Of a stretch of 64,000 nt of DNA, positions 1-64,000 are shown piece after piece; the first letter of the stretch is position 1, and each line of letters begins with the position of its first letter. The position numbers were made by a program, and so were the translations under genes. The notes beneath the pieces are model-generated. The model had not been told where the DNA came from and did not search any database. It was given only the letters and a program-made list of their open reading frames with translations. The DNA comes from Phyllobacteriaceae bacterium (GTDB taxonomy: Bacteria > Pseudomonadota > Alphaproteobacteria > Rhizobiales > Rhizobiaceae), in contig JANSXT010000010.1 of the NCBI GenBank assembly GCA_024742765.1, positions 98,712 to 162,711 of the forward strand. Reading direction: 5' to 3'.

Positions 1-749
1 AATGCCGATGTCGCCGCCGTCGCCACATCGCGCGCTTCGACCGGCCGGCCGGTGACATGGCCCAGAAACCGCTTGCGGCTCGTCCCGGCCAGAAGCGGAA
101 AGCCGAGCGCGTGCAGTTCGCCGAACCGGGCCATCAACGCCGCATTGTGATCCGCGTCCTTGGCAAAGCCGAACCCCGGATCGAGAACGATCTGCGCCTC
201 CGCGACGCCGGCCTTGAGCGCGATATCGATCGAGCGGGACAGATAAACGCGCTGATCCTCGATGGGATCGGGCAGCAGTTCACGATCGCGGCCCGTGTGC
301 ATGATCACCAGGCCAATGCCCGTCGCCGCCGCCAGATTCGCCATCTTAAGATCGCGCTGCAAGCCCCAGACATCATTGATGATTTGTGCGCCGGCATTAG
401 TCGCCGCGCGGGCGGTTTCGGATCGATAGGTGTCCGCCGAGATCGGCATGTTGGGAAGCGCCGCCCTGACCGCCGCGATCAGCGGCAGCAGACGCCGGCG
501 TTCCGTTTCGCCGTCGATGGCCTCGGCGCCCGGCCGCGTGCTCTCGGCACCGATATCGATGATGGCCGCGCCGGCATCGGCCATCGCGCTCGCCGCTTCG
601 ACCGCGGCATCAAGGTCGGTGTGCCGTCCGCCATCGGAAAAACTGTCCGGCGTGACGTTCAAAATGCCCATCACCAGCCCGCGCGGCCCCAGATCGAGCG
701 TTGCGCCGGGGCCGACGCGCCATGATCGCGATTCAAACGGGTCGGTCAA
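1..749 (-). CDS. folP: Dihydropteroate synthase (3' end outside window)
   Basis: The gene reads leftward and runs off the window edge, so the C-terminus is missing. The product condenses 6-hydroxymethyl-dihydropterin pyrophosphate with p-aminobenzoate in cytosolic folate synthesis. The translation carries the first pterin-binding signature MGILNVTPDSFSDGG, the GAESTRPGA segment, INDV, an HTGRD segment where family members usually have HM(Q/K)G, and DPGFGFAKD, all in family order. I chose a TTG start at 749 because it restores the short N-terminal strand normally found before MGILNVTP; the ATG at 671 would begin exactly at that motif and truncate the fold. No strong Shine-Dalgarno is visible, so the start is less certain than the identity. 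It lies 34 bases downstream of the ferredoxin gene on the same strand. Confidence 0.93.
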   Translation of the reverse strand, partial: MTDPFESRSWRVGPGATLDLGPRGLVMGILNVTPDSFSDGGRHTDLDAAVEAASAMADAGAAIIDIGAESTRPGAEAIDGETERRRLLPLIAAVRAALPNMPISADTYRSETARAATNAGAQIINDVWGLQRDLKMANLAAATGIGLVIMHTGRDRELLPDPIEDQRVYLSRSIDIALKAGVAEAQIVLDPGFGFAKDADHNAALMARFGELHALGFPLLAGTSRKRFLGHVTGRPVEARDVATAATSA

Positions 750-783
750 AGGACAGGACCCCGCAAGGCCGGGAAAACGGCGG

Positions 784-1104
784 TCAGGCCTGCTGCTCGG
801 GCACGCGAACGATGAGCCCGTCGAATTCGTCGGTCATCTTGATCTGGCAGGACAGACGCGAATTCGGCTTGGTTTCAAACGCGAAATCCAGCATGTCCTC
901 TTCCATGACGTCGGGCTGGCCGACCTTTTCGGTCCACGCTTCGTCGACATAGACGTGACAGGTTGCGCAGGCGCATGCGCCCCCGCACTCGGCCTCGATG
1001 CCCGGAACCGCGTTCCTGATCGCGTTCTCCATCACCGTCGACCCGGATTCGGCGTCAAGATCGAACTCGGTTCCGTCAAAGGCGATGATTTTCAGCTTGG
1101 GCAT
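784..1104 (-). CDS. 2Fe-2S ferredoxin, adrenodoxin type
   Basis: This 106-aa cytosolic electron carrier has the plant/vertebrate-type 2Fe-2S ligand pattern: Cys40-x5-Cys46-x2-Cys49 (within [12 protein letters not shown]) and Cys86 (RLSCQI), with an extra Cys44. Acidic patches ([10 protein letters not shown]) resemble the partner-docking helix of adrenodoxin-like ferredoxins. Length is normal for the family. Such proteins donate electrons to P450s, ring hydroxylases or Fe-S assembly; which partner applies here cannot be read from the context, because the neighbours are folP and an HPt protein. It is probably co-transcribed with folP. Confidence 0.93.
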
Positions 1105-1218
1105 CGTTCACTCCGGCAGGTCCGCGCGCACCTGCGGCACGGATCGTCGAAGCGCGACTTAGCCTTTCGCCCCCGATTGTCAAGCAAACCCCGCAGAGCG
1201 GCAGCCCGACAGCACCAT

Positions 1219-1638
1219 TCAGCGCAAAAGCGAGTTGATATAGTCGCAGGTCCGGTCGATTTCGGTCAAAAGCGCCCGAACGCAGCTTCGTTCGCCGGGC
1301 GTGTCTTCGACCGCCTTTGCGGTGTCGGCAATGGCACCCGCCCCCACAGAACGCGCCGCGCCCTTGAGCGTATGCGCATGGCGCTTGCACTGGCCGGCAT
1401 CGGCGCCGTCGCGCATCGCCTTGCCGATCGACTTGGCCTGCTTGAGAAACAGGTGCAGCACCTCTTCCTCCAGCGCCCTGTCGCCGCCTGTCTGCCGCGC
1501 CAGCCGCACCAGATCCACCGGCCGTTCGCGCGCGATCATCTGACCGGCCATGTCCGGCGTTTCAAACACCGGATGTTTGTTACACTGAGCATCCATAAGC
1601 ATCACCCGTACGCACTGTCCCTTTGCAAAGGCTGTCAT
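1219..1638 (-). CDS. HPt domain phosphotransfer protein
   Basis: A 139-aa single-domain histidine phosphotransfer protein. The HPt signature AHTLKGAARSVGA contains the phospho-accepting His89, flanked by amphipathic helices typical of the four-helix bundle. It probably relays phosphate between a hybrid sensor kinase and a response regulator in the cytosol; neither partner is in the window. The start is uncertain: ATG at 1638 gives the longest form, but ATG codons at 1602 and 1596 are equally plausible and none has a good Shine-Dalgarno. It is transcribed away from the large coiled-coil gene at 1944. Confidence 0.85.
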   Translation of the reverse strand: MTAFAKGQCVRVMLMDAQCNKHPVFETPDMAGQMIARERPVDLVRLARQTGGDRALEEEVLHLFLKQAKSIGKAMRDGADAGQCKRHAHTLKGAARSVGAGAIADTAKAVEDTPGERSCVRALLTEIDRTCDYINSLLR

Positions 1639-1943
1639 AAACTGATGGGCAAGCGGTTAATTTGGGCTGCGGGCGGAAATGCGGCGAAGATCGGGAAATC
1701 GAAAACGGCTTTCCGGCGCCCGCTCCGTCCACGGATTTCCTGCGATCTCACAGAGCGTTAACTTTATCTTTAAAGTTTTTGCGGGTGCCCCGATATCGTG
1801 TTCCATTCTGGCACCCGTCGCTCTACGATAAAGCGCAACCATCGCAACGCCACAATTGCGTCTGCAATCCCGGCGCGTGTGCGCGATGGCGGGTAAGCGT
1901 AAGTCCGGGCGGATGTCCGGTATGAGTAGCAGGTGAGGCTTTC
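1639..1943. promoter_or_regulatory. Divergent intergenic region with AT-rich dyad
   Basis: This 305-base gene-free region separates the HPt gene from the giant coiled-coil gene and should hold both promoters. A perfect AT-rich inverted repeat (AACTTTA, 4-base spacer, TAAAGTT) occupies 1760-1777 and is followed by T residues. On either strand it also reads TTAA-N8-TTAA, one base longer than the alphaproteobacterial CtrA box TTAA-N7-TTAA, so a CtrA site is only a possibility. A Shine-Dalgarno-like GGTGAGG precedes the ATG at 1944. Confidence 0.4.
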
Positions 1944-4900
1944 ATGGCTCAGAACAAGAATGCACCGGACCTGGATGCGGATATGGAACTGGCGCTTCAG
2001 GAAGCGCTGGAAAACGATCTGACGTCCGGCGATGAATCCGAGCCGACCGACATCGATCTGGACACCGAATTGTCGCTGGACGATTTCGAGGCGCAGGTCA
2101 GCAAGGCGGCCGACGAACTGAGCGAAGCAAACCATCCCGTCGAACCTGCCATTGCCGCAGGCGCTGCGGCCGGCACCGTCGCCGCAACCGCGTCGGCACC
2201 CTATCGCGCCGCCAATGACGACAGCGCCGAGCGTGAATATGCCCAACTGCTGGAACGGATCAGCGCGCGGCCCGGCGGGCGTTCCTTCGTCTGGGCGACC
2301 TTTATCAGCCTCATCTGGATCGGCGCCGGTGCCGCGCTGGCACACATTCTCTATTCACCCGACGTCTGGCAGATCAGGACGGTCGAGCAGTTGCGCGCCC
2401 TGCCCGGCGTGATCGCGATCATGATCGGCGTCGTCGTGCCGGTCATCATGTTCTTCGGTTTTGCGGTGCTCGTCCGCCGTGCCCAGGAGATGCGCAACAC
2501 GGCCCGCTCGATGAGCGAAATTGCCTTCCGCCTTGCCGCGCCGGAAAATCTGGCGCAGGAGCGCGTCGCCATGGTCGGCCAGGCCGTCCGGCGCGAAGTC
2601 GCCGCGATGGGCGAAGGCATCGAACGGACCATCGCCCGCGCCAGCGAACTTGAAGCGCTGATGCAGAACGAAGTCACCGAGCTCGAACGCGCCTATACGG
2701 ACAATGAAGTGCGCGTGCGCTCGCTTCTGAGCGAACTGGGCAATCAGCGCGAGGGCGTCGTCACCCATGCCGAACGCCTGCGTGCATCGATCTCCGGCGC
2801 GCACGAGCAGTTGCGCGAGGAACTGACGGCGGCCACCGAGACGCTCGGCGAGAAGATGGTCACCGCTTCGACCCATCTGACCGGCAACATCAACAAGGCC
2901 GGCGACAGCCTGCTCGACCGGCTCAACGAGACCGGCTCGACCGTCAATGCCGGCCTTGCCAGCCAGATGGACGAGATCTCCGAACGGTTCACCGCCTCGG
3001 GCGATGCGCTCGCAAGCTTGATCGAAACCCGCATCGCCAACCTGAACGTCGTCACCGAGACGGCCGGCCGCGAACTGGGCAGCACGATCGAGGGCCAGGC
3101 GGAAAACCTCAAGAGCATGCTGGCCGAACGCGGCCAGAACCTGGTCGAGGAGTTCGAAACGCGCATCTCGGCCGTCGATGCCAGCACGGAGCGTCTCAAT
3201 GTGGCGCTCGACGCCCGCGCGCGCCAGCTCAACGAGACCCTTCTCGACCGCACCCGCGCGATCGCCGACACGCTCACCGACGGCGCACAATCGATCACCG
3301 AGACCACCGAAGGTGCGCTCAAATCGGTGGAGGAACAGACCGGCGCCGTGCAGCGATCGCTCGGCGAGACGCTGAAGGCGCGCACCGCGGCCATCGCCGA
3401 AACGCTCGACGGCGCCTCGGCGCGCATGACCGGTGCCATCGAGGAACGGACGGCCGATTTCCTCGCCAAGGCGGAAGCCCGGTCCCAGGCCATGACCGAC
3501 GCGGTGTTGCAGTCGGCCGAAACGCTGACATCGACCATGGACAGACAGTCCGCGCGGCTTGACGGAAAGGCTGGCGAACTGGCCGAACGGTTCGTCTCGG
3601 CGACCGATGAAGGCGTTGCACGCCTGACCGAGACGGTCGATCAGGCAACCCGGCGGCTTGATGAAAAGACCCAGGCCGCCTTCTCGGCCGCCCATCACGG
3701 CACCCAGCGCATCACCAGCGCGCTCGAAGAACAGACCGCGGCGATGGAACGCCGCGCCGCCGCGCTCGGCGATCATGTCAGTGCCAGCGTCGAACAGAAC
3801 GCGGCACGCTTCATCGAAGCGGGAACCACGGCCGCCGATGCCATCGCCGCCTCCGCCAAGAGCACGATGGATGGCATGGAGGACGCGCACCAGCGCATCA
3901 CCACCGGCATTGCCGGCCTCGGCAACGAGGCGACCGCCAAGCTCACCGGCGCCGGCGAGGACCTTGTCGGCCGCCTGATGGGCACCAGCATGGATGCCGC
4001 CGCCCAGATCACCCAGAGCGCCGACAGTTCGGTCACCGAACTCGATGCCGCCAATCAGCGTCTGGTGGCGTCCATCGCCTCGCTGCAGGACAATACGGTC
4101 TCCAGCCTTGCCGGCGTCGGCGACGAACTGATCGGCCGCCTGATGGGCACCGGCATGGACGCCGCCGCCCAGATCAGCCAGAGCGCCGAAGGCTTGGTCG
4201 GCGAACTCGACGCCGCCAATCAGCGGCTTGTCGCCTCGATCGCCGCGCTGCGTGAAAACACGGTGTCGGGCCTCAGCGGTGCCACCGAAGAGACCCTCGC
4301 GCGCCTGCAAAGCGCCGGCGACGAGGTCACCGCCAAGCTGGCCGCTACCGGCGACCGGACGGTGTCCGGTCTCACCGCGGTCGGCGAAGAGACGATCGGA
4401 CGCCTCAACGCGACGGGCGATGCGACCTTGGCCAGGGTCTCCGAAAGCACCGGCGCATTTCTCGAACGGCTTGAGGAAAAGACGGCAGCCCTGTTCGGCG
4501 CGACCGAACGCACCGCCCAGAGCCTGGCAGAGGCACTCGATGCGCCAAGCGCCGACATCGAGGCCAAGACCGACGCGCTGACCCAGCGCCTGTCGGCCAT
4601 GGCCGACGAGATCGCCTCCTCCGTCGAGGTCCGCTCCAACGCCGCCGTCGTTGCGCTGCGCGAGGCGACCGAATCCGTCAACGAGGCGTTCGCCAGCCAG
4701 TCGGGCATCGTCGACGAGCGCACCAGCACCATGCAGCGCGCCCTTTCGGTGGGTGTCGACAATGTGCGCCGGGTGCTGGAAGACAGCGCGGCGACCCTTG
4801 CCGGCACGCTGCGCGACCGCGTCGCCGAAACACGGGCCGCGATCGACGCGGAAACCGAGCGCGTTGCGCAACTGGGCGCCGACCAGAGCGATGTGCTGAC

Positions 4901-6611
4901 CGCAAGGCTCAGCGACGTGCTGAAAACGCACCAGACGACGCTGAGCGAGGAGATCGCAGCCTATGACCGCCGCATCGGCGATCGCACCGGCGCGCTGGCG
5001 CAGACGCTGGAGACCACGGCCGTCCCGCTGATCGAGCGGCTCGGACAGGATGGCGCGGAGATTGCCGCCCAACTGGAGAGCGCCACACGCGCGGCCACCG
5101 AGCGCTTGCGCGCCGAAAACGACGCGCTGATCAACGCGCTCGCCAACCGCACCGCCGAGACGATCACCGCGGTCGAATCCATGCAGAACAATCTGTCCGG
5201 TGCCGTCGGCGGACTGCTGGACCGGACCCGCGAGACCGTCGAGACCGTGCAGAACAGCCTTGGCGGCGATGTGGGCAGCCTTTTGGACCGCCTGTCGGCC
5301 TCCAACGCCAAGCTCGGCGAACTGATCGAGATGGCGACCGGCAATCTGGGCGCCATCGAAGGCAAACTGGCCGAAACCACCGAGGGCTTTGCCAGCCGCA
5401 CCGGCACGATCGCGCAGAACCTGAGCACATCGGTGTCGCTGCTCGGCAACAATGCCGAAAAACTCGACAGCGTGTCGCAAAAGACGCTCAACGACGTTGC
5501 CGCGATCGCCGCCCGCTTCGACGATCATGGCAAGGTGCTCGCCTCGGCGTCCGACCTGTTCGAAAAGGCCCAGTCGAGCCTTGAAACGACACTCGGCGAC
5601 CGGCGCGATGCACTCGATGCGCTGTCGACCGGGCTGGTCGCCAAGTCCGAGGAGATCCAACGCATCATGCGGTCCTTCGAGACGGTAATCGGCGACACGC
5701 TGCGCCAGGTCGAGGACCGGGCGCTCAGTTCGACCGACACGCTGGCGAGCAGCATCCGCCAGACCGCCGACGAGGCCATGGGCCGGTTCGACGAGGCCAC
5801 CGCACAGATGCGTCAGGTTTCCTCCGACATCCGGACCGAACTGGAAAGCGCGCGCGACGAGGTGCGGCGCGGCGTGCTCGAACTGCCCGAGGAAACGCGC
5901 GAAAGCGCCAATGCGATGCGGCGCGCCGTCAGCGAGCAGATCAACGCGCTCAAGGATCTGTCACGCATTGTCGAAGAATCTGGACGTGCGTTCGATGTGG
6001 GAGGCGCAGCCCGCTCAAAAAAGCCGCAGGCCCGGTCGGATAGCGCGGACAACCGCGCCCCGGCCGGGCATGCAGCGCCCGTTGCCGCCGCCCAGCCGGA
6101 ACTGCGCGGCGGCTTCGACGAGACGCCGCCCATGGCACCACCGCGTGCGGCCGAAGCCGCACCGGCACGTGACCAGTCCGCACCGTCCGAAGGCGGCGGC
6201 TGGGTCAGCGATCTGCTCAAGCGCGCTTCAAGCGATGACCAGCCTGCCCCCGCCCGTCAGCCGGCGCAGACGGTCGAATCGCTCAATTCGCTGTCGGTCG
6301 ACATCGCCCGGGCGATCGATCACGAGGCGGCGGCGCAATTGTGGGACCGCTACCGGCGCGGCGAACGCGACATCTTCACGCGCCGCCTCTACACGCTCGC
6401 CGGACAGCGCACCTTCGAGGACATCAAGGGACGCTATGGCCGCGATCCTGCGTTCCGCTCGTCCGTCGACCGCTATGTGCGCGACTTCGAGCGCCTGCTC
6501 AGCGATGTGTCGCGCAACGACCGCGACGGCGTGATGACGCAGACCTACCTGACGTCAGACACGGGCAAGGTCTACACCATGCTCGCCCATGCGAGCGGCC
6601 GCCTGCGCTGA
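1944..6611 (+). CDS. Giant coiled-coil membrane protein, GPR/RgsE (growth pole ring) type
   Basis: The 1555-aa product has an acidic cytosolic N-terminus (about 1-110), two membrane segments (about 113-136 and 154-176) and then some 1100 residues of continuous Ala/Glu/Thr-rich coiled coil resembling apolipoprotein/kinesin-like sequences, a proline/alanine-rich linker (about 1355-1440) and a conserved-looking globular C-terminus (about 1450-1555). This architecture matches the very large apolipoprotein-like GROWTH POLE RING protein of Agrobacterium and RgsE of Sinorhizobium, needed for polar growth in Hyphomicrobiales; those proteins are longer (about 2100 aa in Agrobacterium). Two 55-aa near-identical tandem units sit at residues 671-780. 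Identification rests on architecture, taxonomy and composition, not on a full alignment. Confidence 0.72.
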   Translation: MAQNKNAPDLDADMELALQEALENDLTSGDESEPTDIDLDTELSLDDFEAQVSKAADELSEANHPVEPAIAAGAAAGTVAATASAPYRAANDDSAEREYAQLLERISARPGGRSFVWATFISLIWIGAGAALAHILYSPDVWQIRTVEQLRALPGVIAIMIGVVVPVIMFFGFAVLVRRAQEMRNTARSMSEIAFRLAAPENLAQERVAMVGQAVRREVAAMGEGIERTIARASELEALMQNEVTELERAYTDNEVRVRSLLSELGNQREGVVTHAERLRASISGAHEQLREELTAATETLGEKMVTASTHLTGNINKAGDSLLDRLNETGSTVNAGLASQMDEISERFTASGDALASLIETRIANLNVVTETAGRELGSTIEGQAENLKSMLAERGQNLVEEFETRISAVDASTERLNVALDARARQLNETLLDRTRAIADTLTDGAQSITETTEGALKSVEEQTGAVQRSLGETLKARTAAIAETLDGASARMTGAIEERTADFLAKAEARSQAMTDAVLQSAETLTSTMDRQSARLDGKAGELAERFVSATDEGVARLTETVDQATRRLDEKTQAAFSAAHHGTQRITSALEEQTAAMERRAAALGDHVSASVEQNAARFIEAGTTAADAIAASAKSTMDGMEDAHQRITTGIAGLGNEATAKLTGAGEDLVGRLMGTSMDAAAQITQSADSSVTELDAANQRLVASIASLQDNTVSSLAGVGDELIGRLMGTGMDAAAQISQSAEGLVGELDAANQRLVASIAALRENTVSGLSGATEETLARLQSAGDEVTAKLAATGDRTVSGLTAVGEETIGRLNATGDATLARVSESTGAFLERLEEKTAALFGATERTAQSLAEALDAPSADIEAKTDALTQRLSAMADEIASSVEVRSNAAVVALREATESVNEAFASQSGIVDERTSTMQRALSVGVDNVRRVLEDSAATLAGTLRDRVAETRAAIDAETERVAQLGADQSDVLTARLSDVLKTHQTTLSEEIAAYDRRIGDRTGALAQTLETTAVPLIERLGQDGAEIAAQLESATRAATERLRAENDALINALANRTAETITAVESMQNNLSGAVGGLLDRTRETVETVQNSLGGDVGSLLDRLSASNAKLGELIEMATGNLGAIEGKLAETTEGFASRTGTIAQNLSTSVSLLGNNAEKLDSVSQKTLNDVAAIAARFDDHGKVLASASDLFEKAQSSLETTLGDRRDALDALSTGLVAKSEEIQRIMRSFETVIGDTLRQVEDRALSSTDTLASSIRQTADEAMGRFDEATAQMRQVSSDIRTELESARDEVRRGVLELPEETRESANAMRRAVSEQINALKDLSRIVEESGRAFDVGGAARSKKPQARSDSADNRAPAGHAAPVAAAQPELRGGFDETPPMAPPRAAEAAPARDQSAPSEGGGWVSDLLKRASSDDQPAPARQPAQTVESLNSLSVDIARAIDHEAAAQLWDRYRRGERDIFTRRLYTLAGQRTFEDIKGRYGRDPAFRSSVDRYVRDFERLLSDVSRNDRDGVMTQTYLTSDTGKVYTMLAHASGRLR
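3954..4283 (+). repeat. Two 165-bp in-frame tandem repeats in the coiled-coil gene
   Basis: Residues 671-725 and 726-780 are near copies: GRLMGTxMDAAAQI, then QSA, then ELDAANQRLVASIA, then NTVSxLxG recur at a 55-residue spacing, and the DNA is also highly similar (for example GGCCGCCTGATGGGCACC at 3969 and 4134). Weaker copies follow (GEETIGRLNATGDA). This suggests recent unit duplication and a likely site of length variation between strains. Confidence 0.85.
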
Positions 6612-6695
6612 CCGAGGCGTCAGCCTCGGACCGTGCTTGACGAACGATCAACCCCGCCGAACGGGGCGCGATCGCCGGCGTGGTCCGATCGCGCC
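6612..6695. terminator. Convergent hairpins between coiled-coil gene and SDR
   Basis: Immediately after the stop codon lies CCGAGGC-GTCA-GCCTCGG (6612-6629, 7-bp stem, 4-base loop), and further on GGCGCGATCG with its exact complement CGATCGCGCC (6665-6674 and 6686-6695, 10-bp stem). Both lie between convergent genes, which fits transcript ends, but neither has a clear U-tract. Confidence 0.45.
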
Positions 6696-6707
6696 ATCTG
6701 AGATTGA

Positions 6708-7484
6708 TCAGGCCGATGAATAACCGGCATCGGCCATCAGCAATTGGGCCGTGATCCCGCTTGCGGCATCGGACGCCAAGAACGCGACGGTCGTCGCGAT
6801 CTCGGAAGGCTCAAGCAGACGCCCCATCGGAATGTCGTCGATCCAGCGTTCCATGACCTCCGGCCGTTCGATGCCGACCTGCTGCAGCATCGGCGTGTTG
6901 GTGTAGCCGGGTCCGACCGCGTTGACGCGCACATTGCGTTTGGCCCACTCGACGCCGACGACCTTGCACAGATGGGCAACACCCGCCTTGGCGACATCAT
7001 AACCGGCATGCAGTTCGGGGCGCACCGCCTTGACGCCGGCGATGGACGAGATCGCGACGATCGACCCGCCGCCCTGTGACAGCATCTTGTTGCCGAACGC
7101 GCGCACGGTCCTGAACACCCCGTCGAGATTGACGGCCATCACACGGCTCCACTCCTCGTCGGAATGCGTTGCCGTATCGGCTTCATAGGAAATGCCCGCA
7201 TTGGCGACGGCAATGTCGACGCGACCATGCTTGTCGGCGATGCGCTGCGCCAATTCGTCGACCGACGCGGTCGATGTGACGTCGACGCGTTCGGCCTCCG
7301 TCGACAAGCCATCCGCCGAAAGGGCCTTTGCCGTTTCCTCCACCTCGTCGAGGAGATCGGCCAACACCACATGGGCGCCCATTTGGCCCAACTGCCGGCT
7401 GATGGCCTCGCCGATGCCGCGCGATGCGCCCGTGACGACGGCCACCTTGCCTTCCAACGAAAATGCTGTGTTTGCGGTCTGCAT
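6708..7484 (-). CDS. SDR family oxidoreductase
   Basis: A 258-aa classical short-chain dehydrogenase. It has the cofactor motif TGASRGIGE, the NAG motif (VANAGIS), the catalytic Ser (AISSIAG) and the YxxxK pair (YDVAKAG), with a C-terminal ADAGYSSA tail of family length. An acidic residue after the second strand (VVLADL) suggests NAD(H) preference. The ATG at 7484 is preceded by a strong CAAGGAGGAG. It is the last gene of a minus-strand group with the winged-helix/solute-binding fusion and the hydroxyacid dehydrogenase, all beside a sugar importer, so a polyol or sugar-derived substrate is likely but not proven. Confidence 0.9.
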   Translation of the reverse strand: MQTANTAFSLEGKVAVVTGASRGIGEAISRQLGQMGAHVVLADLLDEVEETAKALSADGLSTEAERVDVTSTASVDELAQRIADKHGRVDIAVANAGISYEADTATHSDEEWSRVMAVNLDGVFRTVRAFGNKMLSQGGGSIVAISSIAGVKAVRPELHAGYDVAKAGVAHLCKVVGVEWAKRNVRVNAVGPGYTNTPMLQQVGIERPEVMERWIDDIPMGRLLEPSEIATTVAFLASDAASGITAQLLMADAGYSSA

Positions 7485-7558
7485 GACCCGCTCCTCCTTG
7501 ATGTGATGTTGCAATGTCCGGTTGGCCCCGATATCCGCCGGAGCCCCTTGCGCGATGG

Positions 7559-9382
7559 TCAGGCCCGGCGACGGGTCGCACCCGCCTCGCCGTGCAAATC
7601 CGCCGCGCCCCGAAGGTCGCCGAGGATTCGCGCCTCGGCATCGGCAAGCGCCGTTCGGGCCTTTTTGCCCTGGAACACCGCATTGTGGATTTCCTCGCCC
7701 AGAACGCGCTCGATCTCCATGTAGCCGGGCACGGGCGGCCGCGACCATGTGTTGAGCTTCTGGTGACGCGCAAGGCGGTCGACAAAGCGCACGATGGGCG
7801 ATGACGACAGCGCCTCGGGATCGGCGCAGACCGAAAAGCGCGGCGCCACCGGAAAGCCGTTCTTGACATGGGCCTTCATCGCCTCGGGCGAGGCCATCCA
7901 GGCAATCGCGTCAATGATCTGCTTTTGCCGCTCAAGCGTGTGGGTCGCCGGAATGGTCAGAAGAAAGCCTCCCACCGGCGCGGTCGACGCGCGTTCGCTG
8001 CGCGCCGGCGGCGGCAGATATTCCACCTTGCGCTTCACCTTGGAGGCAAGTTCATGTTCGTAGCGCGCCGCGCGCATCGTCCAGCAATAGGCCATCGCGG
8101 CATGCCCGGAGATAAAATAGTCGATCCGCCGGTTCCAGTCGATTTCGGCGATGTCGGGCGGCGAATAGGCAACGAGCCTTTGCATATAGTCGACGACTTC
8201 CAGACCCGCCTCCGAATTGACGTTCAGAACGAGGCTGGACGCATCATAGGTATCGGTCCAGTTCTCGCCGCGCCGCGGAATGTCGATGACCGACGAACCG
8301 TGCGAGGCGAGCATGAACATGAAGGAATGCGCGATCGGCATGCCGCGCGCGCCGTTCCAGACAATGCCATATTGGCCCTTGTCCGGGCGATGCAGGACCT
8401 CGGCGGCGTCGATGAGCTGATCGCAGGTCGCCGGGAACCGCAGGCCCGCATCCTCGAACAGGTCGCGCCGGGCGGTCAGGATTTCGATCGTGCAATAGAT
8501 CGGTATGCCATATTGGCGGCCGTTCCACCGGCCCGTGCCCCAGACCGAGGGGTGGAAATCGAGCGGGTTGATGGCCGCGCCTTCCAGAACCTCGCCCAGA
8601 TCCGCCAAAAGCCCTTCGGACGCGAAACGGCCCAGCCAGGGCATGTTGACCGCAACGACATCATAGCCGGCGTCCGGCTGGTGAAAGGCGGCCCGTGCCT
8701 GATCGTACAAGTCGGGAAGCCGGCGAAGGTCGAAACTGCTCCGCCGCCCGAAATCAGTGCGGAAATCGGACCACATGTCGCGCATCGAGGCGAAGTAATT
8801 GTCGTCATTGAGAAGGAAGCGGATATTGCGCAACGCGTCGACGTCGATATCGCCGCCGCTGAGCGGGGCGATGATGTGGGAGGCAAAATAAGAACCGCCG
8901 AAATAATATTCCTCGGTCTCCCCGCCCGAACGGAGGCCGAAGGTGCGCGCCAGCAGCGATTTGACCTCGACCGCATAGCGCACGAACTCGTCGAGCAACT
9001 CGTCGCTGGGCTCCAGAAAGGCAGTCTTGTGCCGCGGCCCGCGCGGAACCTTGCGGATGAGGCCATCCTCGATCATGCGCAGGACCAGCCGGTTGCCGGT
9101 GCCGTAGCTGGCGCCGGAGGCCGCGATCAAGGACGACTGGTCGAGCGGTCTTTGCGAGACATAGCTCTCGGCCAGTTCCAAGACGATGTTCCAATAGGCA
9201 TCCTGGCGCGCACCGGGCACGATCTGGTCGAACGGCGAGCGCATCGCCTTGAGAAAGGTGACGATCCGCGACAGTTCATGTTCGGTCAGCTTGCCGATAT
9301 CCTTGCCGGTCTCGTCGGGACCGATCGGCGGCGGTCCGTTGAGACCCGCTTTGTCTTCCGCCTTGTGCGCTTGCTTCGTCAT
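7559..9382 (-). CDS. Winged-helix regulator fused to a family-1 solute-binding protein
   Basis: The 607-aa protein has no signal peptide. Residues about 40-130 form a winged-helix-like domain (SYVSQRPLDQSSLIAASG, then GTGNRLVLRMIEDGLI followed by a basic KVPRGPRHKT wing). Residues about 190-600 match an ABC-importer solute-binding protein of the SBP_bac_1/8 type (QYGIPIYCTIEILTARRDLF, WNGARGMPIAHSFMF, AWMASPEAM). A periplasmic-type binding fold kept in the cytosol behind a DNA-binding domain implies a ligand-sensing transcription factor, analogous in logic to LacI or SgrR. Its likely targets are the flanking minus genes and the importer operon starting at 10544. The ligand is inferred to be the substrate or an intermediate of this pathway. 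The domain call is strong; the regulatory role is inferred. Confidence 0.8.
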   Translation of the reverse strand: MTKQAHKAEDKAGLNGPPPIGPDETGKDIGKLTEHELSRIVTFLKAMRSPFDQIVPGARQDAYWNIVLELAESYVSQRPLDQSSLIAASGASYGTGNRLVLRMIEDGLIRKVPRGPRHKTAFLEPSDELLDEFVRYAVEVKSLLARTFGLRSGGETEEYYFGGSYFASHIIAPLSGGDIDVDALRNIRFLLNDDNYFASMRDMWSDFRTDFGRRSSFDLRRLPDLYDQARAAFHQPDAGYDVVAVNMPWLGRFASEGLLADLGEVLEGAAINPLDFHPSVWGTGRWNGRQYGIPIYCTIEILTARRDLFEDAGLRFPATCDQLIDAAEVLHRPDKGQYGIVWNGARGMPIAHSFMFMLASHGSSVIDIPRRGENWTDTYDASSLVLNVNSEAGLEVVDYMQRLVAYSPPDIAEIDWNRRIDYFISGHAAMAYCWTMRAARYEHELASKVKRKVEYLPPPARSERASTAPVGGFLLTIPATHTLERQKQIIDAIAWMASPEAMKAHVKNGFPVAPRFSVCADPEALSSSPIVRFVDRLARHQKLNTWSRPPVPGYMEIERVLGEEIHNAVFQGKKARTALADAEARILGDLRGAADLHGEAGATRRRA

Positions 9383-9413
9383 GGATCGATTGTGCTTTAC
9401 GCGATGCGAACTT

Positions 9414-10346
9414 CTATTTGTAGATACCGGGCCTGCTCATGTCTCTCAACCATTGGACCAGTGCAAAGAAGTCCGATTTTTCCAGACCGGAGTTCGCGGC
9501 GGCGATATATTGCTGCAAAATCAGGTTGGCATTGAACATTGGCACGCCATTGCTCTGACCTGCCTCGGTGATCAGAGAGAAGTCCTTGATCATCTGCCCG
9601 ACCGAGAAGGCCGGTGCGAAATCGTTGGTTTCGATGGCGTCGACCTTGTACTTGATCAAGGGCGAGACCACCGCACTTTCGCAGATCACTTCCATCATGG
9701 CGCGGCGGTCGAGCCCGCCGGCCTCGCCGAGCACCAGCGCCTCGCTGAGAACCGACGAGGTCGCACCCACCATCGTGTTCAAAACGAGCTTCATGAACCG
9801 CGCTTCGTCTCCATCGCCAAGGTAGAACTGGCGCGCCGACATCACTTTCAGCCAGGGCAACACCCGGTCCCAGGCAGCCCGTTCGCCGGACGCCAGGATC
9901 GTCACCGTCGCCGCTTCAGCCAGCGCGGTGCTGCCCGAAATCGGCGCGCGCAGATAGTCAATGTCCCTGGCCGCCAGCGCCTCTGCGATCCGCGTTGAAC
10001 AATGGGGTGAGACGGTGCTCATCTCCACCAGCGCCGATCCCGGCGCCAAAATGTCCGCAAGGCCGGGGCTTTTCTCCCCGTCGCCAAGGACAACGCTCAA
10101 TAGGGCGGCATCGTTGGGCAGCGTGGAAAAAACGGTCCGGCACCCCTGGAAGGAAGCCGGTTCGTCGGCGGTTTGCGCGCCTTGCGCTTTCATGGAAGCG
10201 CGATTGGCCGCCGCCGTGTCGGACACGATGATGTCGACCCCGGACTTGAGCAAATTGCCGGCCATGGGTGCGCCCATCTTGCCAACGCCGATCCAACCCA
10301 CTGGCCCGCCATGGACCTCGTCTTCGGTTTTTGATTGCGCCGTCAT
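9414..10346 (-). CDS. NAD(P)-dependent beta-hydroxyacid dehydrogenase (3-hydroxyisobutyrate dehydrogenase family)
   Basis: The 310-aa product starts with the Rossmann motif GWIGVGKMGAPMAGNLL, continues with the substrate-binding region PISGSTALAEAATVTILASG and carries the family lysine in FMKLVLNTMVG, in the order expected for 3-hydroxyisobutyrate, tartronate-semialdehyde and related dehydrogenases. The ATG at 10346 is preceded by GGGAGAGG at a proper distance; a longer in-frame start at 10403 lacks one. It is divergent from the importer operon and 31 bases upstream of the winged-helix fusion gene, so it may be under the same control. Substrate unknown. Confidence 0.9.
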   Translation of the reverse strand: MTAQSKTEDEVHGGPVGWIGVGKMGAPMAGNLLKSGVDIIVSDTAAANRASMKAQGAQTADEPASFQGCRTVFSTLPNDAALLSVVLGDGEKSPGLADILAPGSALVEMSTVSPHCSTRIAEALAARDIDYLRAPISGSTALAEAATVTILASGERAAWDRVLPWLKVMSARQFYLGDGDEARFMKLVLNTMVGATSSVLSEALVLGEAGGLDRRAMMEVICESAVVSPLIKYKVDAIETNDFAPAFSVGQMIKDFSLITEAGQSNGVPMFNANLILQQYIAAANSGLEKSDFFALVQWLRDMSRPGIYK

Positions 10347-10543
10347 CTGGGCCTCTCCCGCCTGTGGACATGTGGCCGATCTTACGTGCGTGCGGGCAAT
10401 CATGGGTCAGTGATTAATCCATATTGGATAAATTATATCACATTCTTCCAGATCGGGTTTGTTATCGTCCAATCGATGCCGGCCCACCGGACAGCGGGTC
10501 CGACAGATTGCCGGCGGCTTCGGATCAAACGGGAGGAAGTTCC
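10347..10543. promoter_or_regulatory. Divergent promoter region with ATCCA-TAT-TGGAT operator candidate
   Basis: This 197-base region separates the divergent dehydrogenase and importer genes. A perfect inverted repeat ATCCA-TAT-TGGAT lies at 10417-10429 within an AT-rich patch (TTAATCC to TTATATCA) that stands out from the GC-rich surroundings and contains a -10-like TTATAT. It is a reasonable operator for the nearby winged-helix/solute-binding fusion. A strong GGGAGGAAG precedes the ATG at 10544. Confidence 0.45.
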
Positions 10544-11674
10544 ATGTCAGCCAGAACACTCGCATTGGGCGTTGCTTTCGCAACGCTGGCCAGCAGCACC
10601 GCATTTGCCCAAGGGTATGAGGGTGTTCCGCGCACCTATCTTTGGAACCCGGACGTCGAAGTCTGCTTCAAGGACACGGCGGAGTTCGCCAAGGAAGGCC
10701 CCTACACGATCGGTTTTTCCAATGCCGGGCTGGGCGATAGCTGGCGCGTTGTCATGCAGCACTCGGTCATGCGGGCGGCTGCCGAGAACTCGGACCAGAT
10801 CGAACGCCTGATCATCACCGATGCCGGCCATGACGATGCAAAGCAGGTCGCCGACATCCAGGATCTGGTGTCGCAGGAGATCGACCTTCTGCTCGTGTCG
10901 GCCAACACCCAGCAGGCGCTCGATCCCGCCATCAGCCGTGTCATGCGGCGCGGGATTCCGGTCGTCATGGTCGACCGCCGCATCGCCTCGGACAATTTCG
11001 TGACCTTCGTGACCGCATCCGATGCGATGATGGGCCGGATGTTCGCGCAATGGATCGTCGAAAAGCTGGATGGTGAAGGCAATGTGATCATGCTCGCCGG
11101 TCAGGCCGGCTCCAGCCCGTCGGAAAACCGCGAGGGCCCGGCGCGCCAGGTCTTTGCCCAATATCCCGGCATCAACGTGCTGGAGACCGTCTATTCGGAC
11201 TGGTCGCCGGTCAAGGGCAAGCAGGTCATGCAGGCCATGATCGCCAAATATGGCGAAGACATCGACGCGGTCTGGTCGGCGCACGGTCTTCAGACGCCCG
11301 GCTCGATCGAGGCGTTCCTTGAAGCGGGCTATGCCTCCGACGACATTCCGATCCACACCAATTCAGACGTCAATGGCGGGCTGCAGCTTGCCCTCGAACA
11401 CGGCATTCCGATGCTCGAAGTCGGCTATCCGCCGGCCATGGGCGGCGTCAGCCTGGGTGTCGCGCTCGACGTGCTCCAGGGCAACCCGGTGCCGTGCATC
11501 TACGAGATCAACGCGCAGATCGCGGTGACCGAGGGCGACGAGACCGCTTCGGTCAAGGCCGACCTGTGGGTGCGGGACATGGTCGTTGCCGATGGTGCCG
11601 CCGATCTTCTGATCACCGGCGGCATGGGTCCGGACTACGACCCGACCACCTACTCGGTCGATTACCCGAACTGA
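10544..11674 (+). CDS. Periplasmic sugar/polyol-binding protein of a CUT2 ABC importer
   Basis: The 376-aa precursor begins with a clear signal peptide (hydrophobic core up to about residue 22, cleavage near AFA-QG). The mature part is a type-1 periplasmic binding protein of the RbsB class: YTIGFSNAGLGDSW, two-lobe alternation, NTQQALDPAI, GIPVVMVDRR and a C-terminal region with GGVSLGVALDVLQGN. It delivers a sugar, cyclitol or related ligand to the membrane complex encoded immediately downstream. The ATG at 10544 follows GGGAGGAAG. It is the first gene of a long plus-strand operon. Confidence 0.92.
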   Translation: MSARTLALGVAFATLASSTAFAQGYEGVPRTYLWNPDVEVCFKDTAEFAKEGPYTIGFSNAGLGDSWRVVMQHSVMRAAAENSDQIERLIITDAGHDDAKQVADIQDLVSQEIDLLLVSANTQQALDPAISRVMRRGIPVVMVDRRIASDNFVTFVTASDAMMGRMFAQWIVEKLDGEGNVIMLAGQAGSSPSENREGPARQVFAQYPGINVLETVYSDWSPVKGKQVMQAMIAKYGEDIDAVWSAHGLQTPGSIEAFLEAGYASDDIPIHTNSDVNGGLQLALEHGIPMLEVGYPPAMGGVSLGVALDVLQGNPVPCIYEINAQIAVTEGDETASVKADLWVRDMVVADGAADLLITGGMGPDYDPTTYSVDYPN

Positions 11675-11735
11675 TCCTCCCTGCACTGCGGGGGGCGCGC
11701 GATGCGCTCCCCGGCTTTTTCGAAGGGACAATCCA

Positions 11736-13235
11736 ATGCTCACGCTCACCGGCATTCAAAAATCGTTTCCCGGCGTCAAGGCGCTCAGCGACGTCGATTT
11801 CGAAGTGCGCGCCGGCGAGGTCCATGCGCTGGTCGGCGAAAACGGCGCCGGCAAGTCTACCCTGACCAAGATCATCGGCGGTGCCTATACGCCCGACGGC
11901 GGAACCATCACCTATGACGGGGCCGCGCGCCGATGGGGTGACCCGGCGGCAGCCAAGGCGGCGGGCATCCACATCATCTACCAGGAGTTCGTGCTCTTCC
12001 CGCATCTCAGCGTGGCCGAGAACATTTTCAAAGGCAACGAGAAGAAGACAGCATTCGGCCTGATCGACCATCGCGCGACCCGCAAGGCAGCCGAAGAGAT
12101 CATCGCGCGCCTCGGTGTGCGCATCGATGTCGACGAACGCGCGGGTGCCCTGTCGGTCGCCGACCAGCAGATGGTCGAGATCGCCAAGGCGCTGATCCAC
12201 GACGTCAAGCTGCTCATCCTCGACGAACCGACAGCGGTTCTGTCCGAGCCGGAGGTCGAATTGCTGTTCGATCTCGTCCGCACGCTCCGGAGCGAGGGTG
12301 TCGGCGTCATCTACATCTCCCACCGGCTCGACGAGATTTTCGAACTGTGTGATCGCGTCACGGTGCTCAAGGACGGCCAGAATATCGCCACCCGCCCGAT
12401 CGGCGACACCGACCACGATGAACTGGTGTCGCTGATGGTTGGCCGGGAGATCGAGAACTATTTCCCGCCCAAGGCGACGGCGATCGACATGGCCGCACCG
12501 CCGGTCCTGCACCTGCGCAACATTTCCGTGCCCGGCCGCGTCAGCAACGTGACGCTGAACGTCCAGCCCGGTGAAATTCTCGGGCTCGCGGGGCTGATCG
12601 GCGCCGGACGGACCGAACTCGCCCAGGCGGCGTTCGGCGTGATCGAGCATGATGGCGGCGAGGTCTTCGTCCACGGCCAGAAAATCGATCCCGTCACGCC
12701 CCGCGCGATGATCAGGGCCGGCGTCGGCTACGTCACCGAGGACCGCAAGGGTCAGGGCCTGTTCATGAACCTTGATGTCGCCCGCAATGTCACCGGCGCG
12801 TCGCTCGGCGAGTTCGTCTCCGGCTGGATGATCTCAGGGCGCCAGGAGATCAGGGCGGCCGAGACCGAGATCGACAATTTCGCCATCCGGTGCCGTGGGC
12901 CTCTCGGCGACGTCGACAAACTGTCCGGCGGCAATCAGCAGAAGATCATTTTCGGGCGCTGGACGCGCGCATGCCATGCCGCGCTCGTGCTCGACGAGCC
13001 GACCCGCGGTGTCGATGTCGGCGCCAAGGCGGAAATCTACAAGATCATGCGGAGCCTGGCCAATGAGGGCATCGGCATTCTGATGATCTCGTCGGAGCTT
13101 CAGGAAGTGGTCGGCATGTCCGATCGCGTGGCGGTGATGCGCGAAGGCGCGCTGAGCGGCCTGCTCGAAGGGCCGGAGATCAGCGAAGAGAACATCATGC
13201 ATCTGGCCGCCCAGACCGACCGGGAGGCCGCGTGA
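11736..13235 (+). CDS. CUT2 sugar ABC transporter ATPase (two nucleotide-binding domains)
   Basis: The 499-aa protein has the duplicated RbsA/MglA architecture. NBD1 has Walker A GENGAGKST (about 34-42), signature LSVADQQMVEIAKAL and Walker B LLILDEPTAVL. NBD2 has the degenerate Walker A GLIGAGRTELAQ typical of this family, signature LSGGNQQKIIFGRW and Walker B ALVLDEPTRGVDVGAKAEIY. It energises the importer formed with the two permeases that follow; its stop overlaps the next start by 4 bases. Length is normal. Confidence 0.95.
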   Translation: MLTLTGIQKSFPGVKALSDVDFEVRAGEVHALVGENGAGKSTLTKIIGGAYTPDGGTITYDGAARRWGDPAAAKAAGIHIIYQEFVLFPHLSVAENIFKGNEKKTAFGLIDHRATRKAAEEIIARLGVRIDVDERAGALSVADQQMVEIAKALIHDVKLLILDEPTAVLSEPEVELLFDLVRTLRSEGVGVIYISHRLDEIFELCDRVTVLKDGQNIATRPIGDTDHDELVSLMVGREIENYFPPKATAIDMAAPPVLHLRNISVPGRVSNVTLNVQPGEILGLAGLIGAGRTELAQAAFGVIEHDGGEVFVHGQKIDPVTPRAMIRAGVGYVTEDRKGQGLFMNLDVARNVTGASLGEFVSGWMISGRQEIRAAETEIDNFAIRCRGPLGDVDKLSGGNQQKIIFGRWTRACHAALVLDEPTRGVDVGAKAEIYKIMRSLANEGIGILMISSELQEVVGMSDRVAVMREGALSGLLEGPEISEENIMHLAAQTDREAA

Positions 13236-14209
13236 TGTCTAACCCCGCCCTGCCCGGCCGCTCCAACCTGCGTCGTGCGCTGTCGTCCAATGGCGCGCTG
13301 CTCGCGGTGATCGCGCTGCTGATCCTTCTGGTTCTGGTCGGCGCCGGTCTGAACGACCGGTTCGCCACCGTCTCGAACCTGACCAATGTCTTTGAACAAT
13401 CGGCCGGCCTTGGCCTGGTGAGCCTTGGCCAGACGCTGACCGTGCTGACCGCCGGCATCGACCTGTCGGTCGGCTCGATGATGAGCCTGATCTCGACCCT
13501 GGCGTCGGGACTGATCGACGGCGATCTTGCGCGCGCGGCCTGGGTGATCCCGGCGCTGCTCGTGTTGGCCGCGGCCATTGGCGGCGGCAACGGCCTGCTG
13601 ATCCACTGGCTCGGCGTCCACCCGTTGATTGTTACGCTGGGCACCGGAACCGTTATGCAGGGCGTCGTGCTGCTCTATAGCCTCACGCCCACCGGCGCGA
13701 TGCCGTTCGAACTGGAATGGATCGCCTACGACCGGTTCCTGGGTCTGCCGATCGGCGCGACGATCACCGTCCTGCTGTTCGTGCTGGTCGCACTGATGCT
13801 GCGCTACACGACGATCGGGCGCGATGTCTATGCCTATGGCGATGATCCCGAGGCCGCGCGCCTGATGGGCATCAGCCAGCGAAAGGTGCTGATCTTCGTC
13901 TATGCGATGTCCGGCTTCTTCGCCGGTCTCGCCGGCCTTTACCTGTCGATCCGCTTCGGCATCGGCGATCCCTATCAGGGCCAGAACTATACCCTCGCCT
14001 CGATCACGCCGGTCGTCGTTGGCGGCACCATGCTGACCGGCGGCCGCGGCGGGGTCATCGGCACGCTGTTTGGCGTCCTTCTGGTGTCGCTTCTGAACAA
14101 TCTTCTGAACTTCCTTCAGGTGTCGACCCATCTGCAGCTTGTCGTCCAGGGCCTGATCATCATTGCGGCCGTGTCGATCTACATCGAGAGAAAGCGGGGG
14201 CTGGCATGA
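13232..14209 (+). CDS. CUT2 sugar ABC transporter permease 1
   Basis: A 325-aa RbsC-type inner-membrane permease with about eight to ten hydrophobic segments. Family features include LGQTLTVLTAGIDLSVGSMMSL near the N-terminus, the cytoplasmic EAARLMGISQRKV coupling segment and the conserved late GGTMLTGGRGGVIGTLFGV. It overlaps both the ATPase stop and the second permease start by ATGA junctions, so the subunits are translationally coupled. Confidence 0.94.
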   Translation: MMSNPALPGRSNLRRALSSNGALLAVIALLILLVLVGAGLNDRFATVSNLTNVFEQSAGLGLVSLGQTLTVLTAGIDLSVGSMMSLISTLASGLIDGDLARAAWVIPALLVLAAAIGGGNGLLIHWLGVHPLIVTLGTGTVMQGVVLLYSLTPTGAMPFELEWIAYDRFLGLPIGATITVLLFVLVALMLRYTTIGRDVYAYGDDPEAARLMGISQRKVLIFVYAMSGFFAGLAGLYLSIRFGIGDPYQGQNYTLASITPVVVGGTMLTGGRGGVIGTLFGVLLVSLLNNLLNFLQVSTHLQLVVQGLIIIAAVSIYIERKRGLA

Positions 14210-15165
14210 GTGGAGCCACGCAAACCGGCGCACCCGCATTCGGCGGCGAATTCTTCGCCCGCTACGGCATCTATCTGTTCCTGGCGCTGCTGATCGCCGG
14301 CGGCGGACTGATCTCGCCGAGTTTCGTCAGCGCCGGCAACATCAACAACATGCTGGTGCAGCTCGCGCCGCTGGGCATCGTCGTCATCGGCCAGGCATTC
14401 GTGATCATCAGCCGCGGTCTCGATCTGAGCGTCGCCTCGGTGATGGCGACGGCCGCGGTGATGACGAGCCTCTATACGTCGGACAATTCCTCGGCGCCGC
14501 TGATCGTCGCAAGCGCGCTCGCGGTCGCGCTCGCAACCGGTCTCGTCAACGGCCTTTTGGTCACCAAACGCAACGTCTCGCCGTTCCTGGCAACACTCGC
14601 AACCGCGATCATGCTGCAGGGCATCCGCTTCTGGCTGACGTCCGGCGCGCCGTCTGGCAACATTCCGCCGCTTTTCAAGCAGATCGGCGCGGGAAGCCTG
14701 GGCGGCGTGCCGATCTCGCTTGTCATCTTCCTTGTCATCGCGGTCGTCTTCTGGGTCGTCCTGCACCGCAGCGCCTATGGCCGCGCGCTTTACATCGTCG
14801 GCGGAAATCCTATCGCCGGGCGGCTGGTCGGCCTGTCTTCGGACCGGGTGATCATCGTCGCCTACATGATCTCCTCGACGCTGGCTGCGACGGCGGGGCT
14901 CATCCTGGCCGGGTTCGCCGGCGTCGTCGACAATTTCGTCGGCCGCGGCTTTGAACTGGATTCGATCGTCGCAGCCGTGATCGGCGGCGTGGCGCTGTCC
15001 GGCGGCCGGGGTGGCATCGCCGGCGCCGTCGTCGGCGCCGCGATCCTGATCGCGATCTTCAACCTGGTGCTGCTGATCGGTGCGCCGGTCCAGTTCCAGA
15101 TCATCATCAAAGGCGCGGTCATCGTTCTGGCCGCCGCCTTCTACGTCAAGAAATCCAAATCGTAA
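14206..15165 (+). CDS. CUT2 sugar ABC transporter permease 2
   Basis: A 319-aa RbsC-type permease similar in layout to the preceding one (IGQAFVIISRGLDLSVASV, then NPIAGRLVGLSSDRV, then GGVALSGGRGGIAGAVVGA). Two different permeases imply a heterodimeric channel. The gene is followed after 10 bases, including AAGGAGG, by the first intracellular dehydrogenase, which links uptake and catabolism in one transcript. Confidence 0.94.
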   Translation: MSGATQTGAPAFGGEFFARYGIYLFLALLIAGGGLISPSFVSAGNINNMLVQLAPLGIVVIGQAFVIISRGLDLSVASVMATAAVMTSLYTSDNSSAPLIVASALAVALATGLVNGLLVTKRNVSPFLATLATAIMLQGIRFWLTSGAPSGNIPPLFKQIGAGSLGGVPISLVIFLVIAVVFWVVLHRSAYGRALYIVGGNPIAGRLVGLSSDRVIIVAYMISSTLAATAGLILAGFAGVVDNFVGRGFELDSIVAAVIGGVALSGGRGGIAGAVVGAAILIAIFNLVLLIGAPVQFQIIIKGAVIVLAAAFYVKKSKS

Positions 15166-15175
15166 GGAGGAGCCG

Positions 15176-15952
15176 ATGGCCGACGAACTCAAGGGCAAAC
15201 GCGCAATCGTCACCGGCGCGGGACGCGGAATCGGAGCCGAGATCGCACGCGATCTGTCCCGCCGCGGTGCTCGCGTCATGGTCGCCGATCTGAATGCCGA
15301 CGCCGCAGAAAAGGTGGCCGGCGGCATCGAAAACGCCGCCGCCTGCGCTGTCGATGTATCCGATCGGACCAGCACCAGGGCGATGATCGACGCCACCGTC
15401 GACGCCTTCGGCGGGCTCGATGTCATCTTCAACAATGCCGGCATCAGCCAGACCTGCCCCTTCATGGACGTCACCGACGAGGATTTCGACCGGATCATGG
15501 CGGTCAACGGACGCGGCGTGCTGATCGGCACGCAGGAAGCGGCCCGGCAGATGATCGCCCAGGGCACCGGCGGCAAGATCATCAACACCGCCTCGATCGC
15601 CGCCAAGCAGGGCTATCCCCTGTTTGCCCATTATTGCGCATCGAAATTCGCCGTTGCGGCCCTGACGCAGGCCGCCGCGCGAGCGCTCGCCGAGCATAAG
15701 ATCACGGTCAACTGCTTCGGCCCGGGCGTTGTCCGCACGGAGCTTTGGGAACAGCTCGACCGCGAGTTCATCGAGCGCGGCGTCACCGAAAAGCCCGACG
15801 AGGCGATCGACGGCTTTTCCGAGAACATCCTGCTGGGCCGCTATTCGACGCCCGAGGACATTGTTGGCGTGACGTCGTTCCTGGCTTCGCCGGCCAGCGA
15901 CTACATCACCGGCCAGACCGTGATGGTCGATGGCGGCATGGTTCTGATCTGA
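15176..15952 (+). CDS. SDR family dehydrogenase (acetoin/polyol dehydrogenase-like)
   Basis: The 258-aa product has TGAGRGIGAE, NNAGIS, a catalytic Ser in NTASIAA, YCASK and the C-terminal DYITGQTVMVDGGMV. The post-beta2 sequence VMVADLN predicts NAD. It resembles diacetyl/acetoin and L-iditol-type reductases, but the substrate is not defined by sequence. The ATG at 15176 follows AAGGAGGAGCC. As the first enzyme after the importer it probably oxidises the imported polyol or a close derivative. Confidence 0.88.
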   Translation: MADELKGKRAIVTGAGRGIGAEIARDLSRRGARVMVADLNADAAEKVAGGIENAAACAVDVSDRTSTRAMIDATVDAFGGLDVIFNNAGISQTCPFMDVTDEDFDRIMAVNGRGVLIGTQEAARQMIAQGTGGKIINTASIAAKQGYPLFAHYCASKFAVAALTQAAARALAEHKITVNCFGPGVVRTELWEQLDREFIERGVTEKPDEAIDGFSENILLGRYSTPEDIVGVTSFLASPASDYITGQTVMVDGGMVLI

Positions 15953-15969
15953 GCCGAAGGGGAATGACA

Positions 15970-16734
15970 ATGAGACTGGAAAACAAGATTGCCATCGTCA
16001 CCGGCGGATCGCGCGGGATCGGCGCTGCGACCGTGCGCCGTTTCGTGGAAGAAGGCGCACGCGTGGCCATCTTCGACGTCCTCGACAAGGAGGGCGAAGC
16101 GCTGGCCGCCGAACTCGCCGCAGACGGTCATGACGTCGTCTACGAGCATGTCGACGTGACCGACGAGGACAATGTCAAAACCGCCATCGATGGCGTCGCC
16201 GACAAATGGGGCGGGCTCGACATTCTCGTCAACAACGCCGCCATCGTCGGCGCGAACCTGTTCGCCCACGAACTGTCCGTCGCAGACTGGGAAAAGGTCT
16301 TTGCCGTCAATGTGAAGGGACCCTTTTTGTGCACCAAGCACACGGTCCCGCACATGAAGGCGCGCAAGAAGGGATCGATCGTCAACTTCTCGTCGATTTA
16401 CGGCCTGATCGGCAATGACGATCTGCCCTCCTACCACGCCACCAAGGGCGCGGTGCTGATGATGACCAAGACGGACGCGATCTGCTACGCGCCCGATGGC
16501 ATTCGCGTCAACGCGGTGCATCCGGGATCGGTCAAGACCGAGATCTTCCTTGCAGCCGCTGAATCCCATCCGCTCGGCCGCGACGGCTACATCGCCGAGA
16601 TGAGCAAGAAGCACCCGCTGAAGCTGGGTGAGCCGGTCGATATCGCCAATTGCGTCCTGTTTCTGGCGTCCGACGAGGCCGATTTCGTCACCGGCGCAAG
16701 CCTGGTCGCCGATGGCGGCTACACGGCACAATAA
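15970..16734 (+). CDS. SDR family dehydrogenase
   Basis: The 254-aa classical SDR carries TGGSRGIG, NNAAIVG, a catalytic Ser region (VNFSSIYG), YHATK and the DFVTGASLVADGGYTAQ end. Two ATGs compete: at 15964 the AGGGG (15958-15962) is one base away, while ATG 15970 has it at 7 bases, so I chose 15970. The gene is 17 bases downstream of another SDR of only moderate similarity, suggesting two successive oxidations or isomer-specific steps. Confidence 0.88.
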   Translation: MRLENKIAIVTGGSRGIGAATVRRFVEEGARVAIFDVLDKEGEALAAELAADGHDVVYEHVDVTDEDNVKTAIDGVADKWGGLDILVNNAAIVGANLFAHELSVADWEKVFAVNVKGPFLCTKHTVPHMKARKKGSIVNFSSIYGLIGNDDLPSYHATKGAVLMMTKTDAICYAPDGIRVNAVHPGSVKTEIFLAAAESHPLGRDGYIAEMSKKHPLKLGEPVDIANCVLFLASDEADFVTGASLVADGGYTAQ

Positions 16735-16745
16735 GGAGAGATGCG

Positions 16746-17816
16746 ATGCGCGCGGTCCGTTTCCACGCGGCAAAGGACATCCGGGTCGAGGACGTGCGGG
16801 AGCCGGATGCCGGCCGGCTCGCACCGGACGATGTGCTGGTCGCTCCGGCGGTCACCGGCATTTGCGGGACCGACCTGCACGAATATCTGGCCGGCCCGAT
16901 CGTGACGCCGCAGGAGCCGCACGTCTTCACCGGCGCGACCAATCCACAGATCCTCGGCCACGAATTCTCCGCCAAGGTGCTGGCGGTGGGCGATGCCGTC
17001 TCGCATGTCGCGGCCGGCGACCGGATTTCCTGCCAGCCGCTCGTCTCGCCGCGTGACGACTATTACGGAAAACGCGGCCTTTATCACCTGTCGCCATCGA
17101 TGGGCTGTGTCGGGCTGAGCTGGGCATGGGGCGGCATGGCCGAAAAGGCCGTCATCAAGGACTATAGCGCGCAGCCGATCCCGGACGCGCTGACCGACGA
17201 TCAGGCGGCGATGATCGAACCGGCGGCGGTCGCGCTTTACGGTGTCGACCGTGGCGGCGTAACGGCCGGATCGACGGTGCTCGTCTCCGGCGCCGGCCCG
17301 ATCGGTGCCCTGACCGTGTTGGCCGCGCGCGCCGCCGGCGCGTCGCTGATCATCGTGTCCGAGCCCAATCCCAACCGCCGCCGCATCATCGCGGAGATCG
17401 CGCCCTATGCGACCGTCGTCGATCCCGCGCGCGACGATCTGCAGCAGGTGGTCGGCGATCTGACCGAGGAATGCGTCGGCGTCGATGTCGCCCTTGAATG
17501 CGTCGGCCTTGAAGTGTCGCTCAATGCCTGCGCGGAAGCCGTGCGCCGTCAGGGCCGCGTGGTTCAGGTCGGCCTGCACATGAAGCCGGCCAGTATCGAT
17601 GCGATGCTCTGGGCGCTGAAAGACATCACCATCGAGGCGACCTGGTGCTACCCGGTGCAGATATGGCCGCGGATCGCCCGGATGATCGTCGGCGGCACCT
17701 TTCCCGTCGAGAAGATCGTCACCGCGCGCATTGATGCGGATGACACCGTCGAAAAGGGTTTTGAGGCGCTTCTCGACCCGTCCGGCGAACATCTCAAAAT
17801 CCTGGTCCGGACGTGA
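16746..17816 (+). CDS. Zinc-dependent alcohol dehydrogenase (butanediol/polyol dehydrogenase-like)
   Basis: The 356-aa medium-chain dehydrogenase has catalytic zinc ligands Cys40 (GICGTDLHE) and His72/Glu73 (ILGHEFSAKV) and a nucleotide fold with SGAGPIGALT. The insertion PHVFTGATNPQ is typical of (R,R)-butanediol and L-threonine/sorbitol-type dehydrogenases. The four-cysteine structural-zinc lobe is degenerate (only two Cys in 97-125). ATG 16746 is chosen over 16741 because only the former is in frame; AAGGAGAG lies just upstream. It is part of the polyol-oxidation operon; substrate not assignable. Confidence 0.88.
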   Translation: MRAVRFHAAKDIRVEDVREPDAGRLAPDDVLVAPAVTGICGTDLHEYLAGPIVTPQEPHVFTGATNPQILGHEFSAKVLAVGDAVSHVAAGDRISCQPLVSPRDDYYGKRGLYHLSPSMGCVGLSWAWGGMAEKAVIKDYSAQPIPDALTDDQAAMIEPAAVALYGVDRGGVTAGSTVLVSGAGPIGALTVLAARAAGASLIIVSEPNPNRRRIIAEIAPYATVVDPARDDLQQVVGDLTEECVGVDVALECVGLEVSLNACAEAVRRQGRVVQVGLHMKPASIDAMLWALKDITIEATWCYPVQIWPRIARMIVGGTFPVEKIVTARIDADDTVEKGFEALLDPSGEHLKILVRT

Positions 17817-17819
17817 GCG

Positions 17820-18914
17820 ATGACCATGACTGACAATCCCGTTGCACTTGTTGTCGGCGCCACCGGCCTGTCCGGAGGCCACCTCGCAGAACGCCTCAAG
17901 AACGAGGGCTGGACCGTCGTGACGCTGTCGCGTGGCGCGTTCGACGCCCCCTGGTCCGACCGCCATATCGCCGCCGATCTCGAAGACGCCGATGCCAGCC
18001 GCGCAGCGCTTGCCGATGCAGGCGATGTCAGCCATGTCTTTTACTGCACATGGTCGCGCCAGGACACCGAAGACGCCAATGTCCGCGTCAACGGCGCGAT
18101 GATCCGCAACCTGTTCGCGGGGCTCGAACAGGCGCCGCTGCGCCATGCGGGTCTTGTGACGGGCCTCAAACACTATCTCGGCCCGTTCGAGGATTATGCG
18201 ACTAGCGCGCCGCAAACGCCGTTTCTGGAAAGCCAGCCCCGCCTGCCCGGCCCGAACTTCTACTACGAGCAGGAAGACGTGCTGTTTGAAGCCGCAGCGC
18301 GGCGCGGCCTGACCTGGTCGGTCCACCGGCCGCACACGATGATCGGCTACGCGCTGGGCAACGCCATGAATATGGGCGTCACGCTGGCGGTCTACGCAAC
18401 AATCTGCCGCCACACCGGAAAGCCCTTCCTCTATCCCGGGTCGCAAGCCCAGTATCACGGCCTCACCGACATCACCGATGCGCGGATCTTGGCCGACCAG
18501 ATCCTCTGGGCCGCAACGGCGGACGGCGCGCAGGACCGCGCCTACAACATCGTCAATGGCGACATTTTCCGGTGGAGCTGGATGTGGGGCGAAATCGCCG
18601 GCTATTTCGGTCTGGATTCGGCCGGCTGCCCACCAACGCCGCAGCCGCTGGAGGATCAGATGGCCGACGCATCGGCGGTCTGGTCCGATCTGGTCGCCGC
18701 CAACGGTCTTAAGGACCTACCCGTCGAGCGGCTGGCATCCTGGTGGCACACCGATGCCGATCTCGGTCGCGAGATCGAATGCGTGACCGACATGGCCGAG
18801 AGCCGCCTGCGCGGTTTCGATGGCTATCGCAGTTCGCGCCAGAGCTTCTTTGACGTGTTCGACCGGCTCATCGCCGAGAACATCATCCCCGATCCCAAAC
18901 GCAAGGAGAACTGA
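17820..18914 (+). CDS. PRISE-type SDR (extended NAD-dependent epimerase/reductase)
   Basis: The 364-aa protein begins with a Rossmann motif VVGATGLSGGHLAERL and includes VFYCTWSRQD, LVTGLKHYLGPF and PNFYYEQEDVLFE, the last containing the unusual Tyr-based catalytic site of the progesterone 5beta-reductase/iridoid synthase-like (PRISE) family, followed by WSVHRPHTMIGYALGN. Such enzymes reduce activated enones or act as sugar-type dehydrogenases. In this operon it could reduce or rearrange an enone intermediate. The gap to the preceding gene is only 3 bases. Confidence 0.78.
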   Translation: MTMTDNPVALVVGATGLSGGHLAERLKNEGWTVVTLSRGAFDAPWSDRHIAADLEDADASRAALADAGDVSHVFYCTWSRQDTEDANVRVNGAMIRNLFAGLEQAPLRHAGLVTGLKHYLGPFEDYATSAPQTPFLESQPRLPGPNFYYEQEDVLFEAAARRGLTWSVHRPHTMIGYALGNAMNMGVTLAVYATICRHTGKPFLYPGSQAQYHGLTDITDARILADQILWAATADGAQDRAYNIVNGDIFRWSWMWGEIAGYFGLDSAGCPPTPQPLEDQMADASAVWSDLVAANGLKDLPVERLASWWHTDADLGREIECVTDMAESRLRGFDGYRSSRQSFFDVFDRLIAENIIPDPKRKEN

Positions 18915-18918
18915 TCCC

Positions 18919-19206
18919 GTGCACTATGTGATCCATTGTCTGGATAAGCCCAACTCGGTGCAAAAGCGTCTCGACCACTATGACGCGCACAAGGCGTATC
19001 TCGCCGAGGCGCCGGTCAAGACCGTGATCTCCGGACCGCTGCTGGCCGACGACGAGGAAACGATGATTGGCTCATGCTTCGTGGTCGAAGCCGGCACGCT
19101 GGCCGAGGTCGAGGCCTTCAACCGCGCCGATCCGTTCCATGCCGCCGAGCTTTGGGGCCAGGTGTCGATCCGTCCGTTCAGCAAGCGCGTGGACAATCGG
19201 CAATGA
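18919..19206 (+). CDS. YciI family protein, possible dehydratase/isomerase of the hydroxyquinol route
   Basis: The 95-aa protein with a GTG start (AAGGAG about 10 bases upstream) has the YciI ferredoxin-like fold: a short beta-strand start (HYVIHCLDKP), the conserved His-Asp pair (LDHYDAHKAYL), ISGPLL, then FVVEAGTLAEVEAFNRADPF. TftG, which removes HCl from 5-chlorohydroxyhydroquinone just before hydroxyquinol ring cleavage, belongs to this superfamily. Given the hydroxyquinol dioxygenase downstream, a comparable elimination step is plausible here, but that is inference. Its stop overlaps the next start. Confidence 0.85.
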   Translation: MHYVIHCLDKPNSVQKRLDHYDAHKAYLAEAPVKTVISGPLLADDEETMIGSCFVVEAGTLAEVEAFNRADPFHAAELWGQVSIRPFSKRVDNRQ

Positions 19207-20210
19207 CCAAACCGGTACGCATGGCAATGGTCGGCCTTGGCTGGTGGGGGCAGAAGATGCTCTCCGTTCTCGAGGCCGCGCCCGACGAGATCGAAGTGGT
19301 TCGCGCCGTCGAGCCGAACATGGATGGCGTGGAGGCGCTTTGCCGCGAAAAGAACCTGCCGCTCGGCGCGGATTACGACGAGGCGCTCGCCGACCCTGAT
19401 GTCGATGCAGTGATCCTCGCAACGCCCCACACGCTGCACGAAGCGCAGATTGAGGCAGCGGTCGCGGCGGGAAAGCATGTCTTCTGCGAAAAGCCGCTGT
19501 CCCTGACCAAGGCGGGCGCCGAGCGCGCGGTTGCGCTGTGCCGTGACGCGGGGCTGCAACTGGGCATGGGCCATGAGCGGCGGTTCGAACCGCCGATCGC
19601 GCGCCTGTTGCAGCTCGCCGACGATGGTGCACTCGGCCGCATCCAGCAGATCGAAGCCAATTTCAGCCACGACAAGTTCCTTTCGCTCGACCGGGGGAAC
19701 TGGCGCCTGAAAGGCGATCAGGCACCGGCGGGTGGCATGACGGCGACGGGCATCCATCTTCTTGACCTGTCCGTACGCCTTCTGGGCGCTGCTGAAAGCG
19801 TGCACTGCATCTGCGAGAACCTGTCGTCGGACCTGCCGCAGGGCGACACCGTCGCGGCCTTCACGCGCTTTTCAGGCGGCGGGACGAGCTATGTGTCGGC
19901 ATCGCTTGCCAACCCGTTCTTTTCGCGCTTTGCCGTGTTCGGCTCCGATGGCTGGATCGACATCCGCGACAAGGCGCATGTCGAGGCGCCGGACGGCTGG
20001 ATCGTCACCAGCGCCATGAAGGGCGGCCCGATCACCGTCGAGGACGTGCCGCCGGCCGAGCCGGTCAAGGACAATCTGGTGGCGTTCGCACGCGCCGTGC
20101 GGGGCGAAGCGCCCTACCCAATCACGTCCGATCATCTGGTCAACAACATCGCGCTGCTCGAGGCGGTCTTTGCATCGGCCAAGAGCGGACGCACCGAACG
20201 CGTTCCCTGA
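19203..20210 (+). CDS. Gfo/Idh/MocA family oxidoreductase
   Basis: The 335-aa protein has the N-terminal Rossmann motif MVGLGWWGQKML, ATPHTLHEAQ, the hallmark (C)EKPLSL, MGHERRFEP and the substrate-domain GIHLLDLSVRLLG. Members oxidise sugars, inositols and related cyclic polyols with NAD(P). Together with the CUT2 importer this is the best hint that the imported compound is a cyclitol or sugar. It overlaps the YciI gene by ATGA. Confidence 0.92.
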   Translation: MTKPVRMAMVGLGWWGQKMLSVLEAAPDEIEVVRAVEPNMDGVEALCREKNLPLGADYDEALADPDVDAVILATPHTLHEAQIEAAVAAGKHVFCEKPLSLTKAGAERAVALCRDAGLQLGMGHERRFEPPIARLLQLADDGALGRIQQIEANFSHDKFLSLDRGNWRLKGDQAPAGGMTATGIHLLDLSVRLLGAAESVHCICENLSSDLPQGDTVAAFTRFSGGGTSYVSASLANPFFSRFAVFGSDGWIDIRDKAHVEAPDGWIVTSAMKGGPITVEDVPPAEPVKDNLVAFARAVRGEAPYPITSDHLVNNIALLEAVFASAKSGRTERVP

Positions 20211-20225
20211 CTTGGAGGACAAACC

Positions 20226-21206
20226 ATGAAAGCCCTGATTTTCGAAAACCCCGAACATCTCACCGTCACTGATGTGAAGATGCCCGGTATCGGCCCCAAC
20301 GAGGTTCTGATCCGGTCCCGGAAGGTCGGCATCTGCCATTCCGACTATGAGCTGCTTGCGGGCCAGTACATCATCCCGATTTCCTATCCGGTGACGCCCG
20401 GCCATGAATGGGTCGGTGAAGTCGTCGAGGTCGGTGCGAACGTGACCGGTCTTGAGCCGGGCGATCGCGTGGTCGGCGAATGCGTGATCAACACGCCCGA
20501 ACGCATCCACCATTTCGGATTTTCGATGGATGGCGCCGATCGCGAATATTTCGCCGCCCGGCCCGAATGGCTGCACAAGCTGCCCGACGCGGTCGACGAC
20601 GACAAGGGCGCGCTGATCGAACCCTTCACCTGTGGCTATTATGCGGTCGAGCGCGGCGGCGGAACCAACGCGTCCGAAACGGTCGTGGTTTCCGGCGGCG
20701 GCACGATCGGTCTCGTCTCGGCGGCCGCCGCGATCGGCATGGGCGCGCGCGTCATCGTCGTCGATCCGGTCCCACTCCGCCGCCAGATCGCTCAAAAACT
20801 CGGCGCCGATGCGGTGGTCGACCCATCGGATGGCGATCCGATCGAAGCCGTGCAGGAACTGACATCGGGCGGCGCCGACCTGGTCATTGAGGCGGCTGGT
20901 CACGCCGCCTCGCTGGCCAACGTCTTCGACTATGCAAGGCCCGAAGGCCGCGTTTCGATGGTCGGCATCAATATTGGCCAGAAGTTCCCGGTTGAACTGG
21001 GCAAGATCCAGATCAAGGATCTGACGGTCAAGGGCTGCATCGGCTCGCCGGGCATCTGGCCGGCCGCCATTCGCTTTCTGGAGCGAACGGGGCTCGACCT
21101 GTCGCCGATCCAGACGCACAGTTTCCCGTTGAGCGATGCCGACAAGGGCTTCGAGCTTGGCGCCAAGCCTGCCGAAGCCGTCAAGGTGACGCTCGAAATC
21201 GCCTAG
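20226..21206 (+). CDS. Zinc-dependent alcohol dehydrogenase (sorbitol/threonine dehydrogenase-like)
   Basis: This 326-aa medium-chain dehydrogenase has a catalytic site Cys37 (GICHSDYE) and His60/Glu61 (TPGHEWVGEV), and SGGGTIGLVSAAAA for cofactor binding. The structural zinc cysteines are absent, giving a compact protein. It starts at ATG 20226 after TTGGAGGAC. It is the fourth alcohol-type dehydrogenase of the operon (two SDR, two MDR), indicating several oxidations of one multi-hydroxylated substrate. Confidence 0.88.
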   Translation: MKALIFENPEHLTVTDVKMPGIGPNEVLIRSRKVGICHSDYELLAGQYIIPISYPVTPGHEWVGEVVEVGANVTGLEPGDRVVGECVINTPERIHHFGFSMDGADREYFAARPEWLHKLPDAVDDDKGALIEPFTCGYYAVERGGGTNASETVVVSGGGTIGLVSAAAAIGMGARVIVVDPVPLRRQIAQKLGADAVVDPSDGDPIEAVQELTSGGADLVIEAAGHAASLANVFDYARPEGRVSMVGINIGQKFPVELGKIQIKDLTVKGCIGSPGIWPAAIRFLERTGLDLSPIQTHSFPLSDADKGFELGAKPAEAVKVTLEIA

Positions 21207-21245
21207 CGTCAGAACCCATCGATCGCAAAAACGGGAGGTTGCGGC

Positions 21246-22085
21246 ATGTCAGACTATCTCACCGAGGACAATTCCGCCGAAACGGTCAATGCCCGCATGG
21301 GCAAGAGCACCAACCCGCGCCTGCGCCAGGTGATGCACTCCATGGTCGAGCATCTGCATGCGTTCATCAAGGATGTCGAGCCGACGCAGGAGGAATGGGA
21401 GGTCGCAATCGACTTTCTGACCCGGACCGGACAGATTTCGGACGATCGGCGGCAGGAATACATCCTCCTGTCCGATGTGCTCGGCGTTTCGATGCTTGTC
21501 GATGCGATCAACCACCGCCGGCCCGACGGGGCGACGGAGAATACCGTGTTCGGCCCCTTCCATGTAGATGGCGCGCCGCGTCGCGCCATGGGCGACAGCA
21601 TCTCCCTCGACGGCAAGGGCGAACTGTGTCTCTACACCGGCCGCGTGCTCGATTTGGACGGTCAGCCGATTGCCGGCGCAACGGTGGATGTGTGGTCGGA
21701 CAATGCGGATGGATATTACGATGTGCAACAGCCCGGCGAGCAGCCCGAATGGAACAATCGCGGCGTGTTCACGACCGGCGCGGACGGCGCCTACCGGTTC
21801 GTCGGCATCAAACCGGTCTCCTATCCGATCCCGAACGACGGGCCGGTCGGACAGATGCTGGAAAAGGTGGAGCGCCACCCATGGCGCCCCGCGCACATGC
21901 ATTTTCTCGTCAGCGCGGACGGCCATGAGCAGATCGTCACCCACATCTTCGTCGCCGGCGACGACTATCTGCAATCGGACGTCGTCTTCGGCGTCAAGGA
22001 CTCGCTGATCGTCGACTATCGACGAACCGCCAATGCCGAAACGCCCTGGGCGGCCGAATTCGACTTCGTGATGAAAAAGCTCTGA
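21246..22085 (+). CDS. Hydroxyquinol 1,2-dioxygenase (intradiol)
   Basis: The 279-aa non-haem Fe(III) enzyme opens 1,2,4-trihydroxybenzene to maleylacetate (or catechol to muconate). The iron ligands are visible: Tyr158 (DGYYDVQQPG), Tyr193 (VSYPIPNDGPVG), His217 and His219 (RPAHMHF). The N-terminal helical linker domain is complete, and the ENTVFGPFHVDGAP segment fits the hydroxyquinol/chlorocatechol subgroup. The presence of maleylacetate reductase and the absence of muconate cycloisomerase nearby favour hydroxyquinol over catechol. The upstream GGGAGG and the 39-base gap place it as the last gene of the importer operon. Confidence 0.9.
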   Translation: MSDYLTEDNSAETVNARMGKSTNPRLRQVMHSMVEHLHAFIKDVEPTQEEWEVAIDFLTRTGQISDDRRQEYILLSDVLGVSMLVDAINHRRPDGATENTVFGPFHVDGAPRRAMGDSISLDGKGELCLYTGRVLDLDGQPIAGATVDVWSDNADGYYDVQQPGEQPEWNNRGVFTTGADGAYRFVGIKPVSYPIPNDGPVGQMLEKVERHPWRPAHMHFLVSADGHEQIVTHIFVAGDDYLQSDVVFGVKDSLIVDYRRTANAETPWAAEFDFVMKKL

Positions 22086-22119
22086 TAACGCCGGGCCGAT
22101 GACGCAACCGGCCTTCGTC

Positions 22120-23031
22120 TCAGTCGGCGCCGGCCCGGTCCGGCAAGGCGTCGCGCAAAAGCGCGATCTCGGTCCTGCCCGCATCGTCGGCGCGGGTGGT
22201 CAGGCCGATGGGCCCGACCGTATCGGCGGTGTCGACCGGCAAAAACGCCAGCCGGCCGGCATTGACGGCGGGAGCCGCCACGCCGCGCGAGATCGCCCAG
22301 ATCGCATCGCTCGCCAGAAGCAGCGGTTCTGCCACCGACGCATCAGTCGTCTCGATCCGGTCGTCAGGAAGGCCGATGCCGCGTGCCATCAGATGGGTTT
22401 CGACCGCCGGCCTGATGACGGCATTGGCGGGCGGCACGATCATCGGGTAGCGGCCGAACTGCGCTATCTCGACCGGTCGGCCGAGCAGCGGATGGCCGGC
22501 CCGCACGACAAAGGCCAGCCGGTCGGCATAAAGCGGCTCGAACTCCAGCCCGTCGAGCGCGGCAACCGGCGCCATGCGGCCGATCACCACGTCCAGATGG
22601 CCGGCCCGCAGGCGCGGCAGGAGCTGGTCGCCGGCGCCGGTCTCGATGCGAACGACAAAGCGCGGCGCCTTGGCCCGCAGCCGCAGCACCGCCGCCGGCA
22701 CCAGCGTGGATGCGACCGTGGGCAAGGCCCCGATCGCCAGCGTGGCGGCAGCCGGCGCATCGTCGGTGACAAGATCAAGCCCGGTGTTCAGTTGCAGCAT
22801 CGCCGCTTCCGCATAGCGCAGCAGCAGATCAGCCGGCGGCGTCGGGACGAGGCGCCGGCCGACGCGCTCGAACAGCCTTGTCCCCAGCGCCTCTTCAAGG
22901 TCCCCAAGGCGCCGGCTGGCCGCCGATTGCGTGATCCCCAGGGCGCCGGCCGCCTCGGCGAGGCTGCGCAAATGATGGGCCTGGGTGAAACAGCGCAACT
23001 GCTTCAAGGTCACATTGGCGGGCTGAACCAT
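22120..23031 (-). CDS. LysR-type regulator, PcaQ-like
   Basis: The 303-aa protein has an N-terminal LysR winged helix-turn-helix (LKQLRCFTQAHHLRSLAEAAGALGITQSAASRRL) summarised here by its LGITQSAASRRL recognition helix, and a C-terminal effector domain with HLDVVIGRM and the PMIVPPANAVIRP loop seen in PcaQ-like regulators. It is divergent from the 3-oxoadipate CoA-transferase operon and convergent on the dioxygenase gene, so it likely controls the lower pathway in response to a pathway intermediate. Confidence 0.85.
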   Translation of the reverse strand: MVQPANVTLKQLRCFTQAHHLRSLAEAAGALGITQSAASRRLGDLEEALGTRLFERVGRRLVPTPPADLLLRYAEAAMLQLNTGLDLVTDDAPAAATLAIGALPTVASTLVPAAVLRLRAKAPRFVVRIETGAGDQLLPRLRAGHLDVVIGRMAPVAALDGLEFEPLYADRLAFVVRAGHPLLGRPVEIAQFGRYPMIVPPANAVIRPAVETHLMARGIGLPDDRIETTDASVAEPLLLASDAIWAISRGVAAPAVNAGRLAFLPVDTADTVGPIGLTTRADDAGRTEIALLRDALPDRAGAD

Positions 23032-23045
23032 GATTTTTTCTCATC

Positions 23046-23070
23046 GATAAGGAGGGCAATCTCACTTATC
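23046..23070. promoter_or_regulatory. Candidate LysR operator GATAAG-N13-CTTATC
   Basis: A perfect 6-bp dyad with 13-base spacing lies in the 86-base region between the divergent LysR gene and the CoA-transferase gene, the position where LysR-type regulators usually bind. It fits the general partly symmetric LysR-box layout but not the published PcaQ consensus closely. Confidence 0.4.
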
Positions 23071-23117
23071 ACGGAATTATTGTCATGGTAATGCCGAACC
23101 AAACCGCAGAGGAGCCC

Positions 23118-23972
23118 ATGGCCCGCCATATTCCGCTCGCCGAAGCCGTCAGCACCTTCCTCAAGCCCGGCGCAACCGCCGCCTTTGAGGGTTTCACCCA
23201 TCTGATCCCCCACGCCGCCGCCCATGAGGTGATCCGCCAGCAGATCGGTGACCTGACGCTGGTGCGCATGACGCCGGATCTGATCTATGACCAGCTGATA
23301 GGCATGGGCCTGGTCAAGAAGCTGATCTTCTCTTACGCCGGCAATCCCGGCGTCGGCCTGCTGCGGCGGCTGCGCGATGCGGTCGAGAATGGCTGGCCGC
23401 GACCGCTGGAAATCGAGGAACATTCCCACGCGGCGATGGCCAACGCCTACGAGGCGGGCGCGGCCGGCCTGCCCTGCGCGATCTTACGCGGCTATCTGGG
23501 CGCCGAACTGAAAGACGTGAACCCCAATATCCGCTCGGTCACCTGCCCGTTCACCGGCGAGGAACTGGCCGCCGTGCCGGCGATCCGGCCCGATGTCACT
23601 TTCATCCATGCGCAAAAGGCCGACCGGAAAGGCAATGTGCTGGTCGAGGGCATTGTCGGCGTGCAGAAGGAAGCCGTGCTCGCCGCCGACAAGGCGATCG
23701 TGACCGTCGAAGAGGTGGTCGACGATCTGAACGCCCATCCCAATGCCTGCGTCTTGCCGCACTGGACCATCGATGCGATCTGCACGGTGCCGGGCGGCGC
23801 GCATCCCTCCTATGCGCATGGCCACTATGCCCGCGACAATGCCAGCTATCTGGCCTGGGACAAGATCGCCGCCGACCGCGATACGTTCCGCGCCTGGATG
23901 AAGGATAATGTGCTCGAAGCCCGACCCGAGGTCTTCGCCGAACGCATCGCCGATCTGGGGGTCGCATCATGA
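23118..23972 (+). CDS. pcaI: 3-oxoadipate CoA-transferase, subunit A
   Basis: The 284-aa protein is the alpha subunit of a CoA-transferase that moves CoA from succinyl-CoA to 3-oxoadipate. It has the family start HIPLAEAVSTFLKPGATAAF, GFTHLIPHAAAHE and FIHAQKADRKGNVLVEG. ATG 23118 is chosen because AGAGGAG lies directly upstream and related proteins begin similarly; an in-frame ATG at 23085 would add 11 residues. Its stop overlaps subunit B by ATGA. Confidence 0.88.
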   Translation: MARHIPLAEAVSTFLKPGATAAFEGFTHLIPHAAAHEVIRQQIGDLTLVRMTPDLIYDQLIGMGLVKKLIFSYAGNPGVGLLRRLRDAVENGWPRPLEIEEHSHAAMANAYEAGAAGLPCAILRGYLGAELKDVNPNIRSVTCPFTGEELAAVPAIRPDVTFIHAQKADRKGNVLVEGIVGVQKEAVLAADKAIVTVEEVVDDLNAHPNACVLPHWTIDAICTVPGGAHPSYAHGHYARDNASYLAWDKIAADRDTFRAWMKDNVLEARPEVFAERIADLGVAS

Positions 23973-24744
23973 CCGGTTTCACGCCCGACGAGATGATGAC
24001 GATCGCCGCGGCCCGCGTGCTGCGCAATGACGATGTGTGCTTTGTCGGCATCGGCGCGCCGTCGGCCGCCTGCAATGTGGCGCGCCTCACCCATGCGCCC
24101 GACATCACGCTGATCTATGAAAGCGGCACGATCGGAACAGCGCCCGATGTCCTTCCCTTGTCGATCGGCGACGGCGAACTGTGCGACACCGCCGTGACGA
24201 CCGTGCCCGTGCCGGAAATGTTCCGCTATTGGCTGCAGGGCGGCTGGATCACGGTCGGTTTTCTCGGCGCGGCCCAACTCGACCGGTTCGGCAACATCAA
24301 CACGACCGTCATTGGCGACTATGACAAGCCCAAGGTCCGTCTGCCCGGCGGTGGCGGCGCTCCGGAGATCGCAGCACTGAGCCAGCAGGTCTACATCACG
24401 ATGAAACAGTCGGCGCGCGGTTTCGTCGACACGATCGATTTCTTCACCTCCTTCGGCCATGGCGAAGGCGGCGATCACCGCCAGCGGCTCGGCATGACCA
24501 CCAGGGGGCCGACCCTGCTGGTCACCGATCTGGGCATTTGGAAACCCGACCCTGAAACCAGGGAATTCACCGTGACGGCGCTGCATCCGGGCGTGACACG
24601 CGAGCAAATGCAGGAGACCGTCGGCTGGCCGGTGCGCTATGCGGCCACCGTCGAAGAGACGCCGGCGCCGACGCAAGAGGAACTTGAAGTCCTGCGCGAT
24701 CTCAAAGCCCGGACCGCCGCCGCCCACCAGAAAAAGGACGCAGC

Positions 24745-24748
<4 letters not shown>
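23969..24748 (+). CDS. pcaJ: 3-oxoadipate CoA-transferase, subunit B
   Basis: The 259-aa beta subunit has the catalytic glutamate candidate Glu51 in IYESGTIG and the [20 protein letters not shown] segment of this CoA-transferase branch. It pairs with the preceding subunit and overlaps the thiolase start by 4 bases, so stoichiometric expression is expected. Confidence 0.88.
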
Positions 24749-25947
<1,199 letters not shown>

Positions 25948-25968
25948 CGCGATGAAAGGACTGCGGTG

Positions 25969-27027
25969 ATGGACGCATTCATCTATACCGGCCTGCCCGC
26001 GCGCGTGATCTTCGGCAGCGGGACGACCAACCAGTTGGCCGCCGAAACCGAACGCCTTGGCATAACAAAGGCGCTCGTGCTGACGACACCGCCGCAGGCG
26101 CAGCAGGGTGAGACACTGGCCGCACTTCTGGGCGACAGGGCCGCCGGCGTCTTCAGCCAAGCCGCCATGCACACGCCGGTCGATGTGACCGAGGCGGCAT
26201 TGCAGGTCTACGAGGACAGTGGCGCGGACGGCGTCGTCGCGATCGGCGGCGGCTCGACCATCGGTCTCGGCAAGGCGATCGCGCTCCGAACCGATTGCCC
26301 GCAGATTGTCCTGCCGACCAGCTATGCCGGCTCGGAGATGACGCCGATCATCGGCCAGACCGAGGACGGCCGGAAGACGACGCAGCGCACGCTGAAAGTT
26401 CTGCCCGAAACGGTGATCTACGATGTCGACCACACGCTGACCTTGCCACCCCTGATGACGGTCACGTCGGGCATGAACGCCATCGCCCATGCGGTCGAAG
26501 CGCTCTATGCCGAAGAGGCCAACCCGGTCCTTTCCCTGATGGCCGAGGACGGCATTGCCAAGATGAGCAACGCTCTGGCGCGGGTCCGGCAAACGCCGGA
26601 TGATCTTGGCACGCGCTCGGACGCGCTTTATGGCGCCTGGCTTTGTGCCGTCTGTCTTGGCTCGGGCGGCGTCGCGCTGCACCACAAGCTGTGCCATGTG
26701 CTGGGCGGTTCGTTCGATCTGCCCCATGCCGAAACCCACACCATCGTCCTGCCGCATGCTTTGGCCTACAACGCACCGGCGATCCCCGATGCCATGGCCG
26801 CGCTCGAGCGTGCGACCGGTTCGAAGACACCCGCGGCCGCGCTCTACGATCTGGCCAGGGACGGCGGTGCGGAGATGGCGCTCAAGCAACTGAGCATGCC
26901 CGAAGACGGCATCGACCGTGCCGTCGAGATCACGCTCGAAAATCCCTACTTCAATCCGCGCCCGCTTGAGGCCGACACACTTCGGAGCCTTTTGCGGAAT
27001 GCCTGGGAGGGCCGGCGCCCGTCTTGA
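25969..27027 (+). CDS. Maleylacetate reductase
   Basis: The 352-aa iron-type alcohol dehydrogenase family enzyme reduces maleylacetate to 3-oxoadipate with NAD(P)H. It shows the typical start FIYTGLPARVIFGSGT, the nucleotide-binding GGGSTIGLGKAIA, LPTSYAGSEMTPI and GMNAIAHAVEALYA. Both GTG 25966 and ATG 25969 fit the AAGGA upstream; I chose ATG. The gene links the dioxygenase product to the CoA-transferase, completing hydroxyquinol to central metabolites. Confidence 0.92.
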   Translation: MDAFIYTGLPARVIFGSGTTNQLAAETERLGITKALVLTTPPQAQQGETLAALLGDRAAGVFSQAAMHTPVDVTEAALQVYEDSGADGVVAIGGGSTIGLGKAIALRTDCPQIVLPTSYAGSEMTPIIGQTEDGRKTTQRTLKVLPETVIYDVDHTLTLPPLMTVTSGMNAIAHAVEALYAEEANPVLSLMAEDGIAKMSNALARVRQTPDDLGTRSDALYGAWLCAVCLGSGGVALHHKLCHVLGGSFDLPHAETHTIVLPHALAYNAPAIPDAMAALERATGSKTPAAALYDLARDGGAEMALKQLSMPEDGIDRAVEITLENPYFNPRPLEADTLRSLLRNAWEGRRPS

Positions 27028-27101
27028 ACGACGCCCATCAATCTGCCTTGTTCCGGTGCCATGATAGTGGCCGGTCACGCGATCAATCCGCATGGAGGGC
27101 G

Positions 27102-27614
27102 ATGATGAGCAATGGCAAGGTCATCGACACGCACACGGTGCAGGTCGTTTGCGAACTGGCCGCAACGGTCGACGAGACATGGCACCATCTGACCGCGCCC
27201 GAAGCGCTGGCGAAATGGCTCGCGGTCAGCAAGACCGGCATCCGCGACGGCGGTGAGGTCGAACTTCTGTTCGATGTCGAGGAAGTGCCCGAACGGGAAA
27301 AGGCCGGCGCGGTCATCGACGGAACCGTTTCGGAGTTCGTGCCGCCGCGCCGTCTGGCCTATTCATGGACCGACCCGTCGGTGGATTCGCGCGTCGTCTT
27401 CGATCTCGAACCCTCAGGCGAAGGCACCAGGCTGACGGTGACGCACAGCGCCCTGCCGGTCGACTTCGTCGCCCGATGCGGCGCCGGATGGCATACCCAT
27501 CTGGCCATCCTGAGCGACCACCTCGCCGGACGGTCGCCGCGACCGTTTCTCGAAACATTCGAAGCGGCCCTGCCCGACTTTGAAGCCGAACTGGCGTCGG
27601 TCGACCCGGCATAG
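27102..27614 (+). CDS. SRPBCC/START (AHSA1-like) protein 1, possible CalC-type self-resistance
   Basis: The 170-aa helix-grip protein has the AHSA1-like pattern: ATVDETWHHLTAPEALAKWLA, a Gly-rich hairpin, PPRRLAYSWTDP, GTRLTVTHS and a final helix (GAGWHTHLAILSDHL). CalC, CalU16 and CalU19, which protect the calicheamicin producer by being cleaved by the activated enediyne, are START-fold proteins. A second copy lies at 29866 and an enediyne cassette downstream, so self-sacrifice resistance is a reasonable hypothesis. It follows maleylacetate reductase by 74 bases and could instead belong to that operon. ATG 27102 is preceded by GGAGGG; ATG 27105 is an alternative. Confidence 0.75.
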   Translation: MMSNGKVIDTHTVQVVCELAATVDETWHHLTAPEALAKWLAVSKTGIRDGGEVELLFDVEEVPEREKAGAVIDGTVSEFVPPRRLAYSWTDPSVDSRVVFDLEPSGEGTRLTVTHSALPVDFVARCGAGWHTHLAILSDHLAGRSPRPFLETFEAALPDFEAELASVDPA

Positions 27615-27744
27615 ACCGGGAACGCCGATCCCGCACCCGCGCCGGTTTTGGCGCTGCCCCCGGCAATCGGGGAGAAGACCGGCCGGCCAAACGGGCCAAG
27701 GATCGACCCCGAACGGCCGTTTGGACGGGCCGGGCCGGCGAGAT

Positions 27745-27814
27745 GGCAAGGGCGACTTGGCAAGAGCGTTCTGGCAAGGGCGACTCGGCAGAAGCGACCC
27801 GGCACAAGCGACGG
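27745..27814 (+). repeat. Five 14-bp tandem direct repeats
   Basis: Five consecutive 14-base units begin with GGC: GGCAAGGGCGACTT, GGCAAGAGCGTTCT, GGCAAGGGCGACTC, GGCAGAAGCGACCC and GGCACAAGCGACGG. They occupy the 265-base non-coding region between the first SRPBCC gene and the first leaderless solute-binding protein, ending 65 bases before its ATG. The period is not a multiple of three, and the flanking DNA shows no good gene. An iteron-like regulator array is the likeliest reading. Confidence 0.8.
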
Positions 27815-27879
27815 TCGATGGACGGCGGCCGCGGGCGCGCACGCAATAATGGCGCCCCTGCGAAAGGGCAAAGCTTGCT

Positions 27880-29670
27880 ATGTCGAACAGTCAAGGCAGG
27901 CCGGAAGGGCCGCATCTCTCCGATCATTGTCATTGTCCGGAAGATGGCGGCCATGCTGCGCGGCCGCAAGCGGCATCGCGACCCGCGTTACGCTTTTTCG
28001 GCCCGGCCGATCCGGACCATCTGCACCTTGAAAGCGCTTATCACATTCGTTCGGGACAGATCGTGCGCGCCATTTCGCGGCAATTGTTCTGCTATCCGCC
28101 GTCCGATGCGCTGGCCGATCCGTCGGCCGTCTTCGATCCCGTTCCCGATGTCGCCGAGGTCCTTCCGACCCGCGCAAATGGCGGGCTGAGCGCGGACAGG
28201 CGCACCCTGCGCATCAGGCTGCGGCCCGATGTTTGCTGGGATAGCAGGGAGCCGCGTTCCATCGTGGCCCAGGACTTCATCCGCGGTCTGGAGCGCATCG
28301 CCGAACCGGTCACGCCGGGCGATATTCGCGACTATTTCATGCAGACCATTGTCGGCATGCGGGCCTATTGCGACGCTTATGCGCAGGCTTTTGCAAGGAC
28401 GGCGCCTTCTCAGCCCGAACTGTCGGCGTTCCGTGCCCAACACCGGATATCCGGGCTTGACGCACAGGACGACCGGACGCTCGTCATCGACCTGGTCGAA
28501 CCGGCCAACGACATGCTGCACCTGCTCGCGCTCGGCTATGCGGCCGCGCTGCCGCAGGAGGTCGGCGACGCGCCCGTCGGCAGTGCTGAGTTCCGGCGGC
28601 GCTACGTCTCCAGCGGCCCCTACAGGATGACCGAAGCGGACATGGAGGCGGACGGTGACGGCGCAAAGGGTCAGGCGACCGTGCTGACGCCAAATCCCGT
28701 GTGGCGCCAGGACAGTGACCCGATCCGCAGCCAGACCGTTGGCGCCATCCATGCGGCAGCGGGCGCCGACGGCTCGGAGGCGATGCGCGATGCGATCGCC
28801 CACGGCCAGGTCGATGCGGCCTGGCCGTTCGGCATCGTCTCATGGGACGGATCGGAACTGCCCGATGACGCCTTTCCGGAGACCTACCCCGGCTACACGC
28901 TGAACCCTTACGTCGTCATCAACATGCTGAGCCCCAATGCGGACGCGGCGATGCGAAAACGCAAGGTTCGCCAGGCCCTCGCCTATGCCATAGACAAGGC
29001 CGCGCTGGGCGAGCTCTTTTCCACCCTGCACGGCGTCGCCGTCGAGCCGCTCCATTCCGTGCTGCCGCCCAGCAGCCTTGGTCATCGCAGCTTCAACCCC
29101 TATCCGACCCCGCACAGCCGCGGCGATCGTGTTCTGGCGGGCCAGTGCCTCAAACAGGCCGGCTACCCCAACGGGCTGACCTTGAAGGCGGCCGTGCGCG
29201 ACATCGACCTGCATCAGACGGTGATGGACATCATCTCCGGCAATCTGGCAGCCTGCGGCATCGAAATAGAACGGCAGACCTATACGCAAAGACAATACTA
29301 CGGCGAACTGCTTCTCAACCCGGACCGGGCGGCGGCTGGCGACTGGGACATCGCCGTCGCCGGATGGACACCCGACTGGTTCGGCAACAATGGCCGCGCC
29401 GTTTTCCGGCAGCTCTTCCGCACCGACCGGCGCAAGGGAACGATGAATTTCGGCTGCTACTCCAATCCCACGGTCGACGAACTGATCGACCGTGCGCTCG
29501 GTGCCGAGGACCTGTCGACGGCTTCCGACTTCTGGCATGCCGCGAACCGGCTGGTGATGGCCGATCTTCCGGTCGTGCCGATCCTGGCGTTTGCCTGTCA
29601 GTGTTGCGCCGCCCGAACCGGCGCCAATGGCTGGCTGACCTGGGATTCAGCACCCGGCGCGGGCCCCTGA
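27880..29670 (+). CDS. Leaderless family-5 solute-binding protein 1
   Basis: The 596-aa protein matches oligopeptide-type ABC solute-binding proteins (SBP_bac_5): SGQIVRAISRQLFCYPP, SADRRTLRIRLRPDVCWD, YPGYTLNPYVVINM, VRQALAYAIDKAAL and GDWDIAVAGWTPDWFGNNG. Its N-terminus (SNSQGRPEGPHLSDHCHC) is hydrophilic with His/Cys residues and has no signal peptide or lipobox, so it is predicted to stay in the cytosol. No permease or ATPase gene is near. It is paralogous to the protein at 38460. In an enediyne cluster such a protein may bind, sense or shield the product or an intermediate; this is inference. Confidence 0.82.
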   Translation: MSNSQGRPEGPHLSDHCHCPEDGGHAARPQAASRPALRFFGPADPDHLHLESAYHIRSGQIVRAISRQLFCYPPSDALADPSAVFDPVPDVAEVLPTRANGGLSADRRTLRIRLRPDVCWDSREPRSIVAQDFIRGLERIAEPVTPGDIRDYFMQTIVGMRAYCDAYAQAFARTAPSQPELSAFRAQHRISGLDAQDDRTLVIDLVEPANDMLHLLALGYAAALPQEVGDAPVGSAEFRRRYVSSGPYRMTEADMEADGDGAKGQATVLTPNPVWRQDSDPIRSQTVGAIHAAAGADGSEAMRDAIAHGQVDAAWPFGIVSWDGSELPDDAFPETYPGYTLNPYVVINMLSPNADAAMRKRKVRQALAYAIDKAALGELFSTLHGVAVEPLHSVLPPSSLGHRSFNPYPTPHSRGDRVLAGQCLKQAGYPNGLTLKAAVRDIDLHQTVMDIISGNLAACGIEIERQTYTQRQYYGELLLNPDRAAAGDWDIAVAGWTPDWFGNNGRAVFRQLFRTDRRKGTMNFGCYSNPTVDELIDRALGAEDLSTASDFWHAANRLVMADLPVVPILAFACQCCAARTGANGWLTWDSAPGAGP

Positions 29671-29865
29671 TGCGGCCCGATAAGTGCTGGTCGACGGCGC
29701 CGTGCCCGCCGGGTTTGAACAATCTGGGAGAAGAAGTTTCGGCCTGCCCGCGAGAAAATGCCCCAAACATGCCCCGGCGGCGGCTCACCGTTTTGGCCGC
29801 CACATGCATCGTGCTGATGAGTTCACGACCCGGACCAAACAACCACCAATATGGAGACATGACCC

Positions 29866-30477
29866 ATGAATGGAACACTGGAACGAGTGGCCGTCCTGCG
29901 CGACGGTCGAGAACTGGTCGTTGAACGTTTCTTCAAACAGCCCCTCAAGGAGGTGTGGCAGGCGCTGACCGAACCCGAAAGGATGAGCCACTGGCTGGCC
30001 AAGGCGGACCTCGAACTCAAACAGGGCGGCCGCATGCACCTGCATTTCGAGAACACCAATTCCGACGTCGTCGCCACGATCACCGCGATCGATGCGCCCT
30101 ATCTGCTCGAATATAGCTGGGACGACCAGAAGGCACCGGAGCCGGACGAACTGCCGCCGGACGCGATCGACGCCTCGCGTCTTCTCGCCGGCGACGGCCA
30201 GTGCATTCAGGAGCTTCTGGCGACGCTGGTCCGCATCCAGCTCAACGAACAGGGCGACGGCACGCAGCTTACCCTGTCCCACGTCCTGCCCCAGGCGGCG
30301 GTGACCGGCAAGGGACGTTCGGCGGTCAATCTTCCGGTCGTGCTGGCGGCGTGGCAAAACCATCTCGACGGGCTGAACCAGGCCATGTCGACGCGCTTTT
30401 CCGCCAAGGCCGGCGAAACCTGGGCCTGGGGACGCTTTACCGACCTGCAGAACAAGTACAGCCAGGCGCTGCAGTAA
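29866..30477 (+). CDS. SRPBCC/START (AHSA1-like) protein 2, possible CalC-type self-resistance
   Basis: A 203-aa helix-grip protein: VVERFFKQPLKEVWQALTEPERMSHWL, GGRMHLHFENT, PYLLEYSWDDQ, GTQLTLSHVL and a C-terminal helix (LAAWQNHLDGLNQAM). It differs from the first copy by an insertion around residues 85-125. The ATG follows GGAG at about 9 bases. Like the first copy it is a candidate CalC-like self-sacrifice or warhead-binding protein. An AHSA1 chaperone-cofactor role or lipid binding are alternatives. Confidence 0.78.
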   Translation: MNGTLERVAVLRDGRELVVERFFKQPLKEVWQALTEPERMSHWLAKADLELKQGGRMHLHFENTNSDVVATITAIDAPYLLEYSWDDQKAPEPDELPPDAIDASRLLAGDGQCIQELLATLVRIQLNEQGDGTQLTLSHVLPQAAVTGKGRSAVNLPVVLAAWQNHLDGLNQAMSTRFSAKAGETWAWGRFTDLQNKYSQALQ

Positions 30478-30586
30478 AGGCCGGGACCTACGCCCCAAGG
30501 TGGCCGCGATCGGGTGATTGCCTGCGGCCACCATTGGCGTGTCCGCCAACTGTGACACGCCAACAACATGTATGAGGGCAATATCG

Positions 30587-31300
30587 ATGAGCGCGTTTCA
30601 TGATATGGAGTTTCCGGGCGAAAGCGCCGCTTATCGGGAGGCTCGCGACCGGCTGCTGGACGCCGAAAGGGAGTTGAGACGGCAGGTCGAGACGGTTGCC
30701 GAACTCAGGCGGGCGCTGCCGCCCGGCGGCCTGGTGCACGACGAATACCGGTTCGCGTCGGGTTTTGCCGAGCGTGGCGACGACGCGGTCGAGACGATCG
30801 GCTTTTCCGAGCTTTTTGCGCCCGGCAAGGACACGCTGGTGATCTATCAGTTCATGTTCGCGCCGGGTGCCAAGGCCCCCTGCCCCATGTGCACCGCTTT
30901 CGTCGACAGCCTGGTCGGCGCCGCGCCGCATCTTCATCAGCGGGTCAATCTGGCCGTGGTGGCCAAGGCGCCCATCGAGCGGCTGCTTGCATTTGCGCGC
31001 AGCCGCGACTGGTCGGGCATCCGCCTCGTTTCGGCCGCCGGGACGCAGTTCAACACCGACTACAATGCCGAGCGCGGCGAGGAGCGGCAACTGCCGGTGC
31101 TCAGCGTGTTCACGCGCTCGGCAAACGGCATCCATCACACCTATTCGACCGAGTTGGGCTACATGGATGCCGATCCCGGCCAGAACCCCAGGCACCTCGA
31201 CATGATGTGGCCGCTGTGGAACGTGCTGGACATGACGCCGGAAGGGCGCGGCGCGGACTGGTATCCAAGCCTGAACTATGCCGAAGCGGTGCCGGCATGA
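30587..31300 (+). CDS. DUF899 thioredoxin-like protein
   Basis: The 237-aa protein starts with a coiled region (YREARDRLLDAERELRRQ) followed by the DUF899 core FAPGKDTLVIYQFMFAPG, a Cys99-Pro-Met-Cys102 motif, a thioredoxin-like strand-helix pattern, and the family C-terminus HTYSTELGYMDADPGQNPRHLDMMWPLWN (characteristic TYST and DMMWPLWN segments). The CxxC suggests redox or thiol chemistry, which could matter for reductive handling of an enediyne or sulphur installation. It lies between the second SRPBCC gene and an unidentified gene in the same direction. Confidence 0.85.
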   Translation: MSAFHDMEFPGESAAYREARDRLLDAERELRRQVETVAELRRALPPGGLVHDEYRFASGFAERGDDAVETIGFSELFAPGKDTLVIYQFMFAPGAKAPCPMCTAFVDSLVGAAPHLHQRVNLAVVAKAPIERLLAFARSRDWSGIRLVSAAGTQFNTDYNAERGEERQLPVLSVFTRSANGIHHTYSTELGYMDADPGQNPRHLDMMWPLWNVLDMTPEGRGADWYPSLNYAEAVPA

Positions 31301-31313
31301 ACGCCGTCAGGCA

Positions 31314-32330
31314 GTGACCGGCTTTTCGACCCTGCTGGCGGGGATCAGGCAGGCGGTCCTCGACGGCCAAACGCTGCCACCCACGCCCACCGCGGCATCA
31401 TCCGGCCGGGCCTTCGCCGAACCGTTCGGCCGGGCGGTGCGCGCTCAACTTTCCGATGGCGAATGGACCGCCTTCACCGGGTTGCTCGACGGGCAGGACC
31501 GGGCGCTCAAAGCCGCGCAGGCCGGCCGTCTCGATCAGGCGGCGATCGGTTTTGCAGCGTTGCGCACGGACCATGCGGGCCGGTCGGCCTCGCCGCTGTT
31601 CGAGGCGCTCGGCGAGATTTTCATCGGCGCGGCCGAAGCCTATCTGATGTACCGGCGGGCCGACTATGGCGCGGCGGAGCGGCTGATCCGGCACGCTTCG
31701 CTGCTGGATCAGGTCCTTATTGACCGCCATGGCCTATCGCTGATGAGCGCCCACCGGTTGCAACTGGGCCACAATCTGATGCGCATCGACGCCCGGCGCG
31801 GCCGCCAGCGCGAGGCGGTGGATCTGGCGGCCGACTTCATGGCCTATCTGGACTGGGAAGATGATGTGCTTCCCGTCGATCTGGCCTCGCCCCGCCGCCA
31901 GCTTGACGCGGTGCCTCCGTCTGTCGTGGGGCACTATTTCGATCGCCTGTGCTCGGAGGCCGCAATGGTTCTGGCGGGCCGCTTCGATGCCGATGCCCGG
32001 TCAATGTTCACGCGGCTGGCGCCGCATGCGAACCGGCAGGGCAACGCAATATCCGCCCATTGCGGCGAGGCGCGTGCCTGGCTCGCCTGCAAGACGCTGG
32101 CGCTCGCCGGCAATCCCGGACCGTTTCTCGCGGAAGCAACCACGATCCTCGCCGCCGGTCGCCAAAGCGAACCGCTGTTCTGGTTTGCAACCGTTCTCGA
32201 TGTCGCCGGCCATTGCCGGACGCTGGGCGCCGAAGGGAGCGACACGGCGGCATGGCTGGTCGAACGGACGCACCGGATGGAAGGCGCGCCTTTCGCCTTG
32301 AAGAAACTGGTGGAGGCCGAAAACGCCTAA
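31314..32330 (+). CDS. Unidentified alpha-helical protein with TPR-like repeats
   Basis: I do not recognise this 338-aa protein. It is Ala/Leu/Arg-rich and predicted all-helical, with TPR-like helical pairs (for example LKAAQAGRLDQAAIGFAAL, YLMYRRADYGAAERLIRHA, GRQREAVDLAADFMAYLDW). There is no signal peptide or membrane segment. A GTG start at 31314, just after the DUF899 gene, avoids the overlapping reading of the upstream C-terminus; an ATG at 31278 is possible. It ends convergently 14 bases from the class-V aminotransferase gene. A regulatory or scaffold role would fit its fold but is unsupported. Confidence 0.6.
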   Translation: MTGFSTLLAGIRQAVLDGQTLPPTPTAASSGRAFAEPFGRAVRAQLSDGEWTAFTGLLDGQDRALKAAQAGRLDQAAIGFAALRTDHAGRSASPLFEALGEIFIGAAEAYLMYRRADYGAAERLIRHASLLDQVLIDRHGLSLMSAHRLQLGHNLMRIDARRGRQREAVDLAADFMAYLDWEDDVLPVDLASPRRQLDAVPPSVVGHYFDRLCSEAAMVLAGRFDADARSMFTRLAPHANRQGNAISAHCGEARAWLACKTLALAGNPGPFLAEATTILAAGRQSEPLFWFATVLDVAGHCRTLGAEGSDTAAWLVERTHRMEGAPFALKKLVEAENA

Positions 32331-32344
32331 GCTGCGACCGGGAT

Positions 32345-33544
32345 CTAAACCCCGTCAAGCTCGGCGCCGACGCGGGCGGCCGCCTCGATCAGGCGGTCAA
32401 TGTCGGCATGATCGTGAAAGAGCTGCACCGAGCATCGCAGCGCGTGATGCGGGGCGCCCGCGCCGGCGACGTCGAAGCTCATATGCCGCAGACGGATGCC
32501 GTACCCGGCCTCAAGCCGCCTGACCGCCTCGGCGGTGCGCTCGCCCCCTGCCCCGATGTCCGGACGGCGGAAAATGGTGAATGTGTTGAGCGCCGAATGG
32601 AGCCGCTCGTCGCTATAGGGCGAATAGAGCGCGGCGTGCCCGAACCGTTCCCGGATGCGCCGCTTGAAATGGGCGCTCATCTCCAAAAGCCGGGCTTCGA
32701 TCGCCGGTCGGCCGATCCGGTCCCAGATGGCGCAGGCATGTTGCAGACCCTCAAGCCGCGTCTGGCTGGCGCTGCCGGTCGTCTGGAGATATTCGGCAAT
32801 GTCATAGCTCGCCGTGGTGCCCTCCGTGCGCGCCGGCAGTCCGCCGTCGGACGGATACCACAGCGTCACCACCGGCCAGAACCGAGGCAGCGGCAGCGGA
32901 TTGTGCGCCGCCAGCACCTTGTTGCGGATGTAAAGGAGCCCGGTGTCCGGCGGCCCGAACTGCCATTTGCGGCCCGAACCCACCAAGAAGTCGACGCCCA
33001 GATCGTGGCAATCAATGTCGATCATGCCCGGAAGATGGGCACCGTCGACGATCGTGTGAATGCCGCGACGCTGCGCCAGTTGCGCAAGCGCCTTGATGGG
33101 CAATAGCGTGCCGGTCGTAAAGGTCGGCGAGGAAAAGACGAAAAGCCTGGTTCGTTCGGTGACCTGCGCGTCGAACAGATCCGGATAGTCCTCGGCGTGC
33201 TGGTCATCACCGACCGGCAGCGCGACCCGGCGGATGACGACGCCATAACGGTCGCGCGCAAGGGCGAGCGCGGCATTGGGCGAAAAATGCTCGTGCGTCG
33301 TCGTGACGATCTCGTCGCCGGCGGCAAGGTCCAGCCCGGCCAGCACCTTGCACAGCCCGTCGGTCGTATTGTGGGTGACGACCAGTTCGTCCGCATCGCA
33401 CCCGAAACCGGGCGCAATGGCGCGCCGCACGGTTTCGAAGGTGGATTCAGCGACGGTCGCTTCGGGGAGACCGCTCAGGACCGGCGCCTCGGTTCCCGTG
33501 TCCGCGTAGAGAAGATCGCCATCGAAGGCAAACAAGTCGCGCAT
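32345..33544 (-). CDS. Class-V aminotransferase-fold PLP enzyme
   Basis: The 399-aa enzyme has the class-V (cysteine desulfurase/isopenicillin N epimerase-like) site: THNTTDGL phosphate loop, His84 region TTTHEHFS, Asp167 and His170 in VDGAHLPGM, and the PLP lysine Lys193 in GSGRKWQFGPP. The family also contains C-S lyases and EgtE-like enzymes. It could transaminate an intermediate or release sulphur from a cysteine conjugate, a step paralleled by PLP-dependent enzymes in some enediyne clusters. It is the last gene of a six-gene minus-strand series that starts at the leaderless binding protein 40241. Confidence 0.85.
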   Translation of the reverse strand: MRDLFAFDGDLLYADTGTEAPVLSGLPEATVAESTFETVRRAIAPGFGCDADELVVTHNTTDGLCKVLAGLDLAAGDEIVTTTHEHFSPNAALALARDRYGVVIRRVALPVGDDQHAEDYPDLFDAQVTERTRLFVFSSPTFTTGTLLPIKALAQLAQRRGIHTIVDGAHLPGMIDIDCHDLGVDFLVGSGRKWQFGPPDTGLLYIRNKVLAAHNPLPLPRFWPVVTLWYPSDGGLPARTEGTTASYDIAEYLQTTGSASQTRLEGLQHACAIWDRIGRPAIEARLLEMSAHFKRRIRERFGHAALYSPYSDERLHSALNTFTIFRRPDIGAGGERTAEAVRRLEAGYGIRLRHMSFDVAGAGAPHHALRCSVQLFHDHADIDRLIEAAARVGAELDGV

Positions 33545-33662
33545 CTAGGGCGGTCCGTTCGTGACCGGACCCGCTTGGGCGCCGGAATGTCGTGGGTCGG
33601 CAAGGCGCGCACGGCGACCCGGCGCCGCCTCGGTCAGCCATGCGCAACGCCGGCCCATGGCA

Positions 33663-34484
33663 TCAGGCGCGCCTGATGCAGCGCAGGACACAGCAAATCG
33701 GAACGTCCAGCCGGGCCTCATAGCCTTGCACGGTTTCGAAATTGGCGCGGTCGGGCTCGCCTTCCGACAGCCGGTCCAGATCGAAACCGTGGCCGCGGAC
33801 GATGTCGATCAGTTGCGCGATGGTGCGGTGATGCTTGCGCACGACCGCATCCAGCCAGTGATCGTCGCGCGAACCGTGGCGAAAATAGTCATAGACCGCC
33901 CAGCCCGAGCGGCCGTCCGCCGGTGCCAGGGCATGATAGCTGGAGGTCATGACGGGATGTTCGACCGAAAAGACCAGCACGCCGCCGGGCTTGAGATGAT
34001 GACGGATGATCTCGAACAGTCTTGGCAGATCGGCGACATATTGAAATGTCAGGCATGACACGACCATGTCGAACCGGCCGATCAGCCCGCCGCACCAGCG
34101 CTCGAGGTCATGCTGCTCGACAATGCCGCCCGTTCCGGCCAGCGTCTGGCGGGCCTTGGCGACCATCAGCGGGCTGCCATCGATACCCAGATAGTGCGCG
34201 GCGCCGGCGGCCAGAAGCTGGCGGCCCAGAAACGCTTCCCCGCAGCCCAGATCCAGAACGGCCCTGCCGCCGACATCGCCCAGAAAAGACCGCACGATCG
34301 GCTGTTCGATCGTCTCGGCAGGGTCATGTTCAAGCCCCGAACGCAGCGTCCGGTAGCGCGCAACGATCTGCGCATCGGAAAAGAACGCCAGCCCGTCGAC
34401 CGCCTGCCGCGACGGATCGACGGGCACGTCGCCCTCATGTTGCGTGTCACGCACCAGACGGAGGGCATCGGGTCGCATCGTCAT
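33663..34484 (-). CDS. SAM-dependent class-I methyltransferase
   Basis: The 273-aa protein has SAM motif I VLDLGCGEAFLGRQLLAAGA, GIDGSPLMVAKAR, motif IV VVSCLTFQYVADL and LKPGGVLVFSVEHP, a layout typical of small-molecule O-/N-/C-methyltransferases. ATG 34484 follows CAGGAG; the longer open frame to 34994 is non-coding in character. In this cluster it is a candidate tailoring enzyme. Confidence 0.88.
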   Translation of the reverse strand: MTMRPDALRLVRDTQHEGDVPVDPSRQAVDGLAFFSDAQIVARYRTLRSGLEHDPAETIEQPIVRSFLGDVGGRAVLDLGCGEAFLGRQLLAAGAAHYLGIDGSPLMVAKARQTLAGTGGIVEQHDLERWCGGLIGRFDMVVSCLTFQYVADLPRLFEIIRHHLKPGGVLVFSVEHPVMTSSYHALAPADGRSGWAVYDYFRHGSRDDHWLDAVVRKHHRTIAQLIDIVRGHGFDLDRLSEGEPDRANFETVQGYEARLDVPICCVLRCIRRA

Positions 34485-34534
34485 GTCAGTCTCCTGCCGT
34501 TTTCCCGGATCGCGTTCGCCAAAAAGGCACTTAA

Positions 34535-35920
34535 TCAAAGGGCGCCAAACGCGCCCCGCGTGAGGATGGGTTTGGCCGTTTCCTGAAAGTCGATGTCCGG
34601 ATCGAGTTCGCGGATGGTGCCCTCGATGACCAGCAGAGACAGGAGCGGGAACACCAGTTCGGTCGCCGCATGCAGCCCGTAGCGGCGCTGCAGTTCGAAC
34701 ATTTCCGTGGCGAAGGCGATCAGGCTGAACGCACGGGCCGGCAGGCCGTGATTGCGGTGCACGAGATCGGCCATGTGATGGCGGAAAGCGGCCAGATCGG
34801 CATCGGGGCGCTGGCCCGAGGCACTTTCGATGACGATCTCGGCGCACCGCTTGCCCCGCCCCAGCGACATTTCCAGGAAGAACTCGGTGAACAGCCGCCG
34901 CATGCGCTCGCTCATCACGATGGAAAACCCCGCATCGAGCACGACGATCTGGCCGTTCGGCAGAAAATAGAGATTGCCGGGATGCAGGTCGCAATGGACG
35001 AACCCGTCCACGAACAGCATGTGATAGACGGCGTTGAGCGTCGTTTCGGCCACACGCTTGCGCAGCGCCGGGCGCAGCTTTGCCATCGCATCGACATCGA
35101 GGCCGTCAATATATTCCATGACGATCGCGCGCGGCCGTGTCGGTGCGCGATGAAGATCGGGCACCCAGACCCGTGGAACCGCTTCCATATTGGTCCGCAA
35201 CCGCTCCAGGCAGTCGGCCTCGTGGGCAAAATCGAGTTGGACTCGCACCGCCGCGCACAGATGGTCGAGCACGTCCTGAACCGGAACGCCCCGGAAATAG
35301 GGCAGCCGCGCCATCAGCCGGCCCATGCCGGTCATGATCGCCAGATCGGTCTCCATGATCCGGTGGATGTCCGGCCGCTGCAGCTTGATGGCCACCTTGC
35401 GTCCGTCCGCATCTTGCGCGGCGAGCACGCAGGCCACGCTGCCGCTGGCCACCGGCTGGTAGTCGATGCGGGGGAAAAGCGCTTCCAGGCGTACGCCATA
35501 GATCGCCGCCAACTCCCGCCGTGCCCGCTCGGGCGCCATGGGGGCCACATCGTCCTGCAGCCGCGACAGGTGATCGCACAGCCGCCGGGGCACCTCGTCC
35601 CGGCGCGTACCCAGAATCTGCCCGGCCTTGATGAAGGCCGGACCAAGCCGTTCCAGAAGGGCGACCAGACGCCGGGCCGGATAGTCCCGCGCTTCGGGCG
35701 ACCGGCGCAGGGCCAGGATCGCCGTTGTCGCCGCCGTCGAGACCAGATACCAGCCCGCCAGCGCCCCGATCGCCGCGCCGCGCCACAAGAGCCGCGCCGT
35801 GCCGACCGTCTTTTGGCCCGATCGCACGACGTCCGGCCCCGGCGCTCCTTCCGCTGCGGCCGGCTCCGGCGACACCGATCCCTCCCCGGCGCTCCACTGC
35901 GAAACGGCTTGATCGGTCAA
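34535..35920 (-). CDS. ABC1/UbiB family atypical kinase
   Basis: The 461-aa protein shows the UbiB-type features: the KxGQ element (FIKAGQILGTRRDEVP), an Ala/Gly-rich nucleotide loop (VASGSVACVLAAQ), VAIKLQRPDI, a DFAHEADCLERL helix and the HCDLHPGNLY catalytic loop with VLDAGFS as the DFG counterpart. One hydrophobic segment precedes the kinase domain (about 45-70). UbiB proteins assist lipophilic or quinone-type biosynthesis at membranes. Its place between two methyltransferase genes suggests a pathway-specific copy handling a hydrophobic intermediate rather than the housekeeping ubiquinone gene. Confidence 0.88.
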   Translation of the reverse strand: MTDQAVSQWSAGEGSVSPEPAAAEGAPGPDVVRSGQKTVGTARLLWRGAAIGALAGWYLVSTAATTAILALRRSPEARDYPARRLVALLERLGPAFIKAGQILGTRRDEVPRRLCDHLSRLQDDVAPMAPERARRELAAIYGVRLEALFPRIDYQPVASGSVACVLAAQDADGRKVAIKLQRPDIHRIMETDLAIMTGMGRLMARLPYFRGVPVQDVLDHLCAAVRVQLDFAHEADCLERLRTNMEAVPRVWVPDLHRAPTRPRAIVMEYIDGLDVDAMAKLRPALRKRVAETTLNAVYHMLFVDGFVHCDLHPGNLYFLPNGQIVVLDAGFSIVMSERMRRLFTEFFLEMSLGRGKRCAEIVIESASGQRPDADLAAFRHHMADLVHRNHGLPARAFSLIAFATEMFELQRRYGLHAATELVFPLLSLLVIEGTIRELDPDIDFQETAKPILTRGAFGAL

Positions 35921-36030
35921 GACGGTTCCTCCAGGTGATGCCGGCGCCCCGATGGTGCCGGCCCGTCGATCATGGGCCGGTTCACGGCACCGGCGCGCAG
36001 GACCAAGATCCGGACATCAGGGCCAAGGCC

Positions 36031-36999
36031 CTATGCACGGCCGGATATGCGTTCGATCTGGCAATCCAGCGTCCAATCGTCGGCCTGGCGCACATCGGCC
36101 GGCGGTTGAATGTCGATATGCAGCGCATCGCCCGCCTCGACCCTTGTGTGTCGCAGCGGCCAGAGCCAGACGGCCCAGTTGCTGCCCGGATAGCTCGGAA
36201 AATTCGATAAGGTGACATCGGGCGCCAGATGCGCGGTGAAATGCATCGCGATCGCGTGCAGATCGCCGTCCCGGGTAGTCGCCAGCCGGTGCCGGCCCGC
36301 CGGCATCTGCGCATTTTGGCCCAGCGTGCTGTCGGCGACCGGAAGCGCATCGCTGAAAAGCGCCGGCGGCCGGGCAAAGAAATGAAACTGGCCTCCCTTC
36401 GGGGCATGGCCCAGCACCGATCGCATCGAATAGCCGGGGACCGGTTCGGCCCAGACACCCCAGCCCTCGCCATCGAGACCAATTGCCTGGATCGCCGTGA
36501 CCAGCCGCCCGGGCACGACGCGACCGCCCGGTTTCAGGCACCGTTCGGCGACGCCCTTGACGATCTGCGCCATCTCCTCCTCGGGCCCCAGATTGCCCAT
36601 CATTTCACTGACGATGACGTCGGCGGCCGACGGCAATTGCACCGAGCGCGCATCGCCGCAGATGACCGAGACCCGGTCCGTCAGACCGTTTTCGGCCGCC
36701 ACCTCAAGGGCGACCGCGGCCATCGCCGGATCGGCCTCGATCGCATGCACATGGCCGGCGCCGGCATCAAGCGCGAGCAGCGACAGCGCCAGCGTTCCCG
36801 CGCCCACATCGATCACCACGTCGCCGGGCCTGACAGAGGCGGCGATCGCGCGCCGATAGGCGTCCAGCCGCCGCCGGTCGCCCAGCATGACCTGATGCAT
36901 CATCAGTTGACGCGGATCGAGGACGGAACGGTCCGGCCCCGCCGCGACAGCGCGCAGCGGGGCCGGACAGGACGTGTCCGCCTTGGCCGGCTGGTTCAT
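36031..36999 (-). CDS. PRMT-like SAM-dependent methyltransferase
   Basis: The 322-aa protein carries SAM motif I VVIDVGAGTLALSLLAL, acidic EADPAMAAV and the double-glutamate type loop SEMMGNLGPEEE characteristic of arginine N-methyltransferase-like enzymes, followed by a beta-barrel-type C-terminus. In bacterial clusters such enzymes methylate small molecules. The start overlaps the preceding unidentified gene by ATGA, so the two are translationally coupled. Confidence 0.85.
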   Translation of the reverse strand: MNQPAKADTSCPAPLRAVAAGPDRSVLDPRQLMMHQVMLGDRRRLDAYRRAIAASVRPGDVVIDVGAGTLALSLLALDAGAGHVHAIEADPAMAAVALEVAAENGLTDRVSVICGDARSVQLPSAADVIVSEMMGNLGPEEEMAQIVKGVAERCLKPGGRVVPGRLVTAIQAIGLDGEGWGVWAEPVPGYSMRSVLGHAPKGGQFHFFARPPALFSDALPVADSTLGQNAQMPAGRHRLATTRDGDLHAIAMHFTAHLAPDVTLSNFPSYPGSNWAVWLWPLRHTRVEAGDALHIDIQPPADVRQADDWTLDCQIERISGRA

Positions 37000-38366
37000 T
37001 CGGCCGGCAGCCGATGGCCGACGTCCAGATCGCCCTTGTATCCGACATCCGGCTCGAACCCGGATTCGGTCATCAGCGCTTCGCGTCCGACGATCGACTC
37101 GCCAAGCACCAGCCGCACATCCTTCAAACGGCCACGCACCTGCCGGTCGGAATCGATCAGCGCGGTATCCGAGCCCACCGTGGCGAATTCTGTGCCGGTC
37201 ACCTCGGCGCTCTTCATCTCGCCCTGGACCACGACCGACGAGACGCCATAGAGCGGGCCATCGACGGTCGCCACTTCGAAATTGGTGTCGAAGTTCATGT
37301 CGTTTGGATATTTGACCGTTTCGAGCGCCATCTCCGAACCTTCGCCGAACGTGCCGGTGGAGGGCTTGAAGAAGCTCACGCGCAGCATGATCCGTCCGCC
37401 GAGCAGCTTGGATTCACCGACCATGGCGACGCGCGCGAGCTGCGACCGGACGCCCGGTCCCTCATGGTGCTTCTCATCGTCGAACAGCAGGATCTCGGTG
37501 CCCGCAGCAAGTCCGTGGTCGCCATGGATCTGCACCGTCTCGGTCTGGCCGTCGATTTCCAGGCTGACCTGGCCTTCCGCCGAACTCTGGATGATCAGCG
37601 ACGGATCGACCAGCATCGAAATGCAGGGGCCGAAGCTCTCGGCGAAGAACACGGTCGGCGTGATGCCGGTTGCCCGGTTCATGCGGTCGGCCGGATACCA
37701 GGCCTCCGGCAGGTTGACGCCGCGAACGACGTTCGGCGCTGGGATCACCGTGCCCGGCCCGTCGCCCAGCGGCGCGCCCAGAACCGGGGCGGTAAGCGGC
37801 TTCTTGTAGGGCGGAATGCCGTCGACCACGCCGTCAATGGCGATCACGTCGCGGTGCGCCAGCCGCATCGTGCTGGTCTCCAGGACCCCGAACCGGCGAA
37901 TGAAGAACTGGGCGGGAAAATTCTGCCCGGGCACGATCTGCCGCACATGGCCGGTGTTCGGCAGATAGGGGTTCGACAGCACCTGGATGCGGTCATTCAG
38001 CACATGGCTATAGCCCTTGATGCCGACTTCCGGCGCGCTGATCAGTTCCAGATCGAATTCGGCATAGCCGTTCTCGTCGACCCGGTGGTGAAACCCCTCC
38101 ATCGGCCATTTGTTGAGCTGCACGAAGCCCGAAAGGCTGATCGTTTCGCGCTTGCCGCTGTAATAATCATCGCCGAAGACGACGGTGGCGGCGGCCAGAA
38201 TGTGCGGGCGCAGCGGCTTGGGCTCGATGTTCAGGGATTCATAGGTTTCCCCGCCATGCGCCCCGACCAGCCCACCGCCATTTTCGCGGTTGTGCTCGTC
38301 ATAATTGGGCCGGCGTTCGCCATTGCCGTTTCCGTTGCCTTGGTTGCTATCGCTGGTATGGGACAT
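36996..38366 (-). CDS. Unidentified 456-aa protein coupled to PRMT-like methyltransferase
   Basis: I do not recognise this protein. The N-terminus is a low-complexity Asn/Gly/Glu/Arg segment (about 1-40), and the rest is predicted beta-rich and soluble, with sequence such as FGDDYYSGKRETISLSGFVQ, PGQNFPAQFFIRRFGVLE, TVFFAESFGPCISMLVDPS and NFEVATVDGPLYGVSSVVV. There is no signal peptide, membrane segment or obvious catalytic motif. It has a strong CGAGGAGAA Shine-Dalgarno and ATGA overlap with the methyltransferase. A binding or scaffold protein of the biosynthetic pathway is possible. Confidence 0.75.
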   Translation of the reverse strand: MSHTSDSNQGNGNGNGERRPNYDEHNRENGGGLVGAHGGETYESLNIEPKPLRPHILAAATVVFGDDYYSGKRETISLSGFVQLNKWPMEGFHHRVDENGYAEFDLELISAPEVGIKGYSHVLNDRIQVLSNPYLPNTGHVRQIVPGQNFPAQFFIRRFGVLETSTMRLAHRDVIAIDGVVDGIPPYKKPLTAPVLGAPLGDGPGTVIPAPNVVRGVNLPEAWYPADRMNRATGITPTVFFAESFGPCISMLVDPSLIIQSSAEGQVSLEIDGQTETVQIHGDHGLAAGTEILLFDDEKHHEGPGVRSQLARVAMVGESKLLGGRIMLRVSFFKPSTGTFGEGSEMALETVKYPNDMNFDTNFEVATVDGPLYGVSSVVVQGEMKSAEVTGTEFATVGSDTALIDSDRQVRGRLKDVRLVLGESIVGREALMTESGFEPDVGYKGDLDVGHRLPAE

Positions 38367-38459
38367 CGAATTTTCTCCTCGGTGCAGATAAGGGGCAGCG
38401 GTCGGGTCCGGACGAACGGGGACTGCGCCGCGCGGCGGCCGCTGCCATGAGCCGGACGG

Positions 38460-40241
38460 TCAATCCGGCGGGTCGAGCCACAAATTGGTGATGTCGAAGA
38501 ACTCGATCTGCGGCACATGGATCGCGTTCTTCACGCGCTTGCTGTGATAGCGGGATGTCATGGCCGCAAAGGCCAGCAGCGGCACGATCGGCACGTCGCG
38601 CATCACCGTCACGTCGATCTCGTGCCACAATTGCTCGGCGCGACTGGGGTCCTGTTCCTGCAGGGCCTCGTCGATCATGCGGTCGACATCGGGATTGCTG
38701 TAGCCGCCATAATTGGTCGTGCCGGGCTCGAAATTGGTCTGGAACAGCGGCTGGACGATGCAGCGTCCATTGTTGCCGAACCAGTCGGGCGTCCAGCCCG
38801 GTTCGGCAATGTCCCAGGCGCCGGCCCGCGCGCTGTCGGGATCGCCCAGCACCGAACCGTAATAGTCGGCCTGGCTGAAGGTCTCGAACTTCAGCTTGAT
38901 CCCGATCTCGGCAAGGTTTGCGGCGACCGACTCCATCACGTCGAGATGAAGGCGCGCCTCGCGCACGGCAGCCACCAGTTCGAACCCGTCGCCGAAGCCG
39001 GCTTCTTGCAGCAGTTGCTGGGCCTTGGCGCGGTCGCCGCGATCGCCGGGCGTCGGATAAAGGTTGAAATCCCGATGGCCCGTGCTGCCCGGCGGTATCG
39101 CCGAATGCAGCGGACGGTTGGGCACGCCCTGCATGATGTTCAGCACCTCGCTGATCGCAGTCTTGTCCACCGCATAGGCGATCGCCTGTCGCACCTTGAG
39201 GTTTTGCAGCGCGCCGCCCGCATTGGGGCTTTGCAGGTTGAAGACGAGATAGGGATTGAGCGTAAAGCCGGGATAGCTGCGCGGAAACTGCTCGCGCTCG
39301 GGCGCCGGCTTGGCCCAGGACACGACGGTGAAGGACCAGGCGAGATCGACCTCGCCGGCATCGATCCTGTCACGCAGCGCATCGGGCGCTTCGCGCGCCA
39401 CGGTGATCTCGATGCCGTCCAGATATTGATGCCGGATCGGATCGCTGTCCTGTTGCCAGGCCGGATTGCGCTCCAGCTTCAGTTCGGCGCGTACGTCCGG
39501 CGGCGCGGCGAACCTGTAGGGCCCGTTGGAGATGAAGTTGGCCCGCATCTCGTCGCTGTCGGGCAGATAGGCGTCATATTCGTGCGGCACGGCCGACGCA
39601 AAGCCCATGGCCAGGATGTTCAGGAAATCGTTGGCGGGTTGCTTGAGCCGGATGACGAGGGTCTTGTCGTCGGGCGTCTCCAGCCCGGAAATCATGTTGT
39701 CGTTCTGGAACTGCGCCAGTGCCGCAGCGGAAATGTCCGCCGTTTCGAACGCCTTTTCATAGGCGGTGCAATATTCGTCCATCCCCGCGATCGTGCTGGT
39801 GAAGTAGTGCCGGGCTCCGGCGCCGCAAACCGGGTTGGCCAGCCGCTTGAGCCCGCGCACGAAATCCGAAGCCACCACCTCGCGCGGCGGTTCGGTGTCC
39901 CAGAACACGCCGTCCCGCAGCCGGATCGTGTAGGTGAGGCCATCGGCGCTCAGCCCGCCATTGTCGATGGTGGGCACCTCGGCGGCGACATCGGGCGCCG
40001 GCGTGAAGCTCTCGAACGGGTCGGACAGGTCGTGCGATGCCGGATAGGCAAAGAGCTGGCGCGTCAGGGCGCGCAGGATCTGCCCCGACGTGGCGTAGTA
40101 GGCGCTGGACGTGTCCAGATGATCGGGCCCGCCGGGGCCCCGGAAGCGCAGGACGCCGCCGTAACGCGCCTCGCCGGCGCGGCCGAGCGGTCCCGGAACA
40201 TCCCTGGTTTCGATTGCGGCGGCTGCGGTGGTTCCGTGCAT
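38460..40241 (-). CDS. Leaderless family-5 solute-binding protein 2
   Basis: The 593-aa SBP_bac_5 protein is a clear paralogue of the one at 27880: SGQILRALTRQLFAYP, SADGLTYTIRLRDGVFWD, YPGFTLNPYLVFNLQSPN, VRQAIAYAVDKTAI and WDIAEPGWTPDWFGNNG. Its N-terminus (HGTTAAAAIETRDVPGPL) is not a signal peptide, so it should be cytosolic, and no cognate permease is encoded nearby. It is the first gene of the minus-strand accessory operon and is divergent from a SARP regulator that lacks a sensor domain, which suggests a sensing partnership. Confidence 0.82.
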   Translation of the reverse strand: MHGTTAAAAIETRDVPGPLGRAGEARYGGVLRFRGPGGPDHLDTSSAYYATSGQILRALTRQLFAYPASHDLSDPFESFTPAPDVAAEVPTIDNGGLSADGLTYTIRLRDGVFWDTEPPREVVASDFVRGLKRLANPVCGAGARHYFTSTIAGMDEYCTAYEKAFETADISAAALAQFQNDNMISGLETPDDKTLVIRLKQPANDFLNILAMGFASAVPHEYDAYLPDSDEMRANFISNGPYRFAAPPDVRAELKLERNPAWQQDSDPIRHQYLDGIEITVAREAPDALRDRIDAGEVDLAWSFTVVSWAKPAPEREQFPRSYPGFTLNPYLVFNLQSPNAGGALQNLKVRQAIAYAVDKTAISEVLNIMQGVPNRPLHSAIPPGSTGHRDFNLYPTPGDRGDRAKAQQLLQEAGFGDGFELVAAVREARLHLDVMESVAANLAEIGIKLKFETFSQADYYGSVLGDPDSARAGAWDIAEPGWTPDWFGNNGRCIVQPLFQTNFEPGTTNYGGYSNPDVDRMIDEALQEQDPSRAEQLWHEIDVTVMRDVPIVPLLAFAAMTSRYHSKRVKNAIHVPQIEFFDITNLWLDPPD

Positions 40242-40517
40242 CGCGCACCCCTCAGAACGTCAACTCGCATTGAGCGTCCATTATGAAAGGCGGTGTGTCG
40301 TGAAGCTTCTCCCATATTGCCCGCAAAGGCCGGCGAGCGCCCGCGAACAACTTCGGTCTTTGGATGGAGCGCCGGCCATCGCCTTGAAAAGCCTTGTTCA
40401 CAATGGCATTGCGGCAATTGTCATCACAATAGCACTTCACAGTGTATTTCTTGTCAATTGACTCCTTTTAATTTGAACCCTACTTTCACGTATCACCCTG
40501 AAATCGCGGAGGTTATG
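40242..40517. promoter_or_regulatory. AT-rich divergent promoter region of accessory operon and SARP gene
   Basis: This 276-base region is much richer in A+T than the rest of the window, especially 40410-40500. It contains the hexamer TTGTCA twice, at 40418 and 40451, exactly 33 bases (three helical turns) apart, and a perfect palindrome GTCAATTGAC at 40453-40462. SARP regulators bind direct repeats in phase with the helix, so autoregulation is conceivable. GGAGG at 40508-40512 serves the SARP start. Confidence 0.45.
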
Positions 40518-41291
40518 ATGGTAGATATCAGAACGCTCGGCGGCTTTCATGTTCGTCATAAGGGGCTATATTCTTCTTCAAAAATTATTTCTTGCTGTAG
40601 CAAGATTCTTGTCTACCTTTTGATTAACAATAACATTCCGCAAAGAAGAGAGAAGCTGGCGGACATATTTTATTCTGGCCTTGACATGACTCACGCGCTC
40701 AACGCGCTCAGCACAAATGTCTGGCGCATCAAGCGGTGGATCAAGGACCATCTCGCCGACAGTTCCATCGAGATGATCGCAAACCGGCGTGACGTTATCA
40801 TGATCGGGTCGGACACGGGCTTCATGGATGTCAGCCGCTTTGAGGCGGGCCTCGCGCGCTGCAGCTTTCAGGACAACAATGTCCTGAGGTCCGACCAGCG
40901 CGCGGCGGTGCGGACCGCGCTCGCCGAATATCAGGGCCCGTTCATGGACGGGGAAAGCGACGAGTGGATCCTCTACGAGCGCGAACGCCTGCACTGTCTT
41001 TATGTTCAGGGCCTCAACGAGATGATGTCGAGCTTCGCCGCCGAGGAGAAGTTCGAGGACGCGCTCGATTATGGCCGCCGCATCCTGCGCATCGACCCGC
41101 TGCGCGAATATGTGCATCGCGAGATGATACGCTGCTACGCCGCCAGCGGTCAGCGCGCGCTGGCGCTGCGCCAGTTCCAGACCTGCCGCACACTCCTGAA
41201 GGATGAGTGCAGCATCGAGCCGCTGCCCGAAACGATCAGCCTGATGAAGGCGGTCCGGAACGGCGCGCCGGTCATGGACGCCAACGTCTGA
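40518..41291 (+). CDS. SARP-type transcriptional activator (winged helix plus BTAD)
   Basis: The 257-aa protein has an OmpR-like winged helix (about 1-95; RREKLADIFYSG then NALSTNVWRIKRWI) and a BTAD tetratricopeptide domain (about 100-245; VSRFEAGLARC, EYQGPFMDGESDEWI, LDYGRRILRIDPLREYVHREMIRCYA and LRQFQTCRTLLKDECSIEP). SARPs activate antibiotic clusters, chiefly in actinomycetes, so one here supports cluster-specific control. ATG 40518 is at 5 bases from GGAGG, better than ATG 40515. The first third of the gene has lower GC than its neighbours. Confidence 0.88.
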   Translation: MVDIRTLGGFHVRHKGLYSSSKIISCCSKILVYLLINNNIPQRREKLADIFYSGLDMTHALNALSTNVWRIKRWIKDHLADSSIEMIANRRDVIMIGSDTGFMDVSRFEAGLARCSFQDNNVLRSDQRAAVRTALAEYQGPFMDGESDEWILYERERLHCLYVQGLNEMMSSFAAEEKFEDALDYGRRILRIDPLREYVHREMIRCYAASGQRALALRQFQTCRTLLKDECSIEPLPETISLMKAVRNGAPVMDANV

Positions 41292-42065
41292 CATCACCGT
41301 CCGAACGGCCGCGGCCGGCGGCGCATTGACCGATCATCATCGGTCATCGACCGGACTTTTTCCCCATCGCAACGCGCCGTCGAGCGCCCCGTCTGCGAGG
41401 TGCGGGAACGCCCGGTCCCGTCATTGCTGTCGGCGATCGCGCCCGTGCCGGCGCCATCGGTCTGCAGGGCAATCTATAAGAAAATTGATGGCCCGGAAAT
41501 CCCGCCCGCGCCCCGAAAACCGGTTGCCCGTCCCGCGCTCCGGGCGATCCCGCGCGCCCCTAGCGTGCGACACAACGCGTTTCAGCACGCGGCAGTAACC
41601 TTCTGATTTCAAACAGGCTTTTTGAGATGGATCGCCAATGGTGGGTCTTTGGTGCTGGTTCAGTGCGATCAGTGTGAGAACATCGTGCTGACAGATCGAC
41701 ACTTGATCGCGCTTTGTATGCGCTTCCAGTGCTGTCCATGACATCAACCGGAGCCCATCCGGCAGGATCGCTGTGAGAGCCGCCGGACCCCACACTGCTA
41801 GCCTCTGACAAACAAGATGTGCGGCAGTGATCGTGGAGGACCGGCAGTCGTGTTTGCGTGCGTTGCGCCAGAGTGTGCCGCCCGATTTCCGGGGCCAGGT
41901 CGGCGCAATGGCCGCCGTCTCGCCTGCAGGTTTGGGCGACCCGCGACCACCGGCCGGCATTCATCACATCTGCGTCCGATGATGGCGCTTCGAACCGTGC
42001 CCGCGCGGCGGGCGCACGGAACGGCATCATTGTCCGCACAACGCACAACCGTGTGAGGGAGCGTC
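41292..42065. other. 774-base gene-free region ahead of the enediyne core operon
   Basis: I find no convincing gene on either strand. Open frames here (for example 41421-41960 minus) have no recognisable domain, ribosome binding site or coding-like composition. Apart from the hairpin near 41328, the region should hold the promoter and possibly a long leader of the core operon; GAGGGAGCG precedes the E3 start. A decayed gene cannot be excluded. Confidence 0.6.
41328..41361 (+). terminator. Possible intrinsic terminator after SARP gene
   Basis: GACCGAT-CATC-ATCGGTC (7-bp stem) overlaps a second possible stem CGGTC-ATC-GACCG, followed closely by five T residues (41357-41361). It lies 36 bases after the SARP stop codon. 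The stems are short, so strength is uncertain. Confidence 0.45.
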
Positions 42066-43172
42066 ATGTCGGCGACCGGTCAGGCCCATCAGGCATCCAG
42101 CGGCAGGACCGGTCGCGCCGCGCTGGAAAACTGGCGCGGGTCGCTGTCGGTCAGGCTGGCCGGGCTGTCCGACGACGAAGCCTCGTTCTCAAAGCGCGGC
42201 TTTGCCGTTTCCGACCCACAGCGCCGCGACCGGCTCGAAGGGGTCGGCCGCGCCTTCATCGCCGGCTACAATCTGGCGCTGGTCCGGGCGAACCTGCCCG
42301 CATCGGTGCCCTTGCAGCCGCTCACCGCCGAACTGGAGACGATCGCGCCAGCCTTGCGCGGCTTTGCCCATGAAGGCGCCGCCATGGGGCTGGGCATCTC
42401 CGACGCGCTGCCCTGGGCGCGCAATGGCAATCTGGCCCGGTTTCTGGGCACCGCCGGAGACCGGCACGCCTATCTGATCCATGTCGGCGCGGGCTGGGCC
42501 ATGGCCCGCCTGCCCTGGCGTCGCCGGGCGATCCTACGCGTGCTCGATCCGCTGCTGGCTCCGCTGGCCATCGACGGATGGGGCTTTCATGACATCTATT
42601 TTTCGCCCGCCCGCCTCGGTGCCGGCGCCAGGGGTGGCGGCCGCGACCACCGGCGCGCCTTCGACCAGGGTGCCGGTCGCGCGCTGTGGTTTGTCGCCGG
42701 CGGCGACATCGATCGCGCGCTGGCGCTGATCACCGCCCAGCGGCCCGATCGCCGCTGCGATCTTCTGTCGGGGCTCGCGCTGGCGATGACCTACACCGCG
42801 CTGGCGGAGCCCGGCGATGTCGCAAAGCTCGCCGGCCATGCGGATCAGACGATGCCGGACGGCCGTGCCGCCGTCGCCCAGGGCGCGGCCTTTGCGCTTG
42901 AGGCCCGCGCGCTGGCCGGTCTCCGGCTCCCGCAGGGCGACGCCATCTGTTCGGCGCTGTGCGACCGGGCGCCCGACGCCGTTCTTGGCATCGTGCGCGC
43001 CCACCGGCCGGCAACGTCGGACGTGGTCGCGATCGAGGCCGAGACCGGGACCGCCGCATACGAGGTCTGGCGTCAGCGGGTCCAGGCAGCACTCACCAAG
43101 CCCACTCTTGCCAAGCCCGCCACTGCCGGGTCGGCGCAAGGCTCAATCAGCGCACGGGAGCCAAGTTCATGA
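42066..43172 (+). CDS. Enediyne biosynthesis protein E3 (DUF1702/UnbL family)
   Basis: The 368-aa protein matches the DUF1702 family found almost solely next to enediyne polyketide synthases. Visible features are SKRGFAVSDPQRRDRLEGVGRAFIAGYN near the N-terminus (key core RLEGVGRAFIAGYN), FAHEGAAMGLGISD, FVHVGAGWAMARLPW-like HVGAGWAMARLPWRRR, LLAPLAIDGWGFHDIYF and a Gly/Arg-rich RRAFDQGAGRALWFVAGGD. Its biochemical role is not established; it is one of the conserved warhead genes. It opens the five-gene core operon and overlaps E4 by ATGA. Confidence 0.92.
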   Translation: MSATGQAHQASSGRTGRAALENWRGSLSVRLAGLSDDEASFSKRGFAVSDPQRRDRLEGVGRAFIAGYNLALVRANLPASVPLQPLTAELETIAPALRGFAHEGAAMGLGISDALPWARNGNLARFLGTAGDRHAYLIHVGAGWAMARLPWRRRAILRVLDPLLAPLAIDGWGFHDIYFSPARLGAGARGGGRDHRRAFDQGAGRALWFVAGGDIDRALALITAQRPDRRCDLLSGLALAMTYTALAEPGDVAKLAGHADQTMPDGRAAVAQGAAFALEARALAGLRLPQGDAICSALCDRAPDAVLGIVRAHRPATSDVVAIEAETGTAAYEVWRQRVQAALTKPTLAKPATAGSAQGSISAREPSS

Positions 43173-45103
43173 TCATGACCCCAGCCATGACAAGCCTTGC
43201 CCGCCGCGCCGGCGGACTTGTCGCGATCATCCCGGTGGTCGCTTTTGCCACCGCCGCCCATTCGCCGGCACCGGACCAAACCGCGCTTGAAGAACTGGCA
43301 GCGCCTTTCGCATTCGAGGCGTCGGCCATGCCGGCGGCGGGCAACCTAAACGAGCGCACCGGGCGCGATGTCCATCCCGCGCTCTCTCACATCGCCGGCT
43401 GGATTTCGTCCGTCGGCGCCTCCGTCGCCCTCGCCGATCTGGACGGAGACGGCCTGCCCAACGATTATTGTCTGGTCGATCCGCGCACCGACACGGTCAC
43501 CGTCGCCCCGGTCTCGGCATCCGCGCAGACGCGGTTCGAACCGTTTGTGCTCGCAACGCCCACCGAGGGCTTCGATCCGGCCACGCTGGCGCCGATGGGC
43601 TGCCTGCCCGCCGACGTCACTGGCGACGGCCGCATGGATCTCGTGGTCTATTATTGGGGTCGCGGCCCGGTCGTCTTCGAGGCCCGGTCCGGCCCACCGG
43701 CCGCGCAATCATACCGGCTTCAGACCCTGACCGACGAGACGGTGCCCTGGTTCACCAACGCGGCCATCTTCGCCGACATTGATGGCGATGGCCATGGCGA
43801 CCTGCTGTTCGGCAATTATTTCGCCGACGGCAGCGGCATTCTCGATCAAAGCGGCCGGATGCCGGCCAACATGCAGCATTCCATGTCGCGCGCCTATAAT
43901 GGCGGCACCAATCGCCTCTTTCTCAACGCCGGCGCAGCGTCAGGAGAAACCCGGTTCGAGGACCACAGCGCCGCTCTGTCGGCGACAATGGCAAATGGCT
44001 GGACCCTGGCTCTGGGCGCCGCCGACCTGAACGGCGATCTCCTGCCGGAAATCTACGTCGCCAACGATTTCGGCCCCGATCGCCTGTTGTTGAACAGTTC
44101 GCGGCCCGGTCAGGTGGAGCTGTCACAGGTCAAGGGCCGGCGCGGTTTCACCGACAGCCGCTCCACCGTTCTCGGTCGCGACAGTTTCAAGGGCATGGGC
44201 GTCGACTTCGCCGACATCGATGGCGATGGCCGGCTGGACATTTATGTCAGCAACATCGCCGAGGAATATGCGCTGATGGAGAACCATTTCCTGTTTCTCC
44301 ACACCGGTGACGATGCGGCGTGGCAGCGCGGCCGCGCACCCTACCGCAACGCCAGCGGCCCGCTCGGCCTTGCCCGCAGCGCGTGGAGCTGGGACGTCAA
44401 GCTGGCCGATTTCGACAATGACGGCCGCGTCGAGGCCGTCCAGACGACCGGCTTCGTCGAAGGAGCGACCGATCGCTGGCCCGAGCTGCATGAACTGGCC
44501 ATGGCCAATGACGAATTGCTGCGCCACGCCGGTGTCTGGCCCGTCTTCAAGGATGGCGATGACCTGTCCGGCGATCATCATGACCGCTTCTTCGTGTCCG
44601 ACGGTGACGGAACCTATCGCGACATCGCGCCGCTGATCGGGCTCGGCGGCGCTTCGGTGTCGCGGGCGATCGCCACCGCCGATGTCGATGGCGACGGCGA
44701 TCTCGACATGGCCATCGCCCGCCAGTGGCAGGCATCGACCTTCTACGAAAACACCGCAGTGCAGGCCGGCCGGTCGCTGAACCTCGATCTGCGGTTGCAA
44801 TCGCCGCAGGGCGCTCTGCGCCCGGCGGTCGGAGCCGTCGCGCGCGCCGTCCTGCCGGACGGGCACCCGCTGACCGGTTTCGCCGACGGCGGCAACGGCC
44901 ATAGCGGGCGGCGCTCACACCACATTCATTTCGGCCTTGGCGCGCTTGCCGATCGCGACCGGATCGAGGTGACCGTGTCGTGGCGCGAGGACGGCACGCG
45001 CCATGACCGGCGCTATTTTCTCGCGCCCGGCGCGCACGAAATCGTCTTGAACGAGCAGGCGAGCGCACGGGCCACAACCCGCTCGCCCGACACTTTCCGG
45101 TAA
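43169..45103 (+). CDS. Enediyne biosynthesis protein E4 (UnbV-like VCBS-repeat protein, exported)
   Basis: The 644-aa precursor starts with a signal peptide (hydrophobic core VAIIPVVAFATA, about residues 18-31). The mature protein is a predicted beta-propeller of FG-GAP/VCBS repeats with some eight Asp-rich calcium-binding loops (ADLDGDG, DVTGDGRMD, ADIDGDGHGD, ADLNGD, ADIDGDGRLD, ADFDNDGRVE, VSDGDG, ADVDGDGDLD), ending in the ASPIC/UnbV-type C-terminal domain (GRRSHHIHFGLG). It is the counterpart of E4 in enediyne cassettes. Periplasmic location implies that part of the pathway or product handling is outside the cytosol. ATG 43169 with GGGAG upstream. Confidence 0.92.
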   Translation: MIMTPAMTSLARRAGGLVAIIPVVAFATAAHSPAPDQTALEELAAPFAFEASAMPAAGNLNERTGRDVHPALSHIAGWISSVGASVALADLDGDGLPNDYCLVDPRTDTVTVAPVSASAQTRFEPFVLATPTEGFDPATLAPMGCLPADVTGDGRMDLVVYYWGRGPVVFEARSGPPAAQSYRLQTLTDETVPWFTNAAIFADIDGDGHGDLLFGNYFADGSGILDQSGRMPANMQHSMSRAYNGGTNRLFLNAGAASGETRFEDHSAALSATMANGWTLALGAADLNGDLLPEIYVANDFGPDRLLLNSSRPGQVELSQVKGRRGFTDSRSTVLGRDSFKGMGVDFADIDGDGRLDIYVSNIAEEYALMENHFLFLHTGDDAAWQRGRAPYRNASGPLGLARSAWSWDVKLADFDNDGRVEAVQTTGFVEGATDRWPELHELAMANDELLRHAGVWPVFKDGDDLSGDHHDRFFVSDGDGTYRDIAPLIGLGGASVSRAIATADVDGDGDLDMAIARQWQASTFYENTAVQAGRSLNLDLRLQSPQGALRPAVGAVARAVLPDGHPLTGFADGGNGHSGRRSHHIHFGLGALADRDRIEVTVSWREDGTRHDRRYFLAPGAHEIVLNEQASARATTRSPDTFR

Positions 45104-45125
45104 CGGCTTTGGCGGGAGGAACCAG

Positions 45126-46133
45126 ATGACGCTTCTGAGCGACGACACGACCCTGACAGCCCGCACCGGGCGCGCGGTGCCCGACTGGCGGCTGACGATC
45201 GCCGAGCGCTGGTACATCGACAAGCGGCTCAAGGGGCTCGCCCGGTTTGCATTCGCGATCACGTTTCTGAACGTTCTGGGCCATCTGTGGCTGGGGTTCG
45301 AGCAATCCTGGATCACACCCTTTGTGGCCCTGGGCGCCGCCTATTTCACCGAGTTTGCGGCCGAGACCAGCCAGTCGCTCGCCGAGGGCCGACGGCCGCG
45401 CTACATCGGCAGGCCGGGTGCGGTCGTGGCCTTTTTCCTGTCGGCCCATATCAGCGGCCTTGCCGTCGGCATGTTGCTGTTTGCCGCCGAGCAGCTTTGG
45501 CTGGTCGCGTTCGCCTCATCGGTCGCGGTGGCCTCCAAATGGCTGATCCGCGTTCCGGTGGCCATGCCGGACGGGCGAACCGCCTCGCGCCATTTCCTCA
45601 ATCCCTCCAATTTCGGCATCACGGTCACGCTGCTGCTCTATCCGAGCGTCGGCATCGCGCCGCCCTACCAGTTCTCCGAGAACACCAGCGGCGCGCTCGA
45701 CTGGCTGTTGCCGCTGGTCGTCATCACCACGGGCAGCCTGTTGAACACCAAACTGACCGGGCGCATGACGCTGATCGGCGCCTGGGTCGCCGCGTTCGCG
45801 GCACAGGCCGTCATCCGCGCGCTCATCCATGACACGCCGATCGTCGCCGGCCTTGCGCCGATGACCGGCTTCGCCTTCGTTCTGTTCTCCTTCTACATGA
45901 TCACCGACCCGGCGACCTCACCCGTCGGGCGCTGGAACCAGGTGCTCTTCGCGGTCGCCGTGGCCGCCGGCTATGCGCTGTTCATGGAACTGCATGTCGT
46001 CTTCGGCCTGTTCTACGCGCTGACGTTGGTGACCGCGCTGCGCGGCGCCGGCCTTTATGTGCGCCATTACATGCGATCGCGTGCGGCGCCCGCCGTTCCG
46101 CTTGCCCGCGTGCCGGCCGAGGGACCAAAATGA
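45126..46133 (+). CDS. Enediyne biosynthesis protein E5 (UnbU-like membrane protein)
   Basis: The 335-aa polytopic inner-membrane protein has about eight hydrophobic segments. Two motifs, NPSNFG (159-164) and FYMITDPATSP (256-266), resemble the RnfD/NqrB family of flavin-carrying redox membrane subunits, in which the Asp-Pro-x-Ser/Thr region lies by the covalent FMN site. E5 is one of the conserved warhead genes with unknown function. The start follows GGGAGGAACC, and the stop overlaps the PKS start by ATGA. Confidence 0.9.
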   Translation: MTLLSDDTTLTARTGRAVPDWRLTIAERWYIDKRLKGLARFAFAITFLNVLGHLWLGFEQSWITPFVALGAAYFTEFAAETSQSLAEGRRPRYIGRPGAVVAFFLSAHISGLAVGMLLFAAEQLWLVAFASSVAVASKWLIRVPVAMPDGRTASRHFLNPSNFGITVTLLLYPSVGIAPPYQFSENTSGALDWLLPLVVITTGSLLNTKLTGRMTLIGAWVAAFAAQAVIRALIHDTPIVAGLAPMTGFAFVLFSFYMITDPATSPVGRWNQVLFAVAVAAGYALFMELHVVFGLFYALTLVTALRGAGLYVRHYMRSRAAPAVPLARVPAEGPK

Positions 46134-49100
46134 GCGCCGACACGTCCATCGCCATTGTGTCGATGGCATGCCGGTTTCCCGATGCGGCGTCGCCGGAGGC
46201 GCTTTGGCGCAACGTGCTCGATGGCCGCCGTTCGTTCCGTGCCATCCCGCCCGAGCGCCTGGCACTGGCCGACTATGACGCGGCAACGGTCGGCGGAGCG
46301 CTGTCGATCACGCCGGTTCTGGCCGGCCTTTTGACCGACTGGCACTTCGACCGGTCGCGTTTCCGCGTCTCCCGATCGGGGTTCGACGCCGCCGATCTGG
46401 CGCACTGGCTGGCGCTCGACACCGCCGAGGTCGCGCTTGAACGGGTCGGCGGTGCAGGCCGGTTGGGTTCCCTGAAGACCGCCGTCATCGTCGGCAACAC
46501 GCTGACCGGCGAATTCACGCGGACGGAACAGATACCGCTGCGCCTGCCCTATCTTCTGTCCAAGGCCCGCGCGGCCATGGACGGCGATGACCTGCCGCAG
46601 GACGTCATCGAGACAATGCTGGGGCGCCTGCGCGACCACATCCTCGCCGATTTCCCGACGCCGAACGAGGAAACCCTGGCCGGCGGGCTTGCCAACACCA
46701 TCGCCGGCAGGATCGCCAACCATTTCGACCTGCATGGCGGCGCCTGGACGGTCGACGGCGCGTGTGCCTCCTCGCTGCTTGCCGTGGGCGATGCGTGTAC
46801 GCGCCTTGCCGAAGGCTCGATCGATGTCGCGATTGCCGGCGGCGTCGATCTGAGCCTCGACCCGTTCGAACTGGTCGGCTTTTCGCGCAACGGCGCCCTC
46901 GCCGCCGACCAGATGCGCGTCTTCGACCGCCGGTCCGCCGGCTTCTGGCCCGGCGAAGGCTGTGGCATCGTGATCCTGGCCAACGCCAAAGCCGTTGCCC
47001 AACTCGATGCCGAACCGCTGGCCTATCTGTCCGGCTGGGGCGTGTCGACGGACGGCGCCGGCGGCCTGACCCGACCGACCGAGACGGGCCAGGGCGCGGC
47101 CCTGTGTCAGGCCTATAGCCGCGCCGGCGTTAATCCGGCCGATTTGGGCTATGTCGAAGCGCATGGCACCGGCACCGCCGTTGGCGATCCGGTCGAGATT
47201 CGCGCGCTTGCCGATCTGGTCGGAACCCCGGGCCGGCCGGTGCCGGTCGGCTCGATCAAGGCCAATATCGGCCACACCAAGGCCGCGGCCGGCATTGCCG
47301 GCCTGATCAAGGCCGTGAGCGCCGTCCGGGACGGCATCGTGCCGCCGCATGTGAGCTGCGACGACCCGCACCCGGTCTTCGCCGAGACCGGCGCGCGGCT
47401 GGCGCCGTCGCTGGAGCCGGGGTCCTGGCGGGCAGGCAGGCGCCGCCATGCGGGTGTCAGCGGCTTCGGCTTTGGCGGCGTCAACGCCCATATGGTGGTC
47501 TCCGACGCCGGGCCCGCTCCGACGGGTCGCGCGCGCCCCGCCCCGCCGACGCCGCAGGATGCCGAACTGTTCCTGTTCTCGGCCGCCACCCAGTCGGCGC
47601 TTTCCGACACGCTGTCCGGGCTGCGCGACGCGGCGGAGACGCTGTCATGGAGTGCGATGGCCGATGCCGCCGCCCATTGCGCGGCGCAGTGCGATGTTTC
47701 CGCGCCGTTCCGCGCCGCAATTCTCGCCGCGCGTCCGGACGAACTGGTGCGCAAGCTCGGCGCGGCGATCGGGCGTCTCGCCGGCGGCGAGCTCGCCGAC
47801 GAACCCGATTTCGATCTCGGCATCGCGCGAACCCGAAAACCGCCGCGCATCGGATTTCTGTTTCCGGGTCAGGCGGCGCCGGTCCGCACCGGGGGCGGCA
47901 TCTGGCGGCGCCGCTTCGCGGCCAGCGGCACCTATCTTGCCGAACTGCCGCCAATGGCGACCGACAATGACGTCGCCACAGACATCGCCCAGCCGGCCAT
48001 CATGGCCGCCTCATGCGCCGCCCTTGACCAATTGTCGCGGATCGGCCTGCGCGCCGAAGTGGCGGTTGGCCACAGCCTTGGCGAGATCGCCGCCCTTTGC
48101 TGGGCCGGCGCGCTGTCGGGCACCGACGCCGTGCGCCTCGCGCGCGCCCGCGGCCGGGCGATGGCCGACGCCGGCACGCGCGGCGGATCCATGGCGCGGA
48201 TCGCCGAAGGCGCAGAGCGGGCGGCGATGATCGCGGCCCGGTTCGATCTGACCGTCGCCTGCGAGAACGCCGACGACGAGACGGTGATCGCCGGCGACGC
48301 CGATGCGATCGGGCGCTGCGTCGACCATGTGCGCGACGCCGGAACCGATGCCGGCACGCTGGCCGTCTCGCACGCCTTTCACACCGCCGACATGGAGCCG
48401 GCAGCGGCCGGACTTGCCGATGTTCTGAACGCGAGCCGCTTTTCGGCCCTCAATGCACCGGTCATCTCGACGGTGACCGGTGACCGGCTCGACCCGGCCC
48501 ATGACCTCAGGGCCCTGCTGCTCGATCAACTCATTTCGCCGGTGCGCTTTGCCGGTGCGCTGGCGTTGGCCGCGCGCCACTGCGATGTCTTCATCGAGGT
48601 CGGACCGGGCGCCGGCCTGACACGGCTTGCGCGCAAGGCGGGACACAGCGCCGTCTCCGTCGACGCGCACGGCCCCTCGATCAAGGGACTGTTGGAAACC
48701 GTGGCCTTTTACTTCCTGTCGGGGGCAGCGATCGCGCCGGACGCGCTTTTCGAGGACCGGCGCCTGCGCCCCTTCGATCCGGCCTACCGGCCGATCCTTT
48801 TGGCCAACCCGTGCGGCCGGGCCACCATGGATGCGCCCGTTCCGGTCAAAGCGCCTGCCACTGTGCCCGACGCGCCGGGCACTGCCGACACAATGCCCTT
48901 GCCGCCATCCGATCCCGACCGGCCGATGCTGGAAACGGTTCTGGGTCTTGTCGCAACCGAACTGGCGCTGCCGCCCGAAAGCCTGTCCCCGGACCTGCGC
49001 TTTGCCGACGATCTGCACCTCAATTCGCTGGCGGTCGGACGCATCGTCGCCGAGGTGGCCCGCCAGTCCGGGCTGGCGACGCCCGCCGCCTTGAGCGATT

Positions 49101-51862
49101 TTGCCAATGCAAGGCTCTGTGATCTGGCCGATGCCCTTGGCGAACTGGAAACACTCGGCAAGACCGGGCCGGCTGAGCGCGACCATGTCGAAGGTGTCGC
49201 GCCATGGGTCAGGCGGTTCGGGTTCGAATGGAAGACGACATCGCCGCCGCGCGGCAACCAGACGATCGCATGGCGAACTGTGGACGCCGAAGGGGCCGGT
49301 CGGATCGGCGCGATCGCCGATGGCGACCCCGCTGGTGCGCTGGTCCGCATCGGCGAGTGGCGCACGCCCGGCGCCCTCCAGCGCATCTGGAACACGGTGC
49401 GCGACATCCACGGGGCCGGCCTGCGACATGTCGCGCTGGTCCATGATGGCGCGCCCGTGTCGGCCTTCGCCCGGTCGCTTTATGAAGACGGCGTGTTCGA
49501 CACGATCGCCGTCGTCGAAACGGCTGATGCGCAAGCGGCGGGCGCGCTGCTCGACCGGGTCGGGCCGGGTTTTGGCGAATGGCGCATCGCCGCCAACGGA
49601 ACGCTTCTGGCGCCGGTCTTCAGGCCCTTTGCGCCACCCGGCGATCGCGCGCCGATCCCTTGGCGAGGCGACGATGTGGTGGCCGTCACCGGCGGGGCGC
49701 GCGGCATCGGCGCCGAATGCGCGCTCAGGCTGGCGGAAAAAACCGGCGTCCGGCTGCTGCTTCTGGGCCGCAGCCCCGCCGGCCACGACGAAGTCGCCGC
49801 CACGCTGGCCCGATCGCGGGCGATGGGGATCGACGCCATCTATCGCAGCGTCGATGTGACCGAACCGGACGAGGTCGTCGCCGCGTTCGCCGATGCGGCC
49901 GGCCGCTTCGCCCATCCCGTCAGCGGCATCATGCATGCGGCCGGGCTCAACCATCCCCAGCGGTTCGCCGATATCGCGCAGGACACGCTGCGTGCCACGC
50001 TGGACGTCAAGGTCGCCGGCCTTCAGGCATTGCTCGGTGCGGCCGACCTTGGCGAACTCAAGGCGGTGATCGGGTTCGGCTCGATCATCGGACGCCTCGG
50101 TCTGGCGGGCGAAACGCATTATGCGCTGGCCAACGCCGCCCAAACCGCGCTTCTCGCTGAACTCGCATCGGCAAACCCCGACATCGCCGTCATGGCGCCC
50201 GAATGGTCGGTCTGGGCCGGCGCGGGCATGGGCCAGCGGCTCGGCACGTTGGAACGGCTGGCCGAAGAGGGTGTCGAGGCGCTGTCACTCGACACCGCGC
50301 TTGACCTGTTCGAAGAGCTTGCAACGGCCGGCACCCTGCCCGCCGATGGCCCTTGCGTGATCACCAGCCGCTTCGGCCCGCCCCGAACGGTGGACCTGGA
50401 CCGGCCGACGCTGCCCTTGCGCCGGTTCCTGGAAACCGTGCGCCTGCACTATCCGGGGATCGAACTGGTCGTCGACACCCGGATCTCGACGGGCAACGAT
50501 CCCTATCTCCTCGATCACATGATCGACGGACAGACGGTTCTGCCCGGCGTGATGATGCTCGAAGCCATGGCAACGGCCGCGCATGCCCTCACCGCGACCG
50601 CACAGGGGAACGGCAAAGGCCCGACTATCGGGTTCGAAGCCGTCCGGTTCGACCGGCCCGTCGTCCTGCCCGACCATGGCGACCTGAGCGTCCGTGTCGC
50701 GGCGCTTCGGCGCGACGACGGAACCATATCTTGCGTGCTCAAAACCTCTGCCGATGGTTTCGCTGCGGTCCACGCCAGCGCCGACATCCGCTTTTCCGGC
50801 CTTGAAGACGCGCGGGTCACCTTCGATCCCGCGCGGCCGGAGCACCCGCCGGTCACGGCCGACGGGTTCTACGGATCGCTTTTCTTCAATGGCGGTCGGT
50901 TCGAGACGGTCCACTCCTATCGCCGCCTGACCGCCTTCGAGATCACGGCCGACCTCGACGCGGGCGCATCCGCGCCCTGGTTCGGCAGTTTCCTGCCGCA
51001 GTCGCTAATGCTGGGCGATCCGGGCTGCCGCGATGGCGGCTTGCACGCGCTGCAGGCTGCCGTGCCGCAGCGCCGCGTGGTTCCCGCATCGGTGGACCAT
51101 ATCGCAATCCACGATCCGGATACGCCGCGCTGCTCGGTCAATGCCAAACAAGTGCGCGCGACCGAGACGACCTTCGTCTTCGACATCGAATTTTGCGCCG
51201 AAGACGGCCGCTGCCTCGAAGTCTGGCGCGGCGCCAGCTTTAAGGCGATCGCAGCCATCGACGATGCCGCGCTTTCCGATGCGCTGTTCGTCCCGTGGCT
51301 GGAACGCGAACTGGCCTTTGCGACCGGACGGAGCGATGTCCGCGTCGCACGCGCCCATGGTCCCGACCGCGACGTGCGGCGCATGACGGCGGCGACCGCA
51401 TGCGGCTTGCCGACGATCCTGCACAGGTCAGACGGCCGGCCGCTCATTGTCGATGGCCCCGATGGCTACGGCCTGTCCGTCTCGCATCATGGTGACACGA
51501 CGCTGGTCGTCGCCGCGCACGGAGCGGTGGGCTGCGACCTGGAGGGTTCGCCGGTCGAGCCGAACGGATCGCCCGATGGCGACATCCGGCATTGGTGCAT
51601 CCGCGAGGCCCTGCGCAAATGCGGGGTCGCCGCACCACCCCGGCTTGCCGGCGGATCGGAAGCCGGCGATGACGCCAATAAGGCCCGCCTTGCGGACGTC
51701 GACACGATTGCCGGCCATGCGGTGATCGCCCGCCGCTGGCGCGACGGCACGGCCGTCGCCGTCGCGCTCGGTCCGGACATCAGCAATCAACCGCATGCAC
51801 CTGCCAAACAGGCGGAAGTCGTGCCCTCGGCCGCCGCCGGCCGCGCGGTGGCCGCGCCATGA
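46130..51862 (+). CDS. Iterative enediyne polyketide synthase PKSE (KS-AT-ACP-KR-DH-PPTase)
   Basis: The 1910-aa megasynthase has exactly the enediyne PKS layout. KS (about 1-465): Cys212 in GACASS, His345 in EAHGTGT, His382 in NIGHTK. AT (about 575-860): Ser649 in GHSLG and His751 in HAFHT. ACP (about 935-1010): Ser966 in DDLHLNSL. KR (about 1180-1400): TGGARGIG, Ser1318, Tyr1331. DH (about 1440-1700): His1463 in HMIDGQTVLPG. C-terminal integrated PPTase (about 1720-1870): Asp1803/Glu1805 in GCDLE and REALRK with Glu1826/Lys1830. All active-site residues are present, so it should make the linear polyene precursor with the downstream thioesterase and can pantetheinylate its own ACP. No ER domain, as expected. 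Confidence 0.96.
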   Translation: MSADTSIAIVSMACRFPDAASPEALWRNVLDGRRSFRAIPPERLALADYDAATVGGALSITPVLAGLLTDWHFDRSRFRVSRSGFDAADLAHWLALDTAEVALERVGGAGRLGSLKTAVIVGNTLTGEFTRTEQIPLRLPYLLSKARAAMDGDDLPQDVIETMLGRLRDHILADFPTPNEETLAGGLANTIAGRIANHFDLHGGAWTVDGACASSLLAVGDACTRLAEGSIDVAIAGGVDLSLDPFELVGFSRNGALAADQMRVFDRRSAGFWPGEGCGIVILANAKAVAQLDAEPLAYLSGWGVSTDGAGGLTRPTETGQGAALCQAYSRAGVNPADLGYVEAHGTGTAVGDPVEIRALADLVGTPGRPVPVGSIKANIGHTKAAAGIAGLIKAVSAVRDGIVPPHVSCDDPHPVFAETGARLAPSLEPGSWRAGRRRHAGVSGFGFGGVNAHMVVSDAGPAPTGRARPAPPTPQDAELFLFSAATQSALSDTLSGLRDAAETLSWSAMADAAAHCAAQCDVSAPFRAAILAARPDELVRKLGAAIGRLAGGELADEPDFDLGIARTRKPPRIGFLFPGQAAPVRTGGGIWRRRFAASGTYLAELPPMATDNDVATDIAQPAIMAASCAALDQLSRIGLRAEVAVGHSLGEIAALCWAGALSGTDAVRLARARGRAMADAGTRGGSMARIAEGAERAAMIAARFDLTVACENADDETVIAGDADAIGRCVDHVRDAGTDAGTLAVSHAFHTADMEPAAAGLADVLNASRFSALNAPVISTVTGDRLDPAHDLRALLLDQLISPVRFAGALALAARHCDVFIEVGPGAGLTRLARKAGHSAVSVDAHGPSIKGLLETVAFYFLSGAAIAPDALFEDRRLRPFDPAYRPILLANPCGRATMDAPVPVKAPATVPDAPGTADTMPLPPSDPDRPMLETVLGLVATELALPPESLSPDLRFADDLHLNSLAVGRIVAEVARQSGLATPAALSDFANARLCDLADALGELETLGKTGPAERDHVEGVAPWVRRFGFEWKTTSPPRGNQTIAWRTVDAEGAGRIGAIADGDPAGALVRIGEWRTPGALQRIWNTVRDIHGAGLRHVALVHDGAPVSAFARSLYEDGVFDTIAVVETADAQAAGALLDRVGPGFGEWRIAANGTLLAPVFRPFAPPGDRAPIPWRGDDVVAVTGGARGIGAECALRLAEKTGVRLLLLGRSPAGHDEVAATLARSRAMGIDAIYRSVDVTEPDEVVAAFADAAGRFAHPVSGIMHAAGLNHPQRFADIAQDTLRATLDVKVAGLQALLGAADLGELKAVIGFGSIIGRLGLAGETHYALANAAQTALLAELASANPDIAVMAPEWSVWAGAGMGQRLGTLERLAEEGVEALSLDTALDLFEELATAGTLPADGPCVITSRFGPPRTVDLDRPTLPLRRFLETVRLHYPGIELVVDTRISTGNDPYLLDHMIDGQTVLPGVMMLEAMATAAHALTATAQGNGKGPTIGFEAVRFDRPVVLPDHGDLSVRVAALRRDDGTISCVLKTSADGFAAVHASADIRFSGLEDARVTFDPARPEHPPVTADGFYGSLFFNGGRFETVHSYRRLTAFEITADLDAGASAPWFGSFLPQSLMLGDPGCRDGGLHALQAAVPQRRVVPASVDHIAIHDPDTPRCSVNAKQVRATETTFVFDIEFCAEDGRCLEVWRGASFKAIAAIDDAALSDALFVPWLERELAFATGRSDVRVARAHGPDRDVRRMTAATACGLPTILHRSDGRPLIVDGPDGYGLSVSHHGDTTLVVAAHGAVGCDLEGSPVEPNGSPDGDIRHWCIREALRKCGVAAPPRLAGGSEAGDDANKARLADVDTIAGHAVIARRWRDGTAVAVALGPDISNQPHAPAKQAEVVPSAAAGRAVAAP

Positions 51863-51875
51863 AGGAGCCCACGTC

Positions 51876-52391
51876 ATGAACCATCATGCTCCACCGGCCG
51901 ATCTGCGCTCGCCGCGCGATGCGCGTCCCGCTTTCCTCCACCGCCACACCGTCACGTTCGAGGAAACCAATCTGGTCGGCAATGTCTACTATGCGCGCCA
52001 TGTCTCCTGGCAGGGCCGCTGCCGCGAAATGTTCCTGCGCGAACATGCACCCCAAATTCTCGACGAACTGCGCCGCGATCTGCGTCTCGTCACGCTGCGG
52101 GTCGCCTGCGACTATTTCGAGGAGTTTCTCGCCTTCGACGATGTCGAGATCGAAATGCGCCTTGCCCATCAGGAACAGCACCGGATCGGACTGGACTTCG
52201 AATATTGGCTGGTCCGCGAGGGCGGCCCCCGGCGGCTCGCCGCATCGGGCTTTCAGGAAACCGGATGCCTGCGGGTCGGCAAGAATGGCGCCAACCCGGT
52301 CAGGCCGCCCGACGCGCTTCTCGATGCCTTGAACCGGTTTCGCCCGGTGCGGCCGGTCGCCGGGATAGCGAGCGCCGCCGGCGCAAAGTGA
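51876..52391 (+). CDS. Enediyne thioesterase E10 (hot-dog fold)
   Basis: The 171-aa protein matches the SgcE10/CalE7 thioesterases that release the polyene from PKSE. The diagnostic segment ETNLVGNVYYARHVSWQG and RCREMFLREHAP occupies residues 30-59. Asn32 and Arg50 have the same 18-residue spacing as the catalytic Asn/Arg I recall for CalE7. ATG 51876 follows GAAGGAG, 13 bases after the PKS stop, completing the E3-E4-E5-E-E10 order. Confidence 0.94.
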   Translation: MNHHAPPADLRSPRDARPAFLHRHTVTFEETNLVGNVYYARHVSWQGRCREMFLREHAPQILDELRRDLRLVTLRVACDYFEEFLAFDDVEIEMRLAHQEQHRIGLDFEYWLVREGGPRRLAASGFQETGCLRVGKNGANPVRPPDALLDALNRFRPVRPVAGIASAAGAK

Positions 52392-52413
52392 ACACAGGTG
52401 GAGGAGAATGATG

Positions 52414-53250
52414 ATGCTGGAAACCGCACTTGATGGAACCGCGGCCCGGACCGCCCGCAACGGCGCCAAGCCGGCCGGGCCCAAATGCCCGAAGACATCG
52501 GTCGCGCAGGTCGTCCGGCACATCAACGCCAACCTCAACCGGAAACACACGCTGGACGAATTCGCCGACATTGCCGGATGCAGCATCTGGCATTTCGACC
52601 GCGTGTTTCACCGCGTCACCAATCTGTCGCCGATGAATTTTCTGTCGGCCTCGCGCATCGAGGCGGCAAAGCGCCTTCTGGTGACCTCCGACACGCGGAT
52701 CATCGATATCTGCTACGAGGTCGGCTACAACAGCCTCGGCAGTTTCGGCAAAAGGTTCACCAAGATGGTTGGCCTGTCGCCCCGCCAGGTGCGCGCGGCG
52801 GCGGCGGATTTCGACCCGCAGGCGTTTCGGGCGCTGTTCCGGAATGCCAGCGACTGGCCCGCCGGCAGCCACGGCGTTGAGGTGACGGTCACCGCGCCGG
52901 ACCAGACCCATGACGACTTCCTCACATTCGTGGGACTGTTTCCGGCCAATGTGCCCACCCTTGCACCGGCGGCCTGCGGCCTGCGCGAAGGTCTCGGCCC
53001 GGTCAGGATGCGCATGCCTCCGGCCGGCCGCTACAGCATCTTCGCGCTCGCCATTCCCCGGCACGCCGACGCCGAGGACATGATTTTGCAGGACTGCACG
53101 TTGCGCGGCACAGGCGGCAAGGTGTCGGTCTCCGCCGACGCCAGGCAGATGTCGTTGACCGTGGCCCTGCACGAACCGAGCCTTCTGGGACCGCCGCTGC
53201 TGCCGATCCTGCCGCTGATGCTGCAGCGCAAGGCGGCAGGCATGGCCTGA
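52414..53250 (+). CDS. AraC-family transcriptional regulator with C-terminal ligand domain
   Basis: The 278-aa protein has its two helix-turn-helix motifs at the N-terminus (about 30-130: LDEFADIAGCSIWHFDRVFHRV summarised by IAGCSIWHFDRVFH, and IIDICYEVGYNSLGSFGKRF) with the SPRQVR end, followed by a separate C-terminal domain of about 140 residues resembling effector-binding domains. ATG 52414 lies 7 bases from GAGGAG; two ATGs directly upstream are too close. Same strand as the thioesterase and 22 bases away, so probably part of the core operon and its regulator. Confidence 0.88.
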   Translation: MLETALDGTAARTARNGAKPAGPKCPKTSVAQVVRHINANLNRKHTLDEFADIAGCSIWHFDRVFHRVTNLSPMNFLSASRIEAAKRLLVTSDTRIIDICYEVGYNSLGSFGKRFTKMVGLSPRQVRAAAADFDPQAFRALFRNASDWPAGSHGVEVTVTAPDQTHDDFLTFVGLFPANVPTLAPAACGLREGLGPVRMRMPPAGRYSIFALAIPRHADAEDMILQDCTLRGTGGKVSVSADARQMSLTVALHEPSLLGPPLLPILPLMLQRKAAGMA

Positions 53251-53432
53251 GCACGGATCAAGGCCGGTCAGAGAGGCCGCACCAGTCCGGCCGGGGAAAC
53301 GGGGAGAATGTCGGAAACGCCGCGCTCAACCAGCCGCGACCGATCCGTGACGGCGTCCAACGGACCTGTCCCGCAAGCAAGCAAGCCGGACATGAGGCGG
53401 CCAAACCGAACCGGCGACCGTTGGCGTGCTCC

Positions 53433-54278
53433 TCACGAATGCGGCCGAACAGTCCCGCCGATCGCCAGTGTCAGCTCTTCCGCCGCCGCGATCACGGGCG
53501 CGGCGAACCGCTCCACATCGTCGGCGCCAATCCGCGCCGTCGGGCCAGACACGGACAGGCCCGCGACCGCTTCGCCATGTATGTCGAACACCGGCGCTGC
53601 GATGCACCGCATGCCGGGGTTCTTTTCCTCATCGTCGAAGGAATAGCCGCGCTCGGCTATCCGGGCGAGGTCTGTGCGCAACGCATCGGGCGACGACAGC
53701 GTTTTGGGCGTAAAGGTTTCAAGAGCGCCGTCGAGCACGGCATCAAGGCGCTCGGGCGCCATCTCCGCCAGCAGCGCCTTGCCGATGCCGGACGCATGCA
53801 ACGGCGACAACGTGCCGGGCGGAAAGAAGGCCCGGATGCTGGCATGGGTTTCCACTTGGCTGACGAACAGCACCGACCGGTTCTGCACGATGCCCAGATT
53901 GGCCGTCTCACCGGTCGCTTCCATCAGGCGGCGCAGGATCGGCCGCGCCCGGTCGACCAGTTGCGTCCGCCGCAGGAAGCGCGCGCCGATCACGAACGCC
54001 CGCGCGCCCACATGCCATGACTGGTCGCCGGGGTCGAATTCGGCAAGCCCCCGCCCTTCCAGCGTTACGAGCACGCGATAGACGGTGGCCGGCGATTGCC
54101 CGGTCTCGGCGGCCAGCTGCGTCAGCGACAGACCCTGGTTCTCGCTGAGAAACTCGAACACCTCCATCGCCCGGTCCAGCGACTTGATCGTGTTCTGGGC
54201 GGTCTTGTCGTCCCAGTCCCGTGGACGCCCCCGCGCCCGCCGCGGCGGGGCGGCAACGGCATTGTTTGGCGTTTTCAT
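53433..54278 (-). CDS. bhcR: IclR-family regulator of the beta-hydroxyaspartate cycle
   Basis: The 281-aa IclR protein has a basic N-terminal arm (RRARGRPRDWDD), an HTH (LTQLAAETGQSPATVYRVLVTL) whose recognition segment is QSPATVYRVL, and an effector domain with SPLHASGIGKALLA, GYSFDDEEKNPGMRCIAAPVFD and GPTARIG. It is divergent from bhcABCD, the same arrangement as bhcR in Paracoccus, where the regulator senses glyoxylate. ATG 54278 gives the normal family length. Confidence 0.88.
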   Translation of the reverse strand: MKTPNNAVAAPPRRARGRPRDWDDKTAQNTIKSLDRAMEVFEFLSENQGLSLTQLAAETGQSPATVYRVLVTLEGRGLAEFDPGDQSWHVGARAFVIGARFLRRTQLVDRARPILRRLMEATGETANLGIVQNRSVLFVSQVETHASIRAFFPPGTLSPLHASGIGKALLAEMAPERLDAVLDGALETFTPKTLSSPDALRTDLARIAERGYSFDDEEKNPGMRCIAAPVFDIHGEAVAGLSVSGPTARIGADDVERFAAPVIAAAEELTLAIGGTVRPHS

Positions 54279-54445
54279 ATAATGTCTCTGTCTTTTCCCG
54301 AATAACGAATTCATCATATGAAAAACGTAAACCACTGACAAGGCGTCATAATTCTTCACCAGCCATTTCTGAAATCAATTTTCAAAAAAATTTCCTTCGC
54401 CTTTCGCCTCCGCTAATGTGGCCCCACTGTTTCAAGGAGGCCGCG
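54279..54445. promoter_or_regulatory. Divergent bhcR/bhcA promoter region with TGAAA-N5-TTTCA dyad
   Basis: This 167-base AT-rich region separates bhcR from bhcA. A perfect inverted repeat TGAAA-TCAAT-TTTCA is at 54370-54384, a likely BhcR operator. CAAGGAGG (54433-54440) serves the bhcA start. Confidence 0.5.
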
Positions 54446-55636
54446 ATGAGCTTTCAAAATCCGGTTTTCATTCCGGGGCCGACAAACATCCCCGAAAGCC
54501 TGCGCAAGGCGTGCGACATGCCGACGATCGACCACCGGTCGCCGCTGTTCGGCGAGATCCTGCATCCCGCCCGTGCCAAAGTGCAGAAGGTGCTGAAATC
54601 GGACAGCGCCGAGATCTTCATCTTCCCGTCGACCGGGACCGGCGGCTGGGAGACGGCGCTGACCAACACGCTGAGCCCCGGCGACACGGTGCTGGCCGCC
54701 CGCAACGGCATGTTCAGCCACCGCTGGATCGACATGTGCCAGCGCCACGGGCTGAACGTCGAGATCGTTGAGACGGCATGGGGCGAAGGCCTGCCCGCCG
54801 ACCGCTACGCGGATATCCTCAAGCGCGACCGGAACCGGACCATCAAGGCGGTTCTGGCAACGCACAATGAGACCGCTACCGGTGTCCGGTCGGACATCGC
54901 CGCCGTCCGCCGCGCGCTTGATGACGCCGATCATCCCGCAATGCTGTTCGTCGACGGTGTCAGCTCGATCGCCTCGATGGACTTCCGTTTCGACGCATGG
55001 GGCGTCGATGTTGCCGTCACCGGTTCGCAAAAAGGCTTCATGCTGCCCGCCGGCCTCGCCATTGTCGGTTTCAGCGAGAAGGCCAGGGCCGCAACAAAGA
55101 CGGCCACGCTGCCGCGCACCTTCTTTGACGTGCACGACATGGCCAACGGCTATGCCAACAACGCCTACCCCTATACGCCCGCCGTCGGGCTGATGAACGG
55201 CCTGAACCAGGCATGCGGCATGCTGCTTGAGGAAGGACTGGACAATGTCTTTGCCCGCCACCACCGGATCGCCGAAGGCGTCCGCGCCGCAATCGCCGCC
55301 TGGGGGCTGAAACTGTGCGCCGTCTCGCCTGACGTCTATTCGGACACCGTCTCGGCGATCCGCACGCCCGAGGGCTTTAACGCGACCGATATCGTCACCC
55401 ATGCCGCGCAGACCTATGGCGTCGCCTTCGGCATCGGACTGGGCGAAGTTGCCGGCAAGGCGTTCCGCATCGGGCACCTGGGCAGCCTGACCGACGTGAT
55501 GACGCTTTCGGGGATCGCCACAGCCGAAATGTGCATGGCCGATCTGGGTCTCGATATCGAACTGGGATCTGGCGTCGCCGCCGCGCAGGACTATTATCGT
55601 GCGCACCCGGCCGTCACGCACAAGGCCGCCGCCTGA
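54446..55636 (+). CDS. bhcA: L-aspartate--glyoxylate aminotransferase
   Basis: The 396-aa class-V aminotransferase converts glyoxylate plus L-aspartate to glycine plus oxaloacetate. Features: FIPGPTNIPESLRKACDM, FPSTGTGGWETALTN, VDGVSSIASMDFRFDAWGVD with the PLP-ring Asp, and the PLP lysine in TGSQKGFMLPAGL. Its identity is set by context: regulator bhcR upstream and bhcB, bhcC, bhcD downstream in canonical order. Confidence 0.94.
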   Translation: MSFQNPVFIPGPTNIPESLRKACDMPTIDHRSPLFGEILHPARAKVQKVLKSDSAEIFIFPSTGTGGWETALTNTLSPGDTVLAARNGMFSHRWIDMCQRHGLNVEIVETAWGEGLPADRYADILKRDRNRTIKAVLATHNETATGVRSDIAAVRRALDDADHPAMLFVDGVSSIASMDFRFDAWGVDVAVTGSQKGFMLPAGLAIVGFSEKARAATKTATLPRTFFDVHDMANGYANNAYPYTPAVGLMNGLNQACGMLLEEGLDNVFARHHRIAEGVRAAIAAWGLKLCAVSPDVYSDTVSAIRTPEGFNATDIVTHAAQTYGVAFGIGLGEVAGKAFRIGHLGSLTDVMTLSGIATAEMCMADLGLDIELGSGVAAAQDYYRAHPAVTHKAAA

Positions 55637-55653
55637 TGGGAGGAGACGAACAT

Positions 55654-56604
55654 ATGAAGGTTCCGGCCTATGACGACATGCTGGCCGCCCATGAACGGAT
55701 CAAGCCGCATATCCGGCGCACGCCGGTGCGCATGTCGGACTATCTGAACGAACTGACCGGCGCCGAACTGTTCTTCAAATGCGAAAACTTCCAGGAGCCG
55801 GGCGCCTTCAAGGTGCGCGGCGCCACCAATGCAGTCTTCGGCCTCGATGACGAACAGGCGAAAAAGGGCGTGGCCACCCATTCGTCGGGCAATCATGCAT
55901 CGTGCCTGAGCTATGCGGCGATGCTGCGCGGCATTCCCTGCAATGTCGTCATGCCGCGCACCGCGCCGCAGGCAAAAAAGGACACGGTGCGCCGCTATGG
56001 CGGCAAGATCACCGAATGCGAGCCGTCCACCACATCGCGCGAGGCGACCTTCGCCGAGGTGCAGGCCGAAACCGGCGGCGACTTTGTCCATCCCTACAAC
56101 GACCCGCGCGTGATCGCCGGTCAGGGCACCTGCTCCAAGGAATTCATGGAACAGACCGACGGGCTCGACATCGTCGTCGCGCCGATCGGCGGCGGCGGCA
56201 TGGTTTCGGGCACCTGTCTGACATTGTCGACGCTGGCGCCTGAAACGCAGATCATCGCCGCCGAACCCGAACAGGCCGACGATGCCTATCGCAGCTTCAA
56301 GGCAGGCCACATCATCGCCGACGACGCGCCGGTGACCGTCGCCGACGGCCTTAAAGTGCCGCTCAAGGACCTGACCTGGCACTTCGTCTCCAACCATGTC
56401 TCGGGTATTCTGACGGCATCGGAACAGGAGATCATCGACGCGATGAAGATCACCTGGAAGCATGTGCGGATCGTCATGGAACCCAGTTCCGCCGTGCCGC
56501 TCGCCACCATCCTCAAGAACCGCGATCGCTTCGCCGGCAAGCGGGTCGGCATCATCATCACTGGCGGCAATGTCGATCTCGACACGCTGCCCTGGATCAA
56601 CTGA
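55654..56604 (+). CDS. bhcB: erythro-beta-hydroxyaspartate dehydratase
   Basis: The 316-aa fold-type-II PLP enzyme dehydrates beta-hydroxyaspartate to iminosuccinate. The PLP lysine is in PGAFKVRGATN, the substrate loop SSGNHASCLS and the phosphate loop PIGGGGMVSGT are intact, and there is no regulatory ACT domain, matching serine racemase/hydroxyaspartate dehydratase size. ATG 55654 follows GGGAGGAG. The longer alternative start would add a few residues. Confidence 0.94.
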   Translation: MKVPAYDDMLAAHERIKPHIRRTPVRMSDYLNELTGAELFFKCENFQEPGAFKVRGATNAVFGLDDEQAKKGVATHSSGNHASCLSYAAMLRGIPCNVVMPRTAPQAKKDTVRRYGGKITECEPSTTSREATFAEVQAETGGDFVHPYNDPRVIAGQGTCSKEFMEQTDGLDIVVAPIGGGGMVSGTCLTLSTLAPETQIIAAEPEQADDAYRSFKAGHIIADDAPVTVADGLKVPLKDLTWHFVSNHVSGILTASEQEIIDAMKITWKHVRIVMEPSSAVPLATILKNRDRFAGKRVGIIITGGNVDLDTLPWIN

Positions 56605-56618
56605 AGGGAGAATTTGTC

Positions 56619-57782
56619 ATGAATGCGCCTGCGAAATTCAACGATCTCGATGTGGGGTTCGACGTTCCCGCCCTTCCCGGCATGGACGCAGCCGACATCC
56701 AGACGCCGTGCTTGGTCCTCGACCTTGATGCGCTGGAACGCAACATCACGAAAATGGGCGACTACGCCAAGGCGCACGGCATGCGCCATCGCGTGCATGG
56801 CAAGATGCACAAGTCGGTCGATGTGGCGAAGCTGCAGGAAAAACTCGGCGGCGCCGTGGGCGTTTGCTGCCAGAAGGTGTCGGAGGCCGAAGTCTTCGCG
56901 CGCGGCGGCATCAAGGATGTGCTGGTCTCCAACCAGGTGCGCGATCCAAAGAAGATCGACCGCCTCGCACAACTGCCCAACCTGGGCGCGCGGACAATCG
57001 TCTGCGTCGACGACATCGCCAACATCGCCGAACTGTCCGAGGCCGCGCAGCGCCACGGAACCGAACTTGAAATCTTCGTGGAAATCGATTGCGGCGCGGG
57101 CCGCTGCGGCGTGACGACAAGCGAGGATGTGGTTGCCATCGCCAAGGCCGCCGACGCCGCGCCCAACCTCAAATTCACGGGCATCCAGGCCTATCAGGGC
57201 GCCATGCAGCACATGGACAGCTATGACGACCGCAAGGCCAAGCTCGATATCGCCATCGCCATGGTCAAGGACGCGGTCGATGCGCTGAAGGCTGCCGGGC
57301 TGGAGCCCGAACTGGTATCCGGCGGCGGCACGGGTTCCTATTATTTCGAAAGCAATTCCGGCGTTTACAACGAACTGCAATGCGGTTCCTACGCCTTCAT
57401 GGATGCCGATTATGGCCGCATCCTCGACAAGGACGGCAACCGCATCGACCAGGGCGAATGGGAGAACGCCTTCTTCATCCTCACCCAGGTGATGAGCCAC
57501 GCCAAAGCCGACAAGGCGATCTGCGATGCCGGCCTCAAGGCCCAGTCGGTCGACAGCGGCCTGCCGGTCATCTACGGCCGCACAGACGTCGAATATGTCA
57601 AATGCTCCGACGAGCACGGCGTCATCGCCGACCCGGACGGCGTTCTGAAGGTCGGCGAGAAGCTGCGGCTGGTGCCGGGCCATTGCGATCCGACCGCCAA
57701 TGTCCATGACTGGTATGTGGGCGTGCGCAACGGCAAGGTCGAAACGCTGTGGCCGGTCTCGGCGCGCGGCAAGGCCTACTGA
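56619..57782 (+). CDS. bhcC: beta-hydroxyaspartate aldolase
   Basis: The 387-aa fold-type-III PLP protein resembles D-threonine aldolase/alanine racemase-N domains. It condenses glycine and glyoxylate to (2R,3S)-beta-hydroxyaspartate. Visible: TPCLVLDLDALERNI, the PLP lysine region RVHGKMHKSVDVAKLQ, EIDCGAGRCGV, SGGGTGSY and the late metal-binding pair region with PGHCDPTANVHDW. Length equals that of the characterised Paracoccus protein as I recall it. Confidence 0.94.
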   Translation: MNAPAKFNDLDVGFDVPALPGMDAADIQTPCLVLDLDALERNITKMGDYAKAHGMRHRVHGKMHKSVDVAKLQEKLGGAVGVCCQKVSEAEVFARGGIKDVLVSNQVRDPKKIDRLAQLPNLGARTIVCVDDIANIAELSEAAQRHGTELEIFVEIDCGAGRCGVTTSEDVVAIAKAADAAPNLKFTGIQAYQGAMQHMDSYDDRKAKLDIAIAMVKDAVDALKAAGLEPELVSGGGTGSYYFESNSGVYNELQCGSYAFMDADYGRILDKDGNRIDQGEWENAFFILTQVMSHAKADKAICDAGLKAQSVDSGLPVIYGRTDVEYVKCSDEHGVIADPDGVLKVGEKLRLVPGHCDPTANVHDWYVGVRNGKVETLWPVSARGKAY

Positions 57783-57804
57783 CCGCCGATCAAATAAACA
57801 CCGT

Positions 57805-57871
57805 CCGGCCTGGAGGAGGGCCGGTTTCAACGCCCGTGCGCGCGCCGCTTCAAGGCCGTGGCGCACGGGCG
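57805..57871 (+). other. Two stem-loops between bhcC and bhcD
   Basis: CCGGCC at 57805-57810 pairs with GGCCGG at 57819-57824, and CGCCCGTGCGC at 57831-57841 pairs perfectly with GCGCACGGGCG at 57861-57871 (11-bp stem, 19-base loop). They fill the 114-base gap, much longer than the other gaps in the operon. They may stabilise the upstream mRNA or attenuate bhcD. Confidence 0.6.
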
Positions 57872-57896
57872 TATCCAGCATCGACAAGGAGAACCC

Positions 57897-58862
57897 ATGC
57901 TGATCGTCCCTGAACGCCAGATCGCCGACCTGATGACGCGCCAAGCCGCTTTCGACGCGGTCGAAAAGGTGTTCGCGGCCATGGCGGCGGGCGATGCCTA
58001 TAATTTTCCCGTCGTACGCGAAGCCATCGGCCATGTCGATGCGCTCTACGGCTTCAAGGGCGGGTTCGACCGGGCCGGCATGACGCTGGGCCTGAAGGCC
58101 GGCGGCTACTGGCCGCAGAACCTTGAGCGCCACGGCATCATCAACCACCAATCGACGGTGTTCCTGTTCGATCCCGATACGGGCCGCGCCTCGGCGATGG
58201 TCGGCGGCAATCTTCTCACCGCGCTGCGCACGGCGGCCGCCTCGTCCGTGTCGATCAAGCATCTGGCCCGCAAGGATGCCAAGGTGATCGGCATGATCGG
58301 CGCCGGCCATCAGGCGACCTTCCAGCTTCGGGCGGCACTGGAGCAGCGCGGCTTCGAGAAGGTGATCGGCTGGAACTTCCATCCTGACATGCTGCCCAAC
58401 ATCGAAAAGGTCGCCGACGAGGCTGGCCTGCCGTTCGAGGCTGTCGAACTGGACGGCATGCGCGAGGCCGACGTGATCATCTCGATCACCTCGTCCTTCG
58501 ATGCGATTCTGAAGGCCGATCAGGTGTCGCCCGGCTGTCATCTCGCCTGCATGGGCACCGACACGAAGGGCAAGAAAGAGATCGAGCCGCAGCTTCTCAA
58601 ACGCGCCAGCGTCTACACCGACGAGGTTGCGCAATCGGTGTCGATTGGCGAGGCGCAACATGCGGTGGCCGAAGGACTGATCAGCGAGAGCGATGTCGGC
58701 CAGATCGGCGCGGTCATCAACGGCACCGATCCCGGCCGCACGTCGGACGACCAGATCACCCTGTTTGACGGCACGGGCGTCGGACTTCAGGATCTCGCCG
58801 TGGCCGCCACGGTGGTCGACCTGGCGGTCGAAAAAGGCATCGCGATCAAGGTCGATTTCTAG
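57897..58862 (+). CDS. bhcD: Iminosuccinate reductase
   Basis: The 321-aa protein of the ornithine cyclodeaminase/mu-crystallin family reduces iminosuccinate to L-aspartate, closing the beta-hydroxyaspartate cycle. It has the Rossmann motif IGMIGAGHQATFQL, the substrate region GFDRAGMTLGLKAGGYWPQN and LRTAAASSVSIKHL. ATG 57897 follows ACAAGGAG. The gene ends 42 bases before a strong terminator. Confidence 0.94.
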   Translation: MLIVPERQIADLMTRQAAFDAVEKVFAAMAAGDAYNFPVVREAIGHVDALYGFKGGFDRAGMTLGLKAGGYWPQNLERHGIINHQSTVFLFDPDTGRASAMVGGNLLTALRTAAASSVSIKHLARKDAKVIGMIGAGHQATFQLRAALEQRGFEKVIGWNFHPDMLPNIEKVADEAGLPFEAVELDGMREADVIISITSSFDAILKADQVSPGCHLACMGTDTKGKKEIEPQLLKRASVYTDEVAQSVSIGEAQHAVAEGLISESDVGQIGAVINGTDPGRTSDDQITLFDGTGVGLQDLAVAATVVDLAVEKGIAIKVDF

Positions 58863-58903
58863 GTCGCGCCGCTCATATCGCTCCTGCCGCGATCGCAAAA
58901 AAG

Positions 58904-58939
58904 AAGCGCTCCCCGGACTTCCGGGGAGCGCTTTTGTTT
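58904..58939. terminator. Strong bidirectional intrinsic terminator
   Basis: A perfect 13-bp stem (58904-58916 with 58921-58933) closes on a 4-base loop ACTT. It is followed by TTGTTT on the plus strand and by CTTTTTT on the minus strand. It lies between the convergent bhcD and purine permease genes and should end both transcripts. Confidence 0.93.
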
Positions 58940-58972
58940 GAGCCGGTTTGGCGTGACCTCGCTTCGGTCTGG

Positions 58973-60409
58973 TCAGTGACCGTCCTGCCCCAACGAACCA
59001 TGACCGTGACCGGACAGGCCCCCGGACACTTCCTCGGTTGCCTCGTTCGACAGTTCCTCGGGCAGAACCAGGTTCAGGATAATGGCGATCGAGGCGGCCG
59101 GCAGGAGGCCTGAGACCATCAGCACCCGCAGCCAGTCGGGTAGATATTGAACGGCGCCCGGCTCGAGCTGTAGGCCAAGGCCGATCGACAGCGCCACGGC
59201 GAAGATCACCATGTTGCGGCGGTTCCAGTTCACATCGGACAGCATCGAGATACCGGCGGCCACGACCATGCCGAACATCACGATCACGCCGCCGCCCAGA
59301 ACCTCGATCGGGATGGTGCGGATCAAACCGCCCACCTTCGGGACCAGGCCGCAGACGATCAAGAAAAGCGCACCGCACGTCACGACATGGCGGCTCATCA
59401 CGCCGGTCATCGCGATGAGGCCCACATTCTGGCTGAACGACGTGTTCGGAAACCCGCCGAAGATGCCGGCGATCGCGGTGCCGAAACCGTCCGCATAGGT
59501 CGCGCCCTGAATTTCTTCGTCGGTCGCTTCGCGGCCCGCACCACCCTTGGTGATCCCCGAGACATCGCCGACCGTCTCAACGGCCGAAACGAACGCCATC
59601 AGGCAAAAGCCGACGATCGCGGCAACCGAGAACTCGAAACCGTATTTGAACGGCTGCGGCAGGGCGAACGCGGCGGCGCTCGACCAGGAATTGGAGATCG
59701 CGGCAAGGCTCAGCATGTCGGTGAACAGCAAAGCATACACATAGCCGGCGATCAGGCCGAGCAGGACGGCGGAAACCGACAGCATGCCGCGCGCGAAGAA
59801 TTTCAGCGCCAGCGTCACCACGATGACGATCAGCGCAACGATCCAGTTGCCCAGGCTGCCATATTCCGGCGTGCCGATCGCCGGAACGCCGCCCGCGGCA
59901 TATTGAATACCGACCCGCACGAGCGCCAATCCGATCATGGTCACGACGAGACCGGTGACGAGCGGCGGCAGCGCGAAACGGATCTTGCCGATGAACAAGC
60001 CCAGAACCGCGTGGAAAAGTCCGCCGACGATCACCCCGGTAAAGAGCGCGGCCAGGGCATCGACGCCCTGCCCGGCGACCAGCGGGATCATGATCGGCAG
60101 AAAGGCAAATGACGTGCCCTGAACGATCGGCAGGGCGGCACCCACCGGACCGACGGTGATCGTCTGCAACAGCGTCGCAAGGCCGGCGAACAGCATCGAC
60201 ATCTGGATGAGATAAAGCAGTTCCGGAAAGTCCGGGCTGTTGGAGCCGAAACCAAAGCCCGCCGCGCCCGCGACAATGATGGCCGGCGTCACGTTGGAAA
60301 CGAACATCGCCAGCACATGCTGGATTCCGAGCGGAATGGCGCGATGCAGCGCCGGTGTGTAGTTGGGATCGCGCAATTGTTCCGGCGTCCCGATCGTTGT
60401 GTCTGCCAT
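58973..60409 (-). CDS. NCS2 family purine (xanthine/urate) permease
   Basis: The 478-aa inner-membrane symporter has about 14 hydrophobic segments and the NAT/NCS2 signature QNVGLIAMTGV within GGFPNTSFSQNVG, plus the early GIQHVLAMFVSNVTPA. Its C-terminus is His/Gly-rich (GHGHGSLGQDGH). Next to ureide-degradation genes on the same strand, a xanthine or uric acid substrate is the best guess. Confidence 0.93.
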   Translation of the reverse strand: MADTTIGTPEQLRDPNYTPALHRAIPLGIQHVLAMFVSNVTPAIIVAGAAGFGFGSNSPDFPELLYLIQMSMLFAGLATLLQTITVGPVGAALPIVQGTSFAFLPIMIPLVAGQGVDALAALFTGVIVGGLFHAVLGLFIGKIRFALPPLVTGLVVTMIGLALVRVGIQYAAGGVPAIGTPEYGSLGNWIVALIVIVVTLALKFFARGMLSVSAVLLGLIAGYVYALLFTDMLSLAAISNSWSSAAAFALPQPFKYGFEFSVAAIVGFCLMAFVSAVETVGDVSGITKGGAGREATDEEIQGATYADGFGTAIAGIFGGFPNTSFSQNVGLIAMTGVMSRHVVTCGALFLIVCGLVPKVGGLIRTIPIEVLGGGVIVMFGMVVAAGISMLSDVNWNRRNMVIFAVALSIGLGLQLEPGAVQYLPDWLRVLMVSGLLPAASIAIILNLVLPEELSNEATEEVSGGLSGHGHGSLGQDGH

Positions 60410-60457
60410 TTGGGTCCTCTCCCTCCTCCAGACCAGGTCCCGCGGCTTGCTGTGCGG

Positions 60458-60946
60458 CTACCCGGACACCACCCGATAGGGCGTTTCGAACCTGTGTTCC
60501 TCCAGATTGGCGCCCTCGCCGATCCGGTCGATGACGGCGAAAAGGCCCGGTTCAGACAGCGGCGTAAGAACGCCGTGCCATGTGCCCCGGTGAAAATTGA
60601 TCCCCTGTCCCGCTGCCGTCAGGAAGGCGCGTGGCGGTCCCGGTTGTCCTGTTTCGTCCGGCGCGACGATGACGAGGAACGGATCAAGGCTCATCGGGAC
60701 GAAGGCCTGGCTTCCCAGCGGATGCCGCTCCACCAGGTCGAGCATCAGCGGCAGCGATCGCGGTTCGGCCTGAAACAGGCTGATGCCGGCGCGTCCGTCG
60801 GCGAAATCGAGCCGCGCGCGGTCATGAAAACGGCCGCAAAGCCCCTGGTTTATCATCCGGTCCGGCGCGCCGTCAGTGTCCAACACGTCGCCGAAGGGTG
60901 CAAAGGCCGCCTTGGAGAGCGGCTCGATGGTCACAATGCGCGTCAT
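60458..60946 (-). CDS. allA: Ureidoglycolate lyase
   Basis: The 162-aa cupin-like enzyme splits ureidoglycolate to glyoxylate and urea. Features: FAPFGDVLDTDG, NQGLCGRFHD, LVERHPLGSQAFVPM, FLVIVAP and the NFHRGTWHGVLTPL metal/active region. It overlaps the upstream PuuE-UraD gene by ATGA. The glyoxylate it yields is the substrate of the adjacent bhc operon. Confidence 0.93.
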   Translation of the reverse strand: MTRIVTIEPLSKAAFAPFGDVLDTDGAPDRMINQGLCGRFHDRARLDFADGRAGISLFQAEPRSLPLMLDLVERHPLGSQAFVPMSLDPFLVIVAPDETGQPGPPRAFLTAAGQGINFHRGTWHGVLTPLSEPGLFAVIDRIGEGANLEEHRFETPYRVVSG

Positions 60947-62355
60947 GCGGCGAACTTGTCCTTAAGACGCAGTTCGGCGATCCGCTCCACCTGGCGGCAC
61001 GCCTCGGCGAGTTCGGTTCGGTGGTCATTGCCGATCCTGCGGCGGAATGCGTTCATGATCGATGCTTTGCTGTTGTCCCGGACCGCGATGATGAACGGAA
61101 AGCCGAACCTCTCAGTATAGGCATCGTTGAGTTCGGTGAATGCAGCACGCTCCGCATCGGTCAGGCTGTCGAGCCCGACCGAAGCCTGCTCGGCCGTCGA
61201 TTCGGCCGTCAGCCGCTTGGCCTGGGCCAGCTTGCCGGCAAGGTCGGGGTGCGCGGTCAGAACGCCCAGCCGGGCATCTTCGTTCGCCGCGCGGAAGATG
61301 CGCGCCAGCGCCGCGTGAACGCCCGCGGCCGTATCGTGCGTGGGGCCGAGTTCAAGCGCGTGTGCGCCTTCGGCAATCCAGGGCGAATGCTCGAAGACCC
61401 CGCCGAACTCGCTCACGAACGTATCGCGATCCATCTCCGACGGTCGGGCCAGCGATGCCGGCGGATGGGTCTTCGCCCAATGTTCCGCGATCTGCAGCCG
61501 CGTTGCGAACCACACACCGTCATGGCTACGAAAATGAGCCAACGCCCGCTGAAGTGCTGCCGCACGGCTCGGCCGGCCGATCAGGCGGCAGTGCAGGCCG
61601 ATCGACAGCATTTTTGGTGCGCCCGCCTCTCCCTCCGCATAGAGCACGTCGAAAGCGTCTTTCAGCATCGTCTCGAAATCGGCGCCGGTGGCAAAGCCCG
61701 CCCGGATCGCAAAGCGCATGTCGTTGCAATCCATCGTATAGGGCACGATTAGCTGGTCCTTGTCGCCGATGCGGACCCAATATGGGAGATCGTCGGCATA
61801 ACTGTCGGCGATATAGGCGAAATCGCCCTGCTTGGAGACGAGTTCGACCGTGTCGGCGGAGCAGCGGCCCGTATACCAGCCGCGCGGCGGCTCACCGGTC
61901 ACCTCGGTGTGAAGGCGGATCGCCTCGCCGATCTGCGCGCGCTCCTCATCGGCCGGCATGTCCTTGTGCTCGACCCATTTGAGCCCGTGGCTGGCAATCT
62001 CCCAGCCGGCCTCCTTCATCGCCGCGACCTGCTCGGGCGCACGGGCCAGCGCGCTGGCCACCCCGAAGACGGTCACCGGCACATCCTTCAGCAGCCGATG
62101 GACGCGCCAGAACCCGGCGCGGGCACCATATTCATAGAGCGATTCCATGTTCCAGTGCCGCTGGCCGGGCCAGGGCTCGGCGCCCGTGATCTCCGACAGG
62201 AAAGCCTCGGACGCCGGATCGCCATGCAGGACGCAGTTCTCGCCGCCCTCTTCATAATTGAGCACGATCTGCACGGCGATTTTCGCGCCGTTCGGCCAGT
62301 TCGCCGCTGGCGGCGTTACGCCATAACCGGTCATGTCTCGCGGGTAACGCTGCAT
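60943..62355 (-). CDS. Fused allantoinase (PuuE) and OHCU decarboxylase (UraD)
   Basis: The 470-aa bifunctional enzyme has an N-terminal polysaccharide-deacetylase-fold allantoinase (about 1-300: IVLNYEEGGENCVLHGD, ASHGLKWVEH, SIGLHCRLIGRPSRA) and a C-terminal 2-oxo-4-hydroxy-4-carboxy-5-ureidoimidazoline decarboxylase (about 310-470: HSPWIAEGA, TAHPDLAGKLA, RFGFPFIIAVRDNSK). The halves catalyse non-consecutive-in-fold but successive steps from OHCU through allantoin to allantoate. ATG 62355 has GGGAGGG upstream; an upstream TTG does not. Confidence 0.92.
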   Translation of the reverse strand: MQRYPRDMTGYGVTPPAANWPNGAKIAVQIVLNYEEGGENCVLHGDPASEAFLSEITGAEPWPGQRHWNMESLYEYGARAGFWRVHRLLKDVPVTVFGVASALARAPEQVAAMKEAGWEIASHGLKWVEHKDMPADEERAQIGEAIRLHTEVTGEPPRGWYTGRCSADTVELVSKQGDFAYIADSYADDLPYWVRIGDKDQLIVPYTMDCNDMRFAIRAGFATGADFETMLKDAFDVLYAEGEAGAPKMLSIGLHCRLIGRPSRAAALQRALAHFRSHDGVWFATRLQIAEHWAKTHPPASLARPSEMDRDTFVSEFGGVFEHSPWIAEGAHALELGPTHDTAAGVHAALARIFRAANEDARLGVLTAHPDLAGKLAQAKRLTAESTAEQASVGLDSLTDAERAAFTELNDAYTERFGFPFIIAVRDNSKASIMNAFRRRIGNDHRTELAEACRQVERIAELRLKDKFAA

Positions 62356-62500
62356 GATGGGCCCTCCCAAGCGGACCGAGCATACATCAAGACAATCGCG
62401 CGATTATTCAAAAAAATCTTGAAACTGCCTCTGCCGGACGGTGCGTTACGGCCTGCGACCCGCTGGCGCTATAAGGCGCCTTGTTCGCGGAGGACCGATC
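62356..62500. promoter_or_regulatory. Divergent promoter region with AATCGCGCGATT palindrome
   Basis: The 145-base region between puuE-uraD and the hydroxyisourate hydrolase gene carries a perfect 12-bp palindrome AATCGCGCGATT (62394-62405) beside an A/T-rich tract. It is a candidate binding site for the LysR regulator encoded at 62856 or another purine regulator. Confidence 0.4.
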
Positions 62501-62854
62501 ATGGCCGGATATCTGACAACCCATGTGCTGGACACGGCGCGCGGCTGCCCGGCGCAAGGGCTGCGCATCGAACTTTACAGGATCGACGGCGAAACCCGCA
62601 CCCATCTGAAAACCCTCGTGACCAACGATGACGGGCGCACGGACGAACAGATCCTGCCCGAAAGCGCGTTCGCGACCGGCGTCTACGAACTGGTCTTCCA
62701 CGTCGGCGCCTATCTCAATGCGGCCGGCACGCAGCCGGAAGAGCCGCGCTTTCTCGACATCGTGCCGCTGCGCTTCGGCATGTCGGAAGCGGCGCACTAT
62801 CATGTGCCGCTGCTGCTCTCGCCGTTCGGCTACTCTACCTATCGCGGCAGTTGA
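62501..62854 (+). CDS. uraH: 5-hydroxyisourate hydrolase (transthyretin-like)
   Basis: The 117-aa transthyretin-related enzyme hydrolyses 5-hydroxyisourate to OHCU. It starts [14 protein letters not shown] with the conserved His, has the second active-site region [19 protein letters not shown] and the signature C-terminal tetrapeptide YRGS. GGAGGACC precedes the ATG. It feeds UraD, encoded divergently. Confidence 0.95.
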
Positions 62855-62855
62855 T

Positions 62856-63758
62856 CTATCGCACCGACGCGCCGATCCGCTCGATGATGAACTCCATGAA
62901 CAGCCGCGTCTTGGGATCCTGCCGGCGACGGTGGGTGAAAAGACACGCCATCTGGATCGGTTCGGGCGGCGTCTCGGTGGCGACCGGCACCAGCCGCCCG
63001 TCACGGAGATGGTCCGCAACCTCGAAGATCGGCTTGAGCGCGATCCCGTGGCCGGCCAGCGCCCAGTCCGTCAGCACATCGCCATCGTCCGATTCATAGC
63101 GTCCGGCGACGCGGAACCGTTTGACGCCGTCCGGCGTCACCAGCGGCCACTGGAACTCGGTTGCACCGGGAAAGCGCAGATTGAGGCACTCATGGCCATC
63201 GGCGACAAGCTGGTCGCCGCGCGCCGGCAGCCCTCGTGCCGCGATATAATCCGGTGACGCGCACAGCACGCGCTCCACATCGGCGATCTTGCGGATGCGC
63301 AGATTGCTGTCCTCCGGCTGACCGAGGAAAAAGGCAAGGTCCAGCCCTTCGGTGGTCAGGTCGACCTTTCGGTCGGTCAGGCGCAGGCGCACGCTGACCT
63401 CCGGATAGGCTTTCAGGAACTCGGGCACCTGCGGCGCGATCAATCGCCGCCCGACGCCAAGCGGCGCGGCGACGAACAGCGAACCCTTTGGGTTTTCCGT
63501 AATGGAGACAACCTGCGCCTCGGCGCTCTCCACCGCCTCCAATATCGCACAGGCACCGCCATAAAAGGCCCTGCCCTGCTCGGTCGGGGTCAGGCTGCGC
63601 GTGGTGCGCTGGAACAGGCGCACGCTCAGATGGTCTTCAAGCTGCGAGATGCGCGACGAGGTGACCGCCGGCGAAATCCGCAGATCGCGGCCCGCCGCCG
63701 ACATGCTGCCTAACTCATAGACACGCACGAAGGTCCGGATTGTGTCGAGATAGGACAT
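62856..63758 (-). CDS. LysR-type regulator of purine catabolism genes
   Basis: The 300-aa LysR protein has an N-terminal HTH (SMSAAGRDLRISPAVTSSRISQLE, recognition segment ISPAVTSSRI) and the effector domain (KGSLFVAAPLGVGRRLI, VDLTTEGLDLAFFLG). It is convergent with uraH (one base apart) and divergent from puuD, so regulation of the urate genes is inferred from position. Confidence 0.87.
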   Translation of the reverse strand: MSYLDTIRTFVRVYELGSMSAAGRDLRISPAVTSSRISQLEDHLSVRLFQRTTRSLTPTEQGRAFYGGACAILEAVESAEAQVVSITENPKGSLFVAAPLGVGRRLIAPQVPEFLKAYPEVSVRLRLTDRKVDLTTEGLDLAFFLGQPEDSNLRIRKIADVERVLCASPDYIAARGLPARGDQLVADGHECLNLRFPGATEFQWPLVTPDGVKRFRVAGRYESDDGDVLTDWALAGHGIALKPIFEVADHLRDGRLVPVATETPPEPIQMACLFTHRRRQDPKTRLFMEFIIERIGASVR

Positions 63759-63858
63759 TGTTCGGCATTTTTTGATGCAGCTTGGCTTTTGCCATCAATA
63801 CCAGAACAATGCCGATCCGCATAGTGTGCCGCCATTTCGAGCTTGCGGGAGGCATGCA
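63759..63858. promoter_or_regulatory. LysR/puuD divergent region with long-range dyad
   Basis: TCGGCATT at 63762-63769 and its exact complement AATGCCGA at 63808-63815 flank 38 bases between the divergent genes, a possible two-site LysR binding arrangement. GGGAGG lies just before the puuD start. Confidence 0.4.
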
Positions 63859-64000
63859 ATGTACGATTTTGCCGTCATGTGGGAATGGGTGGGCTTCGCC
63901 GTGCGCTGGCTGCACGTCATCACGGCGATCGCGTGGATCGGCTCGTCCTTCTATTTCATCGCGCTCGATCTGGGCCTGCGCAAGGCGCCGCACCTGCCCC
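63859..64000 (+). CDS. puuD: Membrane-bound urate oxidase PuuD type (5' end only)
   Basis: The first 47 residues are present, and the gene continues beyond the window. The sequence MWEWVGFAVRWLHVITAIAW and GSSFYFIALDLGLRK matches the N-terminal membrane segment of PuuD proteins, cytochrome-c-tailed enzymes that oxidise urate to 5-hydroxyisourate. ATG 63859 has GGGAGG 7 bases before. Together with uraH and uraD it completes urate to allantoin. Confidence 0.85.
   Translation, partial: MYDFAVMWEWVGFAVRWLHVITAIAWIGSSFYFIALDLGLRKAPHLP

Follow-up and report, generated by a model that had tools for sequence, protein, structure and literature searches.

Enediynes serve as the warheads of antibody drugs. 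Their clusters in actinomycetes often span 80-120 kb, according to sections of PMC5181780, which define the enediyne polyketide synthase (PKS) cassette as E3/E4/E5/E/E10 and offer a rule for ring size, whereby nine-membered clusters are recognised by E2 and ten-membered ones by R3; the joint E2/E3 network in these sections is the ground on which E2 is read here as a DUF1702 protein. The proteins TnmR2 and TnmR3 are described as ABC1/UbiB kinases in a portion of PMC9464397, and self-sacrifice resistance of the CalU16 type is treated in parts of PMC8488855 and PMC11069151. With regard to producers, a passage of PMC10308959 states that, up to 2023, Actinobacteria and ascidian extracts were the only reported sources of enediynes. 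Sequencing has revealed many cassettes in Proteobacteria, which are putative enediyne producers; judging from the open-licence literature, the enediynes of alphaproteobacteria are little studied.

The window analysed here is the whole 64,000-nucleotide stretch of contig JANSXT010000010.1 from a Phyllobacteriaceae bacterium, in which a preliminary description had recognised an enediyne cassette. The host had been taken for an alphaproteobacterium, partly because of its bhc genes, and this assignment holds: the neighbouring genes bhcA and bhcB exceed their NCBIfam cut-offs, bhcA is 86-87% identical to that of Ruegeria and kin, and the six plasmid records matching a 1555-aa protein at 1944-6611 are all alphaproteobacterial.

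The cassette and its polyketide synthase

The five cassette genes are present and adjacent on the plus strand, in the order first claimed, as judged from Pfam, homologs and solved-structure matches. E3 (42066..43172) matches Pfam DUF1702 at 246.6 bits (cut-off 25), and its AF2 model is all-helical (pLDDT 92). E4 (43169..45103) has a hydrophobic N-terminal segment and Pfam matches to FG-GAP repeats and UnbV_ASPIC; translation most probably begins at 43169, and the GTG at 42959 just gives the longest frame. E5 (45126..46133) bears a distant likeness to RnfD and has no Pfam match above cut-off (the best, NQR2_RnfD_RnfE, reaches 15.5 bits vs 27.7), so that the profile search once proposed for E3 to E5 succeeded in Pfam for E3 and E4 only, with no NCBIfam match for any of the three; E5 is identified instead by its 2777 homologs, a number of which are named 'enediyne biosynthesis protein UnbU' or 'E5'. 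The thioesterase E10 (from about 51876 to 52391) is of the CalE7/DynE7 type, CalE7 being its best solved relative (E 2.2e-39), which agrees with the earlier CalE7/SgcE10-type label. The supposed single overlapping operon needs rewording: 4-base overlaps join E3 to E4 and E5 to the PKS, but gaps of 22 and about 13 bases separate E4 from E5 and the PKS from E10, which makes for a tight gene row rather than one overlapping throughout.

The 1910-aa PKS (46130..51862, plus strand) has the architecture KS-AT-ACP-KR-DH-(PPTase), the first five domains being matched by Pfam and the PPTase, which has no Pfam hit, being read from motifs. Active-site residues are intact, as had been stated, in the motifs DGACASS, GHSLGE, DLHLNSL, GGARGIG, YALANA, DHMIDGQ, CDLE and WCIREALRK. 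Residues 477-894, in the AT region, match DynE8 (E 1.2e-50), and the best solved matches overall are modular PKSs, across the KS-AT part. Among the 25 of 107 NCBIfam matches listed none is above cut-off, and the PfaA model for polyunsaturated fatty acid (PUFA) synthases, TIGR02813, scores 395.8 bits, below its cut-off of 1010.1. The phylogeny that the preliminary description had called for places the window PKS with enediyne PKSs, in trees built without PUFA or heterocyst-glycolipid synthase rows and with a lone outgroup whose branch is too long to use. Its clade (support 99) comprises 21 rows, namely 12 loci, 11 of them named as alphaproteobacteria, 8 proteins and the window PKS itself, a count from which L064 (a 'Rhizobium' MAG grouping with a cyanobacterium), both L009 and L015 (PKSs in pieces or truncated) and L057 (a Streptomonospora grouping with an acidobacterium) were left out. 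Fourteen actinomycete PKSs form a separate clade (support 100), and the window PKS falls inside neither actinomycete clade; the nearest core relatives reach 72% PKS identity, and another stands at 62%. Taken together, the E3 profile, the CalE7-type thioesterase, the DynE8 match and the PKS trees uphold the enediyne reading.

The island and the block shared with Actinomadura

The cassette makes up the right-hand portion of a roughly 26.4-kb island (27007..53432), the proposed enediyne gene cluster, at both edges of which blastn alignments to sister species end. One sister genome, G827, aligns to 22001-27006 at 82% and to 53441-57924 at 87%, and another, G829, to 53433-57848 at 85%. The flanking blocks in G827 sit on separate contigs, hence the edges are seen but not one empty site. 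No island genes were found by blastn in four 20-kb stretches from three sister genomes, and DUF1702 occurs in one of the five genomes of the host genus.

As called, the island has 18 genes, six of which, in the left part, are on the minus strand. At 27-41 kb lie accessory genes and candidates for resistance that escaped the preliminary description, and they give a stronger reason to expect an enediyne over a bare polyene. On the plus strand, two SRPBCC proteins, a (27024..27614, Pfam AHSA1) and b (29866..30477), are candidates for self-resistance. Between them lies a solute-binding protein of the SBP_bac_5 family (protein a, 27880..29670), 32-46% identical to Actinomadura proteins that also match island protein b (38460..40241, minus strand; 38-64% to Actinomadura); inspected by eye, neither N-terminus has an obvious signal peptide. 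A DUF899 protein (30572..31300, plus; Pfam 1.4e-49) is 40-43% identical to four Actinomadura proteins, and is followed by a 350-aa protein of no recognised family (31278..32330, plus), for which no Pfam match above cut-off, no credible PDB match and no homolog in the compared clusters were found. On the minus strand lie a PLP enzyme of the aminotransferase class V/cysteine desulfurase-like type (32345..33544; relatives PvdN and a C-S lyase), in which the lysine of SGRKWQFGP is conserved and which is 41-46% identical to three Actinomadura proteins; the class I methyltransferase MT2 (33663..34484; Pfam Methyltransf_25, 2.8e-15), 39.5% and 39.7% identical to counterparts at equivalent positions in G807 and G801; a TnmR2/R3-like atypical kinase of the ABC1/UbiB family (34535..35920; Pfam 4.4e-51; 58-65% to Actinomadura); the methyltransferase MT1 (36031..36999; Pfam), 54-57% identical to four Actinomadura proteins, the remaining 45 of the 49 genomes giving at best 94 bits; and a DUF6004 protein (36996..38366; Pfam, 624 bits; 63-67% to four Actinomadura proteins). 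Two regulators flank the cassette on the plus strand, a SARP-like (BTAD) one (40293..41291; 6.4e-24) and one of the AraC type (52408..53250; HTH_18, 1.2e-21). Among the 15 of 80 loci classed as alphaproteobacterial-type (L003-L015, L058 and L064, no class being named for L009 and L013), a SARP-like gene is found upstream of E3 in 11 and an AraC homolog in the compared flanks of seven.

Homologs of the DUF6004 protein, MT1, the ABC1 kinase, the DUF899 protein and a solute-binding protein occur in all four Actinomadura enediyne genomes, those of the PLP enzyme in three and of MT2 in two; their order often agrees with that in the island. In G802 the block genes flank the cassette on both sides within a single 151.8-kb contig, and in G807 block and cassette share one contig. 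DUF6004 (PF19467) is particularly restricted, being present in one of 385 genomes of the host class, namely this one, and in five of 49 cassette genomes, four of which are Actinomadura; it was not found in any of the 15 other alphaproteobacterial-type cassette genomes searched (L017 was left out of the search across cassette genomes). Nor was it found by name in the open-licence literature searched; the island and the Actinomadura genomes now tie it to enediyne clusters. By its nearest relatives, the core is alphaproteobacterial and the block Actinomadura-like.

The SRPBCC family is common. Both island members are encoded within the proposed cluster and resemble the calicheamicin resistance protein CalU16, which would be consistent with a candidate resistance role. 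CalU16 provides the best PDB matches of protein b (2.8e-8 and 3.5e-8, among 16 listed) and the second of protein a (3.4e-10), whose top match is the uncharacterised 2k5g (5e-16), a point against such a role. The matches to CalU16 are weak and cover it in part, and cleavage of the island proteins by an enediyne is putative.

Ring size, proposed pathway and rival explanations

DUF1702 (PF08012) has a single match in the genome, so there is no second DUF1702 gene and E2 is absent, and the R3-type ABC1/UbiB kinase is present (contig C21 carries a further, separate ABC1/UbiB gene). In the kinase tree the island protein groups with Actinomadura kinases (support 98/96) and with the tiancimycin pair (98/97 and 95/91). 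Under the published E2/R3 rule, the absence of E2 and the kinase of the tiancimycin-type clade point to ten members, and the predicted enediyne is probably ten-membered. The kinase gene alone is not decisive, since ABC1 kinases lie near the cassette in 17 of 22 actinomycete regions (compared over stretches that vary from 11 to 152 kb, and with the short contig L040 left out) and G797:C112 breaks the rule, having an ABC1 gene although its PKS falls among those of the E2-bearing, nine-membered type. Both actinomycete regions with two DUF1702 genes are without ABC1, as are three of the 22 with one or no DUF1702 gene (Stnan796, G807:C6 and G801:C226). In alphaproteobacterial-type loci, ABC1 is seen in none of the nine covered to no more than 10 kb either side of E5 and in five of the six covered over 50-80 kb; two long branches meet in the alphaproteobacterial part of the tree, leaving that part unsure.

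From gene content and order, homology, tree positions and island edges, we infer, with even confidence for and against, that an alphaproteobacterial cassette and an Actinomadura-shared block together would make a ten-membered enediyne and protect the host. The proposed steps draw on protein families and general enediyne chemistry. After priming its own ACP, the PKS would assemble malonyl units into a linear polyene, which E10 would release; E3, together with E4 and E5, the latter two probably membrane-located, would then convert it into a conjugated diyne. The core would be finished by MT1, MT2 and the PLP enzyme, the last perhaps giving sulfur for a trigger, and the ABC1/UbiB-type kinase may assist in handling or regulating a hydrophobic intermediate. 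As CalU16-like proteins, the SRPBCC pair would sacrifice themselves, the two solute-binding proteins would act as cytoplasmic binders, and expression would be under the control of the SARP-like and AraC genes.

The strongest competitor, which we hold to be unlikely, is that the ring is never closed and the island yields only a linear heptaene or diyne-polyene, which might serve as a pigment or as an antioxidant in the membrane. In the 18 genes Pfam found neither a P450 nor a flavin oxygenase nor a glycosyltransferase, which favours such a product and, with the island's length and gene number, counts against the ten-membered proposal; moreover, five-gene cassettes are found across many phyla, and the cassette genes are reportedly enough for a linear diyne. 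Linkage to the block of Actinomadura clusters, one of them with deoxysugar, glycosyltransferase and P450 genes, speaks against it, as do the tiancimycin-type kinase and the CalU16-like proteins. A nine-membered product seems very improbable: the actinomycete exception described above and the position of the island PKS in neither actinomycete clade would allow it, but E2 is lacking, the regions with two DUF1702 genes are without ABC1, and none of the 18 island genes, read without an apoprotein model, stood out as coding for an apoprotein. It would be just as surprising if the 27-41 kb block were a separate pathway placed beside the cassette by chance. The six genes on the opposite strand, the differing nearest relatives of block and core and the two of four Actinomadura genomes in which the block lies on short contigs separate from the cassette would fit such a coincidence; against it stand the arrangements in G802 and G807, the weak DUF6004 relatives about 12-22 kb from the cassette end in an acidobacterium, and the enclosure of block and cassette between the same two sister-species edges.

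Returning to the ten-membered proposal, its furthest form is tentative, and we regard it as possible but doubtful: the compact 18-gene, cross-phylum chimera would make a true ten-membered enediyne, the first outside actinomycetes and ascidian extracts, and the Actinomadura-type module (DUF6004, two methyltransferases, the UbiB-like kinase, DUF899, the PLP enzyme and signal-less solute-binding proteins) would represent a portable unit, so far undescribed, that finishes the warhead and lets it be handled safely. The presence of actinomycete-cluster genes and candidate resistance genes in a small, sharply bounded island makes the question of proteobacterial production directly testable in one strain.

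Comparison with known systems

The tiancimycin (tnm) cluster of Streptomyces sp. CB03234, taken here as region G793:C12 by gene content and not by accession, shares with the island E3/E4/E5/E/E10, AraC-type genes and, as described in part of PMC11069151, a CalU16-like protein, TnmB; its two ABC1/UbiB kinases fall in one clade with the island's single one. However, homologs of DUF6004, MT1 and DUF899 were not found in 80 kb of the tnm region, the tnm core PKS belongs to another clade, and the P450 TnmL and the MFS pump TnmT1, named in the same part of PMC11069151, are without a Pfam counterpart among the island genes.

Actinomadura mexicana, A. xylanilytica, A. geliboluensis and A. harenae share the block genes at 38-67% identity. 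Their clusters differ in having a second ABC1 gene near E3, and A. mexicana also carries sugar, glycosyltransferase, P450, radical SAM and TldD/PmbA genes. Their core genes show identities to those of the island of 36-41% for E3, 44-46% for E4, 48-49% for E5, 39-43% for the PKS and 43-45% for E10.

Roseibium litorale, Rhizobium sophoriradicis and Labrenzia THAF82 have the same core type (E5 66-77%, PKS 40-45%) along with SARP-like and AraC genes, but their genomes are without DUF6004 or a close MT1, and the DNA compared held no relative of the solute-binding proteins and either a more distant ABC1 kinase or none. Cassette homologs are already annotated in Roseibium, Sinorhizobium, Rhizobium, Bradyrhizobium and others, and so a cassette in an alphaproteobacterium is not new by itself. 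Such cassettes have been reported in Proteobacteria; the novelty here is the island with its Actinomadura-shared block.

Extent of the island and its enediyne cassette

The region between positions 27007 and 53432 is a real, extended enediyne-type cluster, whose product and ring size are predicted from sequence. On the left, an alignment with a sister-species genome (G827) covers 22001-27006 at 82% and ends there; on the right, alignments with a second such genome, G829, and with G827 start at 53433 and 53441 respectively, at 85-87%. The two edge blocks lie on different contigs in G827, and the edges are known from these flanking alignments and not from one continuous empty site. The island between them, 26.4 kb with 18 genes by our gene calls, exceeds the five-gene cassette at 42066-52391 to which the preliminary description was confined.

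Those five plus-strand genes are nevertheless real. Profile searches matched E3 to DUF1702 (246.6 bits), identified E4 as an FG-GAP/UnbV protein and recovered the KS, AT, ACP, KR and DH domains of the polyketide synthase (PKS), with the expected motifs; the terminal PPTase of the proposed architecture was recognised by motif alone. Among solved structures, the top PKS matches overall are modular PKSs, covering the KS-AT part, and residues 477-894 resemble DynE8 (1.2e-50). The solved proteins closest to E10 are CalE7, an ACP-polyene thioesterase and DynE7 (2.2e-39 to 3.4e-36), in keeping with the CalE7/SgcE10 type assigned to it earlier. No NCBIfam model was matched by E3, E4 or E5, and the likeness of E5 to RnfD is weak. 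The predicted structure of E3 (42066-43172) is all-helical (pLDDT 92), and no clear relative of this model was found among solved structures. The start of E4 was moved to 43169 and that of E10 to about 51876. Because the E4 N-terminus carries a hydrophobic segment, a joint role of E4 and E5 at the membrane is possible. Across the 78 rows compared (L003-L081), this segment is present in all except two truncated ones.

Host and distribution of the cassette

The bhcA gene is 86-87% identical to that of Ruegeria and its kin (Ruegeria plasmid records), and the long protein at 1944-6611 matches six plasmid records of Sinorhizobium, Shinella and Sphingomonas, which together indicate an alphaproteobacterial host, as originally proposed. 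Both bhcA and bhcB, of the beta-hydroxyaspartate cycle (54221-57782), exceed NCBIfam cut-offs, and bhcA is 91-92% identical in two of the four other genomes of the genus.

The cassette is, as such, not new in an alphaproteobacterium. With about 8000 candidates scored per search, homologs numbered 531 for E3, 7802 for the PKS and 2777 for E5, and among the matches listed (120 per search) are proteins from Rhizobium, Roseibium, Sinorhizobium, Bradyrhizobium and Mesorhizobium. Scanning species genomes for two short peptide patterns found 80 loci in many phyla. Enediyne KS domains have been reported in Proteobacteria and other phyla (PMC10308959), and homologs of all five genes in Methyloprofundus (PMC8788690). 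In evenly drawn samples, DUF1702 exceeded the cut-off in one of 397 genomes of the order, one of 385 of the class and one of five of the genus, in each case the host's own; a match in a second genome of the order fell below it.

Of 16 actinomycete genomes searched, six (G793, G794, G797, G800, G801, G807) have more than one E5 locus, with two or three each. The PKS of a contig filed under Rhizobium sp. LE19-388.1D (L064) hardly differs from its counterpart in the cyanobacterium Microseira wollei, and this label is probably a binning error.

Accessory block and origin of the island

Upstream of the cassette, the minus strand carries, from 40241 down to 32345, SBP b, DUF6004, the methyltransferase MT1, an ABC1/UbiB kinase (ABC1), a second methyltransferase (MT2) and a PLP enzyme. 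Farther out, on the plus strand, come SBP a, the two SRPBCC proteins of the AHSA1 family and DUF899. The two SBPs (27880-29670 and 38460-40241) are related to each other, and both belong to SBP_bac_5. Homologs of DUF6004 (63-67% identity), ABC1 (58-65%), MT1 (54-57%), SBP b (38-64%) and DUF899 (40-43%) are present in all four Actinomadura genomes with enediyne cassettes, those of the PLP enzyme in three (41-46%) and those of MT2 in G807 and G801 (39.5-39.7%); SBP a is 32-46% identical to the same proteins as SBP b. The order in G807 and G801 is DUF6004-MT1-ABC1-MT2-DUF899 with the SBP reversed, and in G806 DUF6004, MT1, ABC1, DUF899, PLP and SBP are consecutive. In G807 the block and E3 share a contig, the block starting 44 kb ahead of E3. 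In G802 the cassette divides the block on a single contig, with DUF6004, MT1 and ABC1 at about 14-19 kb on the near side of E3 and, at about 21-31 kb past the cassette, DUF899, two SBPs and the PLP enzyme; in G801 and G806 the block lies on a separate short contig. Among 49 cassette genomes, DUF6004 occurs in five, the four Actinomadura and an acidobacterium, where weaker copies are separated from the end of the cassette by about 12-22 kb. MT1 scores 319-355 bits in those four Actinomadura genomes, with no score above 94 among the remaining 45. Weaker SBP relatives lie 24-31 kb from cassettes in Streptomyces CB03234 (its second) and S. ficellus.

While the block genes are nearest to Actinomadura, the core genes share only 36-49% identity with their Actinomadura counterparts and are, among the named loci compared, nearest to alphaproteobacteria (E5, 77% to Roseibium versus 52% to the best actinomycete; E10, 65% versus 45%). 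In a quick-method tree, the PKS belongs to a 21-member clade with support 99; 14 actinomycete PKSs group separately (100), as does a set of four that includes two E2-bearing clusters (100). A second PKS tree gave the same picture. A SARP-like gene lies upstream of E3 in 11 of the 15 alphaproteobacterial-type loci (L009 and L013 having no class name) versus none of the 17 actinomycete loci. For an AraC gene within flanks of up to 10 kb the counts are seven and none, AraC relatives being present farther out in actinomycete clusters. DUF6004 was found in none of the 15 other alphaproteobacterial-type cassette genomes. Horizontal assembly of core and block is the simplest reading; differential loss is a less simple yet conceivable account. 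The nearest core relatives were compared at the protein level.

Candidate self-protection and predicted ring size

The two AHSA1 proteins resemble CalU16, the calicheamicin self-sacrifice protein (2.8e-8 and 3.4e-10), and overexpression of its homolog TnmB was reportedly accompanied by heightened tiancimycin resistance (PMC11069151). Since the top match of one of them is a different, uncharacterised protein, their candidate CalU16-like role is to be taken as a lead. SBP a and SBP b have no obvious signal peptide as judged by eye, and could bind the product in the cytoplasm. In three related loci (L008, L009, L013; Pfam on L008 only), an RND efflux pump and adaptor lie directly upstream of the SARP-like gene, and the pump is a possible exporter in that subgroup.

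With regard to ring size, a published rule predicts nine members from E2, a second DUF1702 gene, and ten from the R3 kinase (PMC5181780). No E2 was found in the genome; an ABC1 gene lies in the window and another copy elsewhere. Among 22 actinomycete cassette regions, ABC1 occurs in 17 and two DUF1702 genes in two, never both together. One ABC1 region (G797:C112) has a PKS of the nine-membered type, so a ten-membered ring is predicted by a rule to which one exception is already known. In tiancimycin biosynthesis, TnmR2 and TnmR3 are described as ABC1/UbiB kinases, of which TnmR3 affects production (PMC9464397). The window kinase groups with those of the Actinomadura blocks (98/96), and the next kinases outward are the two of the tiancimycin region (98/97, 95/91).
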